Below, piece after piece: positions 1 to 64,000 of a stretch of 64,000 nucleotides of DNA. How positions within the stretch are numbered: position 1 is the first letter of the stretch; each line of letters starts with the position of its first letter. A program made the translations under genes and the position numbers. The stretch comes from Syncephalis fuscata. Taxonomy: Eukaryota; Zoopagomycota; Zoopagomycetes; Zoopagales; Piptocephalidaceae. The stretch covers positions 248,001 through 312,000 of the forward strand of contig JAHLTZ010000017.1 in NCBI GenBank assembly GCA_025786725.1, in the 5' to 3' direction. Below the pieces are notes generated by a model. It did not search any database, had not been told where the DNA came from, and worked only from the letters and a program-made list of their open reading frames with translations.

Positions 1-359
1 GTCAAAACTAACCAGCCAAAAAACGTCAGTTAGTTATTAATGTCTCTGCCATTTAGATTATATCTTGTTAGTTTGATTTATTTATAAAGCTTTAAGCTTG
101 TTATCTAATAATAAAACTGACAGGTAGCAGTTAAAGATATATTTTGAAGGTAATGATGTAATTTGGCATTGTCTACTGTCATTTAATGTCTTTTAATTTA
201 CGGCTTAAAATAAAAAATTACACATATAAAGAAAATAATAGCACTTTTGATTTGCTTAACAACATTGAAGTCTTAATCCAACAAGTATATAGTTCTCTTA
301 ACTATTATTGTGCAAAGCCATTGCAAATTGTCGGTCACTTTAAATCTTAATCATAAGTT
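1..359. other. intergenic, no gene seen
   Basis: AT-rich sequence with no long open frame or recognisable RNA gene. I see nothing I can name here. Confidence 0.4.
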
Positions 360-506
360 ATGGAAAGCTTATCAATGTACATTGGACTGGGTATGCTGTT
401 TGCTACTGTCACAGTATCAGTGGGCATATGTGGATTTCGTAGAACAAGACAAGTTCGCCCAGAAAGGGATGAGGATGTTGACCTTGATGAGGCTATTGGT
501 AGATGA
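360..506 (+). CDS. possible small single-pass membrane protein (48 aa)
   Basis: A 48-codon frame starting at ATG 360 encodes one hydrophobic helix (about residues 5–25, MYIGLGMLFATVTVSVGI). A basic patch (FRRTRQVR) and an acidic tail (DEDVDLDEAIGR) follow. That is the order expected of a tail-exposed membrane micropeptide. A stop lies just upstream in frame, so the ATG is the only start unless a 5' exon exists. I recognise no family. It could equally be the last exon of a gene starting outside the window, or chance. Confidence 0.3.
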   Translation: MESLSMYIGLGMLFATVTVSVGICGFRRTRQVRPERDEDVDLDEAIGR

Positions 507-877
507 TTCCAGTCTAGCGTATAATGTTGCAACGTATAAACATTTATTAAAATGACATTTTTATTAAATGTTGCAAAAAATAAATTGAATACAGTTGTAT
601 TGTTTAAATTTAAATATCGTGGATTTAAATGGCCGTCTAGTTATGTATAGTATATTTGACCAATAATATTATATACAGTTTTACTGTTCAATTAATTTTA
701 TTAATAAAATCTGCGTTAATACATCAATATTCTAAATAGCAACACATCTGTGCAAAATGGTTATTTTAAATGTCAAATATATTTATACTTTTAATTAGTA
801 AGTAAATAAAGCATGTTAAGTTCTAAAGTTTTATTTAAAAAATTCAATGGCTAATAACGTCAAAGATAGGTAGATAT
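507..877. other. intergenic, AT-rich
   Basis: Very AT-rich and convergent between the small frame on the left and the 3' end of the kinase-like gene on the right. It probably holds 3' UTR/polyadenylation signals (several AATAAA-like strings). No gene is seen. Confidence 0.4.
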
Positions 878-2036
878 CTATAATTTCTTCGTTTCTATGG
901 GTTCATTCTTTTTGGCATCAATTTCGGCTAAGCTAAGGCGAAGTGCAGGAGTTGTTTGCAAACAAAGTTGCATTTCTTTTATAGCTTGTTTGTATGTCAA
1001 ATTATCTTTAAAATCATCATTTTGGGCTTTTTTAAAATCACCAGATAGAGCTTTTCTAAACGCCTTAAAGGAGCTTGATCTTCTTTTTTGAGAAGCCAGA
1101 ACTACTTTTACGTTCATTATAGGATTTATGCGGTTTTCAAGTATGTCCTTTCCAGTAAGAACATTGAAAATTGTAACGCCAAGAGCCCAGACGTCATGCT
1201 TGTCTTCATGTTCTGGATATTCATCAGAAAGACCTTCAGGTGGTACATATGCGGGAGCATGACTAAGCCCAGTTGTTAAAATGCGCTCTCCTTTGACATA
1301 AGACAAATCAAAATCAATGAGTGTAATCTGTGGCGGACTGGTAAGTCGAACCAGAATGTCTAGTACAATGGGATTATACATTAGTTAGTCAAATGTCAAT
1401 GTGTTATCGCAGCACAGTTTTTACTTACTATCTGGTTTGATATCACCATGCACAATTCCGGCGTGGTCATGAAGGAATCTTACTGCCTTTAATAACTGAC
1501 CAATGAGTGGTGCCAAAGTATCTCCATCGTAATTAATTCCATTCGAGCTGGCGTATTCCTTTAGCGTCACATCACCACCTAAAGACAAAACAAAACATTC
1601 AATGCCTTCGCGACTAAACGAATGTAGTCGCCGGACAATGTTATTGCCAACACCATATTTGTCTGGTTGTGCTGCTTCAATCAGCTAAGCGGCTCGTTAG
1701 TCAATCACACTCGTCTCAGCGGCAGCTTACCTCAAAAGCTTTGTTTTCGCGTCTAAAGGAGTCAGGTCTAGTTGGGCATTTAAGAAAGGCTGTTTCTTGA
1801 TTGTATTCCACGAAAGCCATTTTAACAGATCTTGGATTGCTGATCCATTTGGTGAATTTGATATTCTCTTGCTCAAATATAGCGATCAGTTTATTTATTG
1901 CAGTTTTTCCGACGATTGGATTTTTTGGTGCAACAAAGGTAGAACTTGGAGATAATGGTATTGTAATACTGGCCTGGCTGTAGGCAGTACAAAATATCCC
2001 AGCAGAAATGGCTATAGTGAAAGCTTTAACTAACAT
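878..2036 (-). CDS. secreted kinase-like protein, paralog 1
   Basis: Three exons, complement(join(878..1359,1429..1684,1731..2036)), give 347 aa. A signal peptide (about residues 1–21) precedes a protein-kinase fold. The beta-3 Lys is probably K86 (AFLKCP). The catalytic loop is HGDIKPDN (D183, N188), with Gly in place of the usual HRD Arg. The metal loop is DFD (203–205) rather than DFG, followed by a PAYVPPEG segment in place of APE, then HDVWALGVTIF for helix F. HGD and altered DFG occur in divergent fungal kinase-like families. Activity is therefore possible but doubtful, and secretion is inferred from the leader. The closest relative is the inverted copy at 9173–10280; the two share an almost identical central block including intron 2. 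The substrate is unknown. Confidence 0.8.
1284..1522 (-). repeat. near-identical block shared with paralog 2 (inverted copy of 9675–9913)
   Basis: This 239-base stretch spans the end of exon 2, all of intron 2 and the start of exon 3. It is identical to 9675–9913 on the other strand except for two bases, both inside the intron. Sequence on both sides diverges strongly. This is the signature of a recent gene-conversion tract between inverted paralogs. Confidence 0.8.
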
Positions 2037-3441
2037 TGTTTAATGCGCAGCACAAACGGTAACAAAAAGTAAAACGTGTATAGATAGATTGAAGTCAATG
2101 AATAAGGCGACTTTGTTACGAGTATAAGAGTGGATGTGAATAAAGATTTAGGTCGTAAAATGGTTAATTTTTTATTGTCGTCAAATATGTTGGTGCTTTT
2201 ATATTGCCTTGTATATCTTCGCTTGAACAAAAAACCAAACAAATATAGTAAATGTAACATCATGCAGTAGTCGCTGAAATTATCCGCTAATTAATGGCAA
2301 GCATGTGATTAGCTGTTTTAGTATTTAAACAAAGCATTTGTATATATCAAATAAAGAAATTAAGGATGTAAAGCTTGTTTATGTTGTAGAGATTGCTTGT
2401 ATTGATGTTTATTTGCATTCTTATCAATTACCTTATTTATCAGGTTGCACGCGTTCCCTATATCTTAATTTATATTTATTGAAATTGCAGATTACTTCCA
2501 AAATGCACTATTTAAATTAAATATAGAGCATGATTTAAATTTACTATTTATAAAAATATTTAAAATGGACAGGAAGATCTCTATGCACATCAATCGACGT
2601 GTTTAACTAATTTACATGCATAGTAATTAGTCTGTTCATTGTTGTTACTTTCAACATTTCTTTTTTTGCAAATGCAAATTTAAGTTTTAAAAATTAACGA
2701 TTAAATGGTGCTATATTTGTTTATAAATGCCAAGCTTTCTAAAATGCACAATCTATTATGCCAATGTTTCTTAAGAAAAAAAATTGAGTTTTAAAAATAA
2801 ATTGGCATTGAATTAAAGCCAATTCGGTGCACTGCATGTGATATATTTGCTTGTATTGATGTTTGTTTCAGATCAATAATAATAATCAACTATGCCTACC
2901 AGTTGTTAATTGGCATTTGAGCGTACATTGAAATACCACATTTTGACGTTTTAAAAACGTCATACTACAGTGGCCAATAGTAAGAAAAATAAGCAAAAGG
3001 ATATAGCTAGCTATTGTTTCATTATTGCAACGTAATTGATAGTCGATAGCAACAAATTGTCTAATAGCTATTGCACAAACTATATACTTTATGATTATGA
3101 ACAATGTTTTTATACTAGCATATTTGCTGAAAATGATACTGTAGTTTATTGTTGTTATTTATTAATACATAAAAAACAAATTGCAATGAATATCCTTCAG
3201 TGTAATTGGTACAGTTTATATTACTAATATATCAAGCCGTGTAAACAATCCAGTGTCAAAGCTTACTTGGCAATTTCATGTAGCTACAACAATATGCTCT
3301 AGCACTTGTTTTTTATTTAGCAATAATCTGTTTTACACTATTAAATCAAAGCCATTTACTATAGTCATTTAAATACAGTTGAATTACTAAGTATAATAAA
3401 AAATAGCACTATTTTACTGAATATTTCAAATAAACGCAGCC
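2037..3441. other. intergenic, about 1.4 kb
   Basis: The right part of the upstream region of the minus-strand kinase-like gene, then the 3' flank of MEX67. Only short scattered frames, low complexity and no codon-like composition. I see no RNA gene. Confidence 0.4.
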
Positions 3442-6228
3442 TTAAACAAACGCCTCGGGTGGAAGACTATTGGTGGCCTGTATTAACGTGATTAGTTCAG
3501 CAATGTCATCAGCGGTAAAGCAACACATTACCTTTGCTTGTTCAAATGCCCCTAATGCACGTTCAAATGACCATCCCATTTCTGCTAGGCATAAAGTGGC
3601 AAAATGCTCGTTAAGCCCAGTACGTTGTCGTAATTCAATCACCATGCCGCGTTGCTGTTCCTCATTCTAGTTTTAACAAATATTGGTGTTAACGCTATAA
3701 TATGCTAATAATAATAATAATACTCCTTACTGAAGGTGGAATGGGCGCTATAGCAGCAGGTGCTACTTTGGGCTGCCACGCACTTCCATCCGAGTGTAGA
3801 CGAAGTGTCCATGTATCGCTTAAAATGACACAAGGCCAGCCAGCCTTAGCATGCCTAATTAAAAGTATACAGATTAATTTCATATATATATGTGTGTGTA
3901 TGTGTGTGAATCATTAATTAAATCGATATTTACCTTGATTCTGGCAAAGCAGGTGCCACAAGAAAATGTCTATCAAATGACCGTATCGTTTTCCCATCAC
4001 CTGATTTTTACATTATTACTACACTAATAGAGTAATGTTGCTATAGTTACCTTCAGTAAATTCACCATGAACCATGATGGACATAACAATTGCCGATGGT
4101 TGACCAGGATATAGACCGGAATGCTGAATAGCATCAACTACGTATTTGTTTGGATTGCTCTGATCGTGTACCGTTGATGGCAAGCGTGTAAAAAACTCAA
4201 CAATCGACGCGTGTCCACGTACAAATAATTCGTTTCTCCGATCTATAAAGTACAGTAGCACATTGTTTGTAAATAAAATTGTTCTACCACTAAACTTACA
4301 TTGCACTTACTTTGTTTCTCAACTCGAATTAGATTACGACTTGATTTAATATAATCGTTCCAGTTCACGTTCCGAGAATTAGATCCCCGAGTTTCCATGG
4401 GCGGTGGTGTCATATTAACTGTAAGTGACATCACAGCATTTTCGTCATAAACATCATATAATGTCGCACGACTTTGATCAAATGTGGCGAGGAATCTATA
4501 TACTATGGTTACAAAATCTACTAGTTATACAGTATAGTTAGCCTTACCGTGCAAGAAATCCGGTAGCCGTATCGCGCGTAGCATCGCCGTCAAAGAGCCT
4601 GGCTGCACTGGAAGCGGCAGTGTAGCATCAACAACGGCTGATGCCATTTCCTTTAGATTGGCTTCAACGGGTGTTTGATCTAACATTTTAATCTGTGGAA
4701 AACGGCGAGCAATCTCACTATTGATTATATATATTCATTAACATACACCTGTACATACATATACATATATTTATGTTTAGTATTTGCATTACCTTCGATA
4801 GACGATGTCATTGCCAGCATGAGCAATCGCCTCTTCCCGCACAGGATTTCCAATTAACACTAGCTCGCGTAGCTGTTTTAATTTTCCATAGCCTTTCAAA
4901 TATTCAATTGACTTGTAGTCAGGCAGACGATTGTTTTGTAATGATAAATTTTGAAGATCTGGTAAATACTGGCAAATAGTAGAAATGGGCTGACATGAAG
5001 TCAATCGATTATCGGCCAGTGAGATTGATATCACCTGTATTGATTAATATGGTCAACATGATGATTACTGCTTTGTTAATCAACTAGTCTTCTAAAAGGT
5101 AGAAATAGGCTATTACGTACATCTGGAAACATTTCTTTGACCAATTTCATTAGTACTGGTCCTATTTGGCTATCTTTGCCAGCTTGGCCAATGGAATCAA
5201 TGCCTTGAGCCATTAGATGTGGATCCTGATACATTGATTCAAGGTTAAGAAACTGTGTGGCCGCTACATATCTTGGACGTAAAAAGGCTCTCAATGCATC
5301 CATAACATCAACGCCAGCCGTGGCAGCCTCCACTGGATTTTTATCGTGGGCCTTCTCAATTACCAGCTAAATCAACACATTATTATTAATTGTACGCTTT
5401 GTAGTGCTCAATGTTCATCACATACACTCTGTCCACTGAATCGACATCCACTCAAACCAATTAGTGCCAATGCCTGGGCCCGGTTGGGTACTTGAAAGAA
5501 TATTTGTTTACCACGATGTTGAATCTAAATGCGTGCAACGTTTTAGATCACCATATTTAATTACACACACACACACATATATATATTTACATTTGATACT
5601 GATAATGAAGTATTGCATTTTTTGCTTAAATAATCGATTAATGACGAGTGATTATCGTTTTGTACGCCTCTTATCTAATTGATTGTTAGATTACTAATCC
5701 GCCACACTGAGCTATCAATAAATCTCTTTACCATTATACGAACAGGTCCATTGGATTTACCACCTCCTAGTGCGTCTTTAAGATCTTCTTTAACTCGATT
5801 AGACGATCGATTTCCTCTTGAGTAGGGAGATCTACCATACCGATTATTACCAATAGTTTAGTAGATTGTACGGCTAACGTTGTTTGTACAAAACGCTGAC
5901 AACTAGGCTATAACACTGTTATACAAATAGCTTACCCTCTATTGGATGCATTCATCGAAAGATCGCCGTCTCGATCACCGCCTACTCTACGGCCCGTTTT
6001 TTTCTGAATGGCACCAGATCGACGCGTATTTGACGTGTTGGCAGAAGGACCGCCCAGTCTAGAAAGAATGTCTTGTTTGCGATCAGTCGCGGTGGCGACG
6101 CCGCCATTATTGCGATTTCTTTTGCCCCGTCCACCATCGTCTGAATGACCTCCGTCTTTCATTCCAGTAATACGGAATGACGTGCTACTGGTCCCTTTAG
6201 GAGATGGAGAGCGTCTGCGGCGACTCAT
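3442..6228 (-). CDS. MEX67: mRNA export receptor Mex67/NXF1
   Basis: Twelve exons give 631 aa: complement(join(3442..3477,3532..3666,3731..3854,3934..4000,4051..4242,4311..4502,4548..4717,4793..5034,5121..5366,5426..5524,5732..5831,5936..6228)). The order is that of the family: an Arg/Ser-rich start ([10 protein letters not shown]), an RNA-binding region (about 125–170), leucine-rich repeats (about 250–325, e.g. [11 protein letters not shown]), an NTF2-like domain (about 365–575, with [12 protein letters not shown]) and a C-terminal UBA-like TAP-C domain ([15 protein letters not shown]). The family exports mRNA through nuclear pores as a heterodimer with Mtr2/NXT1, and TAP-C binds FG nucleoporins. 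All joins keep frame. The last 51-base intron is also free of stops, so read-through is possible, but removing it gives the usual short C-terminus. The gene is divergent from MED15 over 139 bases. Confidence 0.93.
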
Positions 6229-6367
6229 ACTGGCAGGCGATGTTGAATACAGTTAGCGCGGAAATCGATCTAAGAAAATGGTGAACCAAAGAGTTGGAGG
6301 GTTTACAATCAATATTTGCTTGTCCTTGACTTCTCCTCACCAATCCGACGATTCTTTCTCTTTTTCA
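6229..6367. promoter_or_regulatory. bidirectional promoter MEX67 / MED15
   Basis: Only 139 bases separate the two divergent start codons, so both core promoters must lie here. An in-frame extension of the MED15 frame reaches back to 6278, but it reads like UTR (CT-rich, no conserved residues). I therefore keep the ATG at 6368. Confidence 0.5.
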
Positions 6368-8162
6368 ATGGCAACCAATACTGGTAATAATGCCAATCCA
6401 GTGGCAATAACAGCACAATGGCAATCAATTGTGCCGCAAGAAGAGAGAGACAAGTATATTCAGCAGCTGTAGGTAGCGATGGTATAGATTACACTATATT
6501 AGTTTACTCACTCGTTTTCATCCTGACTCATAAAGAACTAATTCGCTGACACTTCTTTCGAACGGTTTGGCCGAGGACCAAGTATGGCGTGTTGCCTCAG
6601 GCTTTGAGACCACTGCCTTTACTACGTCACTCACGAAGGTGTGTGTGCATTAATACGACAAATAGACATGTATAAAAGAACTACGTTTAATAATACTTTA
6701 TTTGCAGGAAGCGTATATCCAACGACTGGCCCAGAAATTAAATCTTATTAGGCAAAAGATCAAAAAAGCCACTGAAGCAAAAGGTAGCTACTATAGCAGT
6801 TTAATTATTATTATTATTATTGGTTATTGATTTCAATAGCTATAGGATCACCATCGTCTGCTACCGCTGGCAATGTTCCTTCGCCTAGTACGCAAGTAGA
6901 ACAAGTATTAGCTGCATCACCAGCCGCGACTGGTGCAACAAATGATATGGCAAAACTAGCACCACAAACGACTGCATCAACCGCCATTGCCGTTGAAATA
7001 CCGTCGGCTACTGCTCCTACAGGCAATGTGACTATACAGCCAGCACAGCCATCTGCAGCAAATATATCTCAGCTGTCAATGCAGCAGCCACCGCTTGCTA
7101 TCAATTCAAATGCACAAAATACATATGCGCAAGTTTATAAAACATTGTTGAGTCAACGACGTAAGCGGTTATCGTTGGACATAATAAACGATCTAGTATT
7201 AACTGCTAATTAATATGTAATAGCCAAGCCGCAAATTCTAACGAATCTTACACCCGAAGCAGATGCGGAAATTCGTGAGCAGGTAGGCTAAGATAAGTGG
7301 GATTTAATATTACAATGATGCTCATAGCAAATGGCCAATAATAGACACGACAAATGACACAAGTCTACCAGTCATTAGACTTGTTAATTCCACATTATAT
7401 TGCCACTACACAAACACCAATGGAAATTCCTCGTTTTATTAATATGGTATATTACTAATAACTTGATGTGGCTTTAGTAATTAATGATTAAATATATTGC
7501 TTTATGTATGTGCGTATATAGCAAATTCTACTACGAGAACATATGGAAGCTCAGCCAAAGCACACACTTACTTTGGAAACGTTACGGCAACTTCGTATTC
7601 TTTTACTGCGCTACATTGGACAAGTTCACCAGACAATTGCTCGCCAATGGGGACAGCCATCAGCACCTGATCTTACTGCCATAAGTGCGTTGAATAGTAA
7701 TAATAGCATTATTAGCAAAATCCCCGCAGTGGCCGCTACCGCGACTGGACGCCCTGTTACAGCTACACCTGTCATTAATCCAGCACCTACACGGACGACT
7801 CCGGCAGAACTAGATGCCGTCATGGAGGGTGTGATCAAGTCGCCGTTGGATCCAAAGAATCTCCGTTTACCCCCGCGTAAAAGTAAATCGACGACTGACC
7901 GCAAAGAGCGTGCAAATCCTGTCGATTATCTGGTTTCATTAATAAAACGGGCCGAAAAGAAGAGTGAGTGTACTAATGAGTTATAAAACTAATGGTTTTA
8001 AGTATTAATTTCCATTTAGGGCAATTGTCGAATCGTGTTGATACAATACCCAACAGCTGGCAAACAGCAAGCGATGGTATGACAGCAGAGCATCCGCTTT
8101 TTCTTGATACAACAACCATTGATTTGAGTTTGATTAACTATCCACAAGAGTATTCATTGTAG
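6368..8162 (+). CDS. MED15: Mediator subunit 15-like protein with KIX domain
   Basis: Eight exons, join(6368..6468,6536..6638,6708..6783,6840..7160,7224..7282,7345..7446,7522..7963,8020..8162), give 448 aa. The N-terminus (about 12–85) looks like the Med15/Gal11 KIX helix bundle: AQWQSIVPQEERDKYIQQL, then an amphipathic helix ending EAYIQRLAQKLNLIRQKI. A Ser/Ala/Pro/Gln-rich linker follows, then a helical C-terminal region. The KIX domain of this tail-module subunit receives transcriptional activators. KIX-like sequence is weakly conserved, so a different KIX-bearing coactivator is possible. The first intron uses donor CT|GTAGGT and is the least certain join. Confidence 0.7.
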
Positions 8163-8220
8163 CCTAATTTCTATTCCATTTCTCGTAATAATAAAGATAT
8201 TAAAATATTAAATATTATTT

Positions 8221-8314
8221 AATGCCAACACAAAACTGAAACTAGTAAATATGTCATGTGCAATTGCCATTCATGTTTCGTCACAAGTTCATCTTGTATT
8301 GACTAATTTAGTTT
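8221..8314 (+). repeat. direct repeat, copy 1 (~94 bp)
   Basis: Matches 8616–8709 with only a handful of substitutions (both begin AATGCCAACACAAA and run to a GACTAATTTAGTTT-like end). No coding frame is conserved. The copies sit about 395 bases apart downstream of MED15, so a local duplication of the 3' flank is the simplest reading. Confidence 0.7.
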
Positions 8315-8615
8315 CAAGCTAATCACCGAATAAACGGTTGTTTTAAATATCATAACAACGGGTTTGTACAAAGTATATATGGTATAAACAAAGAGGCTAG
8401 TTTAAAAATAATCAATACAAATAATTTAAATATTGCTTGAATATTCACTTTTCCGAAGAAAAGAATATCTATTTTTTTCAAAAACAAGTTAGCTTGGTTT
8501 ATAGAAATTATTACAATATTTACAGTAAAAAGCAGATTGTCATCCAACGTAATAAAACGTTTGATGTTTTAAATGCTTGCAATAATAGAGATACTAAACA
8601 CCCTACAGTATTTTT

Positions 8616-8709
8616 AATGCCAACACAAAGCTGAAACTAGTAAATATGCCATGTGCAATTGCCATTTATGTTTTGTCACAAGTTCATCTTGTATCGACTA
8701 ATTTGGTTT
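8616..8709 (+). repeat. direct repeat, copy 2 (~94 bp)
   Basis: Second member of the pair described for 8221–8314, same orientation. The differences are mostly transitions, consistent with an older duplication. Confidence 0.7.
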
Positions 8710-9172
8710 TAAATCAACATGCGCCAGAATCACTAGGTGTAACAATACTTTGAATAGCGAAACAATAAGATACAAACATCAATACATTCGATAGCCAGGT
8801 TTCAGGTTCTGTCATAAATCAAGTTTAATACAAAGCAATTCAAATGCTACTACGAATAATAACAATAGTATGAAAGGCTAGCATTTAAATTTGCCAACCT
8901 GTTACAATGCGACAAGCATCAGCAAGTGCTTAACATTTTCTCCAGTAAATGTTTATTCCATTTTAGTCTATGTCGATGTGTATGCTAAAACTCGAGCCGC
9001 GTGACTTTTCGTCATGCTAATACATACACGAGTATAAATATGGCCTAAAGCGGCGCAGTTATCATGACATGAATAAGCCACTTGTGTTAAGAACCATTTA
9101 GTCCTATACTCAAACTCATACCATTGCCGTTACATTTTATAAACTATTTACAAATTTTTACTTTCATTAAAT

Positions 9173-10280
9173 ATGATAACAATATCTGGCGTAAAATTTA
9201 CTGCAATTGTTGCAGTTGGTATTTTATGTGCAACGCTTATACCCTTTTCCAGCGGTGCTCAAGTAGCTCAGTCACAAGCAGCCCATAAACATTTATCATT
9301 AGATGCTCTGAAAGCGGCATTTCTAGCCAAAGGAATTAAATTCAATGGCTGGATTTCGACTCCGAGAAGCGTTAAAATAGCTAATGTGCAATACAATGGC
9401 AAAGATGCTTTTCTTAAATGTCCAACTAGACTTGGCTCCATCCTACGTGAGGAACGAGCTTTTAAGGTAAGACGTCGTTGGAACAACTGCAATTGACTAA
9501 CGTGCCAATTAGCATATTGAAAAGGCACAGCCGGACAACTATGGCGTTGGCAATAACATTGTTAGACGACTTGGTGTGTTTAAAAATGCAGACCTTGATT
9601 GCTTTATTTTATCACATGGTGGCACAGTTACATTAGAAAGTTACGCCCATTCAAAAGAGGTTAATCATGATGGCGATACTTTGGCACCACTCATTGGTCA
9701 GTTATTAAAGGCAGTAAGATTCCTTCATGACCACGCCGGAATTGTGCATGGTGATATCAAACCAGATAGTAAGTAAAAACTGTGCTGTGATAACACATTG
9801 ACATTTGACCAACTAATGTATAATCCCATTGTACTAGACATTCTGGTTCGACTTACCAGTCCGCCACAGATTACACTCATTGATTTTGATTTGTCTTATG
9901 TCAAAGGAGAGCGTTTTAAAGAAACTCAATTAACTGAATATCGTGAATATATGGCACCTGAGCTTTTGTCTGGTACAGCCAATGATCGAGAGGATAGACA
10001 TGACGTTTGGGCACTTGGCATCACCATCTTCCATCTTCTTACTACGGAGCCTACAATTGGTAAAGCCACTGAGCTCGATAGAATACAAGCCATTGTCCGA
10101 AAAAATCAATTTAAGAGGTTGAGTAGTATGGATAAGCTCAAGTCTACAGCAAGTTTAGGCAATGTTAATCCGTTTTCACGTGCTGTAAGGGATATTACGA
10201 GACAGATGATTCTCTGTTTAACTTACAAATACCAAGACCGTCCCAGCTTGTCTGAAATTATTGGTGAAGAAAAGAAATAG
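9173..10280 (+). CDS. secreted kinase-like protein, paralog 2
   Basis: Three exons, join(9173..9466,9513..9768,9838..10280), give 330 aa. A signal peptide (about 1–29) leads into a kinase fold. It has beta-3 Lys K82 (AFLKCP), catalytic loop HGDIKPDN (D179), metal loop DFD (199–201), a good YMAPELL segment and HDVWALGITIFHLL for helix F. It keeps a better APE-like element than its inverted paralog at 878–2036, with the same two intron positions and phases. HGD for HRD and DFD for DFG are the unusual points. Secretion plus a kinase fold could mean a host- or wall-directed enzyme or a binding scaffold. Both are inference. Confidence 0.8.
9675..9913 (+). repeat. near-identical block shared with paralog 1
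   Basis: Partner of 1284–1522 in opposite orientation: 239 bases, two differences, both in the intron. The exon parts (end of exon 2, start of exon 3) are identical although the rest of the two proteins differs widely. Confidence 0.8.
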
Positions 10281-12098
10281 CCACTTATCAGTGAATTTAA
10301 TAAACTAATGTGCAGCTATCTTTGATTATTTTACATGTGCATGTAGTTATATACATTTTGTTAATGCTGATGGCCACTACAGGGAGTTATTCATTAGCGA
10401 TGCATTAATGCGCCGCAATTATTTCTCTGCTTGCTTTATATCCTTTCCGTTATAGTATAGTGTACGATTTAATATTACTGTATAGTGAAATGACGTTTTA
10501 TCGAATGTAAACACAACAGTAAACCATGGATTGTATGTATTATTTGCAGTTAAAATGATAAAATGACTCATCTAACGAATGACTATAATTCTGAAACAAT
10601 AACCTGCCAACAGCTGGTTGTAGCAGTAATGATATAGCAAAGAATGGTGAAGCTGAGGCACATTGATTTATTTCAAAGTTATAGTTTTTACTGAAATCAT
10701 CCAATAGCAGTTTAGATTAGGTAATAATGCAACTAACGAGATCTGCTAAAACTAGATTATAAATTAATAAAATCAGACATTAATTCCGAATATCTGCTAA
10801 CATTGGATATTATAGGCTGATAGCATACCAAGCATTAGATTATTGTTTAGCAATAGTTTTCCAAATATATTTTCTATAAGTTTAATTTGCTCGGTTTTTG
10901 GCGCAGTGTGCTCATGATTTTGATCTCGGTAGTTACCGTCGTTTTTCTACCACTACAACAATAGGCGCCACCAAGGTCGTCTTAGTTGTGGTCGCAATTA
11001 TTGCCTTAGCCTTGATAGCCATTGCAGTTTCCGTTACCACTATGGTTATAGTTGTCACTAGGTTTGTAAACGCCGCTGAAATCGTCTTATCTTGGTCGTC
11101 ATCGTGGCCTTTACAATTTCGATAAATTTCTATTAATCATTGGTCCATACTGTCTATTGCGCATTACCACTCATAAAATATATTGATATATTGCAATCAT
11201 AGCATTTTTGATTTTGATTATAAATTCAAAATAAAACTGATATTTCGTAATAGAAAACAAGTACAAATAATTCTGTACAGTATCATCATCAAAAAATACC
11301 TTTGATATTTGCGTTTCAAGTGGGTTACGAATTGGAATAAGCCATCACATGGAATAGATATTAGTAGGACATGGATATCTGACTGAATGTATTGGTTGTA
11401 ACTGGTATTTGTTACAACAACAAACAATTTGACAACAGGTTTATTGTTTCGCTAGCATTATCTAACAAAAAGCTGTTTTCGTTTAGATTGCTAATAATGG
11501 AGCTATGCTAAAGATTGGTTAAAATATTGTTTCTTTCTTTTGCTTTAGTTGGTTTTGATTATTACCTTTAATAATAATTACATTATCAATATCCTAATTG
11601 GTATGTATAATTAGACTAAACAAAAAAATGTCTGATTAGACATACTATATTGGTATTTAATTGTTACAATGGCACGAATCAGTTTATTTTTATATAGTAA
11701 TTTTTACTCCGTCCGGGACAAAAGGTTCGTCGTAGAAGCACTTTTACTATTTGCCTACAATTCGGACTTTTAAAATTGTCTATTGAAATTCTGGCTAGTC
11801 ACCTTCCCATAGGCTATAGTGTGTATATAGAAATATAGCACGTTTTATTTTAACTCCATGCTATTTTATCCAAAAATGGATTCAAACTAAAAAATTGCAC
11901 CCACATTTCTAAATTGAGCTGAACAGCAACAGGAGTTCAGTTTATGCCAATTTATTGAATTTATTATTTAAGTCGCCGGATTTTATACTTTTATCTACAA
12001 TTGAATTACACTTCCATTCTCCAATCGTCTTACGCTTTCATCGATTTTATAAATACAGTAGAACCTATTTTCACTTTATCAAGTACACAACATTTATT
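10281..12098. other. intergenic, about 1.8 kb, one ambiguous frame
   Basis: AT-rich. At about 10900–11125 both strands carry open frames through a stretch of imperfect triplet repetition. The plus strand reads as a Val/Ala/Ile-rich helix, the minus strand as Thr/Lys/Ala-rich. No start, splice pattern or family fit favours either, so I make no gene call. Confidence 0.35.
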
Positions 12099-13104
12099 AT
12101 GCTTTTCAAAGACAATTTTAAGATCATTGCAGTTGCCTGGGTATTGACTACTCTTGCCAGCCTGGACTATACAAACGCATCGCCAGCCAGATTGACTGCT
12201 CGTGCAGGTATGTAGACAACAATTCAATATGGAAAATCTAACTGCTTTTAACTTTGTGCACTGGACTACCAAAAGACCAAACTCCAATTGTTGAGCCATT
12301 ATTTTACGGCAAAGCTCCTGCCCGTCTTGTATGTGAAGGCAACAAAAATCCAACGCCAGAGTACTTAGAGGAGCTCGAGTTCTACAAAAGCTTCTTCGAC
12401 CCAGAAAAAAAGAGCAAAAAACTTAGTGTAGAAGGCTACAATCCATCCCTTCAAGATCCTGAAGGAATTACACGCTTGAACCGTCCTTGGAAAGTCATTA
12501 GTAATAATGAAGTCCAATGCTATGTGCTACCGGCCAGATGCCAGTACACGCTGCAATATTACATCAGCAAACTTGACAAATCTTTGTTGCCTGATTTTTT
12601 GAGTCATCTTTTTCAAGACATGGCACGCGGTATGTATAAACAAAAGAATATATATTGCTTAATACTTACCTAATTTGTAGCTGTGGCCTATTTGAACTGG
12701 ACAGGAAAGGCTTATGGAAGCTTCAATCTCCAGAATAATGGTAAGTGCCTATGCATAATTACAAATAACCCAACCCAACTAAGTATTTTATTTATATAGC
12801 TATCTGTATTAATATGGATAAAACAAATAAGCCAATGATACTGCTTAACCATTTGGAAAACGCCATACCAATTACATCCAATGAACTCAGCGTTGATCTG
12901 AAGAACATTGGAGAAGCATTGGGTAATATTGTGAAAACTGTTTATCCTAACGGATTAAAGGATATAGAAAACGTGCCTTTCAAGAACAAAAATGCCGCTG
13001 AAAGCACTGTAGACATGCTTCTCGCTACTCCTCTTATGATAGCTGAGAACAAGTATTTCTTTAAATCTCCTCAGGAAATCGCAGTACATGTTAGCAAAAA
13101 ATAA
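12099..13104 (+). CDS. secreted pseudokinase-like protein
   Basis: Four exons, join(12099..12207,12276..12629,12681..12740,12800..13104), give 275 aa with a signal peptide (about 1–27). Aligned by eye with the two kinase-like genes nearby, the fold can be followed. GITRLNRPWKVISNNEVQCYVL matches the N-lobe strands and hinge. TLQYYISKL…LLPDFLSHLFQDMARAVAYL matches the C-lobe helices. AYGSFNLQNN sits where the others have VHGDIKPDN. LLNHLEN sits where they have LIDFDLS. The beta-3 Lys position reads ARLVCEG. All three catalytic residues are thus replaced, so it should be inactive as a phosphotransferase. Four cysteines could form disulfides. The relationship is my inference from pattern, not from a search. 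Confidence 0.6.
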
Positions 13105-13641
13105 AAATTAATGATTAGTTTTAATGACATAAACAAAGGATTCAATACATGATTTGACTATTAAGCAGTGCTATAGCGAATGATAATGATTCTACTGTTT
13201 GTATCACAGTTATTGATAACATAGAAATGTATACACGAGCGATGATTGGTGACAATGGTTTTATTGTACAACACTTAATATTGCTATTCTATCATTATCT
13301 ATTCTCTTAATATTACTATTATTACTATTGCTGTGTCTATAATGTTGGGGTAAAACTTATTGGCCATTTTCTACGATAAAAGGCGCGCACATCCATATCG
13401 TCCTACTTGCTACGTCACCCCTTTCTCTCGCTCTTTCTTGTCTTTCAAACCAACTATTCTCTCTGTGTGCTTGTTTATATTATTGTCTGCTGTCTTTGCA
13501 CATTTCCACCTATTCTTTCATATCCAACAGTAGTAGTAGTAGTAGTACTATTATAGTAGTATTAAAGTAGGTTGAACTAGACGCAAGGCTAGATTGTCAT
13601 ATTTATTGATCATCTCGATTATATACTCTTCCCTCTGCAGT
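13105..13641. promoter_or_regulatory. upstream region of glycogen phosphorylase
   Basis: Contains a pyrimidine-rich run (about 13410–13500), a TACGTCA element at 13411 that resembles a CRE half-site, a TAGTAG repeat (about 13530–13560) and a CTCTGCAG|T acceptor-like site two bases before the ATG. The last suggests a 5' UTR intron. CRE-type control of glycogen phosphorylase would fit cAMP signalling, but it is inferred from one short motif. Confidence 0.3.
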
Positions 13642-16600
13642 ATGTCGCGTCATCCGTCAAAACCCGCTCGTCTTTCGATGGGCAAGTTGGACGAGACGGA
13701 GATTCGCCGTCTGGCTGCCATGACGCTTATGACGCCTTCTATTTCGGTTGACCCCGAAGTACAGCAGCTATGGGATAAATACAGTGTTATGGATCCAGCT
13801 GGTATGTTCCTTCTTGCTATCGTCTCTTTCAGGATTATTTAAGCCTTTATATTTTAATACAGATAAAAACCATGCTATTAGTTCGTTTATCAAGCATGCC
13901 ACAACAACATTGGCCAAAACAGCGGATACTATGGACAATCGCAATGCTTATCATGCACTGGCCCACTCGTAAGTAGCGCATTGCAAATCAAACAACAGTT
14001 TATTAATACGGCTTAATTATTATAATTACAGTGTTCGAGACCGTTTAATTAAAAACTGGAACGATTCACAACAGGTAATTAATAATGGCTGTTATTATAG
14101 CTAGCGACTGTACTAACATTACATTAAAGCATCATAGCCGTTCTGATGCAAAGCGCGTCTATTATCTGTCTATGGAGTTTCTTTTAGGCCGTTCTCTTGA
14201 TAACGCTATGCTGGCACTTGGTGTAAAGGACGTCTATGGCGGTAAGTATGCAATAATTGCCATTACTATTTTTGCTGCTTATTAATTCTTATTTGCCAAT
14301 TGTTGTTATTAGATGGTGTCGAAGATTTAGGCTTTCGAGTTGAAGATCTTATTGATACGGAAACAGATGCAGCCTTAGGTAATGGTGGTTTAGGACGGCT
14401 AGCTGCCTGTTATATGGATTCATTGGCCACAATGGATTATCCAGCCTGGGGATATGGTATCCGTTATACTTATGGTATTTTCCAACAAGGGTAAGCAATA
14501 ATATTAGTAATAACATTATAATGATATAATGGTATAATATAAGCTTATTAACTATTGAATGTATTTAGCATCAATGATGGCTATCAAGTTGAACGACCAG
14601 ATTATTGGCTTACCTTTGGCAATCCATGGGAAGTGATGCGTCAAGATATTGTAGTTGAAGTACCATTTGGCGGCCATGTCTATCCGGTAGAAGACAGCAA
14701 CTGGCCAGGTGGTATACGCAAGGTCTGGGAAGGCAGCGAGTTTGTACGTGCTGTTGCCTACGATGTGCCTATTCCAGGTAAGCGTTATTGTTGTGTAGTT
14801 ATATAGCAATGATATACTAATCAATACTGTGTATAATATAGGCTATCAAACGCGGCACTGCATTAACATCCGTCTATGGTCATCGCATCCACGTAGTGAG
14901 TTCAATTTGGATTCATTCAATGCCGGTGACTATCAAAACTCGGTCGATGAACAAATGAAGGCTGAAACTATTACTGCCGTGCTTTATCCCAATGACAACC
15001 ATATGGTAGGCAAAGAGCTGCGTTTAAAACAGCAGTATTTCTTTGTACGTGCTACTCTTCACGATATTGTACGTCGATTCAAGAAGAGTCAGCATCCATG
15101 GGTTGATTTTCCAGACAAGGTGGCAATTCAACTTAACGACACACATCCAACACTTGGTGTTGTCGAGTTGCAGCGCGTGCTTGTTGATCAGGAAGGTCTG
15201 CATTGGGATGAGGCCTGGGACATTGTTACACGTACCTATGCCTTTACCAATCACACTGTATTGCCAGAAGCAATGGAGAAATGGCCAGTGCCAATGATGC
15301 AACACTGGTTGCCACGCCATATGGAAATCATATTTGCCATTAACTTGTTCTTCTTACAAAGTGTTGAGAAGCGATTCCCTGATGATCGTGATGTGCTTAA
15401 GCGTATGTCAATCATCGAGGAAGGCAATCCACAGCAGGTACGTATGGCCCATTTGGCTGTAGTTGGATCCCATACAGTAAATGGTGTAGCTGCACTTCAT
15501 TCGCAGCTAATTAAAGATACGATCTTTAAAGACTTTGTCACTTATTACGGAGCTAAAAAGTTCCAGAATAAGACGAACGGCATTACGCCTCGACGCTGGC
15601 TACACCAAGCCAATCCTGAGCTAAGCCAGTTGATTACCGAAACATTGGGCAGCAATGCCTGGCTGAAGGACCTATCGCTATTGAAGGGACTGGCAGCTCA
15701 TGCCGATAATGAAGCCTTCCAAACACGTTGGATGACGATTAAACGTGCCAACAAAAGCCGATTGGCCGATCATATTCGGACACGTTGCAGCGTTGAAGTG
15801 TCGGTCGATGCACTATTCGACGTACAAGTGAAGCGACTACACGAATACAAGCGCCAGTTTATGAATATTCTATCGGTTATTCATCGCTATGAAAAGCTAC
15901 GTAAAATGTCATCGGCCCAAAAGCAAACGCAAGTGCCACGTGTTGTTATCTTTGGCGGCAAGGCTGCACCCGGCTATTATATTGCCAAACTTGTTATTAA
16001 GCTAATCAATTCCGTGGCTGAGGTTGTTAATACTGATGCTTCCCTCGATGATCTATTAAAGGTCGTATTTATACCCGACTATAACGTCAGTCTGGCCGAA
16101 GTTATTGTACCAGCCAGCGATATATCTCAGGTAAGCTTAATAATATGTATAAATGTTAATAATATTGACAAGTCATAATATACTAATTTATTAATACATA
16201 TTTGTATATTATATTCATATAGCATATTTCAACAGCTGGTACTGAGGCATCAGGCACATCGAACATGAAGTTTGTTCTTAACGGTGGTATTATTCTTGGT
16301 AAGCATTTTTGTAATAATATAATATTAAACACTAATATATGTTTGTTTTACAGGTACGGTTGATGGTGCCAATATTGAAATTGCCGAAGAAATTGGCGAT
16401 GATAACATTTTTACTTTTGGTAAATTGGCACATGAAATCGACGATATTCGCCACCACCAAACGTATCATCAGTTTGAAATGAATCCTGATCTAAAGGCCG
16501 TGCTTGATATAATTCAACGCGGTGTATTCGGCGATCCTGAAATATTCAAGTCGTTGGTGAGCACGTTGACCGATGGCGGTGACTACTATTTGCTATCGGT

Positions 16601-16910
16601 AGACTTTGATTCTTGTAAGTATATTCCCTGTAAATAGTAGCTAAATATCAAACAAAACATTAATATTTATTGCCTCAATAGATCTAAAGGCACAAGATCG
16701 TGTCGACGAAGCGTATAAACACTGGCGATCATGGGCCAAGAAGAGTATTCTGTGCACGGCCAATATGGGCAAGTTCAGCTCGTAAGTTGTTTTGAATAAC
16801 ATAATATAATCACAGCCATATTAATTAATTGCCATTGTAGTGATCGATCGGTTACGGAATACGCCGAACAAATCTGGAACATTAAACGCTGCCAGATTAA
16901 TCAGCAGTAA
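13642..16910 (+). CDS. GPH1: glycogen phosphorylase
   Basis: Eleven exons give 867 aa: join(13642..13801,13863..13968,14032..14074,14130..14241,14313..14490,14569..14777,14842..16130,16223..16298,16354..16614,16682..16781,16841..16910). The length matches fungal phosphorylases (about 900). The family blocks are present: [68 protein letters not shown] and [18 protein letters not shown]715 in the last block is the pyridoxal-phosphate lysine. It releases glucose-1-phosphate from glycogen in the cytosol. The [18 protein letters not shown] leader carries RLS, a plausible regulatory serine as in other eukaryotic phosphorylases (inference). All exon phases close. Confidence 0.96.
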
Positions 16911-17250
16911 TATATCATGCTGTGTCAATACTGATGAATTCTACGGCATTTTATCTACTTAATAAATGTTAAACGTTTTCGCCACCATTCAAAATATAGA
17001 ATTATGTGATGAGAATTTTTACAAATCTATCACGATGGCATGATGTCATTTTATGAATATACATAAAATATTAGCGATGAATGTAACACGCCTTCCAATC
17101 TGGACGTCACAAAGGGGCAATCATTTCTCGGCATTTTAATATGACAGTAGATACTTTTTCTCTTCATTGCGCCTTGTTATTTTAACCGCCATTGCATGTA
17201 ACAGCGAGTATTGCTATTGTATACGAATATACTGAAGGTAAAGCTATAGT
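16911..17250. other. short intergenic spacer
   Basis: 3' flank of glycogen phosphorylase and 5' flank of the MscL gene, 340 bases. Nothing recognisable beyond AT-rich termination-like sequence. Confidence 0.4.
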
Positions 17251-18544
17251 ATGGAGCGTCGTCGCGGCACCAGTAGTAAGCGTCCTATCGACAACGATAG
17301 AAATCATTACGAAGTAGACCCACCTACTCGAACAAAAAGTCCACTAAGTTTCTTGTCATTGCCCGACATCCCCATGGTCATTCAGTAAGAGAGCACTTGC
17401 TAGCAGCAGGTTCTACCGTGCAACATGCCGGAGAAGAAGTCATTCAACAGACACGGTCATTATGGCAGGAATTCATAGTAAGTAGTCATAGTTATCTATA
17501 GTCTAATACTTATAGATGATAGGAATTTATCGATCAAGGCAATGTAGTTGAACTAGCTATTGGTAAGCAGTTGTATAGCTATAAAGTACTAATGTAGTAA
17601 CTAGCAATACAATAGGTGTTATTATTGCTGGTGTATTTACAAAGTAACTACATCGCTACTAACTAATATTTCTACTAATGGATTGCTCCTAGAGTTGTTG
17701 ATTCATTGGTCAATGATGTTCTATTACCACCCTTGGGACTATTTACAGGTAATAATCTATTAATTTATTAGCTAATAGCTTATTTGTTTAAAAAGGATCG
17801 AATCTATCCAATAATTTTATTATCATACGCAAGCCAGATTCACCACCCTCCTCATCTTCGCCATCTTTACCGGTATTGAATACTGTTATACAACAAGGCA
17901 ATACACAAATTATAGTTACTACTAATGTTAGTGGTAGTCAACAACAACAGCAACAGCAACAACAGCAATTACTTCATGTCTTATTAAGTATATTTAATAA
18001 TACAGGCAATTTAACCAATGCTCTTGAATTTAATACACCCGACCAAGCACAAGAAGCGGGTGCCGTCACATTAAATTATGGCCGATTTCTTCAAACAATT
18101 TTAAACTTTTTCCTTATTTCTTTTTGTCTTTATTTGTTTATTCGCGTATTTCAGCTGTTTCAACGGGAAGCCATCTATAATAAGCTGATCAAGTGTCGGT
18201 ACTGTAAAAGATCGATTTGTAAAAGTGCAGTCCGATGTCCATTATGTACAAGTTTCCTTGATGGTCGTGAAGATCAACGCGTCGAACGCTGGCCACCACG
18301 TATTAACTCGTGGCCACCTGCTAATGAACCGGATACCATTACCCATCAACTGGATGCTCATCGACCGGCTATTATGGAACCGATAAGTGTGTCGGATCAA
18401 CCAGCATGGCTTTATTCATTAAATCAATCGAGTCAAGGGGGAAGAGATGGTGGCAGTGCCCATCAACAATCAATGCCAGCATTAGCCACTACAGTAGGCA
18501 GGAAGGCACCGACAAGTATAACCCCTTTGCTATCAACATCTTAG
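17251..18544 (+). CDS. MscL-family mechanosensitive channel with poly-Gln loop and zinc-ribbon tail
   Basis: Five exons (17251..17477, 17523..17562, 17616..17643, 17693..17748, 17796..18544), about 366 aa. The core is MscL: EFIDQGNVVELAIGVIIAG, then KVVDSLVNDVLLPPL and a second helix (FLQTILNFFLISFCLYLFIRVF). A pore-forming two-helix subunit of the plasma or organelle membrane is expected, opening under membrane tension. The loop between the helices is greatly enlarged and holds a Gln run (about 17939–17968). The tail has a CX2C…CX2C ribbon (CRYCKRSI…VRCPLCTS), as seen in some other MscL proteins. The first exon needs one more A in the A-run at 17334–17338 for its reading frame to join the channel frame, one of many such sites here. 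Confidence 0.85.
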
Positions 18545-18646
18545 TTGATCATTGTTTACATTTATAAATATTGTTATTATTAATAAAGATTCGTTTATTA
18601 AAATAGCTATTATAAGTAATGCTTCATGGCATATACGCACTACTTT

Positions 18647-21132
18647 CTAGTTAAACCGGACACTACGCGATACACCCGTCTTAATACCGGTCATTTCACC
18701 GCCATACACGCCAGATGAGCCAGATCCCACTGCCTTAACCGACTTCAACTTCTTCTGTGCCTTATCGAACTTCTTACGATGTTTAACACGTGGATTACGC
18801 TGCTCCTTTGTACGTTTCGGTGCCAGACCCTTATTCTTAAGAATCTGGTAGTTAATTGTACGTTTACCCGTTGGATCCCCGACCAATTCAGGATCAACCC
18901 AATTTGGATCGGCTGAAAGCCGTTCAAGTTTAGCCTGTGCTTTAGCGTCGCGTTTAGCAGCAACACGAGCCTGAGCACTTTGATACAATGCACTAGCATC
19001 GTCGTCATCTTCATGAGTATTCATTCTATTAGTCTTGGATACTTGTTTATGATCGTGTCCATCGTCGCTATCACTATCATTCATAGCTTGCATTGCTGCT
19101 CGTCGAGCATCATCTCGCTGTTGACGTATGATATAGGCAGCGTGTTTATCTTTGTATGGCAAGTCGTTATCACCGCCCATTGTTACTTGTTTACTACGCT
19201 TATTCGCAATCTATTGACGTATATTCAATGATTAGTGATTATCTATAGAATATATACACGTATAAACATACCTGTTCAACACGAACGGCATATTGACGCA
19301 AATTCTTTCGTTTAGATAGTTGTTTGTCTTCAGCATCATCATCAGCCAATACATGTAAATCACCAAAATCATCTCCCAACTAATTATTACTATGATTAAT
19401 TATATATTAGTATAAACTATATTCTACTTACAGCTTTTCTTTTACGATTAACTTTCTTTGAAGGAATTGGAATAAATGCCGATTCCTCTTCATCTTGTTG
19501 TGTATCAGATACTTCTACATCCATAGCATCTTCATCACTGTCATCTCCATACTCTTCTAAAAATTGATCTATTACTGCTTGCTGTTTTTGCTGTTGTAGC
19601 AATTCTTTTTGTTTCTGCTCCTTCTTCTTCTTATTCCTCTTCTTATCCTTCTTTGTCTTCTGTTTAGCCTCTTCTTCCATCGATAAATCATCTAATACCA
19701 TTTAATATACTGTTATTACTAATATGCGGCTATAATTACCTTCATCGGCCATCTCGGCCAACATGGCATCAAATTCCTCGACTAATTCACCCATACCGGC
19801 CTCTTCAATATCCTCCAATTCTTCTAATGTTGTACGTGTTTTGACAAGTACATCCAATACTGGATGGTCTTGAGCACTCATCGCTGAACTAGCCTTGATT
19901 GATAGGTAAAAGGCAATATTACTTAAATAAGTCATTAAAATGTCTATTATACAATGTTAGATTGTTATTACTGGCTATATTCAATTAAAACATACGATAT
20001 TTTGTCTCTAGAAAAGCATATACAGTTGAATCATCTGCATCAATACCACGTTTACGCGCTCTAATTTGTTACAAATATTAGATCATTGCTATATCAGTTA
20101 GTAATCATTACTTACGCCAATACAATAGGTAGTGTATCTTCAATAACTGCTTTAAAATGTTCCTCAAATTCTGGTAGTAAATCCAGCAATTCTGGTGCAT
20201 GCTCTTTAATTAACTTAGTCATTTCAGCAGGTGTTGCATTCTTAGGAACCACTGGCCAGATTGCTTTATTGGTGGTACTAATAACATGATTAATACGATT
20301 AATATACTTAATATTATAAATTACCTAGTAATATCAATACGGTCCAAATCATCGCTTACATTTTGAATAATACGATCATCTTCTGTACCCTATTATTATA
20401 TTTTATATACTTAATATTTAATATTTAATTAACTTATAGACTTACTTGTTGTAGAATAGGACGTGCACCTTTTGCACTTAATGTGGCCAAACTACTAGCA
20501 AATTCATCAACAAAATCTTCTTCATCCATTGCTTCAGCACGTGCACGTTGTAATCTCAGTGCTTCCTCCTCCTCTTCTTTGGCATTCTCAGCCTCATCGG
20601 CATCATCTGCATTGTAAAAAGTACTTTTACGTGATCCCCATGCATTTTCATCAGCATCTTTATACATTATTATTATTATTAATATTAATACACTTTTACT
20701 ATTCATATCTATCTACCTTCTTCATCTTCATCTTCATCATCGTTGTCATCATTGTCATCTTCTTCACTGCCTGACATATCAACGCGCATTACTTCATCTT
20801 GTCCATTATCATCGGAATCTATTATAGTATAATACTATTAATAATCAATAGCTACTAAATAGACGTACAAACTTACCAAAATCACTTTCTTGTTCGTTTA
20901 ACATTAGTTGTCTCGTGATTCATGGACTATAAATATATTTAGTCAGCTATATCTTATTTATACCGAATAGATAGCAATAATACATACATTCGTCTTCAGA
21001 ATCAAGTTCCACGTCTTTCATAGTACGAATAGCCCGTATTGAGGCACCTCCGCCGTCTAATCGGTCATTTTTGTTTGATCGGTCATTGCCTCTCTTGCCA
21101 CCTCGTCCACCGCGATGTTTTCCTCGAGCCAT
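18647..21132 (-). CDS. UTP3: Sas10/Utp3, U3 processome component
   Basis: Eleven exons give about 641 aa: complement(join(18647..19210,19272..19379,19432..19691,19740..19943,19996..20060,20116..20277,20325..20389,20446..20657,20717..20818,20877..20911,20984..21132)). Landmarks: an RGG/Lys-rich start, acidic tracts, WGSRKSTFYNADD, a central Sas10/Utp3 region (TKYHILMTYLSNIAFYLSIKA then DHPVLDVLV), Lys-rich coiled stretches, and the conserved C-terminal block KRTINYQILKNKGLAPKR…NPRVKHRKKF. The protein works in small-subunit rRNA processing in the nucleolus. The join between the first two exons is uncertain; I used the only combination that keeps the frame open. It is divergent from COA6 over 178 bases. 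Confidence 0.9.
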
Positions 21133-21310
21133 TGGGTATACTTTGCCGTAGAATGCAGTAAGTAGTAATACGCAGACGAGCAGCACAAATATCAATATAA
21201 AAAAGAAACCTATTTTATTTTATTTTTTTATTTAATCGTCTAAAAATAGAATCTATTTCGCACATCTTTTATTTCTTTTATTAAATACAAGTGTCGTTGT
21301 TACTAAACTT

Positions 21311-21679
21311 ATGACTAGCCATAACAGCAATTCCGAGTCGTTGTCAACACCGTCTAGCTGGCAACCTCTTACGAGAGAGGAGCGCAAGTCTTGCTGGAAG
21401 GCACGAGACGCATTCTATGACTGTCTCGACCGTGCCAAAATTCTAGACGGTAATAGCGACGAAGCCAAACAGCCATGCAGTCAACTAATACGCGACTTTG
21501 AAAACGCTTGTCCATCAAGCTGGGTAAGTAGTGTGCAATATTATTACAATTATATTTGTACTGATAGAGTGGTGCTATTTTATAATATATAGGTGGATTA
21601 TTTTAAAACACGTCGACTATTAGAAGCAAGACAAAAAGCACTTTTGACGAACGAAGCACCATCGTCATTATTTAAATAG
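21311..21679 (+). CDS. COA6: cytochrome c oxidase assembly factor Coa6-like
   Basis: Two exons, join(21311..21523,21593..21679), give 99 aa. The pattern CWKARDAFYDCLD…C…FENACPSSWVDYFKTRR is that of the Coa6/Cox6b CHCH-type fold (CX9C and CX10C cysteine pairs). Coa6 acts in the mitochondrial intermembrane space in copper delivery to Cox2. The absence of a cleavable leader fits Mia40-dependent import, as for this family. The W at the exon junction (SW|VDYF) is conserved, supporting the splice. Confidence 0.88.
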
Positions 21680-21939
21680 TTGCCATTCAAATAAAATATT
21701 GCCATAATTAACAATACAATACTGTACCACTTTTATCTTATGTTTTATAATGAGGCACACAGTCTTTTAAAATTTAAATTAAATAAGTAAAAATGAAAAG
21801 TTGTCGATAGTATTTATTACGTTTTATGTACATATAAATAATACGTGAATAGCAATACAGTTGGATTAATATATATATATTATACCTATTATATTTTAAT
21901 TCTGCTTATCAATAAACCACTATTCATTTAACTGTATAT

Positions 21940-24160
21940 TTACAGTGTAGTAAGCGATGTCGGTGATATTGGTGGCTGTGATGCCTGAGATAAACGGCGT
22001 CGTTGTGTTCGTGTTGATAGACGTCTTCTCCAGCGAGCAGTTGCTAATGATAGACGAGATTCGCGCTTCTTCCATGTTAATACACGCTTACAAACTGGAC
22101 AGTGTCGATTGACACGGAACCATGGATCAACACAGTCCCGATGGAAATGATGATCACAGCGAAGGCGTCGTATTGGATCATTTAATTCATAGTCACTTAG
22201 ACAAATGGCACAGAGTGCATGTTCAGCATCAATGCGATCTTTTGCTTGAATAGATTTTTTGTTTCGTAAAGGCATCATTTCTAGATCAGCAGGCTGATTG
22301 TGTTGATGCCGATAATTACTATGCGCCGATGGCGATAACGTTTCCTCTCGATCGTCATTTCGTTTACTATTCTGGCGATTAATGGAACGCCATGAGAAAA
22401 GTGATCGAATACTGCCGCCCAAATGTTTACGTCGAATACGCCACCATCGTAGTTTACCGCCACGACGACAACGACTTAATGTAGATGACGTCGATTTTAA
22501 CGAATGAGATGATGATGCTTTGTTTAATGTAGCAGTAACTAGCGGATCAGTGAGTTGTTGTTTATTTGGTGATAGCCATCCACCAAGTGACACTTCTTCA
22601 TTTTCCATTTTATTTGTTACTGCATTTACTTCATCTGTTGGTATGGTTAAAATACAATCATCATTACTATTTTCCATTTTATGAACAGCAGTAGCTGGTG
22701 TGTCATTAGATTGATTTATGGCCATTACCGTTACTGGCATTGATAACGATGGCGTTTTTTGAGTATTGCTCTCTATCTTTTCCTCTTCTATTCGAGGATA
22801 GCCTTTCATATCGACAATTGTATCGTTTGTCCATGGCTGATAGTATAGCACCGATAAATTATCAATTTCATCTTGAGTGGCACCAGCACCTGGTTCATTG
22901 CCAACACCAATCCAATGCAATAGCATAAGGGTGCATGGTAGACATAGAAATGTCGCACCACAAAATATAACTGGAAGCATTAAAGTGATATAACCGATAA
23001 CAAGAAAGGCTATAGAAAGATAGAATATACCAGGTGCAGTTGCACTGCAGACTTCCGATGTAAATATCATATAATTGCCAACCACAAATATAATTAAGGT
23101 GTAGAAATCCATTAAAGAATTGATTCTATTACACATTTGAATTAGTTAGCTAATACACATTCTAATTATTTCAACACTACCTTAACACCCAATCAGGACT
23201 AAAAAATTCAAATCCTTGCATTGAATTTCGGCGTAGTCGTTGAACAAATAAGAAAAGTGGCACTGCTATAACTATTCGTATCATTTGCAGAACAAGGAAT
23301 ATGCGAAGAGGACGATCGCAATAGTCTAAATTGGTAATAAAGAGTATTAATATAGTTGTGGCCAACTAATATAATAAACATAGGTTTATACAATTAATAT
23401 GTAGTTAGCTATTGTGTTGTTGTTTTTACCTGAGCGATTGACCATATCAAATAAACATAAATAATTGGTCTATTGACGACAAATAGGTGTGTTACGAGAT
23501 GCCAGGCATAGGCAATACCATTCCGCCGAACAGCGGCTGTAGGTGATATTTCCGGATCGGATATATCGGCTCCATTACGTGGTGACTCCGTCAGAGATTC
23601 GTGAGAATTAGATTCACGCAACTGATTGTTTTGGCCATTGTTACGAGTGTTGGTGCTATTTGCATTCAATGGTACAGCTAATGCCGACCTCGTATATAAC
23701 ATTTGAGTAGATCGATGGCGTTCTGATAATGTGGCAGCATTTGCATCAACAAAAATAGAAGTTATAGGTTCTATTATAATATTTAATTCATCGTCATCAT
23801 CATCATCATCATCTTCTTCTTTTCTTCTTCTTCTTCTTCTTCTTCTTCTTCTTCGGTATGAATAGATACAGATGTAAGGTGCTGTTTTTGCTCCGATATC
23901 TCCTGCTCCGATGCAGCTTTAGTAATGTTTGTTGCTTTTACCAATTGATTATGGTGATCATCGCTTGTAGTTGCTGATGTGGTTGCGAAAGAAGTAGGTA
24001 AAATGACATCATTTACAAGGTTTTTCTCGTCTTCCCTAGAGCAATGGGGACTGCCATTCGTACATGGGGAAAGCATCAAGGTGAAATTCTCATTTTGCGA
24101 CGGTTCTGCTCCACTTTGCGGTTGCTGCTGCTCCATCAACGACGAATTGATAGAAGACAT
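21940..24160 (-). CDS. multi-pass membrane RING-H2 E3 ubiquitin ligase
   Basis: Three exons, complement(join(21940..23125,23181..23365,23430..24160)), about 700 aa. A long Ser/Thr/acidic N-terminus precedes at least four hydrophobic helices (AYAWHLVTHLFVV, ATTILILFITNL, IRIVIAVPLFLF, DFYTLIIFVVGNYMIF and further ones). Near the C-terminus a RING-H2 finger reads CAICLSDYELNDPIRRLRC…HHFHRDCVDPW…CPVC. The architecture (transmembrane bundle then C-terminal RING-H2) suits an E3 of endosome, vacuole or ER membranes. In exon 1 the Glu run and Asp run, encoded by a trinucleotide tract at about 23790–23860, are in different frames. One more base in the T4 at 23820–23823 would join them. I read this as a sequence error in a microsatellite. 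Confidence 0.8.
23790..23860 (-). repeat. trinucleotide microsatellite inside the RING gene
   Basis: TCA then TTC triplets on the plus strand, encoding an acidic Glu/Asp run on the minus strand. The two triplet phases do not agree as given, and the coding frame breaks inside the tract. Confidence 0.75.
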
Positions 24161-25187
24161 GTTGCGTTTGCAATAAGTAAATTGGAGTTAGTATGTGGCC
24201 TATCTAGCCATTCAGCACAAATAAAATGACTATTGCTACAACAAATATAGGTGTAAAGGTCGTTGTAATATTCTGTATCAATTAGTCGGCTAGCCAACGT
24301 ATTGGCAAGAATACGTTTGTTGTTTCTTTCAAACGAAATGGCTACTGCTGTGAAATGCTTAATGAACAATAAAATAGCATGCCAGTAAAGGCTATAGAGA
24401 AATGAAATGCGACGTTGTTGGTGCAATTGTGTTGAAGAATATGGCTGCCGAGCAATAAGAAGTACGTAAATGTAGATTTGAATGCTAACGTTTTCCCATC
24501 ATTAAATTTAGCTGACTCGTACTTTGATTCCCACATTTTGAGTTCCGAAAGCAGATTCATTCTAATTGGTTATGCTGTTATGACAACATAACTATATTGT
24601 TTCTATTAAATGTTGTTAATAAATTGATTTAAATAAAAGAATATAACATACTATTTAATTTCTTTGAAACATTTGAGGTTAATCATTGTTTTTGTTGTTA
24701 GTAATGTGTAAAAAGATTGATTGAATATTAACATATTACGATAAGTAATGCTAAATTGAATGCTTAGTGAGTTAACTATTATTATACTAACCTGACACTA
24801 TATATATATCGACATATAAAAAAGGATCAGAATATTGTGCTGCTTATAATAACTATTTGCAAATAGTTATGCGTTATAATTGAGATTTATATAAATGGTT
24901 ATGCGGGACATCGGCCCGAGCAATTGATTGTGTCACAATATTTTACTTAGTTTTTTTAGTATATCCACTATTTTAATTGTATTGTACTGCTATACCTAGT
25001 CGCTGCTTATAAGTATTTAAAGATATAGGCCACCTTTATATTCGTAATACACGGATAGTGTGTGCTCAATATAAATGTGCACATAATTGGTTATCTTTAA
25101 TAAAGTATTCATGTACTTAAAAAAACTATTGATAATTGTTAGCATTAATGCAATAAACAATATTAAGTAATGGTCACTGTTGATAGG
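24161..25187. other. intergenic with a partial dispersed repeat
   Basis: Upstream of the RING gene and downstream of the next minus-strand gene. Contains a diverged fragment (24583–24732) of the ~590-base repeat described at 43953–44540. I see no gene. Confidence 0.4.
24583..24732 (-). repeat. diverged partial copy of the ~590-bp dispersed repeat
   Basis: Aligns with the first ~150 bases of 43953–44540 in the same plus-strand direction (both start ACAACATAACTATA and share AAATGTTGTTAATAAATTGA). More substitutions and small gaps than between the other two copies, so it is older. Confidence 0.6.
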
Positions 25188-27114
25188 TCATTTATTAACT
25201 CGGTTATATGTGATAGTCGAGCTGTAATATGTATTATCATCAATTATCGGCCGTATATTTGGATCGATATTTGACGACATGAGTGCACTAGCAAAAGTTA
25301 TGTTTTTATTGTGCGTACTTTGTACCGAAATTGTAGCATCTTTTTTGTTGTTCACTCTAATTACCACCTTGTCTTTACACTGGCTATCAGATCTTGAGCG
25401 TAAATTAATAACGAAAAGAAGTGCACCAATGCGCACAATATATGATGCTTTAAAAATAATTGCATTAATAAGTTCAGCCTCAGCGCCATAGCGCCAAGTT
25501 TTTCCAAGTATCATTATATTTGCAGTAAGTATCATAAGATATCCCAATGAAAATATTGCGCATAGCTTTGTTACCTAGTAGGTTAGTGATTAATAAAGCT
25601 GGTTTTCTATTCTGTTTACCAATGTAATTGTCTCTATACTTACTAATGACAGTGCCTGTTTGCAGCGCTATTTACTAATAAACTGCCCTGTTTTAGCCAA
25701 AATATTATTCCTATGTACAAATAGTTTAACACTGTGTTATTTATAAATAATACTATAGTATTACCGTAGTAAATAAATGTAATAATGATGACACTTTGAG
25801 TCGATAGTATCAAAGAGATAGCAATTATTTTTAATGTGCTTTGTATCGTGGGTGCCGAGATAAACTCAGGAATAATATTTAATGTTTGATCAATAATTGT
25901 TATCACAAACGAAATAATGATACCATATCGAAGTAGTCGTAGTTGTCGACTATTTTGTAAACTGATTGCAATTGACTGCCTATTCATTGTTATTAATAAT
26001 AGCAAATTTTGCTAGAATCAGCAATATCCTTACTAAAATATAAAACATACCATAGCAATAGCAGTGTATAAAATCCTATGTATATAAAAATATTTGTAAA
26101 AATACTTATCCATTTATAAGCCAGGCTGTTTAGCTTGAGTGCAAATCCTGATGCACATACTATTATATAAAAACAGCTAGTTAACACTCTATCTAATATT
26201 AGTAATATTAAGTTTATCTTACATATTGCAGCACAAAGCGCGGAAACATATATTATAGTCTGTTGCTTAGTGATTATTCTTTTTGTTTTGATCAAGCGGT
26301 ATAAAGCCATAAAACTGTACAATATAATGCTTATAAATACAGTCAAAGTGCAATATATAAATGCTCGATAGCCAGTTGATAGAAAAACATTATTCCAAGG
26401 TCCTGGCTCTGCAAATACAGCAGTCTATACATTAGCTGGTGTGCATAATATAATAGCTAATATCAAAATAACTCAACTACCTTCTTCGACTGTTACAATG
26501 ACTGTTGCACAGTCCATCGCTTGCATTTACAATAATCTGATAATTATCATACGGTAGCATGCAATATTGACTGGTGATGCACCTTCATAAAAGCTGAACC
26601 CATATGTTGTATATTTTAAAGTACTACATGCACCAAATCCAATGCTTGAATTTGTATGAGGTATGTACAGTGCCGTGTCAATCAAAAATCCGCTTGTAAC
26701 ATTTAAGTGCTGCTTAAGTTTAGAGACCGCCACTCCTGTCTAATTACACTAATAGTTAGAATGTATATTGCAATATCAGTGCTGATAGCTTACATGGGCA
26801 ATTGTTGTACAGCCATTTTCAAGTGCTTTCACTGCATCAGTAGCAATAATTACACCTGTGATGTTGTCCGATTTTACACTATCCAGTGCAGATTGAGCTT
26901 TATCAAGAACAGACGGCAATATCTTGCATGCTGCATTCTTGCTAAACACAGCATCTATTAAAACGCCGCGAGATGTATATGGCACAACGTCGATTTCAAA
27001 CAAATCCTGTGTTTTATATTGAAATATTTGATTATCCACACGGAATGTGGCCTTACCAAAGACGGACACGATAAGGCACAGCAATAGTGCAAGTGTTCCT
27101 GCAATACTCAGCAT
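25188..27114 (-). CDS. seven-helix membrane protein with secreted ectodomain, receptor-like
   Basis: Six exons, complement(join(25188..25574,25676..25979,26051..26408,26481..26519,26553..26739,26794..27114)), give 531 aa. A signal peptide (about 1–23) is followed by about 165 residues of lumenal/extracellular domain with several cysteines and ITGVIIATDAV…GCTTIAH, weakly reminiscent of a protease-associated (PA) domain. Then come seven hydrophobic helices (first at YCTLTVFISIILYSFMAL, last at YIVRIGALLFVINL) and an ~80-residue Ser/Asn-rich tail. The layout is that of a receptor. It shares no obvious motif with the 7TM family at 44.5–63.5 kb. Some joins rest on phase alone, especially those around 25676 and 26481. 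Confidence 0.6.
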
Positions 27115-28292
27115 TGTATAGGAGTTCAAAGTAAAGGCATAAAGTCACAAATATTAGAATAATAAACAAACTAGTTAAACTATGTGTAAACCTGGTCACT
27201 AAAATATCGAACTTGATAAAAACATGGCCTATTCCTTGTAAATGTAAAAAACCTGTTTTGCCTCCCATAGATAATTCACATGCTACTAATAATGGCGGTA
27301 CCAATACAAACAGGTGTATTAAATGTGAAAAAGTAGCAAGAAATGACAATTAGCCATGTTATAAAGATGTTTATTTGTACATTATAGTTCCAGTTTGTAG
27401 TAGAAAGTTGCCTTTTTCTTAAACCATCTATTTTTTGCTTTTATTATTGCTTTAGTGTATAAACTGAAGGTAAGATGTTGTGTCGTCGTTTGCGTTTACA
27501 TTTTCAAATTGCTCATAAGGTTTATGTTATATAAACAAACATCTTATTCCGTATTATTAACAATATTACATGCAATTTAAGAAAATAATTGCTGTTATCT
27601 TCAGCTATTTTGCTACATGTTCCATTCTTTCCTTGCTATTTTTGTTATTTTTATTTGTCTCTAGCGGTATTATTGGCTGGTGCATGCACTTGGTTCATTC
27701 AATAAGCAGTTTTAATTGATTAGAATGAATACAATTATGTTAAACAGCATTAGTATACGATGCCACCTACAACATACACATTGCATGTCATATACTTAAT
27801 GTATAGCCAGTGAATATATATCATATAGACATGATTTATACCAATTATTACTTATGCACTACACAAAAGGTCTTTCTATAATACAAAAAATATTGCTATT
27901 TATGTGTATACTGCTATTTAACTATCGTCAATGAATATAAATAATCTGTACTAGTAATTCACTAATTACTCACTAAATTTAGACTTGTAATCATCTCAAA
28001 CTACGAAGGAGATCAAATGTACATTCACAATGACATTATTAATAACAATAATAACACGCATTCATTTCTTCTCCGTTTTCTTTTCTCCCGCTTCATTACT
28101 TGCTTGTTGCTGGTTGTCTGTTGTTCGACGCCTTTGAATCTATTGTTTCTCTATTATCAATCTACTGATTGGCTTGATCGTTAATAGATAGTGCTGTCGA
28201 TATTATTACTATTATTATTATTATTACATTTTATTACATCTACACGGCTTGTTCCGTTTTATAGCAATCCCTCATATTGTTAAAACGGCATT
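27115..28292. other. intergenic, divergent promoters
   Basis: Upstream of both the minus-strand receptor-like gene and the plus-strand cyclin gene. AT-rich, with a pyrimidine-rich patch (about 28060–28150) and ATT triplets before the cyclin ATG. No gene is seen. Confidence 0.4.
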
Positions 28293-29655
28293 ATGGCGAC
28301 ACCGCATCAAGCTGGCACACCGGCTAATGTCCCTCAGGAGGAGACATCTTTGCCGCCAAATGCTGCAACGATAGCAGCAACAACAACAGCGACAATTGCT
28401 ACATCTAATGGTAATACGGCGCTTTCCCCAGCATCATCGTCGCCATCTCCTTTTCCGATGGTAGACTTTATGCCAACTGCATCCAATTCTTGGCTTTTCC
28501 CTCGCGAGGAGTTGGAGAAGACACCGTCAGCCGAGGATAATATACCTTTAGCAGAGGAATTGTCCATGCGATCTAAAGCATGTGCTATGATATTTTCAGT
28601 AGGGATTATGATGAACTTGTAAGTAGGCCTAGACCAGTATAATCGAGCACCTGTCCTTAATAGCACTGTTGTCGCAATGGTATCATGATAATTACAATTT
28701 AATAGACCACAAGTTGTTTTGGCCACCGCCTGTGCCTATTTACATCGTTTCTATATGACTCGTTCTTTAAAGGATTTTCAATTTCTGGCAAGTGTTTATC
28801 TAGCAGCAATATCGTTGCTCGATATTCATACTATTTCTCTGTAGGAAGTAGCAGCCACTGCTTTATGGGTAGCCACTAAAGTCGAGGAACAGACACGCAG
28901 ACTTGATGATTTTGCCAAAGCATGTGTTTGCAAAGCACTAAAGACGCCCTCGGCAAGTGATCGTGTAGGTGTTTAAAACAATAGACCGCATGTACAATAG
29001 TAATTTATAAACTGTATCCATCTCAATAGGAACGTGATAAATGGTGTAATGTTGTTGTCTATGGAGAGGCATCATTATTAGAAGCAATATGCTTTGATTT
29101 AGTTGTCGAACATCCGTATATTCACTTGCTGTTATTTGTTCAAAAACATAAAGGTAGATTTATTCTATGTTTATTACAGCATTAATATTAATAGATTAAT
29201 TCAGTTCCAGATCAAATATCGCATGCAGCATGGGCATTTTTGAATGAATCGTAAGTAACAGCAATGGATGTACCTGTCAAAGCACAGGCCTATTCTAGAT
29301 GATATCTATCTATATTTACACATGTGTATATATAGTCTGCGTTCACCGCTTTGCGTTCTCTATCCGCCTAGCACAATTGCAGCAGCAGCTCTACACGCGG
29401 CCGGTCTGCGAGTAGGCGTATTAGGAAGAGCATCACCAGACGGTCCTGAATGGTGGCAGTTAATGGATGTGCCACTGGCTGATGTAGAAGGTAAGACGTG
29501 AATTTAGACATATTATTAACATATTATGCCAAATTGACTACAATATCGAACATATCGTATTAATTCATTTTTCTAACTAATTAGAGGCTGTACTAATGAT
29601 GGTTGAGGAATCGGTTCGAACAGAGAAAGAACCATTACCAACTCGTCGACGATAA
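28293..29655 (+). CDS. cyclin T/K/L-type transcriptional cyclin
   Basis: Seven exons, join(28293..28618,28706..28787,28845..28964,29030..29153,29205..29250,29336..29490,29585..29655), give 307 aa. After an Ala/Thr/Ser-rich leader comes WLFPREELEKTPS, then the first cyclin box (LATACAYLHRFYM…VAATALWVATKVEEQ) and a second box (AAWAFLNESLRSPLCVLYPPSTIAAAALHAA). These are hallmarks of cyclins that pair with transcriptional CDKs (Bur1/Cdk9, Ctk1/Cdk12 type). Which subfamily cannot be decided by eye. The intron at 28788–28844 begins GCAAGT. That boundary is the one giving the same FYM-to-VAATALW spacing as cyclin T, so this looks like a GC–AG intron. Confidence 0.87.
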
Positions 29656-29900
29656 ATTGCGAGGAAGGAAGAGAGAGAAACTAATAGGAAAAGAAGGAGA
29701 AATGATAGCCTTAGGCTATGACAGCATTAAACATTGCTTCTTATCTCTCTTGTCGTAATTATCACGTTATTGGCAAGCTAGAGATAATCTTTTAAGAAAT
29801 GACACGGTATAGAAAAGAAACAAAGAAAAAAGATATTGACTTTTATATTTTATCAATAATGTACTATTTAAAACCCAACCAACCCAATAGTTGTTGTTAT

Positions 29901-31645
29901 TTATTGTTGAAGTGATGATGGTCGTTTTAACTTTAATAATCCACGTCGATCAATCGGCATTGATGTATTACTAGTTGAAGAGGTTAAAGATGATGCGACG
30001 TGTTGTTTATCCTTGTCACTATCCTTATTATTAGTGTTATCATTAATTGTCCCTGTTAATGTTGTTGAATTCTTGTTAGCTTGAACTGGGAAAAAAGGTG
30101 ATACTTTTTTAGTTGATATTGATTTACGTGTAGCTTTTGATTTAGTTGTGGATGACACTTTTTCTGTGATATCACTTGAATCAGTGCACTTTGTATTGGT
30201 AGGCAATGCGGATAAAGTGGTACTAGTAGATAATATTGTAGAATGTAACTGGTTTGTTGATTGGTGTAATTGTTCCAGTAATTGTGTAAGTTGTTGTCGT
30301 TCTTTGGTGGATTGTTCGATAGCTGTCATTGAAGTGGATTGAATTGATGTAGATGTGTTAGTAATAGGTGTTGACTTGATTATAAAGCGTTAGTAATTAG
30401 TCATATGGCTATTAATTATACATACGCTAGTTTCTGAGGAAATACGACGTTTTTTCAACAATTGTAATCTACTTTTAACTTTAGTCGTATTACTTTTATC
30501 ATTAGTAGTAGCAGTACAGGTGAATGTTGCTGATGATGATTTACAAGTAGACTCTTCTTCAAATAACCGTTTTGGTGTATTAGTAATAACGGGTGATTAT
30601 TTTCTTGTTTTAATTCTAATATTGGTGTTACATTATTTACAGTTGGGTTTGTTAGTGGATCTAATATTGTATCGTTTGATGTTTTTGTTAATGTTTGACT
30701 ATCTACTGGGATAGATATAGTAGATGGCGATTCGATAAAGCATTGCTGTGCTATAGTAGCTGACTTAATATTATAATAGTCAGTATAATAAATGTAATAT
30801 ATACACGACTTACTGTTAAACTATCTGCATACTATTAGCAGTGGCAGGGGCATCAATATCAGCATTACTGCTGTTATTATTAGGCGTAGCATATCGACAG
30901 TAAATTCACTCGCTTTCTGTATATAGATTGCACGATGATCAATATATTCTCGAGCCTAGTAGTATAAATATTATTAAAAGTGTATTATATAATTGTTACT
31001 CTTGTTCTACTTACAATATCGGCCAATAAAGGATCATCAGGATTTGGATCGCCTAATAATAGGCGAATTGACATAAGGAGTGTAGATAGATTACTTGCAG
31101 GTGACCATGTACCCTTTACATATCAATTATTTGATTATGAGTCTTACGATTCTATTTAATATACACACATATATATATATATGTATATTATTTACCTTGG
31201 GTGCCATTTTTAATAAACTAAGACAAATACGACCTGATTCATCGATATTTGGATGATAGACGCGTGTACGAAACCGAGCAATAGGCGGTTCCATCGGATA
31301 TCTAATAGATATATAGGTATAAAATGAATAAATATAAATAGTATTTGCGTATTTACCGTTCACTCAATTCCAAGTCAACTATAAATGTTCCTGATTCATA
31401 CGGAGAATCAGGAGGACCGCGTATTTCTATGTAATTACAAGATAACGGTAAAGTTATTGGTTGGTTATAGCTTATAACTATCGTTATATCATATGTCTAC
31501 CTGCTACATAACGATTTAAACAATCGCCATTGCCGTCCGACATTTCTGCCGGCCAGCAATTAATACCTGGTGGTGGATCAGTATGAAGACGTTGCATCTC
31601 AGCGCGTATTCGCGCAAGAAAGCGAGGTGGCTGTGAATGAGACAT
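29901..31645 (-). CDS. UBE2T-like ubiquitin-conjugating enzyme with long C-terminal tail
   Basis: The catalytic exons complement(31501..31645, 31357..31426, 31196..31301, 31015..31113, then from about 30955 down) encode a UBC fold: [44 protein letters not shown] with the active-site Cys in GRICL, and [14 protein letters not shown]. The PPPGINCW and GRICLxxLKxxPKG blocks point to the UBE2T class (the E2 for FANCD2/FANCI ubiquitination in other eukaryotes). The tail of over 250 residues is Ser/Thr/Asn/Lys-rich ([20 protein letters not shown]) and is much longer than in animal UBE2T. Three single-base gaps (30902–30904, 30818–30820, 30591–30593) each need one added base to keep the tail frame, so exon borders there are provisional. 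Confidence 0.8.
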
Positions 31646-31997
31646 ATTCAGCTGCAGAAGAAAGAAAAGCTTATTGAATTTAGTATTATTACTATTATTA
31701 TTATCATCATTTATTTCCTTAATAGATTGATTTTTTTAAATTATAAATATCAAAATAGATATTAAATAGTATTTCATGTTGCTTACAATAAAATATAAAA
31801 ATAAATAAATGTTAATTCATATTATTGTTACTGTAAAGTATTTAAAGCATTATAATTTGATATTTATATAACTTTCCGCCCAATTCCATGTTTAGTTGAA
31901 TAGCAAATGTGTAGTTCAACCAAGTAAAGAATGTCAGCTTTAATCTCTTAACACTGAATCACACGAGTCTACTAATAAATTAATATATGAAAGTTAT

Positions 31998-32587
31998 TTT
32001 ACTTTGACTTTTATATCTTTTATTTATCCAGTTTACTTTACTTTTCTTAATACTTTTAGATATAATTAAACACTCATCCATTACTATAATATGTATAATG
32101 TCACATCCAATACTAATTAATTCATGTTTAATTATCAATGCAATAGTGTAATCAATTAGTTATATGTATTATTGCTTTAATATATATATTGTCATTATAA
32201 TATTACTTGTTCAAAATACCATTTATTTAGCCAGATTGGCTATAGAGAAAGTGGCTGTTTAATAAACAACACTTATAATAATTATATTAATCTTGATCTT
32301 ACATTACAAATATGCTCAAAATACAATACTAGAATATTGAAAAGTAAAAGAGATCATTTAGCTGCAATAATCCATGCTGTACATAGATGCAATAACAATC
32401 AATATGTAATGACATGGAATTGCAATTATATGGTTCCTACTAATATTTGATCAATCTTTCTACACATGGCCAACAACAACAATTAATATCAAATGTTTCA
32501 AAGAGATCAAATAGTATATCACATTATTTATTTAAATCAATTTATTAACAACATTTTAATAGAAGGTAGTATAGTTATGTTGTGCAT
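31998..32587 (+). repeat. ~590-bp dispersed repeat, copy 1
   Basis: Reverse complement of 43953–44540 with only a few substitutions and one- or two-base gaps. No open frame, no clear terminal inverted repeats and no obvious target-site duplication at the ends I can see. Probably a non-autonomous mobile or recently duplicated element. A third, diverged fragment lies at 24583–24732. Confidence 0.8.
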
Positions 32588-33594
32588 AGCAGCATCACTT
32601 CAATTAAAACGAATTTGCTTTGGAAAGTCAAAGTACGATTCAATCAACCAAAGTATGGAACCAATAAACGATGCTGCATACGGTGCTGGTCACGCTGTTG
32701 CTGTAACAACCAGTCATTGACAAGCACCGAACCTGTCGCGTGCATGGCAATTCTGCCTTATCGCCATGGCTCCTATTACCTGTCTGAGGACAAGCTTGAA
32801 CAGTCCTATAGCTTTGCCGAGAAAAAAGAAGAGGAAAGAGAAGAGGCGTGTATATTTTCGTCATTGTTTGATAGCTCTTCTAGCTCTGTCGTGTGTATCT
32901 GACATCTATACCTATCTCTACAGGTTTCTATACATCAAATTTCAGTAAAGGATGCGCACCGAATAGAGCGACTACAACTTGTATATTGCCAAGTAATGGT
33001 AATTATTCACTAGGATGCGCATAGATCTTCCTTGTCCACGGCTTCTAATCACCTAAATTGTTTTATCAGTGCCTATCACTGCTTGGTTATATGAATTATA
33101 TACACGATGTTTTACAGTTAACATTATAATAAAGCTATATTCTGGATTGCTCCTTAATCCATCCATCAGTTTATTTCGTAAAACTATTCAAATTTACCCA
33201 CTCGCTACTCACCCACGTACACACACACACACAGTGTTACCTTCCCTTTGAATTTTCCCTTTCGACTCCTTACTCCTTTTATTTGCGATTAATACAACGC
33301 TACCGGATATACAGAAAAGAGACGACGACGACCACTCGACCTTTGTCAATAGTATACTTGTGGAGAGGTCTTTTGCCCAAGTGCTACTTCTCTTCTAGTC
33401 TATTGCTACTATTGTCGCTCTTGTTACTGTAGATTGAAACGGTCATTAATTGGACAGAGTGCACCGAGAAAAAGCGGAATTCAGTTTTTGTAGTTTCTGT
33501 CTGGCTGTATCTATATCTATACACATACACGTATATATTAGTTAGTCTATAGTAGTTTTGCAGAATCAATCTTTAAATGGTGTCGTTTTAATCG

Positions 33595-34333
33595 GTAAGT
33601 AAAAAGATGACTATTAACAGTGAGTGAATTCTACACGCCTCTATTTTGTTAGTCAATATTAGTGTAGAATAATTATGGTGTGGTGATGATGATTGTGATA
33701 GTGTGGTGATAGCAATTATCATTTCACGCTCTTTTCTAACACTATGGAGTTTGAATCCATCATTATATTTACTATGGAGTTCAATTTTATTGATAAATGT
33801 TAAACGGAGTACTAATGTTGATGTTTATTATCTTTATTTACATTTATAGCAACACTTAGTATATAATACACATCCAACCGTCTTTTACTATATTACCTAT
33901 TTGTCGTGTCGACATAGATTTATTAATTATTCAAGTTTGCTAATTATTGGCCCGTCCATTATTTCTTTGATCAAGTAAGTCATAGCCTGACTACTTGCAT
34001 GGCTAAAGGTTGCCGTCAAATAAGCCGGTTATGTTGCGTTGTTTAATCAACTGTAGCTTACCTGAACGCGGATAATTTAATATAACGGTATTAGCCATGG
34101 TTACCGCCGCTAATGGCCTACTACTGCGCGTTCAGTTGCTTAACAGCACAACTGATGATGTTTGTTTAAAAACATTGGGCCAAAATAGCCGGTTTCTATG
34201 GCAAAGTGGCATCTTGTTTGTGCTTAGTCTTGTTTTAAGGCACACACTCCTTTTATCTACTTTATCCTAATATTACTTTTAGTAATACAAGTTGCTAATT
34301 TTGTTGTTTATATTATTTCTGTTTTTTGTCTAG
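33595..34333 (+). other. probable 5' UTR intron of the chitin synthase gene
   Basis: Donor G|GTAAGT and acceptor TTTTTGTCTAG frame a 739-base stretch just before the coding start. This is far longer than the introns in the neighbouring genes. The exon before it carries a very short upstream frame starting at ATG 33576 (four codons then a stop), which could damp translation of the main frame. Confidence 0.45.
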
Positions 34334-34364
34334 TTTAATCTTATTCCTGCTTGTTGGTGTCGGC

Positions 34365-37300
34365 ATGGGATCACATCAGCGCGGCGACTCATTGAAAGTC
34401 GCGCTTTCCTGTCATGATTTGGCTACTATCAATCCGGCACCGACCAGTGCTACTATTGTTAACACACTAAAGGACCGGTATTCACGCGATGCCATCTATA
34501 CACGCATCGGTGCCCGGGTTTTAGTGGCAGTTAATCCAAACCAGCCATTGTCGTCGTCAAATGATGCAACATGCATGGAATACATTGCAGAATATCGCGA
34601 CACAAGCGGTCAGCGACGTATTCTTGAACCACATTTATTTCAAATGGCGTCCAGTGCGTATATGAATATGCGACGTACTGCAACCGACCAGTCGATTATA
34701 CTTTGTGGCGAGACGGGTAGCGGAAAAACCGAATCAAAGAAATTGATCTTTAATTTTTTCCAACACTTCGTGCTCAATCTAAAAAAGAAACAAAATTACT
34801 ACGACAAGTGTTGTCAGCCTTTTCGGTTATTGAAGCATTTGGTCATGCTACAACAACTGAGCATGGTAATGCATCGCGTGTTGGCACATTTACCGAGCTA
34901 GCGTTTAATGAACGCGGTAAAGCTATTGGTGCCAAAATACTTGATTATGCACTTAATAAGTCACGAGTCATTGATTTATTACAAAATGAACGTAATTTCA
35001 ACGTCTTTTATCAAATGGCCGGTGGCTGTACACTTGAGGAGCGTCAGCGTTGGAAATTAAGTGAACCAGCAAACCTTTCTTACCTGGGTAAATTACCAGC
35101 GACCCGTTCACCAACAGCACAAGATGCCATTGCTCTTGATGAATTACGAGTGGCAATGCGGGCCTTTGGTATTAATAAAAAAACTCAAGGTCAAGTGTTT
35201 AGATGTCTGGCAGCCATTCTCCATCTTGGCAACATTCTATTTACAGATCCACCACGTAAAACTACTGAAGAATCGGCCTATGTACGAAACGACGATGTAC
35301 TGGCCATTACAGCTGAATTACTTGGTATTCACGCAAAAGCATTAGAAGGTGTACTCACCTACAAGACACAATTGATTAAATCGGAAATGTGCACACTTTT
35401 CCTTAGTGCCGAGCAATGTGAACGCCAACGAGACGATCTAGCTCGGTCCATTTACGGCCTATTATTTACCTGGCTTATGGAGCAAATTAATACAAAACTT
35501 CACAATGAAGAAACACAAACGTCGTTTATCGGCGTACTTGATATGATTGGCTATCGTGCCGATGGCATTACGCGTCGTGGCGGTACTGGTGGCGGTCTTA
35601 ATTTTGAAGCATTAATATCCAACTTTACCTGTGAACGACTGCATAGTTTTGCACTTCAACAGTTGTTTACTATGCATTCAGATGATATGACGGCCGATGG
35701 TATTCCTCAGCCCAATTTGGCCTTTATCGATAATAAGCCATGTGTGGATTTATTCTCTAAAACACGACGCGGTCTATTTGCACTTATGGACAAAGAATCG
35801 GCCCGTTCCTCAAACCCACCCACCGGTGCTACCGACAAGCAATTCTTACAAGCATTTACCAAAGTCCACGGTAACCATAATAACTTTTTGGCTGTTCCTA
35901 ATCGACATAATGCATTTGCTATCCAGCATTATGCCGGCCAAGTCACTTACGATATGAATCGGTTCCCTGAGAACAATGCTGACGTGCTTATTGCCGACTT
36001 TGTCCAGCTATTTCTTGGTAATGGCGACGATCTACCTGGATCAGCCAATCCATTTATGACAAGTTTGTTTGAAGGCAAATCAGTTAAAACTGAAGTACAT
36101 GCACGCGATGCCGGCATTATTGTATCGGCACGTCATTCGGCCAAGCCTACACGGTCGCCTAGTACACGGCGTAAACAAAGAGCCAACACGGCCGAAACAG
36201 ATCCACTGGTCGATGACGATGACGATGACGACAATGACTCGATTGTTGATGGCGGTAAAGGTGCTGATACAAAGGATAAGAAGAAAAAGAATGCACGTGC
36301 TGAAAGACGTGCTAACCGACCAGCCGGCATTGGTACACAAGTATGCCGGGCTATCAATGAGCTGACAGATACATTAAGTGAAACACTGCCATGGTTCGTA
36401 TTTTGTATTCGACCAAATGATCAACGCAAGGCAAACAATCTCGATTTAAAGCATGTCCGTGCACAAATGCAATACTTTCATCTAGAAGAAGTTGTACGTA
36501 GAAGTGAAGTCAGTTATACAGTTAATATGACGCATACAGAATTCCTTGATCGCTATGCACTTGTACTTACACCAACGGGTGTGGATGCCAATCGTGATCC
36601 ACGCGCTAAATGCCAGGCCACCTGTGATATATTTGCCTGGACACCACGCGAAATGGCCGTTGGTGCACGTCGAGTCTGGTTAGCCCATGAGGCATGGCGA
36701 GATCTTGAAGATAATTTAAGAGCCACCGAAGTTGAAGCACGTCGTAGAAAGCAAGCAGGCGGTGCTGCAGCCGGCACAGCTACCAATCCACACCATTCTA
36801 TTGGCGCCAGTATGGCCGACGATAATGCATCTGTCTATAGTGGCATGACAACGTATGGTGCAGGTGGCGGTCTTCAACTGCTTGATACAATGCGTGCCCG
36901 ATCAGCTGCACCTTCTGTATTTACCGAAGATGTACAATCAGCCATTAGCGACGACGATGGTGCCGGTCCACATCATCCAATGGCCATGGATGTACGGGCC
37001 ATGTTTGCACCATCAGTGGTCGGTGATCGAGCCAGTGTCCATCCAGGTCAGGTTGAGTATATATCACCTGATGGCAGTGAAGGTGATGCGGCACCCATTA
37101 ATAAGGATTCAAACGAAGACCAGGCCAAAGAGAATATACTAGGCGAGGAAGAAGAAGAAGAGCAGCCTAAAATGACTAAACAGCGTAAACGTTGGCTTTG
37201 CTGTACCTGGTCACTTACCTGGTGGATCCCTTCATTCTGTCTTAGCTTTAACGGCATGAAGCGTAAAGATATTCAAATTGCTTGGCGCGAAAAGGTCGCT

Positions 37301-40300
37301 CTGTGTCTGCTTATTACCATTGCTTGTCTTATTATGTTATTCTTTATTATCTTCTTTGGTAAACTTATTTGTCCGCATCAAAATATACAAACGCTACTTG
37401 AACTACAATCAACCAGCAATGGAACCAGTAGCCAAAACGCATTTATGGCCATTCGAGGCGAAGTATTCGATATACGTAAATTCCCCGCCCATCATACTGT
37501 AACCTATAATGACATTATTAAATCGGGTAAATATGCCGGTCAAGATGCATCGACGCAATTTCCACAGCAAGTATCAACACAATGTGATGGATTTGAAGAA
37601 AATGGCGTGGATAATACAATTGCCTTACAGAATTATACTGTACCTGGATCAAGCGAATATGCTCACGATTTCCGTTGGTGGAAGAACCCAAGTGCCAATA
37701 ATGTATCACCAGATACTTATAGTATATGGATGGAAATGATGCGTCGTTCTTATCGTGTTGCTTTAGTTGGCTGGGACGCAAAATATATTAAATCACAAGC
37801 ACAGGTAGCCGATAAGAAATGGGCCATTATCGATCAGCAAGTATTTGATTTGACCGATTATCTAAAGGGCAATGTATTCCGATTGACACCCGATGGCACA
37901 GTAGCCTCACCCAGTATTGAACGTAAATTTATGGATCCACGACTTGAATCGCTATTTATGCAAAATCCCGGTGAAGATGTTTCTAAACTATTCCGGTCCA
38001 TCTTTCGTCGTAGTGCTGATGCACGTCGTCGAATGGAGACTTGTTTGCGCAATCTATTCTTTGTTGGCGTTGTTGATTACCGTAATAGTTTCCGGTGTCA
38101 ATTTGCCAACTACATGTTGCTAAGTATATCTATTCTGCTAGTAGCAGTTATCTTCTTCAAGTTCTTGGCGGCCCTTCAGCTTACCGGTCGACGTGATCCA
38201 GAAGAACATGATCGATTTGTTGTATGTCAAGTGCCGTGTTATACCGAAGGTGAAGACTCGCTAAAAGAAACAATTGATTCATTAGCCGTTATGCGCTATG
38301 ATGATAAGCGTAAATTACTGTTTGTTATCTGTGATGGTATGATTGTTGGTTCCGGTAACGATCAGCCAACACCACGTATTGTATTGAATATCCTTGGTTC
38401 CGATCCTAATATTGACCCAGAACCATTAAGCTTTATTTCACTCGGTGATGGTATGAAACAGCATAATATGGGCAAGGTATATACCGGTCTATACGAATGT
38501 AGCGGCCATGTTGTCCCCTATATGGTGGTTGTTAAAGTGGGTCGACCCAATGAACGGGCCCGTCCTGGCAATCGCGGCAAGCGTGACTCCAGCTTATTTT
38601 AATGCGATTCTTTAATGCTGTTCATTTCGATGCTGAAATGACGCCATTAGAACTTGAAATGTATCACCAAATCAAGAATGTGATCGGTGTTGATCCCAAC
38701 TTTTACGAATACGTTCTTATGGTGGATGCCGATACAGTAGTGCTGCCTGATGCACTTAATCGAATGGTCAGTGCTATGTTGCACGATCAAAAGATCATGG
38801 GTATTTGTGGTGAAACTGAACTGGCTAATGCTAAAGCAACCTGGATTACTATGATTCAAGTGTACGAATACTACATTTCACATCATATGTCAAAGGCATT
38901 TGAATCGCTATTTGGTTCAGTTACGTGTTTGCCCGGTTGTTTCTGTATGTATCGACTACGTGCACCACATAAGGACCACCCACTACTCATTAACAATGCT
39001 ATTATTGATGAATACTCGGAGAATCGAGTCGATACGTTACATAAGAAGAATTTGCTGTCACTTGGTGAAGATCGTTACCTAACTACATTGCTACTTAAAC
39101 ACTTCCCTACTATGAAAACGTCATTTACTAGTGATGCACAGTGTAGAACAAAGGCACCGGATACGTGGTCGATTTTATTGTCACAGCGTCGTCGATGGAT
39201 TAATTCTACCGTGCATAATTTGGTAGTGCTCTTATCGCTGGATCGACTTTGCGGCTTTTGTTGTTTCTCTATGCGATTTGTCGTTTTTGTCGATTTATTG
39301 GCCACGATTATTCAACCAGCTACTGTTGTTTATCTAGCCTATCTAGCCTATATGGGTATTACTCAAGGCAGTGTTCTAATCTTTGTATCGCTTATGATGT
39401 TGGCGGCCATTTACGGTCTACAAGCCATCATCTTTTTACTTAAGCGTAAATGGGAACATATCGGCTATATGATTATCTCCATTATTGCGCTACCTGTCTT
39501 TTCGTTCTTTATTCCCGTCTATTCATTCTGGCACTTCGACGACTTTTCCTGGGGAATACACGTCTAGTTGTAGGTGGTGATCAAGGCGGTAAAAAGCACG
39601 TTGCCGCTACAGAAGGCGAGAAATTTGACCCACGTACTATTCCACGCAAGAAATGGACCGATTACGAACAAGAGCTATGGGAGAGTGGATCACAAGACTC
39701 GCATGCTACCCACCAGTCACGACAATCACGGGCACCTACTGTACGTTCCTATAGATCACGGGCCAGTATACATAGTCAAAGATCACAAGCAGCTGGCGGT
39801 AATGGCGGAGGGGCTCGATCTGTTTATGCCGCCACTATTCATGGTAATGGCAGTGTCTATAATGGACAGATGTCGGGTCAGTCCTATGCTGGATCAGTGC
39901 ATCAAAGACCATTTAGCGGCTACTCCACTGTATCAGTGCAGCATCATCCACAACATCCATCTATTGCCTATCATGATCCACCGGCTAGTGTTTACGGTGG
40001 TACTGGTACAGAATTCAGCTATGCCGCATCACCTCATCCGGCAATGCCTATGATGTCAACACCGTCACGACCCACTTCAATCTACAATGGTGGTGGTAAT
40101 GAGAGCCATTATGCCGGCTCAGTCATTGCTGGTATGGCTATACCAACGGATGATGAAATTCTCGCTGAAGTACGGCGTATTCTGGCCCATGCCGATCTTA
40201 TGACGGTAACAAAGAAACAAGTACGCGATGCATTATCAAGTGTATTTGGTACAGATATGCAACCGCGTAAAGAGTATATCAATCAGTGTATTGAGCATAT

Positions 40301-40319
40301 TCTACAAGGTCGACTCTAA
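34365..40319 (+). CDS. class V/VII chitin synthase with myosin motor and DEK-C domain (frame broken three times)
   Basis: One uninterrupted ~6 kb coding exon (about 1985 aa if repaired). In order: myosin motor with P-loop [10 protein letters not shown] (about residue 114), switch-I-like GNASRVGTF and switch-II-like DMIGYR; a transmembrane helix ([19 protein letters not shown]); a cytochrome-b5-like region; the GT2 catalytic domain with VDADT, EDRYLT and QRRRW; further transmembrane helices; and a C-terminal DEK-C ([12 protein letters not shown]…). Such enzymes make wall chitin at hyphal tips, with the motor tethering vesicles. The frame breaks at about 34754–34786, at 38589–38590 (in the conserved KRDSQ block) and at 39555–39556 (in the conserved DDFSWGNTR block). 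Each is consistent with one missing base in a homopolymer. The start ATG follows a 5' UTR intron. Confidence 0.93.
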
Positions 40320-42615
40320 TCGTAATTGTGATGATGATGATGATGATGATGATACTACTAATTGTTATTGATACTATTATTATTATACAAAGATTTATTA
40401 ATAATAATTACAATAATAATAACAATAATAATAAGTATTATAAACAAAGTGAAAGAAAGATTGCGCTTTATTGCTTACTTCCATTACTACTACCGCTATC
40501 ATTACCACTATTGCTACTATGCTTTATTCATCTTCATCGCTATTCGATTATTCATTTCTCTTTGGTTTCTTTTGTTTCTCTTGTTTCTTTCTTTCGTTAT
40601 TGTCTCTGTCAAATCTATCGTGTGTGCATGTGCTTCTCTTGACGTGAGAGTATATATGTACGGGTGTGATTTAAAAGTAAATAAACCAATGAACTGGTCA
40701 ATCATAAACTGTTATATGTCGCTTAAATTGTTTACTAATGAATTAATAGTATATATATTAATCACATACCATTTGTGGGCCACTTGACATTATTATACAA
40801 TTTAATAATTTATTAATAATTTATTGTGATTTGGGGACAAATGATTAAATTTGCTAACATTCGCGTAATTGAACTAGACATTTGTTCTATTGAACAAGGG
40901 AACGGGTGGTGAGTTTTATTAATAATTAAATACTCATCATCGTAGATTTATTATCTAGTATGCATATATTCTCTTTCATGTATATCACTATAATTTTATA
41001 CTCATACTATTATATATTATTCTATTAGTAAAAAATAGCAGCGATTATAGCCAATACAGTTATTGTACCGGTAATCTACTGTTGAGATCGCACTTGCTGT
41101 TACCAGATAACCTGCACTTGCAATCCATAATAAAACAAAACATACAGCGCGAACTTTGGCAGTACACATTCAACATAACATAAAACAAAGATGTGATGCA
41201 TTTATTGTGCCAATAAAGGTAATTACAAAAGAGCAATGCAAAGACATAGTGTAGAAGGTGTTTGTACTTGATAGTAGTCAGTCAGCTACTAACACTATTT
41301 AGATGGTATATATGGAGTGTACAATATATGCATGGATATATGTGTCAAGTGTAAGAAAAGAAAGGGAAATGTGATGACGTAGATTGTGAATGTGAGCCTG
41401 TCAGTCGATATTTATAAACAGCCGAGTTTAATTCATTAATAAATGAGTGTAAATAATAAAAGTCTATTACCCAACATGTCGATACATCATAGAACAGATT
41501 AATAGTAAATGAATAAATACATCAAAATAAAGTCATTTAACACCAATAGTCATTATTATAGAAATATATTCAGTATAATAGCGGGTATAATAAAAATAAA
41601 AATATTTTGCATCAGACTAGTATTGTATCTATACATACTTGCTTTACTCTAATATCAAGCTTATATATTTGATATTTTTATACAAAATATAAGAATGAGG
41701 AAACATACAAGCATTACATTTTTACGATCATATTATATATCAATATTATTTTATCACGCCATTTATTGGCTGGATTTATCACAATTGATCAATGACGACA
41801 CCAAATAGAATCAATTTGTTATTACAGTCTATTGGCTATCGTTTTATTCCTCTTAGTTGAGCAATACGAAAAAAGAACAAAAGGTAACAAACTGACCGGT
41901 TTCTTCTGTGCAACAGAAAAATAGCAAACAAATATTCTATTGTCCACCTACGTCACCTTTTCTTACTAGCACACAGAAATATGCGTCTATTAATGATTTA
42001 TTCCTCATGACGGCTGTTTGCAAGCCATTATCATTGAACGATGTGTCATACGAGAATAAAGGAATCCAGACTTTTCCGTCATACATTTACCAAAAAGGAA
42101 TTACCATTCGCTTTCAAAGTGGACGTGCGGGTCTATTTGCCGCCGTGTGGTGTAAAATACGACAGTAATGGCGACAGCGATGAGAACAAGAACATAACAG
42201 GCCGAACGTGCTGCTATCGACTCTACGGCCTAATCAATGATGGTCCAAAGGGTAGTACACATACGTGCTTGTTGTTACCAATATAGAATGAATGACAAAT
42301 AGCAGAGAGCATCGAAAGTGGTAGAGACTAATAGAACGAAATGAGAGTGCAAACAAGGGTGCGTGCATTCTTCAACTAAAATGCAGACGCTTTCTTGTAC
42401 TCTGTGTCAAATGATTGGAGATGGGTCACACTTCCATCTCTCTACTGAGAAACATTGGTGTGAATAATGATGTGAGTTTACAGCGAATGGTAGAAAGGTG
42501 ACGTTAAACGACTATAAAGCCTATACCAATTTCCCCACTCCTCTTTTCCTCCTCTTTTCACTTATCTCGTAATTACTGCTTTCTATTGTGAATTACCCGT
42601 TACGCTGTTATTATC
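40320..42615. other. intergenic, about 2.3 kb
   Basis: Begins with a (GAT)8 microsatellite (40329–40352) in the 3' flank of the chitin synthase; the rest is AT-rich. At 41900–42290 two overlapping plus-strand frames are open and somewhat codon-like, including a Cys-containing stretch ending CYRLYGLINDGPKGSTHT. I could not join them into a plausible gene. The last ~80 bases are pyrimidine-rich, probably the ferritin 5' UTR. Confidence 0.35.
40329..40352 (+). repeat. (GAT)n microsatellite
   Basis: Eight perfect GAT units immediately downstream of the chitin synthase stop codon. Confidence 0.85.
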
Positions 42616-43378
42616 ATGTCGCTTTCTAAACAAAACTTTTCTCGTCCCGCCGAGGAGACTATCAATGCGCAAATTAACATGGAGTTATTTGCTTCGCAAA
42701 ACTACCTTTCTATGGCAGCATGGTGCGGCCGCGACAACGTCGCACTACCAGGTATGTTGTTGTTGAATATGAATATCAATTGAACTGAATATAAATACTA
42801 ACGATGATGATGTCCACTACCGTCACTCCACTTTTACTGATAGGTCTTGAGAAATACTTTCGCAAGGCAGCTACTGAGGTAGATATTGGCTTAACATGTG
42901 CACATGCTTTTATAAAGCTGTAACCAATAAGTGACGCTGTACTAATGGTTATTTAGGAGCGAGACCATGCCCAGTTATTGATTGACTACCAAAACAAACG
43001 TGGTGGCAAGGTTCGTCTTGAATCGATCCCAGCACCAGAAGTAAGTAAGAGATGTATAAATAATAAATTAATTGTTTAATATACGTACTAACCATGATGT
43101 TATTATTCCTATCACCAAAGAGTGAATGGCGATCAGCACAAAACACCCTCGAATCAGCGCTACAGCTTGAAAAGGATGTTAATCAGTCATTACTCAAGCT
43201 GCACTCGCTTTCTGATGAGAATAGCGATGCACAGCTTTGTGACTTTTTGGAGACCCATTTCCTTACCGAACAAGTTGATGCCATTAGTTCGTTGTCACAC
43301 TATGTCACGAAATTGAACCGTGTAGGTGGTGATGGCCTTGGTCTCTATCTGTTGACCAAGAGATCGGCGAGTCTGTAG
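42616..43378 (+). CDS. ferritin, H-type with ferroxidase centre
   Basis: Four exons, join(42616..42751,42844..42878,42957..43040,43121..43378), give 170 aa, the normal ferritin length. Expected ferroxidase ligands are visible: Glu and Tyr in NMELFASQNYLS, Glu and His in EERDHAQ, Glu in ALQLEKDVNQ, and Gln in DFLETHFLTEQVDAI. This is therefore an active H-type subunit that oxidises and stores iron in a 24-mer. There is no signal or transit peptide, so it should be cytosolic. Ferritin is absent from most Dikarya but known from early-diverging fungi. Every join keeps phase. Confidence 0.95.
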
Positions 43379-43952
43379 ATAAAGAGGACATTAAATAACA
43401 CATAGGAATATCAATCCTATGTATTTTCTTGCTTTTCTTGATTCTTTTTATTTGTTGATAGTTGTTGTCGTCATCATCGTCATTGTCATTTTAATAAATG
43501 ATTACTTTTTAGTTAGATTGTTTTAACTGAATAAGATTAAAATAATTATTATCATGTGTGTATATAGTCATATTATTCATGATGAACTGGCACACACGGA
43601 CTAGACACCTAGTTTTGAGTAATGTCACAATAAATGAATATGTACACATCATATCATTTAAGTACAATTGATGCTGTATAGAAAGCATGCTTGATAATGC
43701 TTATTCGCTTGGTAGATAATAACAGCGACTAAAAATACCACCCAGTAGACTAATTGGTGCATGTGTAGTGCAGCATTCCTTGTTAAGCACTTGAGCAGTG
43801 CATATTCTATCACCGTCGTGCAGATTGATTTTAGTTTCGGCTATGGTATTTTATTTAGCGGAGATGCATAAAACATTTATGAATGGAAACATGCATCTGC
43901 GACCTATTCATGGCCCAAAAATACACCTCTTAGCATAGTAATTATTGCTATT
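43379..43952. other. intergenic
   Basis: Ferritin 3' flank running to the start of the dispersed repeat. AT-rich; no gene or RNA recognised. Confidence 0.4.
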
Positions 43953-44540
43953 ATGCACAACATAACTATACTACCTTCTATTAAAATGTTGTTAATAAAT
44001 TGATTTAAATAAATAATGTGATATACTATTTGATCTCTTTGAAACATTTGATATTAATTGTTGTTGTTGGCCATGTGTAGAAAGATTGATCAAATATTAG
44101 TAGGAACCATATATTGCAATTCCATGTCATTACATATTGATTGTTATTGCATCTATGTACAGCATGGATTATTGCAGCTAAATGATTCTTTTACTTTTCA
44201 ATATTCTAGTATTGTATTTTGAGCATATTTGTAATGTAAGATCAAGATTAATATAATTATTATAAGTGTTGTTTATTAAACAGCCACTTTCTCTATAGCC
44301 AATCTGGCTAAATAAATGGTATTTTGAACAAGTAATATTATAATGACAATATATATATTAAAGCAATAATACATATAACTAATTGATTACATTATTGTAT
44401 CGATAATTACACATGAATTAATTAGTATTGGATGTGACATTATACATATTATAGTAATGGATGAGTGTTTAATTATATCTAAAAGTATTAAGAAAAGTAA
44501 AGTAAACTGGATAATAAAAGATATAAAAGTCAAAGTAAAT
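43953..44540 (-). repeat. ~590-bp dispersed repeat, copy 2 (inverted relative to copy 1)
   Basis: Near-identical reverse complement of 31998–32587, about 11.4 kb away. Its right edge overlaps the last ~11 bases of the coding sequence of the first 7TM gene: the stop codon at 44530–44532 lies inside the repeat. The repeat therefore appears to have supplied the 3' end of that gene. Confidence 0.8.
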
Positions 44541-45578
44541 AGCTCCTAAGAATTAAAAAAAATGTTTGTGCGAATCGATCATGATAAGTTGTAATGGTTG
44601 GAGTAATACCAGTATTTACACTGCCATTCATATTGGAGTTATTTACACTTGTGCGTGAAATGGATTTGGTATGTACATTGACACAGTAATTAGCCAGAAT
44701 TGTTGATGTTATTACCCTATAAAATAAGTAAGAAGCGTGTTTTATGACTATTATTACTTACCAATCTATACTGAAAAAGTATTCTGAAAAACCTCCAAAC
44801 GAACTAGTCAATAAAAAACTAATACAAATGAGATTGCATAGTACAACAAGACACATTGTTTGGATGCCTTGCCGTGCCAAACGTCGCCATGCATCCGAGC
44901 CAAACTTGCGATATTGTTTGTAGACGATGTAGCAGAAAGACGCCGAAAAAAAGTATTGACAGGCGTTGTGGTAGCGACCCAGATCCACGATACAATAGGC
45001 GGATAGTCAACAACACAGCCAACAGCGTCGGCAGTGACAGCTGGCGAGTAAATCATTGAATTAATGCCGGAACCAAGCTGCGGTAATATACTAAGTACAC
45101 CGATAGTTAGAATCCACCGATTACGACGTAAGGCCAAGTAAGCTCGCTGCAATACAACGATACTGTTAATAAATACGGAGATAGTTATAATCCAAATACC
45201 AGACCAAACAAATGTTCGGCAGCCAAGTGTATCACTTAGCAATATTACCGCACAGGTTGCAGTAAGAGATACACCTAGAAGGGAAGTGAGCAAGCAACAC
45301 CACCCAGCAAGGCTTTTCGAATCATATCTAACTGCTCTAATAGTTTTGCGTAGGTTGTAGCAGAATATAATGGCTATTGCTAAATTTATTATAAACTGAA
45401 GATAGAATCCAGAAAGACGAGCGCGTATTAGTGCTTTTGTCGGCTTTTGACCATTATGATTTCTTAAAATAACATCGTATATGTTTAATTCGCCAAGCGG
45501 GTGTAGCGGAATACCGTACAACCTCGTAGCATTTTTTTCCCATTCTCTGTTCTCGTAGTATTTGTCTAGATCAGCCAT
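44530..45578 (-). CDS. 7TM GPCR-like receptor, family member A
   Basis: Two exons, complement(join(44530..44716,44762..45578)), about 334 aa. An N-terminal ectodomain carries W(E)KNATRLYGIPLHPLGE. Seven helices follow. A Cys opens TM3 (GCRTFVW) and a Cys sits in the second outer loop (GCVVDYPP), the canonical GPCR disulfide positions. TM3 ends VLQRAYLALRR, like the E/DRY region. ICL3 reads FGSDAWRRLARQGIQTMCL. The intron splits the Trp codon (IDW) before TM7. Ligand and G-protein coupling are unknown. The A7 run at 44946–44952 needs one more base (TM5, VNTFFS). The short tail ends inside the dispersed repeat. Confidence 0.7.
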
Positions 45579-45973
45579 GGACAATACAAATTATAAGGAT
45601 TGATATACAAAGCAAAAAGTAAAATTGCACAGTAAAAACGATGTAATATGAAATAAATATGTACTATGATTGATACAAGGATGATATGTACATAGGCAGT
45701 TTTAAACCTGTACGATTGTATCTAGTGTTGTCGGGCCGCGTGTACACACTGCAGAGTATTAGTGGCGCTTGTTCTTTGTATGCATAAACTGTAGATTTGG
45801 TCTGTGTAAATAGTGGCAGGCTAAGGCTTAACCGGTTTATTAAACAGCTGCCCCAGCAATTTAGATTTGCTTTAATATCTGATAGCAGCTAATTGATTTG
45901 GCAATAGTCTATTGTGTAATAGCACAAGACGCAAAATCATCACTTTTAAATATTAGTCACAAATTGATATGGC
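45579..45973. other. spacer between 7TM genes A and B
   Basis: 395 bases, AT-rich: upstream of member A and 3' flank of member B. No further gene is seen. Confidence 0.4.
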
Positions 45974-47014
45974 TTAGAAAATGGTCGAGTTTGACATCCT
46001 TGTATTTAGAAATTTTACATGAAAAGAAATAACTGTTTCTTTAATGTCGACCTGGGTAGTGGGGACGCTTTTCGAGCTTTTCAAAGCAGCTAGTGAACTT
46101 GCTACCACGCGCGCATTAAAACACATGTGGGCCAGCGCTGTTGTAGTAATTACACTAGATAGAACATTAGGTACTATACACAGCCATTATAATTGCTTAC
46201 CAATCAACGGTAAAAAACATCTCCGAAAATCCGTCAAATAGTTTTTCTACTACAATAACACTGCAAATGATGTTGCACAAGGCGACAAGGCACATTGTCT
46301 GAATGCCGTCTTGTGCCAAGCGCTTCCATGCGCTCGAGCCAAACCTACTATACTGTTTGTAGGAAACATAGCAGAATATGCCAGAAAATAAAGTATTGAT
46401 AGGTATGCTGGCTATAAGCCAATACCAAGGAACATATGTAGGATAATCGATTACACAATCATTATCGTCGTTGAACAAAGTAGGCGAGTTTGATAGTATA
46501 AAAAACCCAAAGCCCAGGTGAGGTGATATAAGCGCTGCCCCTAGAATGGCTATCCAGTATTGACGGCGTAGTGCAAGATAAGCACGTTCGAGCATTATTG
46601 TGCTATTCGACATAGCGGTAAGCGGTATCATTCAGATAAAATAGGTAGTAAGTCCTCGGCAGCTTGAAAACTCGCTTAACATCAATACTGAGCGCCACAC
46701 GCCATCGAATACACCCATAAAAGAGGAAAATAAACAACGCCAGGCAGACAGACTGTTGGGTTGATCGATGACAGCTCTTGTGGCAAAACGCAAACTATGC
46801 ACAAATATAAGAACTGCTAATGTATTAACAAAAACTTGTTTCTGTGTACTAGATACGCGTGTCTTAAGTAATTCCTCGGTCAGCAATTTATTATCAGAAT
46901 TGCTTGCCACTGCGCTGTATATGTTAATTTTACCTGATGGGTCTAATGGAATATTAGAAAAACTAATAGGATTATTTGACCAGTCTAGTCCTGGATTGTT
47001 GGTATTTTATCCAT
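45974..47014 (-). pseudogene. 7TM GPCR-like receptor, family member B, probably broken
   Basis: Same two-exon plan as its neighbours, complement(join(45974..46154,46201..47014)). It keeps IPLDPSGKINIY in the ectodomain, MLERAYLALRR at the end of TM3, DCVIDYP in the outer loop, FGSSAWKRLAQDGIQTMCL and the split TM7 Trp/Cys codon. An in-frame TGA in TM3 (46632–46634) sits at a position that is Trp in A, Cys in C and Thr in D. The start also needs one added base near 46990. Decay is the simplest explanation of the TGA; an assembly error could explain the start. The protein would be about 330 aa if read through. Confidence 0.6.
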
Positions 47015-47456
47015 TGGTATCAAAATACAAAATATAATTAAAAAAGAAGGAAGATTAGGCGCGTATAATAACAATTCAAGTAGAGACGGCTAAGAAGCAA
47101 GGGATGCTACAGTAGTTATAGTTGCGTTATCGCTACTTGACCGAACCTGTATAATTATGTATATTACCCGCATCACGTGTAGGCGAAAAAGCGTACTATT
47201 GGACCAGACCAAGTTTTGTGCATTTTGCGCATGCAATGCGGTCATATTAATCAGTTATAGTTTACTGCTTAATGAATACATTTCTGTGTAAAAGGATAAA
47301 AAGCTGCTTATGTTTTAATTAATTGTTTATATTATAGTAGTTTGTTACACGCATAATTTATATAATACGTGTTGGATGGATTATAAATGTTGTTAGCGTT
47401 TTAATTTCGAAACGATCTAAACATAGTCCCTTGCATAAACCACTCGTGTTGCGTAG
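47015..47456. other. spacer between 7TM genes B and C
   Basis: 442 bases with no recognised gene. It must hold the promoter of member B and the 3' end of member C. Confidence 0.4.
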
Positions 47457-48445
47457 TTATCGTTTCGTTGATGTCGGGTTTTTGATTGTAACGTTCATTA
47501 ATGCTTCGGATGCAGTCAAAGATCCCGATGATGTGTACATGTTAACACAATGATGTGCCAGGATTGTCGTAGTGATTACCCTGGCTGCAAAGTTAGCAGA
47601 ATGCACCATTAAATATTGATGTCTTACCAGTCAAAATTAAAAAAAGCGGGTGATATGTCACCGGCGGCCTTGAGTATTAGACAAGCACCGCAAATGATAT
47701 TGCACAACACGACAAGACACATGGTCTGGATCCCGTGTCGTGCCAGACGTCGCCATGCATCCGAACCGAATTTACGATATTGCTTGTAGACTATATAGCT
47801 GAATATTGCCGAGAAAAATGCATTGATAGGCATAATGGCTAAAAACCATAACCAGGCGACAAATCTCGGATAATGTGCAACGCAGCCACCATGATCTTCA
47901 ACAGTAACATAAGAAAATGCTATGGCCAACGGGCCAATACTTAATTCCAACAAAATGCATAATATACCGGCAATAGCTGTCCGACGCTTACGTTGCAAAG
48001 CCAAATGGGCTTGCTGAAGCACTGTCGTGCTATTACAGCAAATCGCCACTGTACCGGCACAAAGATTATACCAAACAAACTGACGGCAGTTTGCGTAATC
48101 CAGTACTACTAGCGTACTAGCCAAGCCTATAGAAGCGCCTAGTACAGAGGAAATAATACAGCACCATACGCCTATATTTTTTAACCGACTTTTGGCAGTT
48201 TGAATCGAAACATTAAGGTTGAGTATAAATATCATTGATAGCACAATGTTTACTACAATTTGAACTTGTAGGCCAGCTAGACGAACTCTTGTTGCTTCCA
48301 TGGTCAGTGTTTGATTATCTGTATTTTGTATTATTGCAGTATATGGACTCATTTCGCCCGATGGATGCAATGGAATATTAAATAACTTGACGGCACTCTC
48401 TCTCCATGTTTCTGATAAAAAACTGTTAGCTTGTAAGTCGTCCAT
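47457..48445 (-). CDS. 7TM GPCR-like receptor, family member C (intact)
   Basis: Two exons, complement(join(47457..47580,47628..48445)), give 313 aa with no frame problem, so this is the reference copy of the cluster. Ectodomain with WRESAVKLFNIPLHPSGE; TM1 about residues 66–88; TM3 preceded by NCRQFVWY; TM3 end VLQQAHLALQRKR (Gln for the Arg of the RAYLA motif); outer-loop Cys in GGCVAHYP; ICL3 FGSDAWRRLARHGIQTMC; then FDW|VITTTIL at TM7 with the Trp codon split by a phase-2 intron. Short cytoplasmic tail with TSSGSLTAS. No known GPCR class is recognisable beyond the general motifs. Confidence 0.75.
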
Positions 48446-49965
48446 GTACAATAGACATAAACACAAACATGCACTTAAAAATTAGATATAAACGGGAATC
48501 CTAATAAATGATGATAGAAGACGGTACTGGTAATTAATTCACAAGAAAAGGAAGCTCGCTAAGGCCTAGACAGCTTTCACTTGCCTGTCCAGCTGTGTAT
48601 TACCCATTCAAATACTTATGCCGAACACGCAAGTCACGCCTTATAGTGATTGGTTCAAAAAACAGACAAAGCAGCAAATTTTGGATAGTATTTAAATCAA
48701 TCTATAGATATAAATAAAGCTATCTGGATAGCAACAATGCACCTTATGGGTATGTATACTTTAAGAAAGTACCGTATTGTTTAAGTCTGTTTCGAGAAAA
48801 AACAGTCCAAATGTAATTGTTGAGTGTAACTTTTATTATGTGCGACTTTATATTCATTATGTATAATCTAACTAATACGATTTGTTGCTATTTTTATTTA
48901 ATATCAACTGTATTGAACAATAATTATAACGGTACAGGTACAATCATATTGATAGCTATAATGTATTTGCAGTACAAAAGCAAATATTCTTGATAAAGTG
49001 TGCTATTATTACTATTATTGCACCTCAGTCAATAATATCGATTCAGATAATACGTCACATTATACATAAATAATAGCGTTTTTAATGAATGACATAATTA
49101 AATCAGGTATGATAATATATTTACAAAAATAATACAGATTAAATAGCACTACCATATTAACATTAAATTTATTTTAATATTCTTTGGCGTATATTTGAAT
49201 TGCGAACAAAAATAAACAAAGCTGATACATTGATAGTAATTTTAATTTGAAATGCTACCATACAAACACGCGGTTTCTTTGTTAGCACATGATGTTCAGT
49301 TCTTTGTTGTAGCAGCACGTGGATGTGCCTCGCCCAATTGATGTAGTAAAATACCAAGAAACGAATGGCATTCGCTCTTAGTTTGTATGCCTGCCACACG
49401 CACTTGTAATATACATTGTTATAATAGCTATATCAAGTAATAAAACGATCTATACAATACCAAAGGTGTATCTATAATATAGCATGTATGCACGTTGCTG
49501 TTGAAATCATTAACAAAATGAAATATTGTACTATTTTGAGCTATGCTGAATTCAATCACTAGACAAAGTGGTTTGTTCTAGACAATGGGTCTATTAAAAC
49601 TGTTTTTTTACAAATCAACTACGTCTTAAGGCTATCTTTTTATTTGACATAGTATTAATTCAGCGATAGCATTTCAAGATAAACCGTCGATACAGCAAAG
49701 CTAATGCTCCATACAATAAACAGACGACAAACTTTATCAAAATATTTATTTAATTATCTTTAAAGCATTTTTTATTGTGTTACTAAAATAAAACTCATCA
49801 AGACTTAATTACAGCTACAATGTGAGATTAAAAATTGTATTTATTTTAATATAATTATAGCGCATTTTTTATTTAAATAACTAAACTGTAGTATATTTCA
49901 ACGGCCTCTTTGAATGTATGATTGAAATAGCGTTTCAGTAGCGTTGGGTCCGTGGTAGGACGTGG
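48446..49965. other. intergenic, about 1.5 kb
   Basis: AT-rich spacer between members C and D. Only short minus-strand frames that do not match the family. No degenerate extra receptor copy is apparent by eye. Confidence 0.4.
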
Positions 49966-50954
49966 CTATGTTTTAAAGTCATTAAAGCTATTACAAGTAG
50001 TTTTGAAATTTTTAGATGTTGCCATAGAACTTGCTGTTTTGCCAATTCTAATGCTGTGTATAGATAGAATGGTCGAAGTAATCAACCTAAACACAAGGTA
50101 AGATTTAGCTTATTATCTTTCTTTTGTTTTAACTTACCAATCAATGTTAAAAAAGAATTCGGCTTGATCTCCACCTATTTTTCCAGTAATAGTCCGCCGC
50201 ATAGTATATTACATATGACGATAAGACACATTGACTGTATACCATCGCGAGCCAAGCGCCTCCATGCATCCAAGCCAAACTTACAATATTGAGTATAGGT
50301 TACATAACAAAATATAGTTGAAAATAAAATATTAATAGGCATAATAACCATAAACCATAAAGGGGCCGTGAAATTATCGTAAATACACACGCATCCGCCT
50401 GCATCATCAGTTCCCGTATATGAAGTTGCAATTGTATAAAACGCAAAACTACTCTCTGGCAATATAAGCAAAATACCAACCATAGCCACCCAGCCTTTAC
50501 CACCCAGGGCTAGATAGGCTCGTTGAAGTACGGCAGTAGTATTGCACATTGTTCCAATAATGCCAGTTGTAAGTATATACCAGGCAAAAATTCGGCAATT
50601 ACCGTATGAACTTAACATCATTAACATGTAGACTATACCGACACTAGCTCCAAGGATTGATGAAATAAAATTGCACCAAGCTGCAATGTTGCTTTTTCGC
50701 TTTACAATAAGCTTAGCTGAGATATACGAAATGTATAAAAAGGCAAATAATAATAACATGTTGAAAAATAGTTGAACTTGGAACATAAACATCCGTTGTC
50801 TTACAACTTTCTCCACCGGCTCTTGACCATCCGTTTTTTTTACAACAGCATCATATGGATTCAGTTCACCTAAAGGGTGCAGCGGAACACCAAGAAGCTT
50901 GGTGGCATTTTCTCTCCATTTTTCATCAAAGCGGAAATTAATTTCGCGACTCAT
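49966..50954 (-). CDS. 7TM GPCR-like receptor, family member D
   Basis: Two exons, complement(join(49966..50086,50138..50954)), about 313 aa. Ectodomain WRENATKLLGVPLHPLGE; Cys before TM3 in NCRIFAWY; VLQRAYLALGGK after TM3; outer-loop GGCVCIYD; ICL3 FGLDAWRRLARDGIQSMCL; split Trp codon (IDW) before TM7. Exon 1 is one base short of the 818 bases seen in the intact member C. The T5 run at 50178–50182 (end of TM6, EKIGGD region) needs one more base. The tail is Ser/Lys/Thr-rich. Confidence 0.7.
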
Positions 50955-51358
50955 AGACTTTGATATATATTTAATAAAGGTTAGAAAGAATAATAAAACA
51001 AATTACGAGTGGCGAGGAAATTGAAAGAAATGACTGCATCTAAAGCACGCGGATGTGTCATAATGCTAAGAGGTCAACTGCAGCTTTTTGCAATATCAAA
51101 AAACTGGTTTTACTTGACTGCAAAAGCCGGTCGTGTCGCTTTACTTATTGTCCCATCATTTTATCGCAAATTGACAGAGTATCTCGGTGGTATGCACTAG
51201 ATATTAATACTAACAGTTAAACATGGACATGTACTAAATAAGAAAATTTTAATGACATTGCTATTATATTATTTCATTTTTTATTTTTATTTTATGACCA
51301 TCTCTATTTAGATTATTAGACAATCATGGACAGATACGTGGTGGCGTGTATAATTAAA
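50955..51358. other. spacer between member D and NUP85
   Basis: 404 bases. The short open frames here have no family match, and I see no promoter element I would name. Confidence 0.4.
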
Positions 51359-54241
51359 TTAAAGATATCCAGCTGTACTGATGGCTCTCGCCAAATTACG
51401 CACTAGCGCAACTCGGACCACCGACAGGCGCGAGGTAAGTAGATTTACTTTCTCGCTTGAATAATCCACACCAGTATCGTTGTCGGTATTATTTATGGGT
51501 CGATTCGTATTACGTGTTCGTTTGCCATGTTGATTTATAGCCAGAGCATCGCTTGATAGGTCAGTGCCAGTATCTGTGCGTTTTCTCGCCGACTGGTTTA
51601 CGTTAACAAGTTCTTCCAAACAGCGCATCATTTCGTATGTCTCCTCGGACGTGAATAATACTTGTTCATCTAGTTTAACATGAATAAGTCGTCTAGAACA
51701 TGATATGCAGGGATTATGTACCATCTAGCAATAATAGGGCATCCATAAGGAGAATAGGCCAGAAACTACGCGGCGCTGCGCCGGACGAGAAAAACGGGGC
51801 CAATGTACGAGCTGCACTCACGTAATCGCCACTCTGTTATTATTGGTATGATTATTCACATTAGCACTAACATATCACTGGCACCAACTACTTACCGCAT
51901 ACTCTTCGTGAAAACTGCGGTAATGTGATAAAAATGCCAATAAATCACATTGCTTCTGTGCCTCTTGATCTAAACTGTCAATAATCTCTATATTGACTAG
52001 TTCTCCTATAGTAATAGTAGTAATGTAAATATATAAATACAGCTATGCTGGTTTGACCAATTAGTACATACGATGTTCAAGATAATTATTTAGCAGTTGC
52101 TCCGTAACGGCTGATATACGCGATGGAAGACTAGCTCGCGAGTAATAAGCAATTGCCTGGGCTGGTCGTTGACGGGCTACATTCATACGAGCCCATGTCT
52201 AAATAAGCAGCCAATTAGTTTATTAGCCGTGCCATTATTATTATTATTATTATTATTATTTCTATTGATTACATACACGATAAATTGTCGACTTTTGTTC
52301 TACAAGTTGGTATTCATCACATATGGATAATAGTTGCTGTACTTGTCGTTCGTTTTTCAATGGCACACGTACAACTAACTGTAGGGTTATTACATCATCA
52401 GCAATACTGTAAATTGATTACACTCTATAACCTACTTGCTCCATACGTTCTCTTCCTTGTATTGGACACCAGTAAAGATATCCCATAGCCAATGGCCAGT
52501 AGGTAGCATTGTTCAGTTGTTCTGCGTATTCAACTAAGAAATATTCGTTTAAATTACAGGCATATCTATTGCACAGTCAGCTATTGCTTGTACGCGTATT
52601 TCCATGAACTTTAATTGTTCTAGCTACGTTACCCTTGGCTTGGCTGATCAAATAGATTAAGATAGTTGAACATGTCGGCCAAATGCGCCACTAACCATGT
52701 ATCCACATGACTACAATCACGAATGGCCTATAGTCATATCGTTGTAGCTCTTTTCAAATATAAAGCACTGATGCCACTTACTTGAGTGGCATTCTGTTGA
52801 ATAAGAGCCAATAATACTTGATCTAATGCTTTATTTTCCAATGAGCCATGATGGTCCACACAATCAGTGGCAAATTCACTATTTAATTCCATTAATATTT
52901 ACATTTATCCGACAATCAGTTCACTAATAATACATACCCGACAAGAGATCGACCGGCCAATGGACGACAAAGTACCAAAACACCAATCAATGATTCTAGC
53001 CAACTCGAACCCGATTGGATAATTTGCTTTTCATCACCAGTCAACATTAGCAACAAAGACTCAAGTTCATGTTTATATGGTAGTGTTGAGCTTTTAATAA
53101 GTGTTAGCTGATACCTATATAGTGGAAATATACCAATTTAGCCTATATATTCACGTATATTATCATTTGTTAATGCTTACCGGCCATCCTCCTGCCAGCC
53201 ACGCCACTGGGTCAGGAAATCGCCTTCAGTACGTAGACCAGCTCGTCGAGGCATCTTACGCAAATGAGCCGAGAGTTGTTGCAGCTGCGGCTGTTGTTGA
53301 TGTCCACCGTTAATGGTAGCCAATAAACGAGCTGCCTCATCCATCATACCACGTAGTAGACATTGCCGTAGTAGTGTCCAAAAGTGTTCCCCTGGCTGTG
53401 GTACCATGGTGGCAATCATTGCCTCAATGCTGGCCGGGTCTGGTCCTGGATAGTGCTCATTCAACCAACGGCATAGCGGTTCAGCTAATGGCTCGGTTGT
53501 TGTATGTTCAAGTAGCATCAATTCGCTAAGTTCTAGCACCATCGTGGCTACACGTACAAATGTGTGCTCAATGACATCGGCATCAGTTGCTTGATTTGTC
53601 GTCATTGATTGCAAACGACTGGCATGTCGCTTCAATGCACTACGATATTGACGTGATATATATCGAATCTCATCTAATCTTTTACGTGACAATGAGAATA
53701 TTGCCGAGCGTGGATCGTTGATATTGTTGCTACTAACATAGCCGGTCGTCGTCGTGACCGCGCCTGGTGTCGTTGAAGCAGGCAATTCTTCTTTTTGCAA
53801 GCTTTGCTGCATTTCTTTAAATATCACGTATGCATCTTGCACAAACTATAAAACCAGCCAATAAAGCAGCGTTTAACAAACAGACCTGTATTTATGTATG
53901 ATATGACTTACGGGAAAACGTGCGGCTGGCAGTCCCGGCAATTGCACAATATAGAGCGAGCGATCAGGCTCAAATAGATCTTTGGTCTATGAAATATTAA
54001 TCAATTAGCCGTATATAACTGGCTGTGCCTATCTAATTACCAGATCTTCGTCGGGTTTACGCGGTTTAGTACCTCCAACACAGATAGTAAACGCGCTATC
54101 AGTGCTGGAAGGCACTACCAACAAAGTACGTCCTCTACGTGCCCATTCTTTTGTTTTGCCCGCCTCAATAAGTGACGGATTCAACGTAAACACATCAGAG
54201 GTGGAATGTGCTCCACTCTGGCTTATTGTTTCCACTTCCAT
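51359..54241 (-). CDS. NUP85: nucleoporin Nup85 (Nup107–160/Nup84 complex)
   Basis: Twelve exons give 733 aa: complement(join(51359..51669,51722..51833,51896..52005,52072..52198,52277..52378,52436..52565,52633..52727,52782..52878,52938..53114,53181..53845,53912..53986,54041..54241)). Typical Nup85 landmarks: an early KEWARRGRTLLVVPSS, GEHFWTLLRQCLLRGMMDEAARLL, WLVAHLADMFNYL, YFLVEYAEQLN, LAFLSHYRSFHEEYA, APRSFWPILLMDALLLL and a C-terminal FTSEETYEMMRCLEEL…VRVALVRNLARAI. It is an alpha-helical scaffold of the nuclear-pore Y complex. All phases close. A TTA microsatellite sits in the intron at 52234–52260. It is divergent from the SBP2-like gene over 146 bases. Confidence 0.92.
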
Positions 54242-54387
54242 GACGGTGCTGGTAAAAAGAAGAACAATAATAACAATAACAAAGAAAATAAAGCTCTGAA
54301 TACAAAACGTGTTTTATTTATTTTAAACGTCATTCCAATATTAATTTACACTGTTTTTCGCGGTTACTTATTTACAGCTGTTTAGTA

Positions 54388-56977
54388 ATGGTACAGCCAC
54401 GAAAAAAGAATGAACAACGTCAAAAAGATGCAGTCGTTAGCAAGAAACCAAAGCCTACGCCGCTTTCGTTGGCAGACCATGTAGCTGTACAGTTAAATAA
54501 GGTGCGATAGACAATATTTATTATGGCTATTGACTAATAAAGTAAATTCAATTGGTATAGACTATTGATTTAGCACCAAAGCGTCGTAATATACGCCATG
54601 AATCGTCTACAAAGCATAAAAAGACCATGACAGCAGAGAAGACAACGATAATACGAAAGAAGATGCTAGTTAAACCGCGTAATCCAATGGATGGAACAGC
54701 ACCGCGAGTTACGTATCGTGGATTTCAACGAAAAACACCAAAATTAAATAAGCAAATTAGTTCAATTAAACGACGGATATTGGCTGGTAGAGCAGAAATA
54801 CGTTCATTAATTGCCCAAAGACTTGATAAAAAAGCAATTAAAAGTGGTTTAGTTATTGGTAAATCATTCAATAAATTAACAACGATAAAAGCCATATCAC
54901 CTATTCAAAATGTATGGTTGGAACAAGAATTGCCTTCAAGTATAAAAACGCCAATTGTTGATAATAATGCTAGCAGCTCAGATATTTCATCAACACCTTT
55001 GGTAGAGCGGCGTAAAACTCGTCGAGGCGCAAAAAAGAACAAAAAGAAAGTAAAAGATGACTTCGTATCTACTGCTAGCCATAATCAAGCGACAAAAGTC
55101 GATTGTCTAGCAGCTATGCCTATAGAAATACGGTATACATTAGCTCATACACTAAGCAATAATCGGGGCCTAACTAAAAGGTGGGCTACAAACAAATTGT
55201 ACGACAAAATAAGCAGCGAATTGATATAGCTGTTAGTTATTGCGATCAATGGGTCTCTACTGAATTAGATACCAGCGTGACAATACTAATGGCCGAATTG
55301 ATTCGTTATCAAACGAGAAAACTACAACAGGTTCCAATTAAGGTAAGCTTATATTATAGTTTATGTTGCTGTATTTAATACAGATTAAGTGTAGGCGAAA
55401 ATACGAAAGCGATATGTTATTGGATTTAAAGAGTCTTTACGCACGTTGCTATTGGATAAAGCCCGCTGCATTATTATGGCAAAAAACATTGAATATATCA
55501 ATCCAAGCGGTATGAAGATTACATTTAATAATATATGTTTATAGGATATTAATCGATAAAGATAGAAGAGCAACTGGATCCACTTGTTGTGCAAATACAA
55601 CAACAATGCCATCAACGATCGATTCCATTAGTATATTCAATGACACGACGTCAATTGGGATCGGCTATTGGTGGTGCTCGAGGCCATCGAACGGGTGGCG
55701 TAGGCTGTATAGCACTATTAATGATTGATGGTGCCGAATCTTTGTATGATCGTGTATTGACACTGGCTGATCAAGGAAGGCATTATTGGCAAGACTACTT
55801 TTGTTCCCTACGTCCAGCCACCGATGCTTTAACACCATGGAATAGCTACGGTGAAACGCCTGTGTGGCTAGCTTCATGGCATGGGTATTCTAACGATGTC
55901 CTTTGTAAATGTATAGATAATGGATGGTCAGTGGATACACGACGACAGTCTTATCAAAGTGATGCTCCTAGAGACTGGACACCATTAATGGCTGCATCCT
56001 ATCGAGGACATGCTCATATATTGTCAATACTATTGAGAAAAGGAGCACAAGCGAATGTAAAAGATCAAATGGGCAAGTCAGCCTTGTTGTTGGCTATTGA
56101 ACAAGGGCACGTATCAGTAGTACATGAACTATTGAAATTGGCAGCAACATTGATTGATGTAAATATAAAAGATAACGATGGAAATACGGCATTACAAATA
56201 GCTATTCAAGGCAAGCATATACAGATTGTTCGTGCTTTATTGGAACAAGATCAGTTAAACATAAGTGATACATGTGATGATCGGGTTAATGAAAAGATAG
56301 CTATGTCTAATCCATTACTACTGACCATTCAATTAAGTTTACATGATGTTCTATTTGAATTATATCAATACTACGAGCAACGATGGATAGTTGAAATGAC
56401 TGAAATAGTCACTGCTACATTTACACCTAGGAAAATGATGCTATTTCTAAATAGCCGATTACCACTGGATGATCAAGGTCGAAATCCTTTTATACTGGCC
56501 TGTGCCATTGGCAATTTAACGGTGTGTCAAACACTGTTGATCTGTATGAGTAGGCCTATCTCTATACCAATGCCCGGTGCTCAGAAACGACGATGGAAAA
56601 TAGATCGAGCAGAGCGGCAACGCCAACTAATCAATCAACCAGACGAGCAAGGAAGAACTGCGCTATGGTGGGCATCGGCTAATGGACACATATCCCTTGC
56701 AAGTTGGTTATGCGGAAACTCGCTTGATCATTTACAAATAGATCGAGAATTAAAAGATCAAGAAGGAAAGACGGCATCAGATGTTGCAGCATTATATTAC
56801 AAGGATTGGCTGAACAATACAGCAAATGAAAAATTAAAAGATGTGGCTATGAAGAATCAAAAGAAACAAACGGATTCACGTATACAACAACTCGTTTATG
56901 ATATTTGTCGTACAATTGCTAAACCATCTTCTAAAACTTTGCTTCCAAGTAATAAAAACGACAATAATGATGATTAA
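54388..56977 (+). CDS. SBP2-like L7Ae RNA-binding region fused to ankyrin repeats
   Basis: Four exons, join(54388..54501,54561..55342,55395..55509,55566..56977), about 807 aa. The Lys/Arg-rich N-terminus is followed by a region that reads like SECIS-binding protein 2: ELIRYQTRKLQQVPIKAK, then IRKRYVIGFKESLRTLLLDK, ARCIIMAKNIEYINPS and IPLVYSMTRRQLGSAIGG (L7Ae/kink-turn fold, about 290–400). The same frame then runs into at least four ankyrin repeats (about 455–700: DWTPLMAASYRGHAHILSIL, KSALLLAIEQGHVSVVHELL, NTALQIAIQGKHIQIVRALL, RTALWWASANGHISLASWL). In animals SBP2 recruits EFsec to SECIS elements for selenocysteine insertion. The ankyrin fusion is unusual. One added base in the A4 run at 55176–55179 is needed within exon 2. 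Confidence 0.72.
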
Positions 56978-57083
56978 TTAGCAGCATAATCATAATAATA
57001 ATAATAATAATGTAAAAACACATTTATATTTTAATAAATTAGTGATTATTATCACCATTGATCATTATTGTTTATTTGTATTA

Positions 57084-57803
57084 TTAAAACCCAAAACGTT
57101 CTTTTAACGATGACATCTCCTCATGGATTCGATGGCGTAATCGGCCATGTTTACCGTGCATTTTGTCGCTCCAATAACTGCCGGTTTCTTCGACAGTTGT
57201 AGTTTCCGTGTTCTTACCATCCTTTAGCGTTGTTGTTGTCTTTGTCACGGTAACAGTCTCAGTTCCATTTAATCGATCAAGCTCTCCCATAAGCGATTGA
57301 AGTCGTTCGGATGTTTCGCGGCATCGATTGCGCAACTCTTCACCGTTGCCTTCTTTTCGTAACTGCCGTACACGGCGCTTCATTTTACGTGTCTTTGCCT
57401 TTTCCTCGTCATCGCTCGAGTCTGACGACGATGAATCCGATGATGATGCGTGCTCGTCAACACCTTTCTCCTTCTTTGCCTCGACCTGATCAAAGGCCAG
57501 ATGTAGCACTTTCAAATCTTTTTCCAATAATTCATCCAGCTCTTTTTTAACGTTGTTTAGCCGTTCGTTTAGCTCTTCTCGCTCGTGTTCTACAGAGCGC
57601 TTAATAAGACGGCGGCGCCAGTGGCGGCGATAGTGTTTAAATGCACGTACAAGGCCAATACCGGCTGCCGTGGCTAGTGTGGCTGATACAACTGCTAGCA
57701 CCACATGTTTGCCCTTGATAGTATGACCACGAACGGTTCCTACTGGTCGGTCGAGTGCACGGGAGGCTGAGTCGGCCGCGTTGGTAAGTGCCTTGGGCGC
57801 CAT
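57084..57803 (-). CDS. single-pass membrane protein with coiled coil, unknown family
   Basis: One exon, 239 aa, start ATG at 57803. One transmembrane helix (about residues 33–55, VVLAVVSATLATAAGIGLV) is preceded by a short N-terminus and followed by a basic HYRRHWRRRLIKR stop-transfer patch. Then a long charged helix (EHEREELNERLNNVKKELDELLEK), an acidic Ser/Asp run (SSSDSSSSDSSDDEE), another charged helix and a Thr-rich segment ending in a basic C-terminus. A membrane tether or organelle-shaping role would fit, but I recognise no family. An upstream open extension without an ATG is probably 5' UTR. Confidence 0.65.
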   Translation of the reverse strand: MAPKALTNAADSASRALDRPVGTVRGHTIKGKHVVLAVVSATLATAAGIGLVRAFKHYRRHWRRRLIKRSVEHEREELNERLNNVKKELDELLEKDLKVLHLAFDQVEAKKEKGVDEHASSSDSSSSDSSDDEEKAKTRKMKRRVRQLRKEGNGEELRNRCRETSERLQSLMGELDRLNGTETVTVTKTTTTLKDGKNTETTTVEETGSYWSDKMHGKHGRLRHRIHEEMSSLKERFGF

Positions 57804-59221
57804 AGTAACTGTCGGAGAATGAAAGGGAGATAGAGGTGCAGTGGCTGTAAAAATGATAGTGGTATGTACTGGTAGTGAATAAGGAATTGACGGAGAAGCA
57901 CAGCCCGAGTACACAACGTCATCTCGCCTCTTTCATCGGCATATGGAGTAGTGAATCTTTATTGGGATAATGACGACGATCTAAACCAATCATGGTTAAG
58001 CATTGCCCTATTCTGCATAGCCCCATCTAAGAATGGCAGTATTATAGCAAGTTGTAAATTAAATAAAAGTAATAATCTGCTATTCCAGCTATTGATAAAT
58101 AATAATAATGATTTTAATAGTAATCAGTCAATGCACAATAGAATGATACATAATTAAATAAATATGCAAGAAAAGAAGATGAATAAATAAAAAATATATG
58201 CGTACTGGATAATAAATCAACAATGATGAGTATTTGATGACTGATGTCACTCCCACCCACCATCATGTTCAATAGATTGGATGTTATTAAATCTAATTAT
58301 TTGACCACTAAAATATATTAAGTAATCAATGTATTATTTAATATAGTGTAATAGCCTTAATGCAAATAAAATAATAAAATAAAGTTATAGTATTAATGTT
58401 ATAATAAAATAGCAAGAGTTTAGCTGAATCAAATATAATTAATTGTAATATATTGTTTTCTATTGTCATTACCGTTAGTGTGGCAATCAACATCAAAGTG
58501 CTTGACGAAAGACGGCATGATTATAGTGCTGCTCATTATGGTTACTTTACTTGTCGTTATCATTTATTGTAAAAAGTCCATTTGGCATCAGTTGGACAAA
58601 TGCAATCTAACAAATTAAAGAACATTACATGATTGTACTTAACTCGTATGAATTACGAAAATAATGCGGACAACCGAGGCTTAAATGGACATATGTCAAA
58701 ACAAACACACATGTTACTATCATCAGCATCATACGACATTCCATAAATATCGCTGAAACATAATCGTATAGACACTGAACTATAAATGCTGGCAATAAAT
58801 TATTTATTATTACACAAAAGAGTTGATTTAGTTTATCTAATAACTAAAAGAGCATAAAATGCCACGGTTTGCTCGTGCACTTGCACCATTAAGAAACTAG
58901 CCATAATTTCAGATAACAAACAGCGCCCTACTAAGAATAGCCGTTTGGCTAAAGCTGGTTTCACGAACTAAACGCTCAATAAAACCGGCTTGAATACTCC
59001 GGCCATGCGGAATCATCCATGTGTAAAAGCGGCCTTGCCAAACAAAGATTACCGCCAAATGTGCTCCAATTCGCTCGTATCGTTCAATGCATAATAGAAC
59101 TACATCTTACTACCCAAGACTTTCTACTATGCTATTTTGTTTCTGTAACACCATCGGTCACTATTCAACAATCTTTTAGCTGATATATGTGCACAGCCAT
59201 TGACTACATACTATAAAAACG
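57804..59221. other. intergenic, about 1.4 kb, with one coding-like fragment
   Basis: Divergent upstream regions of the coiled-coil gene and receptor E. Mostly AT-rich; the stretch 58911–59106 is an exception and is listed separately. Confidence 0.4.
58911..59106 (-). pseudogene. coding-like fragment of unknown protein
   Basis: About 64 minus-strand codons without a stop, balanced in composition and clearly less AT-rich than the surroundings. They contain IERYERIGAHLAVIFVWQ, a Met/Pro/His/Gly-containing centre and GFIERLVRETSF, and end in TGA. There is no start codon or convincing splice acceptor. It could be a lone exon or a remnant of a gene. I recognise no family. Confidence 0.3.
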
Positions 59222-60202
59222 ATGGTTCACAATGACACAACCGGAGATATAAATATCTCCGAGTATATATGGCAGATGCATGACGATAAAACAAATCTTC
59301 AGCGACGATATGTAAATTTTAACTATTTGCTAGTGTTGATAGTTACCATGGCTGTTATCTTTATACGCAATACCATTGGCGTCGGGATAATAGCCATAAA
59401 GTATCCATATAAACTTGCACCATGGTGCTGTTTCTTTGCAAATATCTCAGGAGCAATAATAGCTGTAGGCATTAGTACACCGGCTTTCTTTGCCCATGGT
59501 CCATCTTGCAACACACTTGTATGGGCAGTTGTAGCTGTACTTCCCTTTTCAAGCACTTTGATCAACATTATGCTATTTGAACGAGCCTATCTTGCTTTCC
59601 GGCGCTCTTTATGGTTTCTCTTGCTGGGTATATTATTTATTGTAATACCAGGCCCTACATATTTCATTGCCGCACGTTGGTCCTCCACTCCCAGACTTAA
59701 TGAGCGATATGGATGCTATTTGGACTATCCCCAATACCTGGCATATATTCGCCTTGTTGTAGATCTACCGTGCAACATTGTATGCTCTGTAGTATTCTCC
59801 ATAGTAATCTATCGGCAGTATAAAAGATACCGTGATGACTGCTGGAAACACCTGGCCCGTAATGGGATAATTACTATGGTTTAGTTATCGTTTCGAACAT
59901 GCTATGCTTTTTCTTAAATCTAAGCGGTGTTTTTGAAGAAGCCAGCAGTTATTTGTACATGGGAGACTGGTAAGTTCACATAACCGCACTTTTTAACATT
60001 TATTGACACATCTGAACCAAGGATAATAACAATTACTTTGCTTACAGAAAGTACAAAAAAATTGTATTTTGTATCGCAGTCCGCAACAGTAAAAAAAACA
60101 TCTGTCAATCCTAACTTGCAGCTAAACGTTTATTCAACAGAATTTGGACTGGAAACCGATTTTAGTATCTATCCAACAGAAATGCCAACAACACGAGACT
60201 AA
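59222..60202 (+). CDS. 7TM GPCR-like receptor, family member E
   Basis: Two exons, join(59222..59969,60022..60202), about 309 aa. Shorter ectodomain (TTGDINISEYIWQMHDD) than members A–D. Seven helices, with Cys before TM3 (PSCNTLVW), MLFERAYLAFRRSLW after TM3, outer-loop YGCYLDYPQYLAYIR, ICL3 YRDDCWKHLARNGIITM and the split Trp codon (GDW) before TM7. The tail contains KLYFVSQSAT. The T-run at 59880–59882 (start of TM6) needs one more base. It is a close tandem relative of member F. The ATG follows a TATAAAA string by a few bases, a position shared with F. Confidence 0.72.
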
Positions 60203-60943
60203 ATAAAACAAGTGTATTTATTGAACTACTAAAGTTGAATCATTACCCAATGGGTTATTATAAGTTTACAAATATGCTGGTAATTAATGTAGAGCATGCC
60301 ACTCAAAAGACATTAAAGCCAGAAAGTATAGACATGTGATTCAATGGCCTTGTACCTCTATGCTTACTAGCAAGTATGTGCTTTAGATTTTTATAAAAGT
60401 GATTTATTCTACTAAATCATTTCAATGTTTTGCTGTAATAAGACAAAACTAGAAAACCATTAAATGATCCATTATTGAATTTTAAAATTAATACTAAGTG
60501 TATTAGAGTAAAGCTCAGACCTATCAGCATAATATCAACTATTTACAATAAAGCCTATTAGAATTCCAAGTCTTGCATAACTGTAATATCACTACTGACT
60601 ATTGTATTTGAATTTACTACAACACTTGCTTAGATTTGAGTAAGCATTAATTTTATAGTCATCTAAATTTTAGAATTGCTCTATTAAACCGGTTTTATTG
60701 AAAAACTGGTTTTTGGCATGCAAGCATATAAAGCAGCTCATACTCAAAAGCAGTTCAACTAGCAGCCAAGTCCTTTGTACATGTGCTCCTTTTTCATCTA
60801 ATATTTAACATACGTATTCTATTCTGTTTTGTAAATCGACCTTTACTATCATTGTGTTTTATATTAACAAACTAATTAAATAAGCGCCAATAACTATTCA
60901 ATTAATATCTATATACAGTCATTGATTGCGCTGCATAAAAACA
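60203..60943. other. spacer between members E and F
   Basis: 741 bases, AT-rich. The last ~40 bases resemble the sequence before member E (CATTGA…CATAAAAAC before the ATG), suggesting duplicated promoters. No gene is seen. Confidence 0.4.
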
Positions 60944-61927
60944 ATGGCGTTCAACGATACAGCTGGCGATATAAACATATTTGAGTATATATGGCAAGCA
61001 CATGACAATGAAGCAATTCTTCAGCAACGTTATAAAATTTAAATTTTCAGTTCTTATTGTTTATTATAGGAGCGGTAGTTTTTTCAACTAATGCCATCAA
61101 AGTTGGAATAATAACAGCAAAATATCCTTATAAACTTGCACCGTGGTGCTGTCTACTTGCAAACACAACAGGAGCGCTATCTAATATATGCTTTGGAATA
61201 TTCACTTTTTTTACCTACGGTCCAACGTGCCATGCAGTTGCATGGGCCACTGTGACATCATTGACAATATCTACCGTACTGACTAATATTATGCTTCTTG
61301 AACGGGCTTATCTTGCATATCGCCGTTCCAAGCTATTCATCTTACTGGGAATATTTCTCATCTTAGTACCGGCACCTATATATATGATTGCTATATGGTG
61401 GTGTGCGGATATCGGGCTTAGCAATCGTTATGGTTGCTATATGAAATTTGCTTTCTATCTTCCGTACTTCCGTCTTCTTCTCGACCTTCCATGCAATCTT
61501 GTATGCTCTGCGGTATTCTCTACGGTTATTTATAAGTATTATAAAAAGTATCGTGATGATTGTTGGAAACGCCTAGCTCGTAATGGAATTATCACCATGA
61601 TCCTGGTTATTTTATCCAATATAATATGCTTTTTTTTGAATTTAAGTAATGTTTTTGAAGAGGGAAGTGGATTTCTTTACGCGGCTGATTGGTAAGTAAA
61701 TATGAGGCATTAATGAGCGCTTTTTGTTAACATTACTTATTCTAAGGTTTATAACAATCATGCTGCTTACAGAAAGCACCAAAAACTTGTACTTTGTATC
61801 GCAGACAGCAACGGCCAAGAATTTTCCTACTAAATCTTGCTTGAAAAAGAAAATTTATTCTGTAGATTCGGTGCAAGAAACTGAAATTAGCATGTGGCCA
61901 ACAGAGCTTCAGAGCATGAGACGTTAA
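60944..61927 (+). CDS. 7TM GPCR-like receptor, family member F
   Basis: Two exons, join(60944..61691,61747..61927), with the same exon lengths as member E (748 and 181 bases), about 309 aa. Ectodomain TAGDINIFEYIWQAHDN; Cys before TM3 (PTCHAVAW); MLLERAYLAYRRSKL; outer-loop YGCYMKF; ICL3 YRDDCWKRLARNGIITM; split Trp codon (ADW) before TM7; tail with KNLYFVSQTAT. One added base is needed in the T3 run at 61038–61040, just before TM1. The tail conservation with E (TESTKxLYFVSQ) suggests a functional cytoplasmic motif in this subgroup. Confidence 0.72.
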
Positions 61928-62531
61928 ATAAAACTATGTTATTACAGTTTTTCCAAAAAAGCCATAACAAAATGACTAAGCGATAGATCAATCTTGTAGC
62001 AATTTATATCGTCTGTTACTTTTGCTATACAAATAGTTATTTAACCGATAGCTTTGTCTAATAGTTAGAATAATAGAATGTAATACACCAATTGACTATT
62101 TGTGTAATAATTGGTACTGTTTAATAAAACAGATGCATTAAATATAATGTATATATGAGCAAAGTAAAATGGACTGCTACTTTTGTTTTTTGTAAATAAT
62201 TTAATTAGTGGCTGTTTTACGTATAAATAAACAAACTTCTTTTTTACACGTTTTTCTACAAATATAACAATCAGAATTATTCACACTACAGTGCTAAAAA
62301 TTAAATTATTAACATTAACAAGTATAATTATAGCAATTCGTACTATTTGGATTGCTTTACAATTAATGAGGATTTATGTTGAAAATATAGTTGTTTAAAT
62401 ATCAGAGAATTGAAAACTATTGTAATGTATTTAAAACATGGTCTTGAGATTAATCTCAAGTAGCATCATATATTCTTAAATGTAATGCTATTTGAATATC
62501 ATATGATAGACAATTTTGATTTCTTTGTTTT
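61928..62531. other. convergent intergenic region, members F and G
   Basis: 604 bases of AT-rich sequence between two converging genes, with several AATAAA-like signals. No gene is seen. Confidence 0.4.
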
Positions 62532-63472
62532 CTACCTTTCTATTGACGCCTTAGATAATTGTACAGAGGCTAGTTTGTTCGGACTTTTTTGACTATTATA
62601 ATGGTAAGCACTATTAGATGTATTCTTTAATTGAAAAGTACTTTTCACCAGCAGCGCAGTTGTGGCAGCCCTATATTTGCAAATTAGCTTTGATTTTCAA
62701 CTTTCAATTTTTAATACTTGCCAATATATTGTACTAATTACAAGGCTGAATTGAGAAAACAAATAAATGATGTTAAAAGCAATGCAAAATACATTTAAGA
62801 GTATCGCTAAAATGGACGTTCTTATGCTGTTGCTGAATATTTTTGTCCAACAACCTTTTCCATATCGGCAATACCGACGACGTATAAGAACGCCAAATGC
62901 TATAATAAATACCAAATTGATGGGGATATCGGCAATAGATCGAATATAAACTAGCATTGGCGGATAAATAATGCTGCAACCGAAAGACGGGAATATAGTA
63001 AAGGACACTGTTTGTCCAAATACTAGCAGAAAAGTTGGAGCCGGTAGCATCAACAGTATTATGCCTATGACCAGTATTAAACGATCACATTTGTATGCTA
63101 AATAGACGCGCTCTAATAAAAACGCATTTACACACAGTGTTGCTATAGTAAAGCCAAAGGTTAGACAATACGCCACTGTTTTGCATGAAGGGCCGCTTGG
63201 AAAGTAAAATGGAACAAGTGTTCCGCCAGTTATGGCAATCCCGGATAATGTTGTTGTTAAACAGCACCAGTGGGCAAGCTTATCAGGGCGGCTGATAACT
63301 GTTTTTGCAGAGTAATAGAAGCAATGTAGAAAAATAGCAAATAAAAATACGCTACCAATAGTTTGGATGTGAATGCCAGTCTATGGTGGCGATACATGCT
63401 CAAACTATCAGTCTGTATATGTAAATACTCGTAGATATTCATTTCACCGGATAATTTATTCTCGTGCTTCAT
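62532..63472 (-). CDS. 7TM GPCR-like receptor, family member G
   Basis: Two exons, complement(join(62532..62670,62722..63472)), about 296 aa. Ectodomain LSGEMNIYEYLHI; TM2 begins DKLAHWCC as in E/F (YKLAPWCC); Cys before TM3 (PSCKTVAY); FLLERVYLAYK after TM3; outer-loop FGCSIIYPPMLVYIR; split Trp codon (YW) before TM7. The intron donor is G|GCAAGT rather than GT, so this would be a GC–AG intron at the family's conserved site. The A/T run at 63362–63364 (before TM1) needs one more base. ICL3 (YGKGCWTKIFSNSIRTS) is more divergent than in the others. Confidence 0.68.
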
Positions 63473-64000
63473 AATTGCTAAAGATAACGCTAGAGATATT
63501 GTCGTAATAATACACAAATTAGATAGCTTTTAATGGAATTAAAGAATTGCAATGGAGAGAGGAAATAAAGCAACACGACAGATAAGGAGCAAATGCCAGA
63601 GCAGGAGGGCGGTATATAAACAGCTGAGTGACTTGAACAGATAGTTGATGCTTACAATGTTGCACATGGTGTGCTTAGGTTGTTAACAGCTCCAATATTG
63701 TTAAATGTAACGCATCTTTCAAAGAACTAAATGAGGCATGGCAATTAATCTATTGCTATTGGCCAATGCGTGTGGATACCGTCACACTCTCGGTGTCTCC
63801 GCTCATTTGACTCCGAGCATGCACCTTCTCCGGCTTGTCTTTACACGATGCTGCATGTCAATGGCTCAAGGCATTACAATTCATATGCGTGTAGAACCGG
63901 AATTGCTTGTTATTGTGTACGTGTCAAGAGCGATTTTATTGTCATCTGATCTTACACTAATTTAGCGAAGACATCGAATGCAACGCAACTTGCATGTACA
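63473..64000. other. window edge, no confident gene
   Basis: Upstream of member G. From about 63738 all three plus-strand frames are partly open and the base composition is less AT-rich, so a gene may begin here and continue beyond the window. No frame is favoured. Confidence 0.3.

Follow-up and report, generated by a model that had tools for sequence, protein, structure and literature searches.

A large family of putative seven-helix receptors with a GPCR-like fold in the mycoparasite genus Syncephalis

The stretch of DNA analysed here, hereafter the window, comprises 64,000 nucleotides (G000:C79:248001-312000) of the 28.95-Mb, 299-contig assembly of Syncephalis fuscata (order Zoopagales, family Piptocephalidaceae), a species belonging to a genus of ubiquitous mycoparasites according to the title of a reference cited in PMC6784888. 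It carries seven paralogous genes, found at the places and on the strands that the first-pass annotation had assigned to them (A–D minus, E and F plus, G minus). Gene A (44530..45578; exon 1 45578-44762, exon 2 44716-44530) is interrupted in exon 1 by a frame break near 44950, and the NCBI model P0007 (BDF19DRAFT_443090) leaves out the region around this break. Two faults are present in gene B (45974..47014; exon 1 47014-46201, exon 2, read by hand, 46154-45974), namely a break near its start and an in-frame TGA at 46634-46632. Gene C (47457..48445; exon 1 48445-47628, exon 2 47580-47457) is unbroken and encodes a protein of 313 aa (P0001) identical to BDF19DRAFT_88755 of Syncephalis fuscata. 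Single frame breaks are located near 50175 in gene D (49966..50954; exon 1 50954-50138, exon 2 50086-49966), near 59880 in gene E (59222..60202; exon 1 59222-59969, exon 2 60022-60202) and near 61036 in gene F (60944..61927; exon 1 60944-61691, exon 2 61747-61927), and between about 63380 and 63257 in gene G (62532..63472; exon 1 63472-62722, exon 2 62670-62532). All seven genes share a single 3′ intron, which, as first described, splits a codon at the start of TM7, within a DW motif; the split codon is that of Trp (TG/G) in six genes and of Cys (TG/T) in gene B, the latter again read by hand, and the intron of gene G is of the GC-AG type, with a GC donor.

Gene C is thus the only one of the seven that can be read from start to stop without interruption, the remaining six each being interrupted by one or more frame breaks or stops. 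The extent of this damage can be judged against a second copy of positions 59245-64000 of the window, found in reverse orientation on contig C266, which is 97.4% identical over 4,766 columns and displays 98 mismatches and 26 gap openings, some of them between genes. In the C266 copy the core of gene E is open, gene G reads through 277 codons without a break and contains the same 227-residue stretch, and gene F has one-base gaps and breaks of its own. An open core was found in three of the window genes (C, F and G) as opposed to 24 of the 25 genes, counting those not cut by the end of the stretch, in six other clusters picked for their density; furthermore, a stop falls inside the match at 10 of 149 merged places among the matches listed in the genome search with gene F, a measure that is blind to frameshifts. 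The sampled members of the family are therefore mostly open and the window cluster is unusually broken. One explanation, which is compatible with the receptor reading developed below, would be that the window cluster is mostly decaying, several of genes A, B, D, E, F and G being pseudogenes or null alleles. The six broken genes, the deficit of open cores relative to the other clusters and the two faults of gene B, the best candidate for a pseudogene, speak in its favor. On the other hand, several of the breaks seem to be damage of assembly or allelic origin, since E and G have an open core on C266, and the 26 gap openings, intergenic ones included, together with the extra one-base gaps of the C266 gene F, are the pattern expected from an imperfect consensus, so that a general decay of the cluster appears rather unlikely, though it deserves serious consideration.

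Searches of the same genome with genes C, F and G yielded, among the matches listed, at least 127, at least 150 and at least 150 rows, respectively, which merge into at least 185 distinct places; a query from a third clade gave at least 129 rows, of which 19 chosen places, once merged, contributed six new ones. Overall, the family occupies at least 191 places, spread over 61 contigs, and is hence far larger than the seven genes of the window, even if the number of distinct genes must be smaller than that of the places, some of which are second copies (e.g., C266/C79, C92/C235, C299/C256, C224/C285 and C66/C245). As many as 114 of these places lie in clusters with gaps below 10 kb, the largest of those listed being, in a tie, the seven genes of the window and C289:389677-401935. 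Fifty members, drawn from 55 unique full-core ORFs, were aligned (alignment A3); the set includes near-copies such as L035 and L036 and leaves aside L046:1-708, L029:3-683, L047:1399-2082, L007:3-722 and the window copy of gene G, for which the C266 copy in L062 stands in. The two ectodomain types recognized at the outset correspond to two clades in the tree of these members (SH-aLRT 100), the E–G kind (type 1) accounting for 22 rows and the A–D kind (type 2) for 28. Five loci beyond the 50 members of this tree, all with an open core, resemble a third group, four of them being alike (31 to 51% to one query) and the fifth, L073, more divergent.

Protein searches gave at least 17 listed matches with gene C, at least 26 with a 33-sequence profile and at least 7 with a profile of the third group, and the organisms represented among the matches listed are solely S. 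fuscata, S. plumigaleata and S. pseudoplumigaleata, in addition to three unnamed metagenome proteins. Judged from these sequences, the named relatives among the matches listed are restricted to Syncephalis; distant kin may have been missed by a search that requires shared five-residue words and scores at most 8,000 candidates. This distribution and the observed tandem clustering agree with the earlier proposal of a lineage-specific family expanding by tandem duplication.

Four residues (Cys120, Cys188, Pro206 and Trp273 in gene C numbering) are invariant in the 50 aligned members. The two cysteines are those noticed from the start, before TM3 and in the second outer loop; in the gene C model Cys120 is located at the start of the TM3 helix and Cys188 in strand 187-191 of the ECL2 hairpin, so that the pair is placed like the TM3–ECL2 disulfide and may form such a bond. 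Pro206 is the TM5 proline. Position 145, at the end of TM3, where class A GPCRs have D/E-R-Y, is basic in 49/50 members, with ERAY in type 1 (R in 22/22) and mostly [QH]KAY in type 2 (K in 24/28); accordingly, the motif [EQ]R[AV]YLA originally proposed for this site fits 21 of the 50 sequences, its Arg holding throughout the E–G type and giving way to Lys in most of the A–D type. Likewise, the ICL3 motif D.W..LAR.GI.TM is found in its strict form in 7/50 members, whereas its Trp (Trp231) is kept in 49/50. The summed K/R content amounts to 2.86, 2.82 and 4.86 in loops 1, 3 and 5 and to 0.82, 1.16 and 0.70 in loops 2, 4 and 6, a bias from which an N-out/C-in topology is predicted. Entropy is lowest, at about 1.5, in ICL2 and ICL3, compared with 2.1–2.5 in the outer loops, which are variable, as is the short ectodomain, and with 2.36 in ICL1. 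A hydropathy scan displays six peaks because the scanned ORFs stop at the intron; the seventh helix spans the intron and is visible in the structural models. The seven helices and external N-terminus initially suggested are thus borne out, at the level of prediction, by the charge bias and by two seven-helix models.

The first of these AlphaFold models, that of gene C (pLDDT 88.2, pTM 0.84), consists of seven helices and an ECL2 hairpin, and the second, that of the type-1 protein P0018 (pLDDT 81.6, pTM 0.75), follows the same plan. With the gene C model Foldseek returned 41 PDB matches at E<=1e-3, all of them class A GPCRs (best 6.7e-5), with TM-scores of only about 0.35–0.55 and rmsd >=6 Å. 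Among the best 50 VIA-align rows 48 are GPCRs with either model, the remainder being microbial rhodopsins, which tie with them. Class A, C and F GPCRs are among the matches of both models, and class D GPCRs among those of the gene C model as well, no class being preferred; Ste2 tops the list for gene C and is absent from the best 50 rows for P0018, and the absence of a family from such a list does not exclude it. Comparison with class A folds, the check proposed at first, therefore returned a GPCR fold in both cases, though other classes tie. A profile search of PDB sequences gave two matches, both meaningless. With Ste2 (class D) the family shares 9% identity and no Pfam match; Ste2 is not known to have the class-A-like disulfide.

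None of 54 members scanned (50 + 4, E<=0.01) matches a Pfam GPCR family, in keeping with the earlier view that the genes cannot be placed in a described fungal GPCR class. Specifically, 7tm_1 is matched by 0/50 and 0/4 members at E<=0.01, its single place in the genome overlapping a class V gene outside this family; no CFEM or fungal rhodopsin domain (E<=0.01) and no PF05462 (cAMP-receptor-like) match occurs among the 50 members, and the four matches found in these at E<=0.01, each in a single member, are not of GPCR kind. Pieces of the window searched at E<=10 gave stray matches only, none over the cut-off. The genome search for STE3 found no place, its control being equally silent. D2.50, the TM6 proline of CWxP and NPxxY are motifs of class A GPCRs. 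In the family an acidic D in TM2 (D2.50) is present in 1/50 members, the TM6 proline in 0/50, and NPxxY is absent from all 17 TM7 segments examined, this segment being available in 17 of the 24 rows of alignment A2. Thus, of the label "class A-like" the kept Cys pair stands, and the label itself is too specific, in view of the structural ties with other classes and of the missing D2.50, TM6 proline and NPxxY.

Comparison with known systems leads to a similar picture. With class A GPCRs the family has in common seven helices with the N-terminus out, the cysteines before TM3 and in ECL2, the ECL2 hairpin, a basic TM3 end and the TM5 proline; unlike these receptors, which constitute fungal class 15 in PMC12842992, it is devoid of 7tm_1, TM6 proline, TM2 D and NPxxY. 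The Pth11-like receptors (fungal class 14) offer a parallel, being likewise a large 7TM expansion in fungi that live on other organisms (PMC13308352, PMC12842992), but are described as known only from Pezizomycotina (PMC12842992), and the family lacks their Pfam domains. The DUF6534 proteins of basidiomycetes, for which a new GPCR class has been proposed (PMC12842992), are similarly unclassified fungal 7TM proteins predicted to be GPCR-like; identity with them was dropped, a piece of gene A scoring 12 bits against a cut-off of 28.2, and the genome search for DUF6534 at E<=1e-3 came out empty, as did its control. The cAMP-receptor-like class V, a member of which, Gpr1, is used by mycoparasitic Trichoderma to recognize its prey (PMC13308352), is represented in the same genome by four PF05462 places, two of them equal-scoring, on C104 and at C212:164403-180278; these are also 7TM proteins but separate genes, and the family place C212:166428-167231 lies within the same C212 stretch, yet is not a PF05462 place.

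The divergence between members is unevenly distributed. In 41 close pairs (all pairs with pS <0.55 and pN >0.01, in which members recur) the pooled dN/dS reaches 0.46 in the outer half, as against 0.33 in the inner half and 0.34 in the N-terminus, and pN is higher in the outer than in the inner half in 40 of the 41. Positive selection is unsupported, dN/dS being below 1 in the pooled pairs and in each region of gene F having synonymous changes; TM6 of the F copies has one nonsynonymous and no synonymous change. The two F copies are identical in ICL1, ICL2 (two codons skipped), ECL2, TM5 and ICL3 and differ in TM2–ECL1, TM4 and ECL3, synonymous sites included, with dS values of 0.54 at ECL1 and 0.80 at ECL3, a patchiness that suggests an exchange between copies. 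A simple conversion of F by E was rejected, insofar as of 68 readable differing sites 25 agree with E in the C266 copy, 31 in the window copy and 12 in neither; given this split and a single 27-base piece of the ECL1 tract that matches E at 92.6%, E could be at most a donor of short pieces.

Taken as a whole, these data make it probable that the seven genes of the window are members of a family specific to Syncephalis and encode seven-helix receptors of the cell surface that have a GPCR fold and signal in the manner of GPCRs. Fold and topology are predicted with good confidence, and the seven helices, the N-out prediction and the GPCR fold of two models uphold the GPCR-like part of the initial reading, whereas the chemoreceptor role, like the ligands, the G-protein coupling and the sensing of hosts, is something that we infer. 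The products would probably be sensors of outside chemicals, perhaps of hosts. Outside molecules, either small molecules or peptides, would bind to the variable outer half and shift the helices, so that the conserved inner face might activate one of a few G-alpha proteins, the signal being ended by RGS proteins; tandem duplication, perhaps with segment exchange between copies, would diversify the outer half and preserve the inner face, and the likeliest use of such a device would be the finding and recognition of fungal hosts. The GPCR reading is supported by the charge bias, the conserved inner loops and the presence of Cys120, Cys188 and Pro206 in 50/50 members, by the predicted models and their fold matches, and by the number of places (at least 191, 114 of them clustered), the outer-half excess of pN and the occurrence in the genome of G-alpha (two loci on C234 that exceed the cut-off, besides two weak and partial matches at other places) and of RGS domains (25 places, some of them equal-scoring pairs). 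Against it stand the lack of a Pfam GPCR match, the TM-scores of about 0.35–0.55, the tie with microbial rhodopsins, the absence of any class motif beyond the Cys pair, the TM5 proline and the TM3-end base, the mere two G-alpha loci over the cut-off and the identity of ECL2 in the two F copies.

Some of these same points would also fit seven-helix sensors that are GPCR-like in fold only and signal without G proteins, as channels or through other partners: no Pfam GPCR model is matched, the canonical class A switches are missing and two G-alpha loci are few for so many receptors. Insect odorant receptors have a topology opposite to N-out. The N-out prediction, the conserved basic inner loops and the presence of G-alpha and of 25 RGS places nevertheless render this alternative fairly improbable. 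For a membrane transporter or enzyme family having seven helices by chance, one can invoke the stray sub-threshold Pfam matches to transport or unknown membrane families; such a match over the cut-off, named beforehand by the first-pass annotation as evidence against a receptor, was not found, the best structural matches listed are GPCRs or rhodopsins, and conservation resides on the inner loops instead of a membrane-buried catalytic set, making this origin very improbable. Retinal-binding pumps or sensors of the microbial rhodopsin type are hardly credible, as there is no Pfam opsin match among the 50 members and no conserved TM7 Lys, this residue occurring within the first 20 residues in 2/17 rows, at different positions.

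If the family consists of GPCR-like chemoreceptors, as we favor, it might represent a new, genus-specific fungal GPCR class outside the 17 published ones and one of the largest fungal receptor repertoires, functioning as a combinatorial "nose" for hosts and owing its diversity to tandem duplication and outer-loop segment exchange; this broader proposal is advanced tentatively, its chances being somewhat short of even. For comparison, a review (PMC13308352) gives 105 GPCRs for Fusarium graminearum, 43 for Neurospora crassa and 3 for yeast. The survey reported in PMC12842992, which lists the 17 classes and proposes DUF6534 as a further one, takes known GPCRs and Pfam domains as starting points; its main text contains neither "Syncephalis" nor "Zoopag", and its many unclassified 7TM clusters could include the family unnamed. 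A search of the open-licence literature found no paper describing such a family in Syncephalis. Since the family matches no known receptor or Pfam domain, the starting points of surveys, counts of receptors in early-diverging fungi may fall far short of the true numbers. Furthermore, a family of this size, in which the inner face is conserved and the outer one variable, would make host finding and recognition by mycoparasites directly testable and, if the proposal is true, an obligate mycoparasite would sense its hosts through a combinatorial receptor repertoire. Automatic annotation had hinted at receptors earlier, two UniRef names among the gene C matches beginning with "G-protein couple" and "7TM GPCR serpent".

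The cluster of the receptor genes E, F and G (window 59245-64000) is assembled a second time, in reverse orientation, on another contig of the S. fuscata assembly (C266:24001-31000). The two copies are 97.4% identical, the C266 copy being either allelic or duplicated, and within gene F the sites at which they differ are clustered. The profile built from family members also matches part of P0026, a 595-aa S. fuscata record named as a WD40-repeat protein, which is probably a fused gene model.

Elsewhere in the genome, matches to cAMP-receptor-like (class V) GPCRs are found at C212:164403-180278 and C104:494-1243, and the sole 7tm_1 match of the assembly overlaps one of these class V matches. RGS-domain matches are numerous (25 places, e.g., C103:4229-4573 and C229:137122-137472, some of them forming pairs of equal score), whereas only two Gα loci lie above the cut-off.

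Between the two receptor clusters of the window, domain matches indicate a piece of the nucleoporin Nup85 (53180-53845, minus strand) and an ankyrin-repeat protein (55556-56977, plus strand), for neither of which was a relation to the receptors seen. Also on the plus strand, a partial carbohydrate phosphorylase is matched at 14802-16178, and an open frame at 34757-38602 combines matches to a myosin head and a cytochrome-b5-like domain with the beginning of a chitin synthase 2 domain; this frame belongs to a myosin-motor chitin synthase that continues downstream in other frames.
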